DNA of 62,854 nucleotides, taken from positions 1 through 62,854 of the forward strand of contig JAJKHS010000140.1 in NCBI GenBank assembly GCA_021154885.1, given 5' to 3'. The notes beneath the pieces are model-generated. The model worked only from the letters and a program-made list of their open reading frames with translations, searched no databases and was not told the origin of the DNA. Origin of the DNA: Thermoanaerobaculum sp. Its GTDB lineage: Bacteria; Acidobacteriota; Thermoanaerobaculia; Multivoradales; UBA5704. A program made the translations under genes and the position numbers. Positions 1 through 62,854 of this stretch are shown one piece after another (position 1 is the first letter of the stretch; every line of letters starts with the position of its first letter).

Positions 1-99
1 GACAGCAGGGACACCAGAGACAGCAGGGACGAAAAATCTCCGGTTTCGACTAATTTCATGTCCCTGTTGTCCCTGAAGTCCCTGCTGTCCTTGCTGTCC
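1..99. repeat. 9-bp repeat array in inverted arrangement (non-coding copy)
   Basis: Positions 1-30 carry units of the type GGGACAGCA. Positions 60-99 carry the reverse complement (TGTCCC-type units with TTG, AAG and CTG spacers), separated by about 29 bp of AT-richer DNA. The left arm runs off the window start. The same architecture recurs inside the NRPS gene at 41676-41781, including a GGGACGAA junction after the left arm. It lies downstream of the patatin gene, where the arms could fold into a long hairpin, so a terminator role is possible. No gene is seen in 1-140. Confidence 0.7.
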
Positions 100-140
100 T
101 GCACCAACGCTGCCTACGAGCTTTTCTGCCGCGCAGGCTC

Positions 141-3100
141 CTAGTCCGCACCGCCGACCAGGACGCTCAACTGGAAGCGCGGAGGCCCCCAGCTCTCCAC
201 CAGCCCGACCCGCCGCGACAGGTCCTGGTCGGCCACCTTTCGCATCCGCTCGACGACTTGGCGGCGAAAATCGAACAACTCCGGCCAGTCCGGCTCATCC
301 CGCCAGGGTGAGAGCGAGACGACGAAGAGCCCGCGCCGGCTCAACCGGTCGACCTGCTGCGAGCGCTCGAACAGGAAGCCGGGAAGCCGGAGCAGATCCC
401 CGACCAGGGGTCCGGTGAGCGGAGGCCACCGTGAGGGTCCGGCCACGGGCCCGGAGGGGCCGAGAGGGTTGGTGGATTCTACGATCAGCACCTGCTCCGC
501 GGCGACGCTCAGGGCGGCGTCCACCGGCTCGTTGTTCGAGTAGCCGCCGTCGACGAGCGCCTCCTTGTGGACCTCTCCGGACTTGTCCTTCAGGTCCAGC
601 AGATGCGCCGGAAAGATGGGGAAGGGAGAGCCGGAGGCGAAGACGACCTCGTCGACGTCCTTCGCGCGCTTGTCGCTGAAATTCTGGCAGTCGCCCTGCG
701 GCGCCGGCAGGCTCACACCTCCTCGCGGCTGGATGCGGTAGGTGTACCAAAGGGCGCCGGGCTTCCTGGACACGGGAGGACAGTCCGTGACGCCGCCCGG
801 CAGCACCAGGAAGTAGCGCGTGCCGTCGCGTTCGAGGACGTTGGCCGGCACCAGGAGCTGCGAGGTCAGCCGGTGCGGGTCGCCCTTGGGGTTCGCCTGC
901 CGGTACTCCCTATTGAAGTTGCCCACGGCCGTCTTCAGGAACCCATGCGCGTGGCCGTTGCCGTAAAGGGCCGGCGCCAGAATGAGGTTCCACCAGAAGA
1001 ACGAGAGCATCGTCACGGCGGCGATGCGCACGAACCTGCGGCCCGCCAGGGCACAGTTGGGATGGCTGGAGCAGAGGTACCGAAGGCCACGAAAGACGTG
1101 CCGGCCCCATCTCGCCTCGCGCCAGGCGCACCCCACGGCGATGAGCAGGTAGCCGAGGACCAGGCTGGTGAGGCTCAGCCAGACCCAGAAGCCCAGGGTC
1201 AGCTCGAGCGGCGAGAGCAGGTCCGGCTTCATGTACATCACGGTGGCGAGCAGGCCATACACCCCGAGGACGAGGAACAGACTGACGAGAAAGCCGGCCA
1301 GGAAGTCGCCCACCTTCTCCAGGTGATAGTGGCGCGAGGAGCAGAGCCAGAGGATCACCCCCACCAGAACGCAGAGGACTCCCAGGCAGATCAGCAACGA
1401 TCCCCGGGAGAGCTTGAGCCCGTCCACCAAGCCGTCGATCCAGCGCTTCCCTTCTCGCCCGCCCCAGATGGGCAGCAGCGGCAACGCGACGAGAACGCCG
1501 CCCGCGAGCAGCGCCAGCCCGGAGCAGAGGCCGAAAAGACGGTCGTAGGGCCGGGCCTGGACCTCCGTCCGGAGGATCAGGCATTGATCGGCGAACATGG
1601 CCAGCGACGCGCAGAGGGCGTAGAACAGGCCCTCGATCTCCGGGATGTGCTCCTGCGAGAGGCTGCCGTTGACCAGCCGGACCAGCAGAGGGGTGAGGAT
1701 GAGCAGCGGCCAGACGGTGACCCGCAGAAGCCGGCGCCCGGTCCTCTCCGGCGGCGGCGCGTCGTCCCGGAGAGGGGACTTTCTCCGCAGAGAGGTCAGG
1801 GTCAACAGCGCGGCGAAGAGGGAGACGATCGTCACCACGCTGAGATAGCGCGGCAGGTCGGTCCGGCCGAAGATGTCGGTGCTGTCGAGGACCTCGCGGT
1901 TCTCCTTCTCCCAGAGCACCTGCGACAGGTTCCACGGACCGTTCTCCGCCAGCCGCGCGACGAAATATCCCAGCAGCGCGCCGCCGCTGGTGCCGATCAC
2001 GAAATCCACGTCGACCGGGTTCGCCTCCGCCTGCGGCGCCGTCCTGGTGAGAGCGTTCTTCAAGTACCCCTGACTATAGAGCGCGTCCATGAGCCGCGAC
2101 TGGTAGACGGCCTTCACCCCGCCGCCGGGCAGCACCAGGGCGAGCTGCGCCTTTCCCGAGGTCGACTGATGCTGCCGCAACAGCCCGATGCTCTCGTCGA
2201 CCGTGAAGCCGAAGGTGCGCACGCCGAAGTAGGGATCGGGCGTGAGCAGCGACTGGAAGGCGGCTGGCACCGGCTTGCTCGCCAGCAGGGCCGTCAGCTC
2301 CGGCGGGAGCGCCACGTCCGGGGGGAGGAGACGGCCCGGCTCGAAGATCCGAGCCGCGGCTCGCCTCGTGATCACCAGATGGTCCTCGTACTGCGGTCCG
2401 GAGCCGGCGGGCTCTTCGTCCGCCATGATCTCGATCAACCTGCTCGACGTCCCCTGCCCCTTCTCCAGGGTGCCGTCGAGGGTGAAGCGCGCATGGTCGA
2501 AGAAGGACGTCCAGAAGCGGTCCGTCAGCTTCCCGGCCGCGTCCGCCGAGAGCCTGGTTTCGCCCAGCCGGGCCTGCAGCCATTTTGCCGTCTCGGCCAC
2601 CGGGTGCAGGAAGCCGCCCGTGGACAGGTGGGACGCCAGGGCGATCCGGTAGTCGGGCCCGCGGGGCAACGCCGAGCAGGGCCGGCCATCCGCGAGCCGC
2701 AGGGAACCGGCGGCACTGCCGGCGCCCTTGGCGAGACCGCACCAGAGCTGCCAGCGGAAGCTCTCGAAATCTTTCGCGGGCTCATCGCGCGCCGTCCAGT
2801 TTCCCGCCTCGGCGCTCCAGGATCGCAGACGGTCGGAGAGGTCGGGCGTGAGGAGGTTGTCAAAACCGTGCTCGACCGGGTTGAGCTCCAAGAGATCTAC
2901 CCCGTCCCGACGCAGCAGCTCGGCGCCGAGGTCCGGCACCGCCGCCACGTCGATGAGCCGCTGACCGAGCCAGTCGAGGATCTGGTAGTCGTTGCCGATC
3001 GCGATGTTGACCTGCAGCCTGCGCCCGCCCCGGCATCTCCCCTGCTCCTGGTAGGTCGAGGAGAAGAGGGCCTCGGCGGCCTTGCGCAGATCTTCGAACC

Positions 3101-3257
3101 GGACGTTCAGAGGATCGTGCGGCTGCGGCAGGCCGACGTTGAGGACCTGCGGCAGGAGGTCCTCGCAGTTGGCCTGCGGGAGGAGCGAAGCCCGGGCCGC
3201 CGCCGGGACGAGGAGGAGGACGATGACCAGGGCGCGGATCTTGGCTGACGGAAACAT
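141..3257 (-). CDS. Patatin-like phospholipase with internal membrane domain
   Basis: 1038-aa protein with an N-terminal signal peptide (about residues 1-23, cut near AAARAS). Patatin hallmarks are visible: a glycine-rich oxyanion loop GGGVK (378-382), nucleophile motif GTSGG with Ser424, and the catalytic-Asp motif DGG (903-905). About 480 residues separate Ser from Asp, far more than in ordinary patatins, and this insert holds roughly eight hydrophobic helices (about 470-790). Residues 40-130 resemble the start of a periplasmic substrate-binding fold (PhnD-like); that is an inference. The likely role is hydrolysis of lipid acyl esters at the membrane. The gene is monocistronic; its start is 215 bp from the divergent channel-like gene. 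Family assignment is firm; substrate and topology are not known. Confidence 0.82.
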   Translation of the reverse strand: MFPSAKIRALVIVLLLVPAAARASLLPQANCEDLLPQVLNVGLPQPHDPLNVRFEDLRKAAEALFSSTYQEQGRCRGGRRLQVNIAIGNDYQILDWLGQRLIDVAAVPDLGAELLRRDGVDLLELNPVEHGFDNLLTPDLSDRLRSWSAEAGNWTARDEPAKDFESFRWQLWCGLAKGAGSAAGSLRLADGRPCSALPRGPDYRIALASHLSTGGFLHPVAETAKWLQARLGETRLSADAAGKLTDRFWTSFFDHARFTLDGTLEKGQGTSSRLIEIMADEEPAGSGPQYEDHLVITRRAAARIFEPGRLLPPDVALPPELTALLASKPVPAAFQSLLTPDPYFGVRTFGFTVDESIGLLRQHQSTSGKAQLALVLPGGGVKAVYQSRLMDALYSQGYLKNALTRTAPQAEANPVDVDFVIGTSGGALLGYFVARLAENGPWNLSQVLWEKENREVLDSTDIFGRTDLPRYLSVVTIVSLFAALLTLTSLRRKSPLRDDAPPPERTGRRLLRVTVWPLLILTPLLVRLVNGSLSQEHIPEIEGLFYALCASLAMFADQCLILRTEVQARPYDRLFGLCSGLALLAGGVLVALPLLPIWGGREGKRWIDGLVDGLKLSRGSLLICLGVLCVLVGVILWLCSSRHYHLEKVGDFLAGFLVSLFLVLGVYGLLATVMYMKPDLLSPLELTLGFWVWLSLTSLVLGYLLIAVGCAWREARWGRHVFRGLRYLCSSHPNCALAGRRFVRIAAVTMLSFFWWNLILAPALYGNGHAHGFLKTAVGNFNREYRQANPKGDPHRLTSQLLVPANVLERDGTRYFLVLPGGVTDCPPVSRKPGALWYTYRIQPRGGVSLPAPQGDCQNFSDKRAKDVDEVVFASGSPFPIFPAHLLDLKDKSGEVHKEALVDGGYSNNEPVDAALSVAAEQVLIVESTNPLGPSGPVAGPSRWPPLTGPLVGDLLRLPGFLFERSQQVDRLSRRGLFVVSLSPWRDEPDWPELFDFRRQVVERMRKVADQDLSRRVGLVESWGPPRFQLSVLVGGAD

Positions 3258-3472
3258 CGGATCACCTCGGGGCTCGTAGGGACCCCTCCAAGCTTAGGCG
3301 ATCCTGAAGGAGATTCGTTTCAGCCGCGAGGCGAATCGAGCGGGCGGCGACTGCTCTGCGATTGCATCATTGAGAGTCGCCGCCCGAGTCCCTCTGTCAC
3401 GCACAGGAGGATGGACGGACGGGCGCCGGCAATTCCCGGCCGTGGCACGCGCCATGCTCTGCTTTCGGCACG

Positions 3473-4483
3473 GTGCGGATCGTCCTCGGGCTCGCGGGCA
3501 TCGCTCTCATCCTGTTCGTCGTCTTCGACGTGCTGTGGACCACCCTGCGCCTGGCGGGGGCGGGGCCGCTGACGTCGTGGGTGACGGACCTCCTCTGGCG
3601 GCTGGCGCTGCGCTTCGTCCCCACGCACCGGATGCTGGCCGTGACCGGCTTCGCCATCGTCCTGTTCACGGTCACCCTCTGGATCGGTCTGGATTGGCTG
3701 GGCTGGACGCTGGCGATGAACCTCTCCCCCAGCGCCGTGGTGGCGAGCCAGGGCGGGCAGCCGGCCAGCCTCGGGGCGCGAGCCTACTTCGCGGGCTCGC
3801 TCCTGATCACCGTGGGCAACAACGAATACCGGCCCGGGGGGCGCGTCTGGCAGTTGGTGTCCGACGTCGCCGCCGCCAACGGTTTCACGCTAGTCAGCCT
3901 GACCATCACGTACCTGCTGCCGCTGGTCTCGGCGGTGCGGCAGCGGCGGGAGATGTCCGTCTACGTCACGACGCTGGGGCAGAATCCACACGACATCCTG
4001 CTGCGGGCCTGGAACGGCTCCGGCTTCGGCCGCCTGGGGGATCACCTGCTCGGCCTGACCGCCCCCATGGTGTCGCTGGGCCAGGGCCACCTCGCCTACC
4101 CCGTCCTCCACTGCTTTCACAGCCCCGACTGGGAATCGGCCCTGGCCCCCTCGCTCGCCATCCTGGACGAGGCCCTCACCCTGCTCGGTGGGGTCGCCCC
4201 CGAGCTGCGCCCCGATCCCGTGGCGCTCTATCCCCTCCGGAAAGCCATCGCTCAGCTTCTCTCGACCCTGGCGGAGGCGCACGTCGAGCCGGAGCAGGTG
4301 CCGCCCCGGCCACCCTCCCTGCAGGCGTTGCGGGAGGCGGGCATCCGGACGGTGAGCGACGGCGAGATGGAGCGGCAGGTGGCCGCCCTCTCCAAGCATC
4401 GGCGGCTGATGCTGGGTCTGATCGAGGATGAAGGCTGGCAGTGGCGGGACGTGATGGTGCCTGCCGGGAATTCGCGAAGGTAG
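3473..4483 (+). CDS. Ion-channel-like membrane protein
   Basis: 336 aa from a GTG start (3473); no good Shine-Dalgarno site is visible, so the start is uncertain. Hydrophobic helices lie at about residues 2-26, 55-78 and 135-155. Between the second and third is a re-entrant-looking segment, YFAGSLLITVGNNEY (about 105-119), arranged like the pore helix and filter of two-TM potassium channels (Ion_trans_2 type), but with VGNNEY in place of the canonical VGYGD. The C-terminal ~170 residues are soluble and helical and have no recognised domain. It is divergent from the patatin gene and convergent with the peptidase-like gene 34 bp downstream. It could be a cation channel with altered selectivity or a non-conducting relative; the pore resemblance is an inference. 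Confidence 0.55.
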   Translation: MRIVLGLAGIALILFVVFDVLWTTLRLAGAGPLTSWVTDLLWRLALRFVPTHRMLAVTGFAIVLFTVTLWIGLDWLGWTLAMNLSPSAVVASQGGQPASLGARAYFAGSLLITVGNNEYRPGGRVWQLVSDVAAANGFTLVSLTITYLLPLVSAVRQRREMSVYVTTLGQNPHDILLRAWNGSGFGRLGDHLLGLTAPMVSLGQGHLAYPVLHCFHSPDWESALAPSLAILDEALTLLGGVAPELRPDPVALYPLRKAIAQLLSTLAEAHVEPEQVPPRPPSLQALREAGIRTVSDGEMERQVAALSKHRRLMLGLIEDEGWQWRDVMVPAGNSRR

Positions 4484-4517
4484 CTGGCGGCTCCTTCAGC
4501 TCGGCTTTGCTCATCGA

Positions 4518-5459
4518 TCAATTCACCCAGCCCTCCGGCCCCGGCCCCTCCAGCCGGGCGGCCGCAGCAGCCAGGCGCTGGCGCTCGCGCTCATCTTCCT
4601 CTTCCCAGACCCGGCGCTGGGCAGCGTCCCGCTGGCGGCGGTAGCGCATGGCCCAGAGGGCGAGCAGGGTGATGAGCAGCCACAGAGTCACCGAGCTGGT
4701 GAGCACGGGCACCCAGCGATACCAGAAGGTCTGGCGGCTCCAGAAGGAGTCCTCGGCGCTGGCGAGGGGGGCGCCGGTGGCGGCGAAGAAGGCGTCCTCG
4801 AAGGAGAGGCCACGGGCCACGCCGGCCAGGATCGCCGGCGCCACCCCTGGACCGTAGCGGTCGAGGAGGTCGCGCACGAAGGAGCCGGCGACGGCGTAGG
4901 CGCGGTTGACCTCGGCCTGGCCGCCGGCGAAGCGGCTGTCCAGCGCGGCCAGGGAGACCGGCCGGTCCACCAGCAGGGCGAGGGTGAGGCGGGTGCGGTC
5001 GTCGAAACCCCAGGAACGGCCGGCGATCATGGCCATCCCCTCCTGGAACCAGCGCGGCAGGGGCCGGCCGCCAGCCGCCCGGGCCACCAGCACGTGCGCC
5101 GTCTCGTGGAGCAGGACGTCGTCCAGCGACGAGTCCGGATAGTTGGGCACCCGCTCGGGCAGCAGGACGATCAGGCTCTGATCCCCCACGGCATAGCCCA
5201 CCACCCAGCGCGGCACCAGGCCCGCCTCGGGCGTGCCCTCGGGCGCCAGGACGACGCGGATGGGCGGGCCGGGGTCGGCGAGACCCGCCAGCCGCATCAC
5301 ACTGGTGAGCTGCGGCGGAGCAGCCACCCGCAGGTGCGCCGCCGTGGGCGCGAAGCGGGGAGGGGCTTCGAAGGCCAGCCGCGGCGGCTGGACGGCTGCC
5401 GCGGGGCTGGCGGCGAGGAGCGCGGCCAACAGGAGGACCGCCGCGAAGGAGCGCTTCAT
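4518..5459 (-). CDS. Membrane-anchored gluzincin (peptidase MA-like) protein
   Basis: 313 aa. A signal peptide covers residues 1-22. A zinc-peptidase motif HETAH (118-122) is followed about 18 residues later by WFQEG, whose Glu is well placed as the third zinc ligand, as in peptidase MA family gluzincins. A single C-terminal transmembrane helix (about 255-275) is followed by a basic, charged tail that would be cytoplasmic. The protein is therefore probably a periplasmic metallopeptidase tethered to the inner membrane. It is divergently transcribed from the M23 lipoprotein gene, with which it shares a 145-bp intergenic region. Zinc binding and fold are supported by motif only; the substrate is unknown. 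Confidence 0.72.
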   Translation of the reverse strand: MKRSFAAVLLLAALLAASPAAAVQPPRLAFEAPPRFAPTAAHLRVAAPPQLTSVMRLAGLADPGPPIRVVLAPEGTPEAGLVPRWVVGYAVGDQSLIVLLPERVPNYPDSSLDDVLLHETAHVLVARAAGGRPLPRWFQEGMAMIAGRSWGFDDRTRLTLALLVDRPVSLAALDSRFAGGQAEVNRAYAVAGSFVRDLLDRYGPGVAPAILAGVARGLSFEDAFFAATGAPLASAEDSFWSRQTFWYRWVPVLTSSVTLWLLITLLALWAMRYRRQRDAAQRRVWEEEDERERQRLAAAAARLEGPGPEGWVN

Positions 5460-5476
5460 GGGGTGGATCTTATCCC

Positions 5477-5504
5477 TTGAAATTTGTTACCGCCGATGTA
5501 TACT
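5477..5504 (+). promoter_or_regulatory. Sigma-70-type promoter for the M23 lipoprotein gene
   Basis: TTGAAA (5477-5482), a 16-bp spacer and TATACT (5499-5504) form a near-consensus housekeeping promoter. Transcription would begin near 5511 and give a leader of about 100 nt before the start codon at 5611. Confidence 0.6.
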
Positions 5505-5610
5505 TCCCCGTCTTGTTCCGTGGTATCTCGGCAATCAGGCGGTCTCTCGACGACGCGTATCGTCCAGCGGCAACCGGCAGCAATGCCTTGGGCTTTGAGG
5601 TGAGGTGAAC

Positions 5611-6186
5611 ATGGCTCGAAGTCGGATCCCCGGTCTTTTCCTCGTCTTCGCGGTCCTCACCCTCTCCCTCGCCGGCTGCCACCAGGCCTCGGTCCGCTAC
5701 AACGCCCGGTACTCAGGCCTCCTCTCCCAGCCCCTGCCCAGAGTGCTGCCCATCCCGGTGGACGGCGTCACCCGCGACCAGCTCCGCAACACCTGGGGCA
5801 CGGCCCGGGAGGGTGGCCGGCATCATCAGGGGATCGACATCTTCGCGCCGCGCAACACGCCCATCCGCAGCGTCACTGGGGGCGTCATCGAATTCAAGGG
5901 GATGCGCGGCCTGGGCGGCCAGGTGGTCTACGTCGTCGGGCCCGGCGGCTATCGCCACTACTACGCCCACCTCGAGGAGTATGGACCGCAGGCGGAGGGC
6001 GACTGGGTCGAGGCCGGCGAGGTCATCGGCTACGTCGGCAACTCCGGCAACGCCGCCATCTCCTCCACCCATCTCCACTACGGCCTCTACTCCCCTGCCG
6101 GCCACGCCGTGAACCCCTACACCTGGCTGCGCAGCGGCGCGCCGTTCGCGGCTGCGGCCGCAGCCACCCAGCAGGCGGCGAAGTAG
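5611..6186 (+). CDS. M23-family peptidoglycan endopeptidase lipoprotein
   Basis: 191 aa from ATG 5611. A GTG at 5605 is also in frame; the ATG was chosen because the upstream GAGGTG is better spaced. A lipoprotein signal peptide ends in the lipobox LAGC (20-23), so Cys23 should be acylated and the protein membrane-bound. The LytM/M23 core follows, with H72xxxD76 and the H154-L-H156 zinc motif plus the nearby YYAHL motif. All zinc ligands are present, so it is probably an active endopeptidase acting on peptide cross-links of murein rather than a degenerate activator such as EnvC. The protein is short, a single catalytic domain without LysM or coiled coil. It ends convergently 23 bp from the FKBP gene. 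Confidence 0.88.
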   Translation: MARSRIPGLFLVFAVLTLSLAGCHQASVRYNARYSGLLSQPLPRVLPIPVDGVTRDQLRNTWGTAREGGRHHQGIDIFAPRNTPIRSVTGGVIEFKGMRGLGGQVVYVVGPGGYRHYYAHLEEYGPQAEGDWVEAGEVIGYVGNSGNAAISSTHLHYGLYSPAGHAVNPYTWLRSGAPFAAAAAATQQAAK

Positions 6187-6209
6187 CACCTCACCGCCTG
6201 CCCTCTGCT

Positions 6210-7112
6210 TCAGACCGGCGGTTTCTTGTCGGCCGGCTTCGCGGCCGCCGGCTTCTTCGCCGCGGCGGGCTTCTGGGCGGCCTGGGGCTGGGCGCTGCCC
6301 TGGGGTTCGCCACCCGGGGCCGCAGCCGGCGCGGCGGGCGGAGCGATGGAGAGGAGCTCCACCTCGAACACCACCGGCGCGTTGGGGCCGATCACGTTGC
6401 CGTTGCCACGGTCGCCCCAGCCCAGCGCGGCCGGGAGGTAGAACTTGTATTTCGAGCCGACCTTCATGAGCTGCAGGCCCTCGGTCCAACCCGGGACCAC
6501 CTGGTTGAGGGCGAAGGTCGCGGGCTCCTTGCGGTCGTAGGAGCTCTCGAACGTCGTGCCGTCGATCAGGGTACCCTTGTAGTTCACCGTCACCGTGTCG
6601 GTGGCTTTCGGCGTCGGGCCCGTGCCCTCGGTGAGGACCTCGTACTGCAGGCCGCTCGCCGTGGTCTTGACTCCCGGTTTCGTCTTGTTCTTCGCCAGGA
6701 AGGCCTCGCCCTCGGTCTTGTTCTTCTCACCCAAGGTCTTCCGCTTGGCTTCCTGCTGCGCCATCACCTGCTGCTGGAGGCTCTGCATGGTGGCCTGCAT
6801 CTCCTCGTCGGTGAAGAGCGGCTGGCTGCCGCCGAGGCCGTCCCGCAGGCCCCGGAGGATCAGGTCGGTGTTGGCCTGGATGTCAGCGTTCTTCAGGGAC
6901 TTGCCCAGGTTGAGGCCAATGATGTAGCTGGCCTTGTCCGGCAGCGACTCCGGCTTGCCGCCCGGCGCGGCGGACGGCTGGGCGGCCGGTGCCGGGGCCG
7001 GCTGAGCGGCCGGAGCCGCGGGCTTCTGGGCAGGCTGGCCGGAGGACTGGCCGTGCGCCGCTCCAGCCGCCGCGACGAGCAGCGCGGCGGAGAGGGTGAG
7101 GAACTTTTTCAT
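6210..7112 (-). CDS. FKBP-type peptidyl-prolyl cis-trans isomerase
   Basis: 300 aa. The start at 7112 gives a clean signal peptide (MKKFLTLSAALL...) with a GGAG site upstream; an upstream in-frame ATG at 7166 would bury the signal and is less likely. After a Pro/Ala/Gln-rich linker comes a helical region typical of the FkpA/Mip N-terminal dimerisation domain (SYIIGLNLGKSL), then the FKBP domain with VNYKGTLIDGTTFESS, the VVPGW strand and GNGNVIGPNAP. The C-terminus is a Lys/Pro/Ala-rich tail ending KKPPV. It is predicted to be a periplasmic folding helper. The low-complexity regions at both ends are notable but common in FKBPs of GC-rich bacteria. Confidence 0.9.
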   Translation of the reverse strand: MKKFLTLSAALLVAAAGAAHGQSSGQPAQKPAAPAAQPAPAPAAQPSAAPGGKPESLPDKASYIIGLNLGKSLKNADIQANTDLILRGLRDGLGGSQPLFTDEEMQATMQSLQQQVMAQQEAKRKTLGEKNKTEGEAFLAKNKTKPGVKTTASGLQYEVLTEGTGPTPKATDTVTVNYKGTLIDGTTFESSYDRKEPATFALNQVVPGWTEGLQLMKVGSKYKFYLPAALGWGDRGNGNVIGPNAPVVFEVELLSIAPPAAPAAAPGGEPQGSAQPQAAQKPAAAKKPAAAKPADKKPPV

Positions 7113-7369
7113 ACGGTTCTCCAAACGTTGGATGATCCTACAAGGGAGACAGAGCGCATCGCCCATCTCCGGCGATCGGCGAATCTTACCCTACGGGAGG
7201 CGGCGGCGCTCCCGCGGTATCTCCGGAGCTAACGCAGGAGAGCGTTCCGAGATTCCACGCTACCCCAGCCGCCGCCCCGGATACACCGCCACCTCGGATC
7301 CGTCCGCGAGGAACGCCGAGTGGGCTCGCATCGCCAGATACCGCCAGCGGGCGGTGAGGAAGGGACGGA

Positions 7370-9145
7370 TCATCGCGTCCCGCTGCAGCTCATCGCCGGG
7401 CGGAGGGCCTCGCGATTCGCCTCGCCGGAGCGCAGACGGCGGGCGGGACCGTAGGGAAAAAAGGAGGGGACCTCGCCCCGCCGGTGCCGCTCCTGCAGGC
7501 CCTGCCAGAACTCGACGGTGAAAAGGTCCGAGTGCTCGCGCAGGAAAGCGTCGAGCAGCCGGCCCTGGAGGCCCAGGAAGGTGCGCAGCTCGGCGGGGAA
7601 AACGTCGTTCTCTCCCACCGTGAACCAGGGCTCGGCGGCGAGCTCCTCCTGGTCGTCGCGCGCTGGCGGGATCTCCCGAAAGACGATGTCGGTCAGGGCC
7701 GACAGCTCGTCGTAGTCGTAGGAGAGGACGCGGTCGTGACGGGTGACGCCGAAGTTCTTGAGCAGCACGTCGCCCGGAAAGACGTTGGCGGCGGCGAGCT
7801 CCTTGAGGCACCAGCCCCAGTCGAGCACCGCGGCCTCGGCCCGCTCCTCGTCCATCTCGCGCAGGAAGAGGTCGAGCGGCACCACCCGGCGCTCCACGTA
7901 GCAATGACGGATGGTCACCCACTCGCCCTCGGCCGAGAGAGTCCGGCCGGCGACCTGGAGGAGCCTCTCCAGCAGCTCGGGCGCGAAGCGGGCGCGGGGG
8001 ATCTTCAGGTGCTCGAACTCCTGGAAGCCCACCAGTCGCCCCACCCGGTCCAGGAGCTGAACCTGGCCATACTTCTCCATCACCCGCTCACGGCTGGTGT
8101 TCTTTTGCGGCGGGAAGACGTCCTTGACGATCTTGAACACCCACTCGTAGGAGGGGAGGTTGAAGACCTCCATGACCAGCCCCTGCTGGCCGCGGGCTTC
8201 GACGAACTGCTCGTCGGTGCCCGTGATGTGGCTCATGAGGTCGCGGTAGAACTCGGTCTTGCCGTGGTTCTTGTAGCCGAGGGAGATGTAGAGCTCGGCG
8301 ATGCGCTTCCTGGGCAGGATCGACTTGAGGAAGCCGATGACCTCGCGCGGGCTGTGCACGTCGACGTGGAAGTACCAGCGGGCGAAGCTGAAGACGATGC
8401 TGGTCTCGTCCTCGGTGCAGAGGGCGGCGTCGAGACCGAGCCCTTCGGCCTCGTCGTGGACGACGGCGAGGAGGACGGGCATGACCGCCGGCCCCAGCCG
8501 GGCCCGGCCCACGACGTAGGCCCCCTTGTTGCGGAAGAACACCGGTCGCAGGACGTCGACCGCCTCGATGGCCGGCGAGCCGAAGGCCGCGACCACTCCC
8601 TCGCGCAGGCGTTCGGCAGCGCGGGCGGCGTCCCCGGCGAGATCGCGGAAGGGGACTCCGAACCCGGCGTCCTCCAGGATGCGGCGCACCACGGCGGCGT
8701 CGATGCGGCGCACGGCGTACATGCGGGCATTGGCCATCTCCCAGCCGGAGAAAGGGAGGGGGAGCTCGTCGGCCACGTAGTCGATGGCCGGGTCCACCCC
8801 GGCGTGGGGGAAGACCTTGCGGGTCACGGAGTTGAAGAACGACTGGGCGATCTCGAAGTCGTCGCGCCCGAGGATCATGCGGGTGTACTCGGCCTTGAGG
8901 GCCACCCAGGTCGCGTGATCGTCGATCGCCACGCCGAGCTGTTGCTCAAGCGCCTGCACCGTCTCCCGGATGCTCCATGCCGGCAGCTCGAGCCGCTCCA
9001 GCGTGGCCTGGCGGATGCCCGTCCAATCCCGCGCCTCGAACCGCTGGCGCACCCGGCGGGTGATCTCCAGCAGTTGGAGCTGCTGCCTCTCCAGCGCCTC
9101 GCGGATGGATTCGGCCGCGCGAGCGGCGGGGGACGGGGAGATCAT
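7370..9145 (-). CDS. aceK: Isocitrate dehydrogenase kinase/phosphatase
   Basis: 591 aa, close to the usual ~580 aa of AceK. This enzyme reversibly phosphorylates isocitrate dehydrogenase and so directs carbon between the TCA cycle and the glyoxylate bypass. The kinase core is recognisable: the ATP-site lysine region WVFKIVKD (335-342), then KELAAANVFPGD (448-459), LLKNFGV with Asn464, and the metal-binding DYDE (477-480). The N-terminal ~300 residues match the AceK regulatory half, with the conserved SFFNSVTRKVF segment near 102. The usual partners aceA and aceB are not adjacent. The start codon lies just outside the REP array of the neighbouring RAYT element. Confidence 0.93.
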   Translation of the reverse strand: MISPSPAARAAESIREALERQQLQLLEITRRVRQRFEARDWTGIRQATLERLELPAWSIRETVQALEQQLGVAIDDHATWVALKAEYTRMILGRDDFEIAQSFFNSVTRKVFPHAGVDPAIDYVADELPLPFSGWEMANARMYAVRRIDAAVVRRILEDAGFGVPFRDLAGDAARAAERLREGVVAAFGSPAIEAVDVLRPVFFRNKGAYVVGRARLGPAVMPVLLAVVHDEAEGLGLDAALCTEDETSIVFSFARWYFHVDVHSPREVIGFLKSILPRKRIAELYISLGYKNHGKTEFYRDLMSHITGTDEQFVEARGQQGLVMEVFNLPSYEWVFKIVKDVFPPQKNTSRERVMEKYGQVQLLDRVGRLVGFQEFEHLKIPRARFAPELLERLLQVAGRTLSAEGEWVTIRHCYVERRVVPLDLFLREMDEERAEAAVLDWGWCLKELAAANVFPGDVLLKNFGVTRHDRVLSYDYDELSALTDIVFREIPPARDDQEELAAEPWFTVGENDVFPAELRTFLGLQGRLLDAFLREHSDLFTVEFWQGLQERHRRGEVPSFFPYGPARRLRSGEANREALRPAMSCSGTR

Positions 9146-9263
9146 GGAGGGATGGTATACCGGGGCGCGCGTGCGGGATCGTTGAGGGCTCCCATCGAGA
9201 GACGAGCCGTCCCGGAGAGGAACCGGTCGCGGCCGGCCAAGCGAGAGGCGACCCGCCGTCCCG

Positions 9264-9391
9264 CGTGCGGAATCGGTGAGGGCCTCCCATCGAGAGACGA
9301 CCCGCCGTCCCCGTGGTATCCGCGAGGGTATCGTAGCGGGTCTGGGTCGTCTCTACGGGCCGGTATCGTGTTGGCGGCCGGTGTCGATTCC
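9264..9391. repeat. Left inverted REP arm of the RAYT locus
   Basis: Begins near GTGCGGAATCGGTGAGG and ends near GGTGTCGATTCC. Reverse-complemented it matches 9913-10043 over nearly its whole length with scattered substitutions. Confidence 0.8.
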
Positions 9392-9422
9392 TTAGGGGTG
9401 TGGTATAGGATCATGGGTCGAA

Positions 9423-9905
9423 ATGACGTTCGAGGGCGATCCGTTGTTCCGGAAGCGATACCGAATTTCGCCTGCGCGGTGGAATCGGTGGGACTACCGT
9501 CGGCCTGGGTTCTACCACGTGACGATCTGCGTCCAATGGCGAGTCCGGTGTCTGAGCGAGGTGGTCGATGGCGGGGTGATTCTCTCTCCTTGCGGCGAGG
9601 TGGTCGCCCGGGAATGGAGCCAGATCCCGCGAAGACATCCCCAGGTATTCCTCGACGCCTTCATCGTGATGCCCGATCACCTGCACGGCCTCTTGATCCT
9701 GGGCGGTCAAGAATCCTTGCCCCTCGGAGGGATCATCGGCCAATTCAAGTCCAAGGCGACAAAGGTCCTCAGGGCTCGCGGCCACGCCGATTTCGCCTGG
9801 CAGGAACGGTTCCATGACACCGTCCTCAAGGACTTCAAAGAATTGGACCAGGTCCGCGCCTATATCCTCGACAACCCCCGTCGCTGGAAAGCCAAATCCT
9901 CATAA
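9423..9905 (+). CDS. REP-associated tyrosine transposase (RAYT, Y1/HUH family)
   Basis: 160 aa, within the usual 140-180 aa of RAYTs. The HUH-type metal motif is VMPDHLHGLLIL (about 80-91), with paired histidines around Leu. The family's C-terminal pattern is present: GGIIGQFKSKATK, then WQERFHD, then RAYILDNPRRW. The enzyme is expected to nick and rejoin single-stranded DNA at REP hairpins. The ATG at 9423 is used; no strong ribosome site is visible. The candidate catalytic tyrosine cannot be fixed by eye, because the helix that often carries it has Phe (GQFKS), leaving Tyr in RAYILDNP as an alternative. The gene lies between two inverted REP arms, and aceK reads away on the left. Confidence 0.87.
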   Translation: MTFEGDPLFRKRYRISPARWNRWDYRRPGFYHVTICVQWRVRCLSEVVDGGVILSPCGEVVAREWSQIPRRHPQVFLDAFIVMPDHLHGLLILGGQESLPLGGIIGQFKSKATKVLRARGHADFAWQERFHDTVLKDFKELDQVRAYILDNPRRWKAKSS

Positions 9906-9912
9906 CCCCCCC

Positions 9913-10043
9913 GGAACCGATACCGGCCGCCAACGCGATACCGGCCCGTAGAGACGACCCAGACCCGATACGACACCCTCTCGGATACCATGGGACGGCG
10001 GGTCGTCTCCCGATGCGAGGCCCTCAACGATTCCCGCTCCGCA
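9913..10043. repeat. Right inverted REP arm of the RAYT locus
   Basis: Inverted partner of 9264-9391. It begins with GGAACCGATACCGGCCGCC and ends near CAACGATTCCCGCTCCGCA. Two further degenerate units follow to about 10125. Together with the leader of the cold-shock gene this accounts for the gene-free stretch 9906-10327. Confidence 0.8.
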
Positions 10044-10182
10044 CCCGACGGCGGGGCGTCTCCCGATGCGAGGCCCTCAACGATCCCCGCCACGCGCGGG
10101 CGTCTCTCGACGGGCCTTCAACAATCCCCTACGGGGTCGGCGGGGATTTGCGACCGCCCCACCCCCGCCCACGCGACAGGAC

Positions 10183-10211
10183 TTGACAACCTCCCACGCA
10201 ACGGCTACTCT
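10183..10211 (+). promoter_or_regulatory. Sigma-70-type promoter of the cold-shock genes
   Basis: A perfect -35 TTGACA (10183-10188), a 17-bp spacer and -10 TACTCT (10206-10211). Transcription would begin near 10218, leaving a leader of about 110 nt before the first cold-shock ORF. Long leaders are typical of cspA-type genes. Confidence 0.72.
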
Positions 10212-10261
10212 CTCCACGTCAGGCACAGAACAAGCCTGTCGCAGCACCCAGAGAACGGCAT

Positions 10262-10289
10262 AAGGGACCTGGTTTCAGACGGGTCCCTT
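10262..10289 (+). promoter_or_regulatory. Leader hairpin of first cold-shock gene
   Basis: AAGGGACC (10262-10269) pairs with GGTCCCTT (10282-10289) across a 12-nt loop. It lies 38 nt before the start codon and is followed by only a short T run, so it looks more like a 5' leader structure than a strong terminator. A related GGGTCCG/CGGACCC hairpin precedes the second cold-shock gene. Confidence 0.45.
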
Positions 10290-10327
10290 TCGTGCTTTCT
10301 GGGCCCACAGTCAAGGAGAGTTTAAGC

Positions 10328-10540
10328 ATGCGCATTACCGGAAAAGTGAAGTGGTTCAACGACAGCAAAGGGTTCGGTTTCCTCACCCGGGATGATGGGC
10401 AGAAAGACTGCTTCGTCCATCACTCCGCCATTCAGGGCAGCGGCTTCAAATCGCTGGCCGAGGGTGACAGCGTCGAGTTCGACGTCGTCCAGGGCAACAA
10501 GGGCCCCGCAGCCGAGAACGTCACCAAGGTCGCCGGCTGA
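10328..10540 (+). CDS. Cold-shock protein, CspA family (copy 1)
   Basis: 70 aa, the normal size for a single cold-shock domain. It carries RNP1 KGFGFL and RNP2 CFVHHSAI, the single-strand nucleic-acid binding motifs, and starts GKVKWFND. It should act as an RNA chaperone or antiterminator. The start at 10328 has AAGGAGAG just upstream. It is a tandem paralogue of the gene at 10654, differing at only about a dozen positions. A clear promoter stands upstream and a shared terminator lies after copy 2; the two may be one transcript. Confidence 0.95.
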
Positions 10541-10596
10541 GCCACTCACTCGTAGATCCAACCCCACCTTTATCCACCTGATTCGAGTTGTCCAAA

Positions 10597-10628
10597 GGGT
10601 CCGTTCCATTTCCAGGTCAATCGGACCC
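10597..10628 (+). promoter_or_regulatory. Leader hairpin of second cold-shock gene
   Basis: GGGTCCG (10597-10603) and CGGACCC (10622-10628) can pair over an 18-nt loop, ending 25 nt before the second cold-shock start codon. It is comparable in sequence and position to the hairpin before copy 1. Confidence 0.4.
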
Positions 10629-10653
10629 ACACCATAGAAAGAGAGTCCAAAGT

Positions 10654-10866
10654 ATGAGCATCACCGGCAGAGTGAAGTGGTTCAACGACAGTAAGGGTTT
10701 CGGTTTCATCACCCCGGAGGACGGGCAGAAGGATTGCTTCGTCCACCACTCGGCCATCAAGGGCAACGGCTTCAAGTCGCTGGCCGAAGGTGACCGCGTG
10801 GAGTTCGACGTGGTGCAGGGCAACAAGGGCCCGGCCGCCGAGAACGTCGTCAAGATCCCCGGCTGA
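10654..10866 (+). CDS. Cold-shock protein, CspA family (copy 2)
   Basis: 70 aa, tandem paralogue of the preceding gene, with RNP1 KGFGFI and RNP2 CFVHHSAI intact. The start at 10654 (MSITGRVKW) follows GAGAGTCCAA. The main changes from copy 1 are conservative (IT for LT in the RNP1 region, KGN for QGS). It is followed within 30 bp by a strong intrinsic terminator. It probably arose by local duplication that included the leader. Confidence 0.95.
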
Positions 10867-10891
10867 TCCCGCTTCGCTCAACCGAACGATC

Positions 10892-10928
10892 TGGGCCGCT
10901 TCGAGCTTCGAAGCGGCCCATTTCTTTT
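10892..10928 (+). terminator. Rho-independent terminator after the cold-shock genes
   Basis: A perfect 13-bp stem, TGGGCCGCTTCGA (10892-10904) and TCGAAGCGGCCCA (10908-10920), closes a 3-nt loop and is followed by TTTCTTTT (10921-10928). Confidence 0.93.
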
Positions 10929-10953
10929 CAGGCCACGCTTTTTTTTAGGCCAC

Positions 10954-12624
10954 TCAGGCCACGGCGGGGACGGCCACCGGCTCCGGCGCAGGGGCCGGCG
11001 GAGGTCCGCCCAGCACCGAGGGATCGAAGTCGAACAGCCGCTGGATCGGTTCCGGCGCCTCCATCTTCCCCCAGCCGATCATCCGCATCAGCTTCTCGGG
11101 CAGGAAGTCCAGGCTGCGCGCCGCGGGGTTGCCCCACTGGTGGACGGGCGGCAGCGGCATCTGCGACAGCATCTGGAAGATGCCTTCGGCCACCTGCTGG
11201 GGGGTCATCTCGCCGGCGTCCATGCGGTCGAGGAGCGACTCGCCGAAGTTTTGCAGGTCCTCCAGCGGGTTCATCCCCGGCGGACAGGTCATCGGCAGCG
11301 GGTCCTCGTCCAGGTTGGCGAACAGCGACTTGTCGCCCGTGTTCAGGTACTTGATGCAGATGCGGAAGAGGCGCAGGTCGCCGAACAGGATGTTGGCCAG
11401 CCACACCCGCACCCAGGCATTCCAGGTGGCATAGTCGCCGAAGGATCGGTAAGAGTTGAAGACCATCCGGTCGGCGGCCTGGAGCATGGCGGCCTGCAGG
11501 CGGCGCGGGTATTCGAAGCGAGCGAGCGAGAAATCGTCCGCCCGCAGGGCGTCGATCAGGCGCGGCGCCAGGGCGTGGAGAGTCTCGAAGGTGCTGATCA
11601 GCCCCTTGGAGTAGAGGGCATCGATGAAGCCGTAGGCGTGGGCCATCAGGAAGTAGCGGTCGCCCGCGCAGTCCGTCGAGGAGTATTGCAGCCGGCCGGT
11701 GCCCACCCAGGGACGCACGGCCTCCGCGCCCTCGAGGTGGGCGGCGATCGAGGGGTAGCGCGCCACGATCTCGTCGAACTCCTGCCGCGGCGGCACGCCC
11801 CGGTGCGGGTACTTCCGCATGTCGAGCGTCAGGCCGATGCTGCACAGCGGATTGTCCGAGCCTTCGACGTTGTCGAAGGGGATGATCCAGAACCAGCCGC
11901 CCTCGAAGACGTGGTGGAGCGTACCCTCGTACCAGTTGCGGGAGAGGTGGAGCTTCTCCGATTCCTCGATGGTGTCGTCATAGCGCTTGACGCCGATCAT
12001 GTGGGTGAAGATCGTGCGCGAATGAGTGAGCAGCTCCGGATCCGCCTTGCGCAGCCCGAACTTTTCGGCCACCAGCGACTTGTGGCCGGAGCCGTCCACC
12101 AGGTAGCGGGCGTGGAATTCCTCACCCGTCTCGGTGCGCAGCACGACGCCGTCGTCGTGGAAATCGACCTCCTGGACGTCGGTCTTGTCACGGTAGACGG
12201 CGCCGTACTTGACGGCGGCGTTGACCATGTAGAGGTCCACCTCCTGGCGGAAGAGGTGGCTCTCGGAGACCAGCGGCGTCGCCGGTGGCACCAGCAGGTG
12301 CGCCTTCTCGGGGCTCTGACGCTCCCCCACCTCGTGATAGAGGAAGCCGATCGTCTTCTTGCAGCCGCAGGTCGGGGTCACATGCTCGAGGATCCGCTCC
12401 GTGCTGCTCAGGTGCTGGATCTCCGGCACGTCGAACCGCTCGCCCAGGATCCACAACAGCATCGAGCTCTGCGGCAGCATGGCTTCGCCGATGGCGAAGC
12501 GCGGATGCGTCCCCTTTTCGAGCAGCAGGACACGAAAGCCCTGCCGGCCCAGAATGGCGGCCAGGATCGAGCCGCCGAGGCCCGAACCCAGAATGGCGAC
12601 GTCGAACTTCTCTTGATGATCCAC
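10954..12624 (-). CDS. Flavin-dependent halogenase family protein
   Basis: 556 aa from a GTG start at 12624, with a G-rich ribosome site just upstream. The FAD-binding GxGxxG motif is GSGLGG (13-18), followed by a Glu-containing second strand (LLLEKG). The halogenase signature WxWxIP is present as WFWIIP (244-249), and VDGSGHKS (177-184) matches the second FAD motif. It therefore belongs to the tryptophan-halogenase superfamily, closest in feel to the CmlS/CndH branch acting on carrier-bound substrates; that placement is an inference. The C-terminal ~150 residues are not shared with Trp halogenases, and the protein ends in a Pro/Ala/Val tail. It is divergent from the Rieske gene across about 200 bp. 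It could tailor the NRPS product encoded 15 kb away; no flavin reductase is nearby. Confidence 0.85.
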   Translation of the reverse strand: MDHQEKFDVAILGSGLGGSILAAILGRQGFRVLLLEKGTHPRFAIGEAMLPQSSMLLWILGERFDVPEIQHLSSTERILEHVTPTCGCKKTIGFLYHEVGERQSPEKAHLLVPPATPLVSESHLFRQEVDLYMVNAAVKYGAVYRDKTDVQEVDFHDDGVVLRTETGEEFHARYLVDGSGHKSLVAEKFGLRKADPELLTHSRTIFTHMIGVKRYDDTIEESEKLHLSRNWYEGTLHHVFEGGWFWIIPFDNVEGSDNPLCSIGLTLDMRKYPHRGVPPRQEFDEIVARYPSIAAHLEGAEAVRPWVGTGRLQYSSTDCAGDRYFLMAHAYGFIDALYSKGLISTFETLHALAPRLIDALRADDFSLARFEYPRRLQAAMLQAADRMVFNSYRSFGDYATWNAWVRVWLANILFGDLRLFRICIKYLNTGDKSLFANLDEDPLPMTCPPGMNPLEDLQNFGESLLDRMDAGEMTPQQVAEGIFQMLSQMPLPPVHQWGNPAARSLDFLPEKLMRMIGWGKMEAPEPIQRLFDFDPSVLGGPPPAPAPEPVAVPAVA

Positions 12625-12826
12625 GAGGTTCCCCCCAAAAGACGCGGAGCGCCCAAAAAACGCAGCCGGGAGGCCGCGAAGTTCACATAGCCTTCAGAGA
12701 CTACTTCGGCGTAGAAGTGCAGCGGAGGAGGGAAAGCGGGACAAGAACTGTACCTCGACGCCCTCTTGACCCGTCTCAAGACGCTTCGCCCTCACCCGTC
12801 TCACCGCCGCTGTAAGATAGCGGCCT

Positions 12827-13918
12827 ATGACCACCCCCGCCTGGACCATCGACCCGGACATCCGCCGCGCGTCGACGCTGCCCGCCGCGGTGTACAGCGA
12901 TCCCCTCTGGTACGGGGCCACGCGGGAGCGGATCTTCGCCCGGAGCTGGCAGCTCGTGGCCGACACCGACGCGGTCAAGGTGCCTGGGCAGACGCATCCG
13001 TTCACCCTGCTTGAGGGGTTGCTGGACGAGCCCCTCGTCCTCACCCGGGACGCCAAGGACCAGCTCCACTGCCTCTCGAACGTCTGCACCCACCGCGGCA
13101 CCCTGGTCTGCGAGCACCCCGGAGTGGAGCCCGCGCTGCGCTGCCGCTATCACGGCCGGCGCTTCGCCCTCGACGGCCGCTTCCTCTCCATGCCCGAGTT
13201 CGAGGGCGCCGAGGGCTTCCCCGCCGCCAAGGACAGCTTGCCGAAAGTTCCGTTCGGCGTCTGGGGGAAATTCCTCTTCGCCTCGCTCGATCCGGCCTTC
13301 CCCCTCTCCGAGCTGCTGGCCGAGCTCGACGCCCGCGTCGGCTGGCTGCCCCTCGCCCAGGCCACCCTCGATCCCACCCGCTCCCGCGACTACCTGGTGC
13401 GAGCCAACTGGGCCCTCTACTGCGACAACTTCCTGGAGGGGTTCCACATCCCCTACGTCCATGCCGCCCTGGCGGACGCCCTCGACTACGGCGCCTACCG
13501 CACCGAGACCTACCCCTGGGCCAATCTCCAGGTGGGAGTGGCGAGCGGCGGCGAGGACGTCTTCGACCTGCCGCCCTCCTCGCCCGACTACGGACAGCGG
13601 ATCGCCGGCTACTTCTTCTGGCTGTTCCCGAACACCATGCTGAATTTCTATCCCTGGGGGATCTCGGTCAACATCGCCCGTCCCCTGGCGCCGGACCGCA
13701 CCAAGGTCTCCTTCCTGGCCTACGTCTGGGACCCCGCCCGCCTCGACCGCGGTGCCGGCTCTGGCCTCGACCGCGTCGAGCGCGAGGACGAGGCAGTCGT
13801 CGAGAGCGTCCAGCGCGGCGTCCGCTCCCGCCTCTATCATCGCGGCCGCTACTCCCCGAAGCGGGAGCAGTGCGTGCACCACTTCCACCGGCTGCTGGAG
13901 CGGTTCCTGAAGGAGTGA
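12827..13918 (+). CDS. Rieske non-heme iron oxygenase, alpha subunit type
   Basis: 363 aa. The Rieske [2Fe-2S] ligands are C87-T-H89 and C106-R-Y-H109, spaced as in ring-hydroxylating oxygenases. The mononuclear iron site is in the C-terminal SRPBCC domain: NFLEGFHIPYVH supplies H207 and H212, with a carboxylate expected near EREDE (about 323). The size and the choline-monooxygenase/phenylpropionate-dioxygenase resemblance fit a self-contained alpha subunit; no ferredoxin, reductase or beta subunit lies nearby. It is divergent from the halogenase gene, so the two may share control and could both be tailoring enzymes. The substrate is unknown. Confidence 0.88.
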   Translation: MTTPAWTIDPDIRRASTLPAAVYSDPLWYGATRERIFARSWQLVADTDAVKVPGQTHPFTLLEGLLDEPLVLTRDAKDQLHCLSNVCTHRGTLVCEHPGVEPALRCRYHGRRFALDGRFLSMPEFEGAEGFPAAKDSLPKVPFGVWGKFLFASLDPAFPLSELLAELDARVGWLPLAQATLDPTRSRDYLVRANWALYCDNFLEGFHIPYVHAALADALDYGAYRTETYPWANLQVGVASGGEDVFDLPPSSPDYGQRIAGYFFWLFPNTMLNFYPWGISVNIARPLAPDRTKVSFLAYVWDPARLDRGAGSGLDRVEREDEAVVESVQRGVRSRLYHRGRYSPKREQCVHHFHRLLERFLKE

Positions 13919-13985
13919 GAGGGCCTCACGACCGGCCAGCGATCGCTCTAAGGTCGTCTGGTCTGGGCCTTGTCGAGGCAGCAAC

Positions 13986-14153
13986 GACTGCTGCCAGGAC
14001 AGCGATGGCTGCTGCTGGGACAGCGATGATTGCTGCCGAGCCAGCGATGACCGCTGCCGAGCCAGCGACGACTGCTGCCAGGACAGCGATGGCTGCTGCT
14101 GGGACAGCGATGATTGCTGCCGAGCCAGCGATGCCCCCTGCCGAGGTCGCAGG
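13986..14153. repeat. 21-bp minisatellite with 84-bp higher-order period
   Basis: Seven consecutive 21-bp units (13986-14132) plus one degenerate unit, of the type GACTGCTGCCAGGACAGCGAT. Units 1-3 are repeated exactly as units 5-7, giving an 84-bp higher-order period. It fills most of the gene-free stretch 13919-14343 between the Rieske gene and vapB. It can be read as Ala-rich heptads on either strand, but such an ORF would overlap the Rieske gene and is not accepted as coding. Confidence 0.9.
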
Positions 14154-14250
14154 GACTGGGGAGGAGCAAGCAGACCTCACGGGGCGGGACCGCTGAAGCG
14201 CCGAGCTTGACGCCTTCGGTCAGTGCCGCGCAGCCTTCCTGGACTAGATG

Positions 14251-14281
14251 GCCCGCGGGCGGGGGTAGCTCGGGAGCGATC
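14251..14281. repeat. 31-bp dispersed repeat, copy 1 (upstream of vapBC)
   Basis: A 31-bp segment beginning GCCCGCGGGCGGGGG and ending CTCGGGAGCGATC, matched at 29 of 31 positions by 20038-20068. Both copies lie 60-100 bp upstream of toxin-antitoxin operons. Confidence 0.75.
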
Positions 14282-14343
14282 GTGCCCGAACCGCGCTCCC
14301 TGGGGGTTGCAGGGCATACGTACGGCATGGTACCTTCATCCGT

Positions 14344-14571
14344 ATGGCAGCCCTCGTCAAGAAAGCCCCTGAACACCGTCCATCTCGGGAGGGCAAGGTC
14401 CGGAAGGAGTTCTGGCTGGATCCTAAGACCCTGCGCCGCGCACAGACGATCCTGGGCACCGCCACCGAACGCGAAACCGTCGAAGCAGCGCTCGATATGG
14501 TTGCGTTCCGGCGAGAGCTCCTCGACGGTACACGAGTGCTCTCCGGGCTCAAGATCGATCCGATTCGATAG
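14344..14571 (+). CDS. vapB: Antitoxin, VapB-like
   Basis: 75 aa. A short basic N-terminus is followed by KEFWLDPKTLRRAQTILG and a predicted helix ETVEAALDMVAFRRELL, the pattern of VapB-type antitoxins of PIN toxins, with a strand-helix-helix DNA-binding region and a C-terminal toxin-binding part. It lies 10 bp before the PIN-domain gene. The pair is expected to autoregulate. The antitoxin call depends on both its own pattern and its partner. Confidence 0.8.
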   Translation: MAALVKKAPEHRPSREGKVRKEFWLDPKTLRRAQTILGTATERETVEAALDMVAFRRELLDGTRVLSGLKIDPIR

Positions 14572-14581
14572 GCGCCGGCCG

Positions 14582-15028
14582 GTGCGGAAGTACGCCCTGG
14601 ACTCCAACTGTTACATCGACGCCGCCCGAGAGCCGGTCGCTCACGCCGCCCTCGAAGCGTTTATCGCCAGGGAAGCCCCGCGGCTCTATCTCAGCGCGGT
14701 TGTGGCAGCCGAGCTCCGGGCCGGCGCTCGATCTTCCCGCGACCGGAAGCAACTGGACGAGCAGGTCTTGGCACCATTTTTCCGGCGTGGGCGCATCTTG
14801 ACTCCTTCGGTGTCTGCGTGGGATGCGCTTGGGCTGACGCTTTCCCGGCTTCGGGCGGAAGGTTCCCTCGATCTCGCCAGCATGCCGCGGGGCTTCGTCT
14901 TCGACGTGCTTATCGCTTTCAGTTGCCGCGAAGCCGGTGTCGTGCTCATCACTCGGAATGCCCGCGACATGGAGCGAATCCGCTCGGTTTTCCGTTTCGA
15001 ATTTGTCGCTCCGTTTCCCGCCCAGTGA
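14582..15028 (+). CDS. vapC: PIN-domain ribonuclease toxin, VapC-like
   Basis: 148 aa from GTG 14582, 10 bp after the antitoxin stop. The PIN-domain acidic residues are in place: D7 in YALDSN, E44 in VAAELRAG, D108 in FDVLIAF and D129 after LITRNARD. It is expected to be an Mg-dependent RNase, probably cutting tRNA or rRNA, neutralised by the upstream antitoxin. Longer readings of this frame (from 14114) would overlap the antitoxin and are rejected. It ends 63 bp from the convergent helicase gene. Confidence 0.88.
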   Translation: MRKYALDSNCYIDAAREPVAHAALEAFIAREAPRLYLSAVVAAELRAGARSSRDRKQLDEQVLAPFFRRGRILTPSVSAWDALGLTLSRLRAEGSLDLASMPRGFVFDVLIAFSCREAGVVLITRNARDMERIRSVFRFEFVAPFPAQ

Positions 15029-15091
15029 CAAGGCCGGAAGGTCGGAACCCAGAGCGCAGTCAGCTTGGCTTCCGTTCGTTGGCACAGTCTG

Positions 15092-18000
15092 TCATGGCGG
15101 GGGCAGCCGAGCGTCGAGCTCGCTGAAAAGACCGGCTGTCCGCCAGAGCTCGCGGTTGCCCACCACGTAGAGCCGTTCTTTGGCCCGGCTCACGGCCACA
15201 TTGAGCAGGTTCGGCTTGCTCCCGGCCCAGGCGCGTGCACCCCTCTGATCAGCGGCGGGAGCGCCCAGGATGAAGATCACCGTCTCGGCTTCCCGACCTT
15301 GGACTGTGTGGACGGTCCCGATACGCTCGAACGTCCAGCCCCTGGGATCTTCGGTCCAGACCAGGAGGGCGCTCTCCTCGACCAGCTTGCGCAGGCGTTC
15401 TGCCACCACGACGAACGGTGTGACGATGTAGAGGTCCGGTGCGTCGGGTTTCCGGTGGGTGAGGTCCGGGTAGGCAAGTTTCCGCAGCAGCTTGAGCACC
15501 TTGTGTCCCTCTTCCGGGCACCACTTCTCCTCGGCCCTTCCCCTCACGTCGATCCATCGCGATAGACCGAGGAGCTTGCCGATGGGGGAATCGCCGGGCT
15601 CTTTCGCGTTGACCATGAGGTTCTCGTACGCGATGGCGTTTGAGATGCTGAACATTGGTTCGCTGCACCGGCGATGGACTAGGAGCGGCACACCGATCGT
15701 CCGGCTCCCTTGCCGGTTCTCAAGCTCGGTCTGGAACGGGCTCGCGGTGTCGGCGAGCGTCTGGACGGAGGCGTCCGGAGCGTTGAAACGATCGGGATTC
15801 GCACCGAAGTGCCGGCAGACTGCATGGGTCAATCGGTCGGGGAGGGTCACGACCGGCTCGATTTGCACAGGATCGCCGACTACGACGGAGCGGCGCGTCC
15901 GGAAGATGGCGCCGACCGCAGCCTGCGGCACGGCCTGCCCGGACTCGTCGACGAAGAGCCATCCCAGGCTCTCTGGGGGAAGATCGCGGAACATCCGTTC
16001 CACCGAAGCAAAAGTCGTCGAGACCAAGGGGACGACAAGGAACAACGAGGACCACAAATCCGGGATCAGCGCCCTCTTCTCGGCGGTCGGCAAGGCTCGC
16101 CCTCCGAAAACGTTCATCAGGGCTCCCAGGTTATGGCGCAGTGGCTTCGTGGCGGCATCGACGAAGGCGCGGTGCAGCGCCATCGCTGCGATGAATACGT
16201 CGTCGCGAAGCCGCTCCTGCTCGGCGTCCAGCCAAGGCGAAGTCTTTTGCTTGTCCGCGTGTGCCTTTTCCCAGAAGGCGTCGTCGATGAAGCGGTCGCC
16301 GAGCCTCTCGCGCCATGCTTCCACCTCACGCCGGGCCTCTCGATGGCGGCGTGCTGCCTCAACCCGTAGGCTCTCGGCAGACCGGCTATGGGCGGTCGCC
16401 TCCTCGAGGGCCTTTTCTTCCTGTGCGAGTCGCTGCGCGGCGCTTGCGACCTCCGCCCGAGCCTGCTGATCGGTTGCCGCCAACGGCGCTCTGGCCGACC
16501 GCCACTCCCGGGCTCCCTGCGTCCGCAAGAGCCGGGCGAGCAGGCCGGGAGCTCGGCGATCGTGCTCGGCCAACTGTGATTCGGCGCCGCTCCGGTATGC
16601 CAGCGCATCGGCGTGAAGGGTCCTGGCTTTCTCGGCGGCCGCCCGGCTTCGCGCCACGGCGTCGCCGGCGAGGGACGCCGCAACTTCTGCCTCAGCCTCC
16701 TCGCGGGCGAAGCGCGGCAGTGCAGCCGCGAACCCCCGGATTCTTTCAGCGGTGGCCAGCATCGTGCGGCTCTCGTTGAGGGCTGCCAGGAATGCGGCGC
16801 GCGCTTGGCGCCAGCGCCGTAACGCCTCGTCCTGGCTCCTGGGGGGATTCTCCGCAGTGATAATGCGCGGTGGCCGAGTCGATCTTGCCCCGGTCTCTGG
16901 ATCGATCTCCTCGAAGATTTGCGGCGTGCCGGAAACCTCGGCGAGATAGGTCGAGAGGCCGACGTCCTTGTTCCACCAGAAAATATTCTTGAAGCGGCTG
17001 CGATTCTTGGCATTGCCGAGGACTGCTGCGATGAGCCCCCAAGTCTCGCGCTCGAAGACTGTGTCTGAGAGAGTCTTGAAATATCGAAGGTCTGGAGCGT
17101 CGTCTGCAACGGCCTTCAATCCCGGCAGCTCAGCGCTCACATTTTCGACCGCCTTGTTGTTGGACGAAGCGACGATCATCTCGAACCCTTTGAGGCGCGA
17201 ATCGAGCCGATAGAGATGCAGCCACGACTGCCCCAGATTGATCCTTTCTCCCGAGTGGATCAATGCCGTGGAGGGGTCGTCGAAGGCCGACATGACCTCG
17301 GCGCGCGCGGTGACGACGGCGGCCACCAGATCGCGTAGCAGCGTCGTCTTGCCCGTCCCCGGAGGGCCGTTGATCCCCAGGATGCCCCCTTGCTGGAGCT
17401 CCTGGAGAGCCAGATTGACGGACGCCTGTTGCAGGAGACCAGCGGGTGTCTGCCCCTCCCGGGCCAGCGGGCCGGCGGCGTGATCCCCGGCGCGACCGCT
17501 GCGTCGAGCGCCTCTTGGTCTCGGAGTAGATCCTTCGTCTGTGGCGGCGTCCGCTCTCCAACATAGAGGCGTAGGTTGTCCGTGGCTCGCCCTTCCGAAA
17601 ACATGGTCCTGGCGGTAGCGAGATCGCCGAGAAAAAAACTGCTCATCAGAAGGGGCTCGGGGGAGTCGGAGCCTCTGAAGGATGAATAGACACGGATGGC
17701 AAAGCGCGGCGGCGTGGTCAGGTCCGGCGGCAGCCCAAGGCGAGTCAGGAGCCATTCATAGGCCCGTTTCATCATTTCTCTGCTCAGAGCTGGGTTGTCA
17801 TCGTCGTCCGTGGAGCCGCGAAGGATGTCGTCCAGCGCTTCGGTGATTTTCCCCTCCTCGGCACGCCAAGCGGCGAGGGAGGTCAGATCCCCACGCAAAG
17901 CATGGGGCACCGCCCAGGCGAAGCTGGAGACTGCCGCGGCCGGCCTCTCTACCAGCCGGCCTTCCCGGTTGACCGTGACCGCCGCCAGGACGACCTCACC

Positions 18001-18627
18001 GCGCGCCGCCGGGCGCTCCGCGCGGGAGTCCGCGTAGAGGGAGAGGAGCCGCTCGATGGCGGCGCCGAAGCCCATCGTCCCCAGCACCACCTGATAGAAC
18101 AGCCGCGTGTTCGGGCGTGCCTTCTCGCCGATCCCTACCCAAGGGAGCTTCTCCTCCAACGAGGCGACCGCGCGGCGGTCCCCACTTGCCAGGTCTTCGG
18201 GGCGCCGGAAGATCTGGGGTGAAAGGACTTCAAGAGCGGTCCAAGCGTCGAGAATCGAGCCTGGAGTGTTTGTTACCTCTGGGCTTGGCGAATCCGCACG
18301 GACAAAGACCTGAGTCGGCGCGTCCGCCTGACCTGGAGGTGGAGGGGAGGAGCTGCGCGATGTTTCGATGGGCGCCGGTGGACGATAAGGCGGCGAGGAG
18401 GGGACCGAATTACTAGCCGAATGGCTGTGCTGGCTGTGCTCGGCGGCTTCGATGGCCTTCTCGACTCGTACTTTTAATGCCAGAGCCTTTGGGGTTGAGC
18501 GATAAGAGAGTTCATGCAAAAGACGGCGAAGGCATTCCGCGTCAGTTGCGCAGCGAGCGAGCTCCTGTTCGAGATCCTCGATACCGGCATTGAAAAAGGG
18601 CCTAGAAACCACACGCCTACTAGCCAT
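15092..18627 (-). pseudogene. SF1 (UPF1/AAA_11-AAA_12 type) helicase, frameshifted
   Basis: Two overlapping frames encode one protein of about 1178 aa. The N-terminal part (start near 18627, MASRRVVSRPFF) reads to about 17465. The second part, with Walker A GPPGTGKTT, Walker B LFVDESGQ and C-terminal helicase motif VSRAKERLYVVGN, continues in another frame to 15092. The frames join inside the G-rich run around 17453-17465: the first gives ARWPG, the second resumes EGQTPAGLLQQ. One extra G would restore a continuous ORF, so this is either a real 1-bp deletion or a sequencing error. A long Ala/Arg/Glu-rich coiled-coil insertion separates the helicase motifs. It is probably an ATP-dependent nucleic-acid motor; next to TA modules a defence role is possible but unproven. 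Confidence 0.75.
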
Positions 18628-18988
18628 CAGATTAAGCTTATCAGAATTTGAACCGTTCGATCTCGACTCGAAGAGGTTCGTTCTCCTTCTCGGCGAGTTG
18701 GGGATTGAGAAAAAGGTCGGGAGCCTGGGGGGATCTCGACGAGATCGAGGCGGCCGTCGGGGAGAACGGCCCAACGCTGTAGGCCGTTGCCGGCGCCGTT
18801 CAGGCTTCCGGGCCCCAGCGCTTCGCTCTCCGCAAGGGTTGATTCCCTGAACTGGCTGGCGGGACCTCTGGAGGCTCCCTGGCAGGAGACACCGCCGCGA
18901 ACCGGCTCCCCACCACCCAGAGTGGCCCTGGTTCACTCGCCAGCGGGCGCGAAGCCCCGAGCGACATTCTGAGACTACAATCTATTGC
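18628..18988. other. Gene-free stretch between helicase and membrane protein genes
   Basis: About 360 bp. A -10-like TACAAT at 18977-18982 lies 6 nt before the next start codon. I see no other gene, repeat or RNA here. Confidence 0.6.
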
Positions 18989-19735
18989 ATGCTCGGCGTC
19001 GTCCTGGTTTATGCAGGGCTCGTCTCGGCGTTTATCGGCGCCGTCGCGACGCTGTGGCCATTGCGCTTCCTCGGCCTGACCTCCCGCCGGCGCGGCGCGG
19101 TGCTCTTCGGGCTCGGCTTGCTGCTCGTCGTCGCGGGTTGGGCGCTGCCGGCCCCGGAGACCCGCGTGGCCTCGCCGAGCAGCCGCCTTGACGACTTCAT
19201 GCCGGTCTGGCAGTTCAGCGAGCTCCACGTGGCGCGAGTGAAGGCGCCGCCGGAACGCGTCTTTCGCGCTATCCGTGAAGTCACCGCGAACGAGATCCTG
19301 TTCTTCCGCACGCTCACCTGGATCCGGCGGTTTGGGCGCCCCGGACCCGAAAACATCCTGAATGCACCGGAGCGGAAACCCATCCTCGAGGTCGCAACGC
19401 GGACGACCTTCCTTCAGCTTGCGGAGGAGCCGAACCGCGAGATCGTGGTGGGAACTCTCGTCGCCGCGCCGCGCGGGGCTGCCATCGGCGAGCGCACCCC
19501 CGCCGCCTTCAAGGCGCTCGAGCGTCCCGGCTTCGCGAAGGCGGCGATGAATTTCCGCGTCGAAGCGGACAGCGCCGGCGGCTCGATCCTCTCTACCGAG
19601 ACGCGTGTGTACGCGACGGACGGGGCGTCGAAGCGACGCTTCGCAGCCTACTGGCGCGTCATCTATCCGGGCAGCGCGCTGATCCGGCGGATGTGGCTGC
19701 GCGCCATCGTGCGCCGCGCGGAAGCGGGCGCGTAG
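18989..19735 (+). CDS. Two-helix membrane protein with SRPBCC-like domain, unknown function
   Basis: 248 aa. Two hydrophobic segments (about 3-25 and 36-54) are separated by a short basic turn, so the rest probably lies on one side of the membrane. From about residue 75 the pattern HVARVKAPPERVFRAIREV, then long strands ending near 235, resembles a polyketide-cyclase/SRPBCC ligand-binding fold; this is an inference from pattern only. No catalytic motif was recognised. The gene stands alone; a -10-like hexamer is so close to the ATG that the transcript may be leaderless. Confidence 0.6.
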   Translation: MLGVVLVYAGLVSAFIGAVATLWPLRFLGLTSRRRGAVLFGLGLLLVVAGWALPAPETRVASPSSRLDDFMPVWQFSELHVARVKAPPERVFRAIREVTANEILFFRTLTWIRRFGRPGPENILNAPERKPILEVATRTTFLQLAEEPNREIVVGTLVAAPRGAAIGERTPAAFKALERPGFAKAAMNFRVEADSAGGSILSTETRVYATDGASKRRFAAYWRVIYPGSALIRRMWLRAIVRRAEAGA

Positions 19736-19750
19736 CGGCGAACGCTCTCA

Positions 19751-19972
19751 TCACGCGGCGACGTGTGTGTATTTGTCGGTCGAAATGTCCGCGAAGTCCG
19801 AATGAGCCGAACCGGAGAGAGCCCGGAGCGCCGCGAGGGGCTCCCCGCTCGTCGGGACGCCTGGATGCTCCCCTGCGTCAAGAGCATCCAGCTCGACGAT
19901 GAGCCGATGACGCTCATCGTGGGAGAGCTTCCGGGCTGCGTCCAGGATGGCGATGAGCTTGTCCACGGTCAT
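19751..19972 (-). CDS. Small antitoxin-like protein, no partner seen
   Basis: 73 aa. The N-terminal helix MTVDKLIAILDAARKLS followed by DERHRLIVELDAL resembles RelB/addiction-module antidote proteins. The C-terminus (SGSAHSDFADISTDKY) is a short acidic tail. No toxin gene is found on either side: downstream lies the convergent membrane protein gene within 16 bp, upstream the mazF-type pair on the other strand. It is therefore an orphan antitoxin or a remnant. A TAGAAT hexamer lies 7 nt upstream of its ATG. Confidence 0.55.
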   Translation of the reverse strand: MTVDKLIAILDAARKLSHDERHRLIVELDALDAGEHPGVPTSGEPLAALRALSGSAHSDFADISTDKYTHVAA

Positions 19973-20037
19973 CTAAGTTATTCTAGCGCATCGATAAACG
20001 TAAGCCCCATCCACCGGAGGTGCCTCCGGCGTTCGCC

Positions 20038-20068
20038 GCCCGTGGGCAGGGGTAGCTCGGGAGCGATC
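20038..20068. repeat. 31-bp dispersed repeat, copy 2 (upstream of mazF pair)
   Basis: GCCCGTGGGCAGGGG through CTCGGGAGCGATC, 29/31 identical to 14251-14281, about 70 bp upstream of the antitoxin start. A 12-bp palindrome GGAGTAGACTCC (20089-20100) lies between it and the gene and could be an operator. Confidence 0.7.
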
Positions 20069-20138
20069 TGGCGGAGAAGTCGCCGAGCGGAGTAGACTCC
20101 TTCAAGGAAGGCGCGTGACGTCGTTCAAGGATTGAACC

Positions 20139-20438
20139 ATGCACACACTGACGATTCGACTTACCGAGGAGTTGGAGCAGGAGCTCGAAGAAGAGGCTCG
20201 GCTGAGCCGCCGGCCGAGTGCCGAGCTGGCTGAGAAGGCGATCACGTCCTTCCTGGAAGAGCGGCGTCGGGAGCGGTTCCGGGAAGCCCTTGCGCACGCA
20301 GCCGATGCGTTGGGGCGAGACCGGGAGACTCTGGACTTCGCGGAGGAGTTCCTCCCCCTGGACAACGAGGCTCTGGGGCTCGCCGAGGATTCCGCTCCGA
20401 AACGGCATGCTCGCTCCGGGCGCGGAGCCCGGGAATGA
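20139..20438 (+). CDS. Ribbon-helix-helix antitoxin of a MazF/PemK pair
   Basis: 99 aa. It opens with LTIRLTEELEQELEEEARLS, a ribbon-helix-helix DNA-binding pattern, followed by ELAEKAITSFLEERRRERF and an acidic region that would wrap the toxin. Its last codons overlap the toxin start (ATGA at 20435-20438), the usual sign of coupled translation in TA operons. It is expected to repress its own promoter with the toxin. Confidence 0.82.
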   Translation: MHTLTIRLTEELEQELEEEARLSRRPSAELAEKAITSFLEERRRERFREALAHAADALGRDRETLDFAEEFLPLDNEALGLAEDSAPKRHARSGRGARE

Positions 20439-20782
20439 GGCGCGGTGAGATCTGGGTAGCCAATCTCAATCCAAATCGTGGTCAGGAAATCGGAAAGATT
20501 CGGCCCGTCGTGGTGATCCAGGACGAACGCCTCCTGGAGACGGCGCTTCCGACAGTCCTGGTTCTTCCTTTGACGACTCAGCCGCGTCCCGAGTACGAGC
20601 CGCTCCGGATCACCGTCCGGGCTCGCGAAAAACTGCGCCAGGACTGTCAAGTCATGGTGGATCAGGTCCGCACTCTCGACCGCAGACGGATCGGTGAGGG
20701 TCCCTTGACCCAGTTGACGGAACCTGAGATGGCGGCGGTCGAGCGGGCACTCGCCGGGGTGCTCGGCTTGCGGTTGGCCTGA
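20435..20782 (+). CDS. mazF: MazF/PemK-family endoribonuclease toxin
   Basis: 115 aa, typical length. The PemK/MazF fold is clear: MRRGEIWVANLNP, GKIRPVVVIQ, VLPLTT and the C-terminal QVRTLDRRRIG. These toxins cleave mRNA at short sequences. It overlaps the antitoxin by 4 bp, and the conserved N-terminal Arg and the TT segment of the active-site region are present, so the toxin looks intact. The next gene, a permease on the same strand, is 83 bp downstream and probably independent. Confidence 0.92.
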   Translation: MRRGEIWVANLNPNRGQEIGKIRPVVVIQDERLLETALPTVLVLPLTTQPRPEYEPLRITVRAREKLRQDCQVMVDQVRTLDRRRIGEGPLTQLTEPEMAAVERALAGVLGLRLA

Positions 20783-20865
20783 GGCGGGCGCCGCCCCAGG
20801 CTTCAATTCCCCGATCCGCCATCGACTTCGCGACAAACTAGTCCACCCAATGCGGAGGTGCCCCT

Positions 20866-22281
20866 TTGGCCACGCTCTTGTCCGAGCCCCCCGAGTCCGC
20901 CTCGTCCCCGCCCACCCTCGTCCGCGGCCTCTCCACCTGGGACGGCGCCCTGCTCACGATCGGGTCGATCGTGGGGACCGGCATCTTCATCACTACGGCG
21001 GACATGGCGAAGGTGCTCCCCCATCCGGGGCTGATCCTGCTGGTGTGGCTGGCGGGGGGGCTGCTGACTCTCGCGGGAGCGCTCAGCTATGGCGAGCTCG
21101 GGGCGATGTTCCCGCGAGCGGGAGGGCTGTACCACTTCGTCAAGGAGGCGTATGGGCCGCTAATGGGCTTCCTCTATGGGTGGACGGCGTTCCTGGTCAT
21201 CATGTCCGGCGGCAACGCGGCGCTGGGAGTGGCGTTCGGAGAATACCTCGGGAGCTTCCTGCCGTGGTTCTCCACTCAGCACGTCCTGCTTTCGGTGCCG
21301 GTCACCTCGCACTGGAGTTGGACGCTGTCGGGCGGGCAGGTGGCGGCGGTCGCGGCGCTGCTGATCCTCACGGCGATCAACCACGTCGGCCTCAAGGAAG
21401 GGGCCGGCGTGCAGAACGCTCTGACGGTGCTGAAGATCGGCGCCATCGTGGGGCTCATCGCCGTGGGTCTGTTCGCGCGGGCGCCGGTTCAGCCCCACCT
21501 GTTCGGACCTGTGGGGCACGTCCCCGGCGGACTGCTGGCGGCGTTCGGGGTGGCGATGATCGCGGCGCTCTGGACCTACGACGGGTGGTACGGCCTCACC
21601 TGCTCGGCGGGGGAAATGCGCGATCCCGGACGCAGCCTCCCCCGGGGGCTGATCCTCGGCACCGGCGCGGTGATCGTCCTCTATCTCCTGCTCAACGTGG
21701 TCTATGCCCGGGCGCTCTCGGTGGGCGCCATGGCGGCGACGCCGCGCATCGCGGAGACGGCGGCCTCGGTGCTCTTCGGGCCCGGGGCGGCGCGGCTGGT
21801 GTCGCTGATCGTGCTGATCTCCACCTTCGGGTGCCTCTCCTCCACCATTCTCTACAGCTCGCGGATCTATCTCCCCATGGCCGAGGACGGCCTGTTCTTC
21901 AAATCGCTCGCCCGCATCCACCCCGTGTACCGGACGCCGGTGCCGAGCCTGTGGGCGCAGACGGCGTGGTCGATCGTGCTCACGGTCTCGGGGAGCTATT
22001 CGCAGCTCTACACCTATGTCATCTTCGCCTCGGTGGTGTTCCACGCCATGACGGCCGCCGCGGTCTTCGTCTTCCGCCGCCGCCGGCCGGACGCTCCCCG
22101 GCCGTATCGGACGTGGGGCTATCCCGTGGTGCCGGCCCTGTTCATCTTCGCGTGCCTGCTGCTGATCGGCAATACGCTCAAGGAGAGCCCCGTCGAATCG
22201 CTCGTGGGGCTGGGTCTGGTGGCTTTGGGGTTGCCCGCGTACGTGCTGTTCCGGCGGCGGTCTGCTCGTCCGGTCTCTTGA
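20866..22281 (+). CDS. APC-superfamily amino-acid permease
   Basis: 471 aa. The TTG start at 20866 is supported by GGAGGTG 5 nt upstream and by the conserved family N-terminus soon after. About 12 hydrophobic helices follow. The first carries GSIVGTGIFI, the substrate-contacting unwound helix motif of APC transporters (LAT/CAT branch), and TYDGWYGLT lies in the sixth-helix region. It should be an inner-membrane amino-acid:proton symporter or exchanger. Specificity cannot be read. No biosynthetic gene adjoins it. Its stop codon overlaps the putative -35 region of the hicAB promoter. Confidence 0.88.
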   Translation: MATLLSEPPESASSPPTLVRGLSTWDGALLTIGSIVGTGIFITTADMAKVLPHPGLILLVWLAGGLLTLAGALSYGELGAMFPRAGGLYHFVKEAYGPLMGFLYGWTAFLVIMSGGNAALGVAFGEYLGSFLPWFSTQHVLLSVPVTSHWSWTLSGGQVAAVAALLILTAINHVGLKEGAGVQNALTVLKIGAIVGLIAVGLFARAPVQPHLFGPVGHVPGGLLAAFGVAMIAALWTYDGWYGLTCSAGEMRDPGRSLPRGLILGTGAVIVLYLLLNVVYARALSVGAMAATPRIAETAASVLFGPGAARLVSLIVLISTFGCLSSTILYSSRIYLPMAEDGLFFKSLARIHPVYRTPVPSLWAQTAWSIVLTVSGSYSQLYTYVIFASVVFHAMTAAAVFVFRRRRPDAPRPYRTWGYPVVPALFIFACLLLIGNTLKESPVESLVGLGLVALGLPAYVLFRRRSARPVS

Positions 22282-22306
22282 AGTTCGGACATATTTGTCC
22301 GATACT
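22278..22306 (+). promoter_or_regulatory. Putative hicAB promoter with operator palindrome
   Basis: TTGAAG (22278-22283), a 17-bp spacer and GATACT (22301-22306). Inside lies the perfect inverted repeat TCGGACA (22285-22291) TATT TGTCCGA (22296-22302), covering the spacer and touching the -10. HicB-type antitoxins repress their own promoter through such palindromes. One caution: transcription from this -10 would begin only about 6 nt before the GTG start, upstream of which a GGGGAGGTG site would be mostly untranscribed. Confidence 0.5.
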
Positions 22307-22317
22307 GGGGAGGTGAC

Positions 22318-22536
22318 GTGAAGGGATCGGAGCTCGTCCGCCGCATCCGGAAGATCGCCAAGAAACGAGGAGTGACTGTGGAATTCATCCCAGAACGTGG
22401 CAAAGGCAGTCACGGCACTTTGTACTTCGGCAGCCAGTTTACGGTCATTCGCAACCTGAAGGACGAGCTCAAGACCGGAACTCTCCACGCCATGCTCCAG
22501 CAGCTAGGACTGACGCTCCAGGATCTTAATCAGTAG
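22318..22536 (+). CDS. hicA: HicA mRNA interferase toxin
   Basis: 72 aa from GTG 22318. The dsRBD-like HicA fold is recognisable from MKGSELVRRIRKIAKKRG and the catalytic-His motif KGSHG (H32). It is expected to cleave mRNA or tmRNA independent of ribosomes and to be neutralised by HicB from the next gene, 10 bp downstream. Toxin-first order is the norm for hicAB. An operator-like palindrome precedes it. Confidence 0.92.
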   Translation: MKGSELVRRIRKIAKKRGVTVEFIPERGKGSHGTLYFGSQFTVIRNLKDELKTGTLHAMLQQLGLTLQDLNQ

Positions 22537-22546
22537 GAGGCGGGCC

Positions 22547-22987
22547 ATGGTCCACGAGTTCACGTACCCCGTGACGCTGACCCCGGACGAGAAGGATGGA
22601 GGTTTCGTCGTGACTTTCAAGGACCTCCCGGAAGCCATCACTCAGGGTGAAACTGTGGAGGACGCCCTGGCGGAAGCCGCCGACGCTCTGGAGGAAGCCA
22701 TCGCGGGACGTATCCAGCGGGGAGATCCGATCCCGGAGCCTTCTAAGGAGGCATCTCTCCCACTCGTTCCCGTCCCGGCGCAGACCGCAGCCAAGGCGGC
22801 TCTGTATCTGACACTGAGAGAAACCGGGATCACCAAGTCCGAGTTGGCGGCAAGGTTGGACTGTGATGAAAAGGAGGTTCGCAGGCTGCTCGATCCGCGA
22901 CACTCCTCCAAGCTGCCCCGCATCCAGAAAGCCTTGGCGGTGCTCGGCAAGGGCCTCGCCCTCCGGTTGATCGATGAAGCTGCATAG
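22547..22987 (+). CDS. hicB: HicB antitoxin with C-terminal DNA-binding domain
   Basis: 146 aa. Residues 1-60 are the HicB RNase-H-like fold (YPVTLTPDEKDGGFVVTFKDLP, then ETVEDALAEAADALEEAI). Residues 90-135 form a helix-turn-helix (ITKSELAARLDCDEKEVRRLL) that would bind the operator. The start at 22547 has AGGAGG upstream. Its end overlaps the start of the SDR gene by 14 bp, which may couple that gene to the TA operon. Confidence 0.92.
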   Translation: MVHEFTYPVTLTPDEKDGGFVVTFKDLPEAITQGETVEDALAEAADALEEAIAGRIQRGDPIPEPSKEASLPLVPVPAQTAAKAALYLTLRETGITKSELAARLDCDEKEVRRLLDPRHSSKLPRIQKALAVLGKGLALRLIDEAA

Positions 22988-23933
22988 CGGAAGCGCAACC
23001 AGTCTTCAAGACGCCTCCGTCCTGGTGACCGGGGGGAGCGGCTTCGTCGGCAGTCATCTGGCGAGCCGGCTGGCGGCGGCGGGCGCCGAGGTCCGCGCGC
23101 TCGTTCGCAGGCGCGGGGATTATCCGGGTCTGAGCTTGCCGAACGTCACCCAGATGGAGGGGGACTTCATCGATCCGGCCACGGCCCGGCGAGCCTGTGA
23201 AGGCATGGCGTTCGTCGTGCACAGCGCCGCCACGATCGGCAGCGACCTCGCGGAGGCGCGGCGCGTGAACGCCGGCGGCACGGCGGCGCTGGCCGCGGCG
23301 GCACGGGAGGCGGGCTGCCGCCAATTCGTGCACGTCTCGACCATCTCGGTCTACGACTGGGAACGCGGGGGCTCCGTGGTCGACGAGACGGCGCCGCTCA
23401 AGACGATCGAGAAAGCCTACGCGCACACTCCCGCGGCCTCCCCGCACTATGGGCTGACCAAGGCCGAAGCCGAGCGCGCCCTGCAGGTCGAGATGGAGCG
23501 CGGGCTGGCGGCGACGATCCTCCGTCTCGGGGCGGTGATGGGCGTCCACCCCACCTCCAGTTGGGCGGTGCTGGTGCCGGCCAAGATCCGGGAGGGCCAG
23601 GTCTCGCTCGCCGGCGGCAGCGCGCTGCCGTGGACCCACGTCGAGAACGTCGGGCTGGCGATGGAGCTCGCGCTCACCCGGCCGGTCGCCATCGGCCGCG
23701 CTTACAACGTGGTCGACGGCCACATCCCCTGGCGGCGCTACGTCGAGGACGTGCGGAGCTGGTTCCCGGACGCGCCGCCGGTCCCCGGGGCGGACGAGCC
23801 GGAGAAGCCGGAAGGTTCCTTCGTCGGCCAGTGCTCCAACGACCGGATTCGGGCTGAGCTTGGCTACAGCCCGCTGCGCACCTATGAGGACGGTATGGCG
23901 GAGGCGGCGGCGTGGTGGGCAAAGGCCCCCTGA
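22974..23933 (+). CDS. Extended SDR-family NAD-dependent epimerase/dehydratase/reductase
   Basis: 319 aa. The Rossmann motif GGSGFVG is at 20-26, and the catalytic Tyr-Lys is in YGLTK (159-163) with Ser near 123 (HVSTISVYD). The extended-SDR layout (YxxxK, C-terminal substrate domain ending near 315) fits NAD(P)-dependent sugar epimerases, dihydroflavonol reductases or 3-beta-HSD-like enzymes; the substrate is not clear. It overlaps the end of hicB by 14 bp. It could instead start at a later codon, but the first ATG gives the best N-terminus for the Rossmann fold. Confidence 0.82.
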   Translation: MKLHSGSATSLQDASVLVTGGSGFVGSHLASRLAAAGAEVRALVRRRGDYPGLSLPNVTQMEGDFIDPATARRACEGMAFVVHSAATIGSDLAEARRVNAGGTAALAAAAREAGCRQFVHVSTISVYDWERGGSVVDETAPLKTIEKAYAHTPAASPHYGLTKAEAERALQVEMERGLAATILRLGAVMGVHPTSSWAVLVPAKIREGQVSLAGGSALPWTHVENVGLAMELALTRPVAIGRAYNVVDGHIPWRRYVEDVRSWFPDAPPVPGADEPEKPEGSFVGQCSNDRIRAELGYSPLRTYEDGMAEAAAWWAKAP

Positions 23934-23987
23934 AAGCCCTAGAATCCGGTCGCGGCACGACCGACCGGCCGCACTGGAGGAAATTTC

Positions 23988-26900
23988 GTGAAACGGATCT
24001 CTGTAGCACTTGCGCTCGGCGCGCTTCTGGCGGCCGGCGCTTTCGCGGCTCCGCCCAAGGCTTACAAGGGGCAGACTCCGGCCCAGCAAGCCGAGAAGGA
24101 CAAGGCCAAACAGGCTGAGCAGGCCGAGAAGACGGAAAAGTCCGAGAAGGCCGCCGCCAAAGCCGACAGGAAGGGCAAGGACGGCAAGCCCGAGGAGAAG
24201 AAGGGGGGCCTTTCGGCCTCGACCTTCGCCGGCCTCGAGCTGCGCAACATCGGCCCCGCCGTGGTGGGAGGCCGCGTCGTCGACATCGCGGTCGATCCCG
24301 TCAAGCCGGCCACCTGGTACGTCGCCGCGGCGTCGGGCGGCGTGTGGAAGACCACCAACGCCGGCAACACCTGGTCCTCCGTCTTCGACGGCCAGGGCTC
24401 GTTCTCGGTCGGCTGCATCGCCATCGATCCCAGGAATCCGCTCGTCGTCTGGGTGGGCTCGGGCGAGAACAACAGCCAGCGCAGCGTCTCCTACGGCGAC
24501 GGCGTCTACAAGTCCGTCGACGGCGGCAAGAGCTGGGAGAACGTGGGGCTCAAGAAGTCGGAGCACATCGGCAAGATCCTCATCGATCCCCGTGACTCCA
24601 ACGTCGTCTACGTGGCGGCCCAGGGCCCCCTCTGGGCGCCGGGCGGCGACCGCGGCCTGTACAAGACGACGGACGGCGGCAAGACCTGGAAGGCCGTGCT
24701 CACCATCAGCGAGAACACGGGCGTCAGCGACCTGGCGATGGACCCGCGCAACCCCGACGTGCTCTACGCCTCGGCCTACCAGCGGCGGCGGCATATCTGG
24801 ACGCTGATCGACGGCGGCCCCGAGGGCGGCATTCACAAGTCCATGGACGGCGGCGTCACCTGGAAGAAGCTGTCGTCCGGCATGCCGAAGGATGACATCG
24901 GCCGCATCGGCCTCGCCATCGCGCCCACCAGCCCGGACACCATCTACGCCACCGTCGAGTCGGTGGGCAAATCGAGCGGTTTCTACCGCTCCACCGACGC
25001 CGGCGGGAGCTGGGAGAGGCGCGGCGACACGATCTCGAGCAGCCCGCAGTACTACCAGGAGATCTGGGTCGACCCCGACAACGCCGACCGCGTCTATTCG
25101 ATGGACACGCTGATCCAGGTCACGGACAACGGCGGCCAGAGCTTCCGTCCCCTGGGCGAGCGCCACAAGCACGTGGACAACCACGCCCTGTGGATCGATC
25201 CCGCCAATCACGCCCACATGCTGGTGGGTTGCGACGGCGGCCTCTATGAGAGCTGGGACCGGGCCGCCAACTGGCAGTTCAAGAGCAACCTGCCCATCGC
25301 CCAGTTCTATCGCGTGAGCGTGGACAACGCCCTGCCGTTCTACAACGTCTTCGGCGGCACGCAGGACAACTACAGCCTCGGCGGACCGTCGCGCACCAAC
25401 AACGATCACGGCATCCGCAACTCCGACTGGTTCGTCACCCAGGGCGGCGACGGCTTCCAGAGCCAGGTGGACCCCGAGGACCCGAACACGGTCTACGCCG
25501 AGGCGCAGTACGGCGACTTGGTGCGCTACGACAAGAAGAGCGGCGAGCAGATCGCCATCCAGCCCCAGCCCGGCAAGGGCGAGCCGGCCCTGCGCTGGAA
25601 CTGGGATTCGCCGGTGATCGTCAGCCCCCACTCCCACACCCGCCTCTACTTCGCGGCCAACAAGATTTTTCGCAGCGATGACCGGGGCAACACCTGGAAG
25701 GCCGTGAGCCCCGACCTCACCCGCCAGATCGACCGCCGCAAGCTCAAGGTGATGGGCAAGGTCTGGGGCGCGGACACCGTGGCCTACAACTCCTCCACCT
25801 CCTTCTACGGCAACATCGTCGCCCTCGCCGAGTCGCCGGTGAAGGAGGGGCTGATCTATGCCGGCACCGACGACGGTCTGATCCAGGTCACCGAGGACGG
25901 CGGCGGCAACTGGCGCAAGGTCGAGAGGTTCGCCGGCATCCCGGACAACGCCTACGTCTCCGACGTCGAGCCCTCCCCCAGCGACGCCAACACCGTCTAT
26001 GCGGCGTTCAACAACCACCAGATGGGCGACTTCAAGCCCTACCTGCTGAAGAGCACCGATCGCGGCGCCACCTGGACCTCGATCGCCGGCGACCTGCCGG
26101 AGCGGGGCTCGGTGTGGACGGTGGTGCAGGACCACCAGAACCCGAGCCTGCTCTTCGCCGGCACGGAGTTCGGCCTCTACTTCACCATCGACGGCGGCAG
26201 GAAGTGGATCAAGCTCTCGAGCCTCCCCACCATCGCCGTCCGCGACCTGGTCATCCACAAGCGGGAGGGGGACCTCGCCGTGGCCACCTTCGGCCGCGGC
26301 TTCTACATCCTGGACGACATTACGCCGCTGCGGCAGGTGAAGGCGGAGACGCTGGAGCAGGACGCCGCCCTCTTCCCGGTGAAGAAGGCGTGGATGTACA
26401 TGGAGGCCTCGCCCATGGGCGGCCGGGAGCAGGGCTTCCAGGGCGCCGCGTTCTACCTCGCCCCCAACCCGCCGTTCGGCGCCGTCTTCACCTACTTCCT
26501 CAAGGAGGACCTGAAGACCCGCCGGAAGGTGCGCCAGGAGGCGGAGAAGAAGCTGGAGAAGGAGGGCGGCGCGCTCGTCTATCCGCCCTGGGAGTCGCTG
26601 CGCGAGGAGGACCGCGAGGTCGAGCCGTCGCTGCTCTTCACCGTCAAGGACGAGGAGGGGAACGTGGTGCGGCGCATCACGGCGCCGGGCAAGTCGGGCG
26701 TCCACCGCATCGCCTGGGACCTCCACTTCCCGCCCTCGACGCCGGTCTCGATCACACCCAGCCGGCGGGAGGAGCTCGGCGCTCCGCCGCCCAGCGGCCC
26801 GATGGCGGCACCGGGCCGGTACACGGTCTCCCTCGCCAGGGTGGTGGACGGCGTCACCACCCCTCTGGGCCAGCCGCAGACCTTCGAGGCCGTGCCCCTC

Positions 26901-27401
26901 GCTCTGGCTTCGATGCCCGCCAGGGACCAGGCCACCCAGCTCGCGTTCCAGCGCAGGACGGCCCGGCTGCAGCGGGCGGCGCGCGGCGCCGCGCAGGCGG
27001 TCGGGGAGGCGCGGGAGCACCTGAAGTACATCCAGAAGGCCATCCTCGACACGCCGAAGGCCGACGTCAAGCTGATGGAGAAGGCGCGGCAGATCGACCT
27101 GCACCTGCAGGACATCCAGGTGAAGCTGTCGGGCGATCCCACCCTCGTCTCCCGCGACGAGCCCACCCCGCCGGCCATCCTCGACCGGGTGAACAACATC
27201 GTCGAGGGCCACTGGTCGACGTCCTCGGAGGCGACCAGGACCTTCCAGGAGAACTACACCGCCGCCGCGGCCGAGTTCGCCCCGGTGCTGGAGGACGTCC
27301 GCAAGACCCTGGAGGTGGACCTCAAGGGGCTGGAGGATCAGCTCGAGGCCGCCGGCGCCCCGTGGACGCCGGGCCGGGTCCCGACCTGGAAGCCCGAGTA
27401 G
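23988..27401 (+). CDS. Exported VPS10/sortilin-like BNR-repeat (beta-propeller) protein
   Basis: 1137 aa with a signal peptide (1-20, AGAFA). A Lys/Glu/Ala-rich charged linker (about 25-75) precedes a long beta-propeller region. At least eight Asp-box/BNR motifs are visible, for example VYKSVDGGKSWENV, LYKTTDGGKTWKAV, FYRSTDAGGSWERR and LLKSTDRGATWTSI, between about residues 115 and 770. The C-terminal ~350 residues contain a beta-rich part with a Pro/Gly linker and a helical bundle. Such proteins (often annotated glycosyl hydrolase or sortilin-like) are abundant in Acidobacteriota and Bacteroidota; enzymatic activity is not established. AGGAAA precedes the ATG. It is followed by a strong palindrome. 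Confidence 0.85.
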   Translation: MKRISVALALGALLAAGAFAAPPKAYKGQTPAQQAEKDKAKQAEQAEKTEKSEKAAAKADRKGKDGKPEEKKGGLSASTFAGLELRNIGPAVVGGRVVDIAVDPVKPATWYVAAASGGVWKTTNAGNTWSSVFDGQGSFSVGCIAIDPRNPLVVWVGSGENNSQRSVSYGDGVYKSVDGGKSWENVGLKKSEHIGKILIDPRDSNVVYVAAQGPLWAPGGDRGLYKTTDGGKTWKAVLTISENTGVSDLAMDPRNPDVLYASAYQRRRHIWTLIDGGPEGGIHKSMDGGVTWKKLSSGMPKDDIGRIGLAIAPTSPDTIYATVESVGKSSGFYRSTDAGGSWERRGDTISSSPQYYQEIWVDPDNADRVYSMDTLIQVTDNGGQSFRPLGERHKHVDNHALWIDPANHAHMLVGCDGGLYESWDRAANWQFKSNLPIAQFYRVSVDNALPFYNVFGGTQDNYSLGGPSRTNNDHGIRNSDWFVTQGGDGFQSQVDPEDPNTVYAEAQYGDLVRYDKKSGEQIAIQPQPGKGEPALRWNWDSPVIVSPHSHTRLYFAANKIFRSDDRGNTWKAVSPDLTRQIDRRKLKVMGKVWGADTVAYNSSTSFYGNIVALAESPVKEGLIYAGTDDGLIQVTEDGGGNWRKVERFAGIPDNAYVSDVEPSPSDANTVYAAFNNHQMGDFKPYLLKSTDRGATWTSIAGDLPERGSVWTVVQDHQNPSLLFAGTEFGLYFTIDGGRKWIKLSSLPTIAVRDLVIHKREGDLAVATFGRGFYILDDITPLRQVKAETLEQDAALFPVKKAWMYMEASPMGGREQGFQGAAFYLAPNPPFGAVFTYFLKEDLKTRRKVRQEAEKKLEKEGGALVYPPWESLREEDREVEPSLLFTVKDEEGNVVRRITAPGKSGVHRIAWDLHFPPSTPVSITPSRREELGAPPPSGPMAAPGRYTVSLARVVDGVTTPLGQPQTFEAVPLALASMPARDQATQLAFQRRTARLQRAARGAAQAVGEAREHLKYIQKAILDTPKADVKLMEKARQIDLHLQDIQVKLSGDPTLVSRDEPTPPAILDRVNNIVEGHWSTSSEATRTFQENYTAAAAEFAPVLEDVRKTLEVDLKGLEDQLEAAGAPWTPGRVPTWKPE

Positions 27402-27422
27402 TCGAGGGCGTTAACTTTTCCT

Positions 27423-27460
27423 AGGGTAGGGGCGGGTCTGGCCAGACCCGCCCCTACCCT
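27423..27460. terminator. Perfect 38-bp palindrome, likely bidirectional terminator or REP-like element
   Basis: Arm AGGGTAGGGGCGGGTCTGG (27423-27441) is followed directly by its exact reverse complement (27442-27460), with no loop. It lies between the convergent BNR-protein and HO-fold genes, a suitable place for a shared terminator. There is no long T tract, so it may instead be a dispersed palindromic repeat. Confidence 0.7.
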
Positions 27461-27473
27461 GAACCCCTGCGGC

Positions 27474-27791
27474 TCAGGCCGTAGCCACCGCCACGGGCTC
27501 GGCCACCGGCAGCTCCCCGGCGCCGAACATCACCTGGCGCAGACGATTGAAGAAGCCGATCCAGAGGCTCCACATCTCCTCGGCGCCGGCCACGATCCGG
27601 TCGATCTCGCCGGGGGTGAAGCGCGACAGGAAGTGGGGGAAGTAGAGGGGGTGCCACCACTGGCCCAGGAAGACGCCGACCGTCTCGCGGTCGAGGCTGG
27701 AGCTGCGGACCTCTTTGAAGAAGGGATGATGGATGAGCTCCTTGCGGAGGGAATTTTCTTCGAGTCTTTCGTTGATGCCGGTACCGAACAT
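27474..27791 (-). CDS. Short HO-fold (TenA/PqqC/iron-containing redox enzyme-like) protein
   Basis: 105 aa from ATG 27791, supported by AAGGAG 6-11 nt upstream; longer readings from 27932 lack such support. Residues 12-70 (LRKELIHHPFFKEVRSSSLD, then VGVFLGQWWHPLYFPHFLSR) match the N-terminal helices of heme-oxygenase-fold proteins such as PqqC or TenA. Those families are usually 200-250 aa, so this is a half-length copy: the C-terminal helices that complete the active site are absent, and the protein ends in a Pro/Ala/Val tail. It is divergent from the megasynthase, with 203 bp between starts. It may be a truncated remnant, an accessory subunit, or a small HO-fold enzyme acting on a carrier-bound chain. 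Confidence 0.65.
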   Translation of the reverse strand: MFGTGINERLEENSLRKELIHHPFFKEVRSSSLDRETVGVFLGQWWHPLYFPHFLSRFTPGEIDRIVAGAEEMWSLWIGFFNRLRQVMFGAGELPVAEPVAVATA

Positions 27792-27994
27792 GGAGTCTCC
27801 TTTTGAGCTTTGCGGGAGGATCTGCAGGGACACCTTCTCCTCGCAGGTTAGTGCCGCACGCCGGGCCGGGCGGGACATCCGCATCCGCTCCCGGGCTCTT
27901 CGATTGTCTCGGTGGAATGAGCCCCGGGGCACTATATGTTGGGCCGTGCGAGGCCCCCCTCCCTGCCCCTGGTTGAGGAGACCTCCGAGCTGAC

Positions 27995-46147
<18,153 letters not shown>

Positions 46148-46157
46148 GGTCAGGTCG

Positions 46158-49100
46158 ATGAGCGAAAGTCCCCAGCCCCAGGGCGTGGCCATCATCGGTA
46201 TGGCCGGCCGGTTCCCCGGCGCGGCGAGCCTGGAGCGGTTCTGGGAGAACCTCCGCGACGGCGTGGAGTCGGTCTCCTTCTTCACCGGCGACGAGCTGCT
46301 GGCCGCGGGTGTGGACCCGGCGCTGCTGGCCGATCCCGCCTATGTCCGCGCCCGCGGGGTCCTCGACGGCGTCGAGGATTTCGACGCCGCCTTCTTCGGC
46401 TTCACGCCGCGCGAGGCCGAGGTGATGGACCCGCAGCACCGCATCCTCCTCGAATGCGCCTGGGAGGCCCTGGAGGACGCGGGCCAATGTCTGGAGCACC
46501 TGGAGCACCCGGAGCGCGCGGGCGGCCGGGCGGCCGTCTACGCCGGCTCCGGCGCCAGCTCCTACCTGTTCTCCAACCTGCTACCCAACGCCGGCCTGCT
46601 GGCGGCGGTGGGCCCCCTCCAGGCCATGCTGCTCAACGACCGCGACTTCCTGGCCACCCGCCTCTCCTACAAGCTCGATCTCAAGGGGCCGAGCGTGCTG
46701 GTGCAGACGGCGTGCTCGACCGGCCTCACGGCCGTCCACATGGCGAGCCAGAGCCTGCTCTCGGGCGAGGCCGACCTGTGCCTCGCCGGAGCGGTGTCGA
46801 TCGCCCTGCCGTCGAAGGACGGCTATCTCTATCAGGAGGGGGGGATCGCCTCGCCGGACGGCCACTGCCGGGCTTTCGACGCCGCGGCCGGCGGCTCGGT
46901 GGTGGGCGACGGCGCCGGCGTCGTGGTCCTCAAGCGCCTGGCCGACGCCCTGGCGGACGGCGACCGCATCTACGCCGTCCTCCGCGGCTCGGCGGTGAAC
47001 AACGACGGCGCCGGCAAGGTGGGCTTCACCGCTCCCAGCGTCGAGGGGCAGGCGGAGGTGATCACCGAGAGCCTGCTGATGGCCGGGGTCGAGCCCGCCT
47101 CCATCGCCTACGTCGAAGGGCACGGCAGCGGCACGGCGCTGGGTGATCCCATCGAGGTGACGGCCCTCGCCCAAGCCTTCGCCGCGGCCGGCGGCACGGC
47201 CTCCTGCGCCCTGGGCTCGGTGAAGACCAACGTCGGCCACCTCAACACGGCGGCGGGCATGGCCGGTCTGATCAAGACGGCCCTGGCCCTCCAGCACGCC
47301 ACCATCCCGCCCAGCCTGCACTTCGAGCGGCCCAACCCGCAGTGCGATTTCGGACCGTTCCACGTCCCCACCCGCGCCCTGCCCTGGCCGGCGGACCGTT
47401 CGCCCCGGCGGGCGGCGGTGAGCTCCTTCGGCCTGGGCGGAACCAACGTCCACGCCGTGCTGGAGGAGGCGCCGCCGGCCGCGCCCTCGGGTCCCTCGCG
47501 GCCCTGGCAGCTCCTCACCGTCTCGGCCCGCACAGAGACGGCCCTGGACGCAGCCTGCCGGCGTTTGGCGGACCGGCTGGAGAGCGAGGATCTGGATCTC
47601 TCCCCCTTGGCCGATGTCGCTTTCACCCTGCAGATGGGACGCAAGGCGTTCTCCAAGCGGCGGGCCGTGGTCTGCGGGGACCGCGCCGAGGCCGTCGCCG
47701 CCCTGCGCGGGTCCCAAGGCGCCCGCGGCAACTTCGAGGGGAGCGAGCGGCCGGTCGTGTTCCTGTTCCCCGGCCTGGGCGACCACGCGGTCGGCATGGG
47801 CAGGGACCTCTACGATTCCGAGCCCGTCTTCGCCGCCGAGGTCGACCGCTGCGCGGAGATCCTGGCGCCCCATCTCGGGGTCGACGTCCGCGACGTACTG
47901 TTCGCTTCGGTGCCCCGCTCGTCCGGTCCCGATTTTCGCGCCATGGTGCAACGGAACACGGCGCCGCTGGACGCGGCCGGGCAACGGCTGGCGCGCACCG
48001 AATTCGCTCAGCCCGCCGTCTTCGCCGTGGAGTACGCCCTGGCCCGGCTGCTGATGTCCTGGGGCGTTCACCCTCAGGCGATGATCGGCTACAGCCTGGG
48101 CGAGTACGTGGCCGCGACTCTCGCCGGCGTCCTCTCCCTGGAGGACGCGCTGGCCCTGGTGGCGCGACGGGCGAAGCTCATCCAGGAGCTGCCCGCGGGC
48201 GCCATGCTGGCCGTGCCGCTGCCGGAGGCCGAGGTGCGGCCGCTGCTGGACGAGAATCTGTCGCTCGCGGCCACCAACGGTCCCCACTTCTGCGTCGTGG
48301 CCGGTCCCGAGGCGGCGGTCGCGGCGGCGGAGTCGCTCCTCTCCAGCCGCGGCGTCGCCTGCCTGCGCCTCACCACCACGCACGCCTTCCACTCGCGGAT
48401 GATGGCGCCGGCCGTGGCGCCGCTGACCGGGATCGCCCGCACGTTGTCGACCTCAGCGCCGGCCATCCCCTACGTCTCCAACGTCACCGGCACCTGGATC
48501 ACCGCCGAGGACCTCGCCGACCCCGGCTACTGGGCCCGTCACATGACGCAGCCCGTGCGCTTCGCCGAGGGGCTCACCGAGCTGCTGCGCGAGCCGGACC
48601 GCGTGATGCTGGAGGTGGGGCCGGGCGCCACCCTCTCCACGCTGGTTCGCCAGCTCGGCACCGCGGCCCCGGTTGCCGCGACCACTCTGGGCCGGGCCGG
48701 TGAGGGCGACGAGACGGCGCTCCTCCTCGAGGCTCTCGGCCGCCTGTGGACGGCCGGCGCCCGCTTCGATCCCGCCGGTCTCTTCGCCGGCGAGCAACGG
48801 CGCCGGGTGCGGCTCCCCACCTACCCATTCGAGCGCCAGCGCTACTGGATCGATCCCCCGGCCCGCGGCAGCGCCCCGACTGTGGACGCTTCGTCCCGAT
48901 CCGATATCGCGGACATTGCCGACTGGTTCTGGGCGCCGTCGTGGCAGCAGGTCCCCCTGGCGACGACTTCGCCCGCGGCGGCGGCGGATGGCGGCTGGCT
49001 GATCTTTCTTGACGAAACCGGCCTGGGCGAGCGGATCGCGGAACGGCTGCGCCAGGAAGGGCGCGCCGTGGCCACGGTTCCCCCAGGGAGCCAGGACCAC

Positions 49101-50684
49101 GATCTCTTCGCCAGCGGCGGCCGGCTGCCCGCGAACATCCTCCACCTCCAGGGCGTGACGGCGGCGGAGCCTTCGTACGACGACGCCCAGGCCGCGGGGT
49201 TGCTGAGCCTCGTGCGGCTGGAGCAGGCCGTCACCGCCCGCGGGGGCGAGCCGGAGCCGATGCACATCACGGTCATCGCCAACGGCCTCCATGAGGTCAT
49301 GGACGGCGATCCGGTTCATCCGGCCAAGGCCACGGTCCTGGGCGCCGTGAGGGTGATCCACCAGGAGTCGGCGCGGCTGAGCTGCGCCAGCGTCGACGTC
49401 TCCCTGGCCTCTGCCTCTCCGGAGCGCCTCGTGGACCAGCTCCTCGCCGAGGCCCGGCGGGGCGCCGCGGCCGGCGGCGGCACGGTGGCTTATCGTGGGC
49501 GACAGCGCTGGGTGCAGGACTTCGCGCCGGTTCCCTTGAGCGCCTCCGGCGATTCGCTCCTCAAGCCGGGAGCCGCCTACCTGATCACGGACGGCCGCCA
49601 CGGCGCGGCCCTGGCCGCGTTCCTGGTGAACGAGCTCGGCGCCCGGGTGGCGATGCCCGGCGAGGCGGTCGGTCCCGGGATCGTCGCCGTCCCCCAGGGC
49701 GAGCCAGCCGAGGTTCTCACCGCGGCCCGCGCCGCCCTCGGGCCGATCCAGGGCGTCTTCCACACCGGTGGCGCCTTCACCGGCGGCCTGATCCAGCTCA
49801 AGACGGCCGAGTCCCTGAAGGCGGCGATCGATCCCGCCACGCGGGGCGCGGTCTCTTGGCTAGAAGCTGTGGACACCACACCCGAGCCGCCGGCCTTCCT
49901 CCTCCTGATGTCCTCCACCCTGGCTTTCACCGGCGGCCTGGGACAGCTCGACCTCGCCGCCGCCGGCGCCTTCCTCGACGTCTTGGCCCAGCGCCGGGCG
50001 GCCGGAGGTGGCACCCGGACCGTGGCGGCCCACTGGGACCCCTACCAGTGGGACGGCTGGCTGGTCGCCGCCGCGGCCGGGGGCGTCGCTGGCCTTCAGC
50101 CGGACGAGGTCCAGAAGAGCCTGGACGCCTGGGGCGTCTCCTCCGAGAGGAGCGGCGAGGCCCTCCGCCGCCTGCTCGCCACGGACCTCCCCCGTGCCGT
50201 GATCGCCTCGCGCGACGTGCACGGCATGATCGCCGAGGCCGACGCGGTGACGGCCGAGACCCTCCTCGCGCAGATGGGCGCGGCCCACGGCGGCCAGGGC
50301 GGCCCCGGCGGAGAAAGAGCGCCGCGGCCGGACCTCTCCACCCCCTACACGGCGCCCCGCAACGAGCGCGAAACCATTCTGGCCACCCTCTGGGAGGAGC
50401 TGTTCGGCATCGCCCCCCTGGGCGTCGACGACAGCTTCCTCGAGCTGGGCGGCCACTCGCTCCTCGCCATCCAGATGGTGACCCAGATCCGCAACCGCCT
50501 GGCGGCCGACCTGCCGGTGACGGCCCTCTTCGAGTCGCCCACCATCGCCGAGCTGGCCAAGGCCGTGGCCCGCGCGAAAGGCGAGGAGAGCGAGGAGGAC
50601 CTGGAAGCCCTCCTCGCCTTGGTGGAGGAGCTCTCGCCTGAGGAGGCGGCGCAGAAGCTGGCGGAGATGGAGACTGTGCATTGA
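46158..50684 (+). CDS. Type I PKS module: KS-AT-(degenerate KR)-carrier
   Basis: 1508 aa, starting 10 bp after the NRPS stop. The KS (about 8-435) has Cys186 in TACSTG, His322 in EGHGSGT and His361 in TNVGHL, so it is complete. The AT (about 530-850) has Ser646 in GYSLGEY and HAFHS near 742, a malonyl-type signature. Residues about 910-1340 look like a ketoreductase region, but the glycine-rich NADPH loop is missing (LITDGRHGAALA) and the Tyr/Asn part of the active site is replaced (GQLDLAAAGAFLD), so it is probably inactive. A carrier domain (Ser1434 in LGGHSLL, more PCP- than ACP-like) and an acidic helical tail follow. It should add one malonate-derived unit and leave a beta-keto group. 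Confidence 0.92.
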   Translation: MSESPQPQGVAIIGMAGRFPGAASLERFWENLRDGVESVSFFTGDELLAAGVDPALLADPAYVRARGVLDGVEDFDAAFFGFTPREAEVMDPQHRILLECAWEALEDAGQCLEHLEHPERAGGRAAVYAGSGASSYLFSNLLPNAGLLAAVGPLQAMLLNDRDFLATRLSYKLDLKGPSVLVQTACSTGLTAVHMASQSLLSGEADLCLAGAVSIALPSKDGYLYQEGGIASPDGHCRAFDAAAGGSVVGDGAGVVVLKRLADALADGDRIYAVLRGSAVNNDGAGKVGFTAPSVEGQAEVITESLLMAGVEPASIAYVEGHGSGTALGDPIEVTALAQAFAAAGGTASCALGSVKTNVGHLNTAAGMAGLIKTALALQHATIPPSLHFERPNPQCDFGPFHVPTRALPWPADRSPRRAAVSSFGLGGTNVHAVLEEAPPAAPSGPSRPWQLLTVSARTETALDAACRRLADRLESEDLDLSPLADVAFTLQMGRKAFSKRRAVVCGDRAEAVAALRGSQGARGNFEGSERPVVFLFPGLGDHAVGMGRDLYDSEPVFAAEVDRCAEILAPHLGVDVRDVLFASVPRSSGPDFRAMVQRNTAPLDAAGQRLARTEFAQPAVFAVEYALARLLMSWGVHPQAMIGYSLGEYVAATLAGVLSLEDALALVARRAKLIQELPAGAMLAVPLPEAEVRPLLDENLSLAATNGPHFCVVAGPEAAVAAAESLLSSRGVACLRLTTTHAFHSRMMAPAVAPLTGIARTLSTSAPAIPYVSNVTGTWITAEDLADPGYWARHMTQPVRFAEGLTELLREPDRVMLEVGPGATLSTLVRQLGTAAPVAATTLGRAGEGDETALLLEALGRLWTAGARFDPAGLFAGEQRRRVRLPTYPFERQRYWIDPPARGSAPTVDASSRSDIADIADWFWAPSWQQVPLATTSPAAAADGGWLIFLDETGLGERIAERLRQEGRAVATVPPGSQDHDLFASGGRLPANILHLQGVTAAEPSYDDAQAAGLLSLVRLEQAVTARGGEPEPMHITVIANGLHEVMDGDPVHPAKATVLGAVRVIHQESARLSCASVDVSLASASPERLVDQLLAEARRGAAAGGGTVAYRGRQRWVQDFAPVPLSASGDSLLKPGAAYLITDGRHGAALAAFLVNELGARVAMPGEAVGPGIVAVPQGEPAEVLTAARAALGPIQGVFHTGGAFTGGLIQLKTAESLKAAIDPATRGAVSWLEAVDTTPEPPAFLLLMSSTLAFTGGLGQLDLAAAGAFLDVLAQRRAAGGGTRTVAAHWDPYQWDGWLVAAAAGGVAGLQPDEVQKSLDAWGVSSERSGEALRRLLATDLPRAVIASRDVHGMIAEADAVTAETLLAQMGAAHGGQGGPGGERAPRPDLSTPYTAPRNERETILATLWEELFGIAPLGVDDSFLELGGHSLLAIQMVTQIRNRLAADLPVTALFESPTIAELAKAVARAKGEESEEDLEALLALVEELSPEEAAQKLAEMETVH

Positions 50685-52195
50685 CCGGTTTTGATCAGGT
50701 CAGGGACCGCCTCTCCGCCCTCACGCCGGAGCAGCGGGCGCTGTTCGAGGCCCTGCGCCGCAAGCAGCAGGCCGCCGGGCCGCCGGCTCCGCCGCCGGTG
50801 CCCCGCGTCACAGGTCCCACGTCGGCCGGCGACTGGCCCCTCTCCATCGACCAGGAGCGGCTCTGGCGCCTGCACCGGGACAACCCGAGCCTGGTCTCCT
50901 GGAACGTCGACGCCGCCAGCCGGCTGCGGGGCGAGCTGGACGTGCCCGCCCTGGAGGCGGCCCTGCGGGAGATCGTCCGCCGCCACGCCGCCCTGCGCGC
51001 CAGCTTCCCCTTGGTCGACGGCCGCCCCGTGCAGCGGGTGGCCGCGCGAATCTCCCTCGTCCTGCCGCTGATCGACGTCAGCGCCCTGCCGCCCCTGCCC
51101 AATGAATTGCGGGAAGGGGAGGGGCTCCGCGCCCTGTTCGACCGCACGCGGGCGGTCTTCGACCTGGAGCGCGGACCACTGGTGCGGGCCACCCTGGTCC
51201 GCCTCGGGCCCGGTGATCACCTCTGCCTGCTGACCCTCCACCATACGGTCACCGACTGGATCACCTTCCAGGTCGTGATGCACGAGATGATGGTGCTCTA
51301 CGAAGCGGCCCGCGCCGGCCTCGCGAGCCCTCTCCCCGAGCCCGAGCTGCAGTTCCCGGACTACGCCGTCTGGGAGCGGCGGTGGTGGAGCGGCGAGATC
51401 CTGGCCGAGTACACGGAGTTCTGGCGGCGCGAGCTGGCCGGCTTTCCACTCGTCCTCGACCTGCCGGGGGGCCTGCCGGGCGACCGGCCGCGGCGGCCGC
51501 GGCCGGCGGTGCAGAGTCAGCGCGGCGGCATGGTCCCGTTCTCGACCGGTCCCGAGGCCGCCCACCGGCTGCGCGCCCTCGCCCGCCGCGAGGGGGTGAC
51601 GCCGTTCATGGCCCTCCTCGCCCTGGTGGACGCCCTCCTCTTCCGCCTCACCGGCCGCGACAAGCTCGTCGTCGGCTCCAACAGCGCCAACCGCCCGCGG
51701 CCGGAGCTGGAGGCGGTCGCCGGGCTCTTCCTCACCCAGGTCCCCTTCGCCGTGGACCTCGCGGGCGATCCCACCTTCCACGAGCTGCTGGCACGGGTGA
51801 AGAAGGCGTCCGTCCTCGCCTACGGCCACCAGAACATGCCTTTCGACAAGCTGGTGGAGGCCCTGGAGATCGAGCCGGACGCGAGCCGCTTCCCTGTCGT
51901 GCAGGTGCTCCTCCTCGTCCTCGAAGGCCAGAGCCACGCCAGCGCCGGCAGCCTCGACTCCGCCGCCGTGCCGCTCTACGACGGCAACTCCCGCTGGGAC
52001 CTCCTGTTCGGGCTCTACAACTACGAGGACCTCGGCTTCTCCGGCGCGATCGAATTCAACGCCGACGTCCTGGACCAGGCCACGGTGGAGCGCTGGCTGG
52101 TCCTCTTTCGCCGCATCCTGGAGCGGGTGACAGCCGATCCGGACCTCCGGCTGTCCGAGCTCCCGGCGCTCGCGGACGCGGAGGCGGCGGCATGA
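50681..52195 (+). CDS. Stand-alone NRPS condensation domain
   Basis: 504 aa. TTG at 50681 overlaps the PKS stop (TTGA), so translation is probably coupled; no in-frame ATG or GTG lies close upstream. Residues 8-28 form a helical motif (LSALTPEQRALFEALRRKQ), which recurs at the start of the next protein and probably docks to the carrier of the preceding protein. A complete condensation domain follows, with HHTVTDW (HHxxxD intact), RPRRPRP, and the AYGHQNMPFDKLVEAL latch motif. There is no adenylation or carrier domain. The next protein also begins with a C domain closely related to this one, so two C domains act in series after the PKS. One may condense the ketide and the other catalyse a different acyl transfer or dehydration; this is not decided by sequence. 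Confidence 0.9.
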   Translation: MTGFDQVRDRLSALTPEQRALFEALRRKQQAAGPPAPPPVPRVTGPTSAGDWPLSIDQERLWRLHRDNPSLVSWNVDAASRLRGELDVPALEAALREIVRRHAALRASFPLVDGRPVQRVAARISLVLPLIDVSALPPLPNELREGEGLRALFDRTRAVFDLERGPLVRATLVRLGPGDHLCLLTLHHTVTDWITFQVVMHEMMVLYEAARAGLASPLPEPELQFPDYAVWERRWWSGEILAEYTEFWRRELAGFPLVLDLPGGLPGDRPRRPRPAVQSQRGGMVPFSTGPEAAHRLRALARREGVTPFMALLALVDALLFRLTGRDKLVVGSNSANRPRPELEAVAGLFLTQVPFAVDLAGDPTFHELLARVKKASVLAYGHQNMPFDKLVEALEIEPDASRFPVVQVLLLVLEGQSHASAGSLDSAAVPLYDGNSRWDLLFGLYNYEDLGFSGAIEFNADVLDQATVERWLVLFRRILERVTADPDLRLSELPALADAEAAA

Positions 52196-55100
52196 GCGTC
52201 GCGGACCGCCTCGCCTCGCTGACTCCCGAGCAGCGGGCCCTGTTCGAGGCCCTGCGCGAGAAACAACGCCAAGCAGTGCCTGTCGCGCCGCCCCCCATCG
52301 AGCGGGTGAGCGGTCCGCGCGGCGTGGGCGACTGGCCCCTGACCTTCGACCAGGAGCGGCTCTGGTTCCTCTACCTGCTCGATCCGGCGAGCAGCTCCTA
52401 CAACATGATCACGGCCACGCGGCTGGCGGGCGATCTCGACGCCGCGGCGCTGGAGGCGGCCCTCGACGGCACTCTCGACCGCCACGGCGCCTGGCGCACC
52501 ACCTTCCCGCTGGTCGACGGCCGGCCGGTGCAGCGGGTGGCGCCAGAGCTGCGGCTGCGGTTGCCGCTGGTGGACCTGGGGGGCCTGCCGCCCGAGCGCC
52601 GCGAGGCCGCGGTCCTGGCCCTCGCGCACGAGGACGCCCGGCGCCCCTTCTCCCTGGAGCGCGGACCGCTGGTACGGGCGACCCTGGCGCGGCTCTCGCC
52701 GCGCGAGCACGTGTGCATCCTGACGGTCCACCACATCGTCAGCGACCTGGTCAGCTTCCAGCTCTTCTGGGGCGAGCTGGCTCTGCTCTACTCGTCCCTG
52801 CCGTCCTTGCTGTCCCTGCCGTCCCTTCCCATCCAATTCGTCGACTTCGCCGTCTGGCAACGCCGCTGGCTGCAAGGCGAGGTCCTCCAGCAGGAGCTCG
52901 ACTGGTGGCGCGAGCAGCTCCGCGGCTTCCCCCTGGTGCTCGACCTCCCCGGCGACCGCCCCCGGCCGCCAGAGCAGACGTCGCGCGGCGGCCGCCAGCC
53001 CGTATTCCTCGACGCGGCGCTGACGGAGGCCCTGCGGACCCTGGCGCGGCGCGAGGGGGTGACGCGGTTCATGGCCGTCCTCGCCCTCTCCGCGGCCCTG
53101 TTCCACCGCCTCTCGGGCCAGGAACGGCTGATCGTCGGCACCATCAACGCCAACCGCAGCCGGCCCGAGGTGGCTCCCCTCCTCGGCTTCTTCGTCACCC
53201 AGCTTCCCCTGGCCGTGGACCTGGCGGGCGATCCCACGTTCCGCGAGCTGCTCGGCCGGGCGCGGGCCGCGGCCCTGGGCGCCTTCGCCCACCAGCACCT
53301 GCCGTTCGGCAAGCTGGTGGAGGCCCTGCAGCCGGAGCGGGACGCCAGCCGCATGCCCGTGGTCCAGACCGTGGTGCAGCTCCTCGAGGCTCACGGCGGC
53401 GGCGGCGAGCCGCGGCTGGGGAGCCTCGCCCTGGAGAGCCTCGAGATCGACAACGGCAGCGCCGCCTACGACCTGATGTTCGGCCTCGTCGAGCACGCGG
53501 ACCACGTCGCCGGCCCCGTCGAGTACAACGCCGACCTCTTCGATCGCACCACCGTGGCCCGCATGGCCGAGGGGCTCGCCGCCCTGCTGGACGCCGCGGC
53601 CGCCGATCCCGGCCTGCGTCTGTCGGCGCTGCCGGCGTTCACCTCCCCGGCCCGCCACCAGATGCTCGCTGAGTGGAACGCCACCGCGGTCTCCCACCCC
53701 TCCGGCGAGAGCCTCCACGAGCTGGTCGAGGCCCAGGTGGACCGCACGCCGGAGGCCGTGGCCGTGACTTTCGAGGGCGCGAGCCTCTCCTACCGCGAGC
53801 TCGACCGCGCCGCCAACCGCCTCGCCCGGCGCCTGCGGTCGCTGGGCGTGGGCCCGGAGGTGCGGGTGGGCGTCCGCCTGGAGCGCTCGCTGGAGATGGT
53901 GGTGGCCCTGCTCGCCGTCCTCAAGGCGGGTGGCGCCTGGGTGCCCGTCGATCCCGCGAGCCCGGCCGAGCGCCTCGCCCTGCTCCTGGAGGAGGCGGAC
54001 GTGCGCCTGGTGCTGACCCCGGAGCGGCTGGGCGGGGAGGGGGCCGCGGAGCGCCTGCCGAGCGGCGTCAGCTCCGCCTGCGCCATCACCGCGGGCAACG
54101 CCGCCTACGTCATCTTCACCTCCGGCTCCACCGGCCGGCCCAAGGGGGTGGTCAACACCCATGGCGGCATCCGCAACCGGCTGCTGTGGATGCAGGAGGC
54201 CTACGGGCTGGGAGCGCACGACCGGGTGCTGCAGAAGACCCCGCTCGGCTTCGACGTCTCGGTCTGGGAATTCTTCTGGCCGCTGATGACGGGCGCGCGG
54301 CTGGTGATGGCCCTGCCCGGCGGCCACCAGGACCCGGCCTACCTGGTGCGGACGATCGCGGCAGAGGGGGTGACGACCGTGCACTTCGTCCCCTCCATGC
54401 TCCAGGCGTTCCTGGAGGAGCCGGACCTCGCGGCGCGCCTCCCCTCGCTCCGGCGGATCATCGCCAGCGGCGAGGCCCTCTCCCTGGAGCTGCGGCAGCG
54501 CTGCCTGGCGCGCCTGCCCGGCGTCGAGCTGCACAACCTCTACGGCCCCACCGAGGCCGCCGTGGACGTGACGTCCTGGGACTGCCGCGCCGCGGCCGGC
54601 GCGCGGGTGCCCATCGGCCGGCCGGTGGCCAACACCCGCATCCACCTGCTGGACCGCGAGCGGCGGCCCGTCCCCCTCGGCGCCGCGGGCGAGCTGTGCA
54701 TCGGCGGCGTACAGCTCGCCCGCGGCTATCTCGGCCGGCCGGACCTCACGGCCGGGAGCTTCGTCCCCGACGCCGTGAGCGGCCTCGCCGGCGAGCGCCT
54801 CTATCGCACGGGGGACCTGGCGCGATGGCTGCCGGACGGCGCTCTCGAATACCTGGGCCGGCTCGACTTCCAGGTCAAGGTGCGGGGCTTCCGCGTCGAG
54901 CCGGGCGAGATCGAGGCCGCCCTGGCCGCCCTGCCGGGAGTGCGCCAGGCGACGGTACTGCTGCGCGAGGACCGCCCCGGCGACCGCCGGCTGGTGGCCT
55001 ACGTGACCCCCGAAGGGCTTGCCACCTCGGTCGCCGGGCTGCGCGACGGCCTGCGCCGGCGCCTGCCCGAGCCGCTGGTCCCCGCCGCCTTCGTGGCGCT

Positions 55101-58100
55101 GCCGGCGCTGCCCCTCAACGCCAGCGGCAAGGTGGACCGCCGAGCCCTCGCCGGCCCCGGATTCCGTCCCGGCCAGGAGGAGGCTGTCGAATCGGACGTA
55201 GAGCCAGGCACTGAGCTGGAGCGGGAGATCGCCGCTCTCTGGGCCGACGTGCTGGGGGTCGAGCGTGTGGTCGGCGCGCGGCGGAGCTTCTTCGACCTCG
55301 GGGGGCACTCGCTGCTCGCCACCCAGCTCGTGATGCGGCTCCGGGAGGCCCTCGGCGTCGAGCTGCCGCTGCGCGCGATCTTCCAGGCGCCCACCGTGGC
55401 GGCCCAGGCGCGGCTCGTCGAACAGGCCCGGGCGGGCGGCGATTCGCACCGCGCCCGGCCGCCCATTGCCCGCGTCTCCCGGGACAGCCGGGACGGCGAC
55501 CTGCCCCTCTCCTTCGCCCAGGAGCGCCTCTGGTTCCTCGACCAGCTCACCCCGGGGAGCCCGGCCTACAACGTGCCCGCGGCCTTCGACGTGCGGGGCG
55601 CGCTCGACGTGCCCGCCCTGGAGCGGGCTTTCGCCGCAGTCGTGCGCCGCCACGAGGTGCTGCGCACGTCGTTCCCGTGCCGCGGCGCGCGCCCCGTCCA
55701 GGAGATCGCGGCGCCTTCAGGCTGGACCCTGCCGGTCGAGGATTTCTCTCCGACCGCCGCAGCCGAAGAGGCCCTGCGGCCGTTCGACCTCGCCCGCGGG
55801 CCGCTGCTGCGCACCCGCCTGCTGCGGATCACCCCCGAGCATCACGTGCTCCTCGTCACCGTCCACCATGTCGCCGCGGACCTGTGGGGGGTCGGGGTGC
55901 TGATCCGTGAGGTGGCCGAAATCTATGCCGGAGCGGATCTCCCCGAGCTGCCCGTGCAGTATGCCGACTTCGCCGTCTGGCAGCGGGAGTGGCTGAACGG
56001 CGCGGAGCTGGAACGCCAGCTCGCCTTCTGGCGGCGGGAGCTGGCAGGCGCGCCGCCCGCCCTGGAGCTGCCCACCGACCGGCCGCGGCCCCCCGTCGAG
56101 AGCTTCCGCGGCGCCAGCCTGCCGCTGGCCCTCGGGAGCGAGCTGAGCCGCGGTCTCCAGGCCCTGGGCCGGGCCCGGGGCGCCACGCCCTTCATGACGA
56201 TGACCGCCGCCCTCGGCGTCCTCCTCTCGCGCTGGACGGGCCAGGACGACGTCGTGCTGGGCTCGCCCATCGCCAACCGCCCGGCGCCCGAGCTCGCGGG
56301 GCTGATCGGCATGTTCGTCAACACCCTGGCGCTGCGCGTGCGGCTCGCCGGGGCCGCCAGCTTCGAGGATCTGCTCGCCCGGGTGCGGCGCACCTGCCTC
56401 GACGCCTTCGAGCACCAGGACCTCCCCTTCGAGCGTCTGGTCGAGGAGCTGAAGCCGCGTCGCGATCTGTCGCGGCACCCGCTGTTCCAGGCCGCCCTGG
56501 CCTTTCAGAACGTGCGCCTCACCGCCCTGGAGGTGCCGGGCCTCGTGCTCGAGCCCCTGAGCGTCGCGAGCGCCACCACCAAGTTCGACCTCACCTTCAC
56601 CCTGTTCGAGGCGGAGGACGGGCTCGCCGGCCAGGTGGAGTACGCCACCGACCTGTTCGACGCCGCCACCGTCGAGCGCCTGCTGGGGCACCTGCGCAAC
56701 CTGCTGGCCGGGATCGCCGCAGTGCCCGGCACTCTCCTGGAGGACCTGCCGCTGCTGGGCGAAGGGGAGCGCCGGCAGATCCTCTCCGAGTGGAGCGGCG
56801 CCGCGCCGGCCTTCCCGCGCCAGGCGACGATCCACGGCCTGTTCGCCGGGCAGGCGGCGCGGACGCCGGACGCCGTCGCGGTCGTCCTCGGCGACGCGGC
56901 GCTGACCTACGCCGGGCTCGCGGCGCGCGCCGGCCGCGTCGCCGCCCGTCTGCGGCGCCGCGGGATATTGCCCGAGACGCGGGTGGCGGTGACGGGCGAG
57001 CGGTCGCTCGACCTCGTCGCGAGCCTGCTCGGCATCCTCCAGGCCGGCTGCGCCTACCTGCCGCTGGACCCCGAGCTCCCGCCGGAGCGCCGGGCCTTCC
57101 TCCTCGCCGATGCCGGAGCCGTGCCGCTGCCACAGGAGGAGGAGGACGAGGCGGACGACGAAGGCACGGCGTTCCCGCCGCCGCCCGTCGCCCCGGACCA
57201 GCTCGCCTACGTGACCTACACCTCGGGCTCGACCGGCACACCCAAGGGGGTCGCCGTCACCCACCGCAACGTCGTCAGGCTGGTCCGGGGCTCCGGCTTC
57301 GCCCACCTGGGGCCGGAGGAGACGTTCCTGCAGCTCGCCCCCCTGGCCTTCGACGCCGCGACGCTGGAGATCTGGGCGCCGCTCCTGAACGGCGGGCGCC
57401 TGGTCCTGTTCCCCGGCCGCCGCGCGTCGCTGGACGAGATCGGCGAGGCCATCGCCCGCCACGGCGTGACCACCCTCTGGCTCACCGCCGGCCTCTTCCA
57501 CCAGATGGTGGACGAGCGGCCGCAGGCCCTGCGCCCCCTGCGCCAGCTCCTGGCCGGCGGCGACGTGCTGTCGCCCGCGCACGTGCGCCGGGCCCTGGAG
57601 GCCCTGCCCGGCGTCGCGCTGATCAACGGCTACGGCCCGACGGAGAACACGACGTTCACGGCCTGCCGGACCCTGGTCTCTGCCGACGTCGCAGATGGCG
57701 CCGGGCCGGTGCCCATCGGCCGCCCCATCGGAGGCACGCGGGTCTACGTGCTCGACGCGGCCCTGCGGCCGGTGCCGGAGGGGGTCTGGGGCGAGCTGTT
57801 CGCGGGCGGCGACGGCGTGGCTCGCGGCTATCTCGGCCGGCCGGAGCTGACGGCGGAGCGGTTCCTCCCCGATCCCTTCGGTCCGCGGCCGGGCGGCCGC
57901 CTCTATCGCACGGGCGACCTCGTCCGCTGGCGAGCGGGCGTGCTGGAGTTCCTCGGCCGGCGCGACGGCCAGGTGAAGATAAGGGGGCACCGGATCGAGC
58001 TGGGCGAGGTCGAGGCGGCGCTGACCGCCCATCCGGCCGTGGGCGAGGCGGTGGTGGCAGTTGCCGCGGTGCGCGAGGACCGGCCCGGGGACCGCCGGCT

Positions 58101-59562
58101 GGTGGCCTATGTGACGGCCGCCTCCGAGCTTGTGCCTGATACTGCGCCCGACGCTGGGGAGCTGCGCCGCCACCTGGCCTCCCGGCTCCCCGAGCCTTAT
58201 ATCCCCACGGTCTTCGTGCTCCTCGACCGTCTCCCCCTGACGCCCAACGGCAAGGTGGACCGCCGGGCGCTGCCCGCTCCGGAGGGCACCGCCGCGGCGC
58301 AGTCCCACGTGCCTCCCGAGACGCCGGTGGAGGAGTGGCTGACGGCGGTCTGCGCCGAGGTGCTGGGCCTGGAGAGCGCCGAGCGTGTGAGTGTGTGCGA
58401 CAACTTCTTCGCCCTCGGCGGCCACTCCCTCCTCGCCACTCGATTCGTCGCCCGGCTGCGGGAGCTGTACGGCCTCGACGTGTCCCTCCAGATGGTGTTC
58501 GACGCCGCCGACCTGCGCGACCTCGGGGACCGCATCGTGGAGCGCGAGCTGGCGGCGGCGGACGGCTCCCTGCCGGCCGATGATCCGGTCCAGGCGCTCC
58601 AGCCGATCCCGCAGTCATCCGCCGTCCTCCCCCTGTCCCAGGCTCCCTACGAGCCCCCGGAGACGCCGGTCGAGGAGCTCCTGGCGGCGGTCTGCGCCGA
58701 GGTGCTGGGCATCGAGCGCGTGGGCGTGCATGACAACTTCTTCGCCCTCGGCGGCCACTCCCTCCTCGCCACTCAGCTCGTGGCCCGGCTGCGGGACCGC
58801 TACAACCTCGACGTACCCGTCCAGATGGTGTTCGACGCCGCCGACCTGCGCGACCTCGCGGACCGCATCATGGAGCGCGAGTTGGGGGAGGCAGCGCTCC
58901 AGCCGCTCCCGCCGCTCGCCGCCGCCCCTCCCGTGTCCCCGGCGACCTACGAGCCCCCGGAGACGCCGGTGGAGGAAGCGCTGACGGCGGCCTGCGCCGA
59001 GGTGCTGGGACTGGAGCGCACGGGGGTGCGCGACAACTTCTTCGCCCTCGGCGGCCACTCCCTGCTCGCCACCCAGCTCCTGGCCCGGCTGCGCGAGCGC
59101 TACAGCCTCGACGTGCCCCTGCAGATGGTCTTCGACGCCGCCGACCTGCGCGACCTCGCGGACCGCATCGTGGAGCGCGAGCTGGCGGCGGCGGACGCCC
59201 CCCCGCCGGCTGATTCCTCCGTCCAGTCGATCCCGCCGCCCTTCGCCGTCCTTTCCGAGTCCCTGGCGCCCTACGAGCCGCCGGAGACGCCGGTGGAGGA
59301 GGCGCTGGCGGCGGTCTGCACCGAGGTGCTGGGTATCGAGCGCGTGGGGATGCGCGACAACTTCTTCCTCCTGGGCGGCCACTCCCTTCTCGCCACCCAG
59401 CTCGTGGCCCGGCTGCGCGAGCGCTACGACCTCGACGTGCCCGTGCAGACGGTGTTCGACGCCGCCGACCTGCGCGACCTCGCGGATCGTATCCTGGAGC
59501 GCGAGCTGGCGGCGGCGGACGGCGAGCTGCTGGCCGAGATCCTGGACCAGGAGGGCGGATGA
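52192..59562 (+). CDS. NRPS: C-A(Ser)-PCP-C-A(Val)-PCP-PCP-PCP-PCP
   Basis: 2456 aa. ATG 52192 overlaps the previous stop (ATGA). Residues 1-25 carry the docking-like LASLTPEQRALFEALREKQ. C (about 48-490, HHIVSDLV), A (500-985) with signature DVWHISLVDK (serine), PCP (Ser near 1040), C (1105-1530, HHVAADLW), A (1565-2025) with signature DALWLGGTFK (valine). Then four consecutive carrier domains with phosphopantetheine serines at about 2079, 2190, 2290 and 2398, each in GGHSLL. The three extra copies share linker YEPPETPVEE and most of their sequence, so they arose by recent tandem duplication. There is no thioesterase. It adds Ser and Val; the carriers may raise flux or hold chains for trans-acting enzymes. 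Confidence 0.95.
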   Translation: MSVADRLASLTPEQRALFEALREKQRQAVPVAPPPIERVSGPRGVGDWPLTFDQERLWFLYLLDPASSSYNMITATRLAGDLDAAALEAALDGTLDRHGAWRTTFPLVDGRPVQRVAPELRLRLPLVDLGGLPPERREAAVLALAHEDARRPFSLERGPLVRATLARLSPREHVCILTVHHIVSDLVSFQLFWGELALLYSSLPSLLSLPSLPIQFVDFAVWQRRWLQGEVLQQELDWWREQLRGFPLVLDLPGDRPRPPEQTSRGGRQPVFLDAALTEALRTLARREGVTRFMAVLALSAALFHRLSGQERLIVGTINANRSRPEVAPLLGFFVTQLPLAVDLAGDPTFRELLGRARAAALGAFAHQHLPFGKLVEALQPERDASRMPVVQTVVQLLEAHGGGGEPRLGSLALESLEIDNGSAAYDLMFGLVEHADHVAGPVEYNADLFDRTTVARMAEGLAALLDAAAADPGLRLSALPAFTSPARHQMLAEWNATAVSHPSGESLHELVEAQVDRTPEAVAVTFEGASLSYRELDRAANRLARRLRSLGVGPEVRVGVRLERSLEMVVALLAVLKAGGAWVPVDPASPAERLALLLEEADVRLVLTPERLGGEGAAERLPSGVSSACAITAGNAAYVIFTSGSTGRPKGVVNTHGGIRNRLLWMQEAYGLGAHDRVLQKTPLGFDVSVWEFFWPLMTGARLVMALPGGHQDPAYLVRTIAAEGVTTVHFVPSMLQAFLEEPDLAARLPSLRRIIASGEALSLELRQRCLARLPGVELHNLYGPTEAAVDVTSWDCRAAAGARVPIGRPVANTRIHLLDRERRPVPLGAAGELCIGGVQLARGYLGRPDLTAGSFVPDAVSGLAGERLYRTGDLARWLPDGALEYLGRLDFQVKVRGFRVEPGEIEAALAALPGVRQATVLLREDRPGDRRLVAYVTPEGLATSVAGLRDGLRRRLPEPLVPAAFVALPALPLNASGKVDRRALAGPGFRPGQEEAVESDVEPGTELEREIAALWADVLGVERVVGARRSFFDLGGHSLLATQLVMRLREALGVELPLRAIFQAPTVAAQARLVEQARAGGDSHRARPPIARVSRDSRDGDLPLSFAQERLWFLDQLTPGSPAYNVPAAFDVRGALDVPALERAFAAVVRRHEVLRTSFPCRGARPVQEIAAPSGWTLPVEDFSPTAAAEEALRPFDLARGPLLRTRLLRITPEHHVLLVTVHHVAADLWGVGVLIREVAEIYAGADLPELPVQYADFAVWQREWLNGAELERQLAFWRRELAGAPPALELPTDRPRPPVESFRGASLPLALGSELSRGLQALGRARGATPFMTMTAALGVLLSRWTGQDDVVLGSPIANRPAPELAGLIGMFVNTLALRVRLAGAASFEDLLARVRRTCLDAFEHQDLPFERLVEELKPRRDLSRHPLFQAALAFQNVRLTALEVPGLVLEPLSVASATTKFDLTFTLFEAEDGLAGQVEYATDLFDAATVERLLGHLRNLLAGIAAVPGTLLEDLPLLGEGERRQILSEWSGAAPAFPRQATIHGLFAGQAARTPDAVAVVLGDAALTYAGLAARAGRVAARLRRRGILPETRVAVTGERSLDLVASLLGILQAGCAYLPLDPELPPERRAFLLADAGAVPLPQEEEDEADDEGTAFPPPPVAPDQLAYVTYTSGSTGTPKGVAVTHRNVVRLVRGSGFAHLGPEETFLQLAPLAFDAATLEIWAPLLNGGRLVLFPGRRASLDEIGEAIARHGVTTLWLTAGLFHQMVDERPQALRPLRQLLAGGDVLSPAHVRRALEALPGVALINGYGPTENTTFTACRTLVSADVADGAGPVPIGRPIGGTRVYVLDAALRPVPEGVWGELFAGGDGVARGYLGRPELTAERFLPDPFGPRPGGRLYRTGDLVRWRAGVLEFLGRRDGQVKIRGHRIELGEVEAALTAHPAVGEAVVAVAAVREDRPGDRRLVAYVTAASELVPDTAPDAGELRRHLASRLPEPYIPTVFVLLDRLPLTPNGKVDRRALPAPEGTAAAQSHVPPETPVEEWLTAVCAEVLGLESAERVSVCDNFFALGGHSLLATRFVARLRELYGLDVSLQMVFDAADLRDLGDRIVERELAAADGSLPADDPVQALQPIPQSSAVLPLSQAPYEPPETPVEELLAAVCAEVLGIERVGVHDNFFALGGHSLLATQLVARLRDRYNLDVPVQMVFDAADLRDLADRIMERELGEAALQPLPPLAAAPPVSPATYEPPETPVEEALTAACAEVLGLERTGVRDNFFALGGHSLLATQLLARLRERYSLDVPLQMVFDAADLRDLADRIVERELAAADAPPPADSSVQSIPPPFAVLSESLAPYEPPETPVEEALAAVCTEVLGIERVGMRDNFFLLGGHSLLATQLVARLRERYDLDVPVQTVFDAADLRDLADRILERELAAADGELLAEILDQEGG
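52794..52827. repeat. Reverse-orientation GTCCCTGCN 9-bp repeat in C domain
   Basis: Reads SSLPSLLSLPSLP, between the HHxxxD helix and the QFVDFAVWQRRWL motif of the first C domain of the Ser-Val protein. It belongs to the same 9-bp family as 41750-41781 but is read in another frame. Confidence 0.75.
55481..55495. repeat. Minimal GGGACAGCN repeat before the second C domain
   Basis: Two partial units read SRDSRDGD in the linker between PCP and C, the shortest recognised member of the family. Confidence 0.5.
58309..59537. repeat. Four tandem carrier-domain repeats (300-342 bp units)
   Basis: Corresponding linker positions are 58309, 58651, 58951 and 59275, giving periods of 342, 300 and 324 bp. 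The core of each unit, from DNFF(A/L)LGGHSLLAT to VFDAADLRDL, is nearly identical; linkers differ in length and composition. All four phosphopantetheine serines are kept. Confidence 0.95.
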
Positions 59563-62500
59563 GCGAGCCGCCGGCCGATCCGCACTGGGCCGGGCTCTCC
59601 CGCGCTGAGAAGGCGCGGCTGTTCGAGCGCCTGCGCGCCCGCAAGGGACTGCCGCTGGGGCCCGCCGCGAATGCCGCAGCCACTGCGGGCACAGGGGCCG
59701 ACGCCCCCATTCCGCGGCTCGTCCCGCGGCCGGACCCGCTCCCCCTCTCCTTCGCTCAGCAGCGGCTCTGGTTCCTCGACCGTCTCCATCCGGGCGATCC
59801 GTCCTACAACGTCCCCACCGTGCTGGAGATCGCGGGTCCCTTCCGCCCCGCGGCCCTGCGGCGCGCCCTGGCTGACCTCACGGACCGTCACGAGGCCCTG
59901 CGCACCACCTTCGCCGAGGTCGACGAGCGGCCGGTGCAGGTGGTGGCTCCCGCCCTCGCCGTGCCGCTGCCCGTCGTCGACCTCGCGGCCGTGCCGGAGC
60001 CCGCCCGCGGCGCGGAGACGGAGAGGATCGTGCGCGCCGAGGTGCTCCGGCCCTTCGACCTCGCGGCCGGGCCGCTGCTGCGCGCCCTGCTGGTGCGGTG
60101 GGAGCCGGAGCGCCACGTCGCCATCCTCGACCTCCACCACATCGTCTGCGACGGCTGGTCGCTCGGCGTGCTGGTGCGGGAGATGGCGGCCCTCTACGCG
60201 GCCGCGGCGGCGGACACCCCGGCCGCCCTGCCGCCATTGCCGCCGCTGCCCATTCAGTACGCCGACTTCGCCGTCTGGCAGCGCCAGTGGCTCCAGGGTC
60301 CGCGGCTGGAGCGGCAGCTCGCCTTCTGGCGCCAGCAACTGGCGGGCATCCAGCCCCTGCGCCTGCCCACCGACCGGCCACGCCCGCCCCGCCGCGGCTC
60401 CGCCGGCGGCGCCTGCCCCGTGGCGATCGAGCCCGCCGCCGCGGCGCGGCTCCAGGCCTTCGCCCGGGCGGAGCGGGCGACGCCGTTCATCGTCCTGCTC
60501 GCCGCCTGGCAGGCCCTCCTCGGCCGCCTCGCCGGCCAGGACGACGTCGCGGTGGGCACGCCCGTCGCCAACCGTACCCGCTCGGAGACGGCCGGCCTGA
60601 TCGGCTTCTTCGTCAATACCCTGGTGCTGCGGGGCGACCTGTCCGGCGATCCCACCTTCCGCGAGCTGGCCGGGCGGCTGCGCGCGGTGGCCCTCGCCGC
60701 CTTCGCCCACCAGGACCTCCCCTTCGAGCGCCTGGTCGAAGAGCTGCGCCTGGGGCGCAGCCGCACACCCCTCTTCCAGGCCCTCCTCGTCCTGCAGAAC
60801 GCGCCCGCGTCCGCGCTGGCCGCGGGGGATCTCGAGATGCGCGACCTCGAATTCCCCATTACCACCGCCAAGTTCGACCTCAGCCTCGTCATGATCGAGC
60901 TGCCGGACGGCCGCGGCTTCAAGGGGGTCCTGGAATACAGCGCCGAGCTGTTCGAGGCCACGACCGCCGAGCGCCTCGCCCGCGCCTTCGAGGTCCTGCT
61001 CGCCGCCGCCCTGGCGGATCCGGAACGGCGCCTCTCGGACCTCCCCCTGGCCGCCGCGGGCCTGCCCGAAGCCGGGCGCTCCGAGGCCGCTCCCGGCCCG
61101 GCGCCCCTCTCCTTCCCCCAGGAGCGCCTCTGGTTCCTCGACCGCCTCAAGCCGGGGACGGCCCTCTACAACATCCCCGGCCCCTTGCGCCTGCGGGGTC
61201 CCCTGGACGTCGCCGTGCTGGCCCGCTGCTTCGACGAGGTCCGGCGCCGCCATGCCGCGCTGCGCACCCGCTTCGCCGAGCACGACGGCACGGGAGTCCA
61301 GATCATCGATCCCTGGCAGCCCCGCTCGCTCCCCTCGCTCCCCTTAGTGGATCTCGGCGGCCTGCCGGAATCTTTGCGTCAGGACGAGGCCACACGGCTG
61401 ACCGAGGAGGAGACCGCCTGGCCCTTCGACCTCGGCCGCGGACCCCTCCTGCGCACCCTCCTGCTCCGGCTCTCCGGCGACGAGCACGCGCTGCTCCAGA
61501 CCGTGCACCACATCGTCTCGGACGGCTGGTCCGTCGAGGTGATGAAGCGCGAGCTGACCACCCTCTATGCGGCCTTCGCCGCCGGGCTGCCCTCCCCCCT
61601 GCCCGCCCTGCCCTGGCAGTACGCCGACTTCGCCCGCTGGCAGCGCCAGCGGCTGACGGGGGAGGAGACGGAGCGCCAGATCGCCTGGTGGCGCCAGCGG
61701 CTGGGCGACGATCCGCCGCCCCTCGACCTCCCCCTCGACCGGCCGCGCCCGCCCCTCCAGACCTTCCGCGGCGGCCGCGTCCAGCGCCGGCTGCCCGCGG
61801 ACCTGGCGGACGGCCTGCGCCGGCTGGCCGCCGGCGTCCGCGGCTCGCTGTTCATGGCCCTCCTCGCCGGCTTCGACCTGCTGCTCTCCCGCCTCAGTGG
61901 TCAGGACGACGTGCTGGTGGGTACGCCCGTGGCCGGCCGCGTCCGCACCGACCTGGAGGGGCTCATCGGCTGCTTCCTCAACACCCTGGTCCTGCGCGCC
62001 GACCTCTCCGGCAACCCCACCTTTCGGCAGCTCCTGGGCCGGGTGCGCGACGCGGCCGTGGGCGCCTACGCCCATCAGGAGGTGCCGTTCGAGAAGCTCC
62101 TCGCCGAGCTCAAGCCCCAGCGCGATCTGTCGCGCACCCCCCTCTTCCAGGTCTTCTTCAACCTGCTGAGCTTCCCCGACCTCGGGGCGACCCTGCCCGG
62201 AGGCCTCACGGTCGATCCCCTGCCGGGCGCCGAAGCCGAATCCAAGTTCGACCTCACCGTCTATGCCGCGGAGATCCCGGACGGCATCTTCCTCGACGTT
62301 GTCTACAACGCCGACCTGTTCGACGCCCCGCGCATGGAGGAGATGCTGCGCCAGCTCGCCGCCGTGCTGACCCAGGCGGTGGCATCCCCCGAGGCCCCCC
62401 TCGACCGCTTCTCCCTGCTCACCCCCGAGGCCGCGGCCCTGCTGCCAGATCCCACGGCGCCCCAGAGCGATGAGTGGGTGGGGGCCGTGCACGAGCTGTT

Positions 62501-62854
62501 CGCCGAGCGGGCCCGCCGCCACCCCGAGCGGCCCGCGGTGCAGGACGACGACGGAACCTGGACCTACGGCGAGCTGGCCGCGGCCGTGAGCCGCCTCGCC
62601 GCCGGGCTGCGGGCGGCCGGGATCGAGCGCGGGGACCGGGTGGCGATCTGGGCCCACCGCAGCGCCCCCCTGGCCCAGGCCGTGCTCGGCGTGCTGGAGG
62701 CCGGTGCCGCCTTCGTGGTGCTCGATCCGGCCTACCCCGCCGCCCGGATCGTCGACATGCTGGACCTCGCCCGCCCCCGCGCCTGGGTGGCCCTCGCCGC
62801 CGCCGGCCCCGTGCCCGCCGAGGTCGAGGCCTTCCTCGACGCGAGCGGCGTCGC
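59559..62854 (+). CDS. NRPS, partial: C-C-A..., runs off window end
   Basis: ATG 59559 overlaps the preceding stop (ATGA); at least 1098 codons, open at the 3' end. Residues 13-30 (LSRAEKARLFERLRARKG) are a weaker version of the docking-like motif of the two preceding proteins. The first C domain (about 62-505) has HHIVCDGWS and HQDLPFERLVEEL. A short linker leads directly to a second complete C domain (about 512-950) with HHIVSDGWS and HQEVPFEKLLAEL, with no A or PCP between. An adenylation domain begins near 965 (WTYGELAAAVSRLAAGLR, then VLDPAYPAARIV) and is cut by the window; its signature cannot be read. Which C is used for peptide bond formation is unclear. Confidence 0.93.
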   Translation, partial: MSEPPADPHWAGLSRAEKARLFERLRARKGLPLGPAANAAATAGTGADAPIPRLVPRPDPLPLSFAQQRLWFLDRLHPGDPSYNVPTVLEIAGPFRPAALRRALADLTDRHEALRTTFAEVDERPVQVVAPALAVPLPVVDLAAVPEPARGAETERIVRAEVLRPFDLAAGPLLRALLVRWEPERHVAILDLHHIVCDGWSLGVLVREMAALYAAAAADTPAALPPLPPLPIQYADFAVWQRQWLQGPRLERQLAFWRQQLAGIQPLRLPTDRPRPPRRGSAGGACPVAIEPAAAARLQAFARAERATPFIVLLAAWQALLGRLAGQDDVAVGTPVANRTRSETAGLIGFFVNTLVLRGDLSGDPTFRELAGRLRAVALAAFAHQDLPFERLVEELRLGRSRTPLFQALLVLQNAPASALAAGDLEMRDLEFPITTAKFDLSLVMIELPDGRGFKGVLEYSAELFEATTAERLARAFEVLLAAALADPERRLSDLPLAAAGLPEAGRSEAAPGPAPLSFPQERLWFLDRLKPGTALYNIPGPLRLRGPLDVAVLARCFDEVRRRHAALRTRFAEHDGTGVQIIDPWQPRSLPSLPLVDLGGLPESLRQDEATRLTEEETAWPFDLGRGPLLRTLLLRLSGDEHALLQTVHHIVSDGWSVEVMKRELTTLYAAFAAGLPSPLPALPWQYADFARWQRQRLTGEETERQIAWWRQRLGDDPPPLDLPLDRPRPPLQTFRGGRVQRRLPADLADGLRRLAAGVRGSLFMALLAGFDLLLSRLSGQDDVLVGTPVAGRVRTDLEGLIGCFLNTLVLRADLSGNPTFRQLLGRVRDAAVGAYAHQEVPFEKLLAELKPQRDLSRTPLFQVFFNLLSFPDLGATLPGGLTVDPLPGAEAESKFDLTVYAAEIPDGIFLDVVYNADLFDAPRMEEMLRQLAAVLTQAVASPEAPLDRFSLLTPEAAALLPDPTAPQSDEWVGAVHELFAERARRHPERPAVQDDDGTWTYGELAAAVSRLAAGLRAAGIERGDRVAIWAHRSAPLAQAVLGVLEAGAAFVVLDPAYPAARIVDMLDLARPRAWVALAAAGPVPAEVEAFLDASGV

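Follow-up and report, generated by a model that had tools for sequence, protein, structure and literature searches.

Four tandem carrier domains at the end of a nonribosomal peptide synthetase protein of Thermoanaerobaculum sp. form a lineage-specific array

Gene B of Thermoanaerobaculum sp. encodes a nonribosomal peptide synthetase (NRPS) protein that ends in four consecutive carrier domains, T1–T4. The array is real and lineage-specific. NRPS modules with two carriers are already known, while no report of a module with three or more tandem carriers, and so none of the length of four seen here, was found in the open-access literature. We infer that all four carriers are charged, that they are used in parallel and that this brings a gain in flux. 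The reading that we prefer, with a rough probability of 0.47, is that four equivalent carriers, loaded with valine by a single adenylation (A) domain, raise occupancy at the handover to the next protein. The window, i.e., the whole stretch of DNA that was analyzed (62,854 bases), is one entire contig of a source genome of 8.2 Mb in 161 contigs. The host carrying this four-carrier peptide synthetase is a soil-type bacterium.

Gene B (52192..59562, plus strand; 2456 aa) was read as C-A-T-C-A-T1-T2-T3-T4 with Pfam and with our own HMMs, which were built from sequences in the window. Pfam placed two C, two A and five PP-binding domains above its cut-offs: the carrier of module 1 at 55225–55419, and the remaining four consecutively after the second A domain. 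The C, A and PP-binding domains thus follow in the order of an NRPS elongation module. NCBIfam pointed to no product family: in the families listed, which for B were the best 25 of 104, none of B, S and D (see below) reached an NRPS equivalog cut-off. Pfam found no methyltransferase (MT) domain in B. Upstream in the same assembly line, and likewise identified by Pfam on the plus strand, are P (46158..50684), a PKS protein with the order KS-AT-(KR, partial match)-carrier, and S (50681..52195), a stand-alone condensation (C) domain protein with a TTG start in this reading.

The next NRPS protein, D (59559..62854, plus strand; Pfam and profile HMMs), starts C-C-A and is stopped by the contig end. 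Two C domains precede its first A domain, in agreement with the initial annotation of two C domains in the next protein, and both carry HHxxxDG. The window end shares 82 identical bases with the end of contig C31, where D continues in frame to give C-C-A-T-C-A-T, its third C consisting of two partial matches taken as one domain with an insert. D stops 42 residues past its last carrier, a tail too short for a thioesterase, and a tRNA-Glu then follows. As read, the line consists of gene A (a starter, then five C-A-T modules), P, S, B and D; minus the starter and the PKS, it has 9 A domains, 11 C domains and 12 carriers, a surplus of two C domains and three carriers. The C-C arrangement at L014 was rejected as a second C-C example, since the carrier ahead of it has GGDS and the motifs make E-C the probable reading.

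The four carriers, all on the plus strand, span 58300..58533 (T1; Pfam match 58333–58536; Ser codon 58426), 58633..58866 (T2; 58678–58869; Ser codon 58759), 58933..59166 (T3; 58978–59169; Ser codon 59059) and 59257..59490 (T4, the last; 59302–59493; Ser codon 59383). T1 has a 3-residue insert before helix II. The presence of four consecutive PCPs, each with an intact GGHSLL serine, was confirmed by Pfam and by reading the serine codons, all four of which are TCC; the GGHS-to-GGHS distances are 111, 100 and 108 residues. The linkers are 33 aa long between T1 and T2 (58534..58632), 22 aa and Pro/Ala-rich between T2 and T3 (58867..58932), and 30 aa between T3 and T4 (59167..59256), and each contains a stretch with pLDDT under 50 in the structure model. 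That model (AlphaFold2, 13-row alignment; mean pLDDT 83.8, pTM 0.39) shows four sets of four helices plus a short extra C-terminal helix, and in each set the GG(H/D)S serine is the first residue of helix II (residues 43, 154, 254 and 362). T1–T4 are thus predicted to fold as separate domains. The extra helix (model residues 409–418) lies in the C-terminal tail, which with the stop codon spans 59491..59562 (plus strand), and is a possible docking helix. When the carriers were compared with solved structures, nothing but carrier-type matches was returned, going by the listed names.

The A domain of module 2 (56806..58272, plus strand) was characterized by pocket mapping and by its solved relatives. 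Its pocket, which we take from PheA position mapping to be DALWLGGTFK and to stand for valine, bears out the valine-type A domain annotated before the array. The first solved relative by E-value summed over two domains was LgrA, and the highest single-domain score was 4gr5_A, with 399 bits. With a valine-type A domain directly before T1, charging in trans is not needed for T1–T4.

Aligned in six pairs, T1–T4 are 72–85% identical in protein and 82–90% in DNA. T2–T4 are 82–85% (protein) and 87–90% (DNA) identical to each other, and T1 is 72–78% identical to them in protein; the near-identity ascribed to units 2–4 was therefore overstated. The six pairs have diverged with dS 0.13–0.30 and dN 0.09–0.18. 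Tandem Repeats Finder reported periods of 300 and 324 bp with matches of 84 and 88%, and the longest exact repeat within 58300–59559 is 43 bp, so ordinary short reads can separate the copies. The feared assembly artefact, a single carrier falsely multiplied, to which an assembly in 161 contigs, with the window as one of them, lends some color, is so very unlikely given exact repeats no longer than 43 bp, copies with 82–90% DNA identity and three linkers of different lengths (33, 22 and 30 residues) that we rejected it.

In a tree of 52 carriers, based on few columns and with a bootstrap that had not settled, T1–T4 form one clade (98/87). The sister set consists of the single gene-terminal carriers L011, L015 and L012 of two congeners (99/96), joined to T1–T4 at a fork with support 94/72; L011 and L015 come from JAICSG01 (a Thermoanaerobaculia MAG) and L012 from a congener taken as QHVW01, gp7 AA5. 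At the place matching the array, all three loci have a single carrier. The gene order at L015 (end of the PKS protein P, lone C, C-A-T protein, start of a C protein) is that found at the array, with 71% identity to its L015 counterpart both for the C-terminal 298 aa of P and for the lone C protein S. The C-A-T protein of L015 is 56.0% identical to module 1 of B and 55.3% to module 2, whereas its A-T part alone (L032, in the same genome) shares 64% identity with module 2 but 45% with module 1. At the sequence level, then, the A-T of L015 matches module 2 of B, while its C looks like the first C of B; the two genes also differ by one module. The L015 protein ends with one carrier, and its pocket, by PheA position mapping, reads DVLWLGGTFK, compared to DALWLGGTFK in B.

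The same gene order, the near-identical pocket and the single carrier at L015 indicate an increase from one carrier to four in this lineage. The initial annotation had proposed comparing copy number with related genomes, and the comparison gave one carrier in the closely matching congener module and four here; by these sequence comparisons, the four-carrier array is the product of a lineage-specific duplication. Of the recent duplication that had been suggested, the duplication itself thus stands, but a very recent origin does not: the copies have a dS of 0.13–0.30 from one another, about equal to the 0.28 that separates L011 from L012, the single carriers of two different congeners.

The array perhaps grew from one to two to four by doubling, with some exchange between copies, a reading of few sites that draws on split counts and on the pairing of T2 with T4 in the tree (86/91; the root is weak, 81/63). 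Among the informative sites, five split the copies 13|24, three 12|34 and one 14|23. The linkers T1–T2 and T3–T4, taken with slightly wider borders, agree at 95 of 111 aligned bases, the first 31 being identical; over 87 aligned bases, the shorter T2–T3 linker agrees with one of these two at 69 and with the other at 71. Gene conversion, the other origin that had been put forward, is possible but unproven, as the split counts are only in mild conflict.

Tandem carriers proved to be rare. In the genome itself, the close spacing goes beyond chance: 150 carriers were scored out of 211 first-look candidates (61 were unscored), and only the three neighboring pairs of the array had starts within 1 kb of each other, with 1686 and 1898 bp for the pairs that came next. 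A strict DNA pattern, consisting of two FF..GGHS carriers spaced 93–112 residues, gave four matches in 2 of the 148 genomes of the class: three of the matches are the array and one is a pair at L009 in a congener. The backwards control in the class gave no matches. The same pattern had no match in 195 genomes of Myxococcota (the phylum of Corallococcus) or in 249 genomes of the order of Nocardia alba, but it misses variants such as a congener pair at L010, which has FL, and it had no positive control outside the genus. A looser pattern matched 20 times across 14 of the 296 Actinomycetota genomes scanned, compared to 12 times in the backwards control; by HMM, none of the 20 loci had a carrier and two had an A domain. 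Many of these genomes are small, so the looser scan says little.

The four-carrier protein, used as a query at an E-value cut-off of 1e-32, matched 1 of 396 genomes of the phylum, which was this one (4 candidates scored per genome), and 3 of 148 genomes of the class (12 candidates scored per genome). The other two in the class were the congeners in which the L009 and L010 pairs and the lone carrier L011 are found; since L011 passed, the cut-off is no test for tandem carriers alone. A scan of named genomes for adjacent carriers found none in 16 loci, apart from a false tandem in Micromonospora (L019), which was rejected because a KS-AT region lies between the two carriers; the HMM set used on L019 contained no KS/AT models. 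The two tandem pairs known from the genus, L009 (C-T-T-C, JAICSG01) and L010 (A-T-T-C, QHVW01 gp7 AA5), resemble the array in being tandem T domains of an NRPS, but they have two carriers followed by a C on the same protein, and in the tree they fall outside the clade of T1–T4 and the gene-terminal carriers. L009 also differs from the array in having no A domain.

Several known systems invite comparison. The tandem carriers of PUFA synthases belong to a PfaA-type ketosynthase protein; the host protein here is not of that type, the array sitting on C-A-T-C-A-Tx4. PUFA arrays consist of ACPs of an iterative synthase, whereas those of B are NRPS PCPs at the protein end, beside an amino-acid A domain. 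The likeness lies in a run of intact carriers that resemble one another: by sequence and model, B has the three or more intact tandem carriers on flexible linkers typical of the PUFA type, and the linkers of OrfA are Ala/Pro-rich. PUFA synthases (PfaA/OrfA) have four to nine tandem ACPs (PMC5067506), compared to four PCPs in B, and these ACPs have been described as beads on a string (PMC3585217). Their titer is reported to track the ACP number with the product unchanged (PMC5067506), which makes a dosage effect plausible for the array in B.

Among NRPSs, KorC of the koranimine system is, like B, bacterial, with tandem T domains and valine; its T domains are two in number and receive their charge from an A domain on a different protein (PMC9640594), where B has four that directly follow an A domain of valine type. 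Charging of the KorC tandem T domains by KorD could be rate-limiting (PMC12283262). The fungal beauvericin and bassianolide synthetases (C1-A1-T1-C2-A2-MT-T2a-T2b-C3) share with B the order C-A-T-C-A-...-T-T in one protein, with twin or tandem carriers after the last A domain. They have two carriers, an MT and a terminal C3 in the same protein, and work by iterative cyclo-oligomerization. B, on the other hand, has four carriers, shows no MT by Pfam and, ending after T4, carries no terminal C3. Either twin carrier of beauvericin synthetase is enough for production, the titer of 33.8 mg/L being reduced to 0.7 or 23.0 mg/L, and in both fungal enzymes the loss of T2a is the costliest (PMC5457498). 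For cereulide synthetase, no duplicated PCP is reported (PMC4445039).

In the reading that we prefer, a valine-type C-A-T module would have gone from one gene-terminal carrier to four in this lineage. Its A domain would charge all four carriers with valine via the flexible linkers, and the carriers, being interchangeable, would take the chain in parallel from the C domain of the module and present it to the C domain at the N terminus of D. With a larger number of loaded arms on each protein, occupancy would then be higher at an otherwise slow inter-protein handover. Increased flux at a slow step, among the roles suggested for the array at the outset, is its simplest reading, with the gain in flux itself being the presumed part. 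Four carriers are not needed for the handover, since the homologous congener module has one. Carrier number is a known output dial in PUFA synthases (PMC5067506) and, as far as our search went, one hardly explored in NRPSs. Homologous modules with one carrier in the congener and four intact carriers here form a near-matched natural pair, which makes carrier dosage versus the programming of extra residues directly testable and would offer a simple engineering handle.

The main competitor is that the duplication is redundant, with one carrier working (T1 by the A domain, or T4 by the tail) and the others tolerated as drifting spacers. The single carrier at the matching place in L011, L012 and L015 is in line with this, as is the T2b mutant of beauvericin synthetase, which still yields 23.0 of 33.8 mg/L (PMC5457498). 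The substitutions in the four copies bear on the question from both sides. T1, T2, T3 and T4 differ from the majority codons by 14, 16, 12 and 19 nucleotide changes, which produce 29 amino-acid differences against a neutral mean of 42.6 (P 5e-5, 20,000 trials), under a uniform neutral model without base-composition bias. This deficit argues against drifting spacers, and from the pooled tests the four copies together are probably under purifying selection. Taken pair by pair, constraint was significant at p < 0.05 for 3 of 6 pairs; the exceptions, T1–T2 (p 0.24), T3–T4 (p 0.32) and T1–T4 (p 0.057), leave room for redundancy, and changes unique to a single copy gave p 0.055. The neutral probability that all four frames stay open with their serines is 0.17, so intactness alone is a weak sign of use. 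On balance, we consider redundancy unlikely, while granting it an appreciable share.

Conservation along the carriers is uneven. Among T1–T4, 9 of 10 columns are invariant in the DNFF..GGHS stretch and 14 of 18 in helices III–IV, compared to 12 of 19 in helix II plus loop 2 and 17 of 31 before DNFF, three of the latter columns being the insert of T1. The uniformity of the DNFF-to-serine stretch and of helices III–IV fits equivalent carriers. Helix II with loop 2 is a main partner surface of carriers, and here it is no more uniform than the preceding stretch, which leaves the equivalence of the carriers unproven; the helix II figure slightly lowered our confidence in the parallel-carrier reading, from 0.50 to 0.47.

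A different proposal is that of a relay or iteration, in which the one A domain loads several carriers, and the spare C domain of D joins valines between them, giving more than one valine per module. A valine relay is thinkable given this spare C, since D opens C-C with HHxxxDG in both and is C-C-A-T-C-A-T overall, and the A-less C-T-T-C of the congener L009 points the same way. Both tandem T domains of KorC are reported to be valine-charged by the KorD A domain (PMC9640594). However, the lone C protein S, which is also surplus, has its counterpart beside a one-carrier module in L015, showing that the presence of a spare C domain is not simply tied to the array. We find such a relay improbable, and its extended form across all four carriers, in which a single module would install at least two and as many as four valines, more improbable still; if true, the latter would amount to a one-A, many-T rule under which the number of carriers sets the program.

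We give little weight to a waiting position, in which extra carriers would keep intermediates while D is busy. The array does sit at the protein end, before an inter-protein step, and a proposal for enniatin synthetase gives one of its two PCPs such a role (PMC4445039), but the fungal twin carriers, either one being sufficient, favored a linear model (PMC5457498). A waiting position would also be hard to tell from parallel use.

A platform on which a halogenase or Rieske oxygenase acts in trans on carrier-bound valine is highly improbable. Both suggested genes do exist on the contig of the array: a flavin enzyme with GGWFWIIP (10954–12624, minus strand; Pfam Trp_halogenase 42.8 bits, cut-off 21, with 54 residues matched) and a Rieske oxygenase alpha subunit (12827–13918, plus strand; Pfam). 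The presentation of valine to them is the weak part, as some 45 kb separates them from the array and they lie at least 14 kb before the first NRPS gene, and their matches are far below the NCBIfam cut-offs, the flavin enzyme scoring 74 bits on the CmlS model against a cut-off of 900. Flavin halogenases usually need activated substrates, and valine is a poor substrate for them. As regards phosphopantetheinylation, PF01648 (ACPS) has two matches above its cut-off in the genome.

The NRPS protein encoded downstream of the four-carrier gene, referred to in the following as D, begins at 59559 and runs off the end of the window. The final 82 bases (62773–62854) were identical to the start of the reverse-complemented contig C31 from the same genome, and the reading frame of D remained open through the join. 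Directly beyond the join, the A domain of D contained an inverted repeat, in frame and about 120 bases long; a 160-base stretch there had a folding energy of −112 kcal/mol and matched its own reverse complement at 78% over 127 positions. The contig may have broken here because of this inverted repeat.

The first A domain of D (59559–62854 plus the continuation) had an unusual core, LSGLAHDPLHRDLF, and a specificity pocket of DPRNMVLRAK, which together brought to mind the Lys2-type aminoadipate enzymes.

Between the PKS and NRPS genes lies a protein with a single condensation domain (50681–52195), and both the protein and its position were retained at congener locus L015. At a second congener locus, L009 on contig C496 of JAICSG01, an NRPS had the organization C-T-T-C with no A domain in between; this tandem-carrier module lacking an A domain resembles the trans-charged koranimine protein KorC. 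The genome containing the window is itself highly NRPS-rich, with 150 PP-binding domains scored in 8.2 Mb. Its next of kin was among Acidobacteriota MAGs.

Tandem repeats of 9 bp were present within NRPS proteins at 33538–33579, 35051–35090 and 41675–41716, and their in-frame translation gave runs of the Ser-Asp-Arg type. At least four copies of one exact motif were found in none of the fetched loci, a count of that motif alone; proteins of the congener loci L012 and L013 contained runs resembling those in the window.

A flavin enzyme with a GGWFWIIP motif (10954–12624, reverse strand) and a Rieske oxygenase alpha subunit (12827–13918, forward strand) are encoded divergently. Both scored above the Pfam cut-off and missed the NCBIfam cut-offs by a wide margin. 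Directly after the Rieske gene is a tandem array (13974–14145) of two 84-base units, with a 95% match and a 21-base sub-period.
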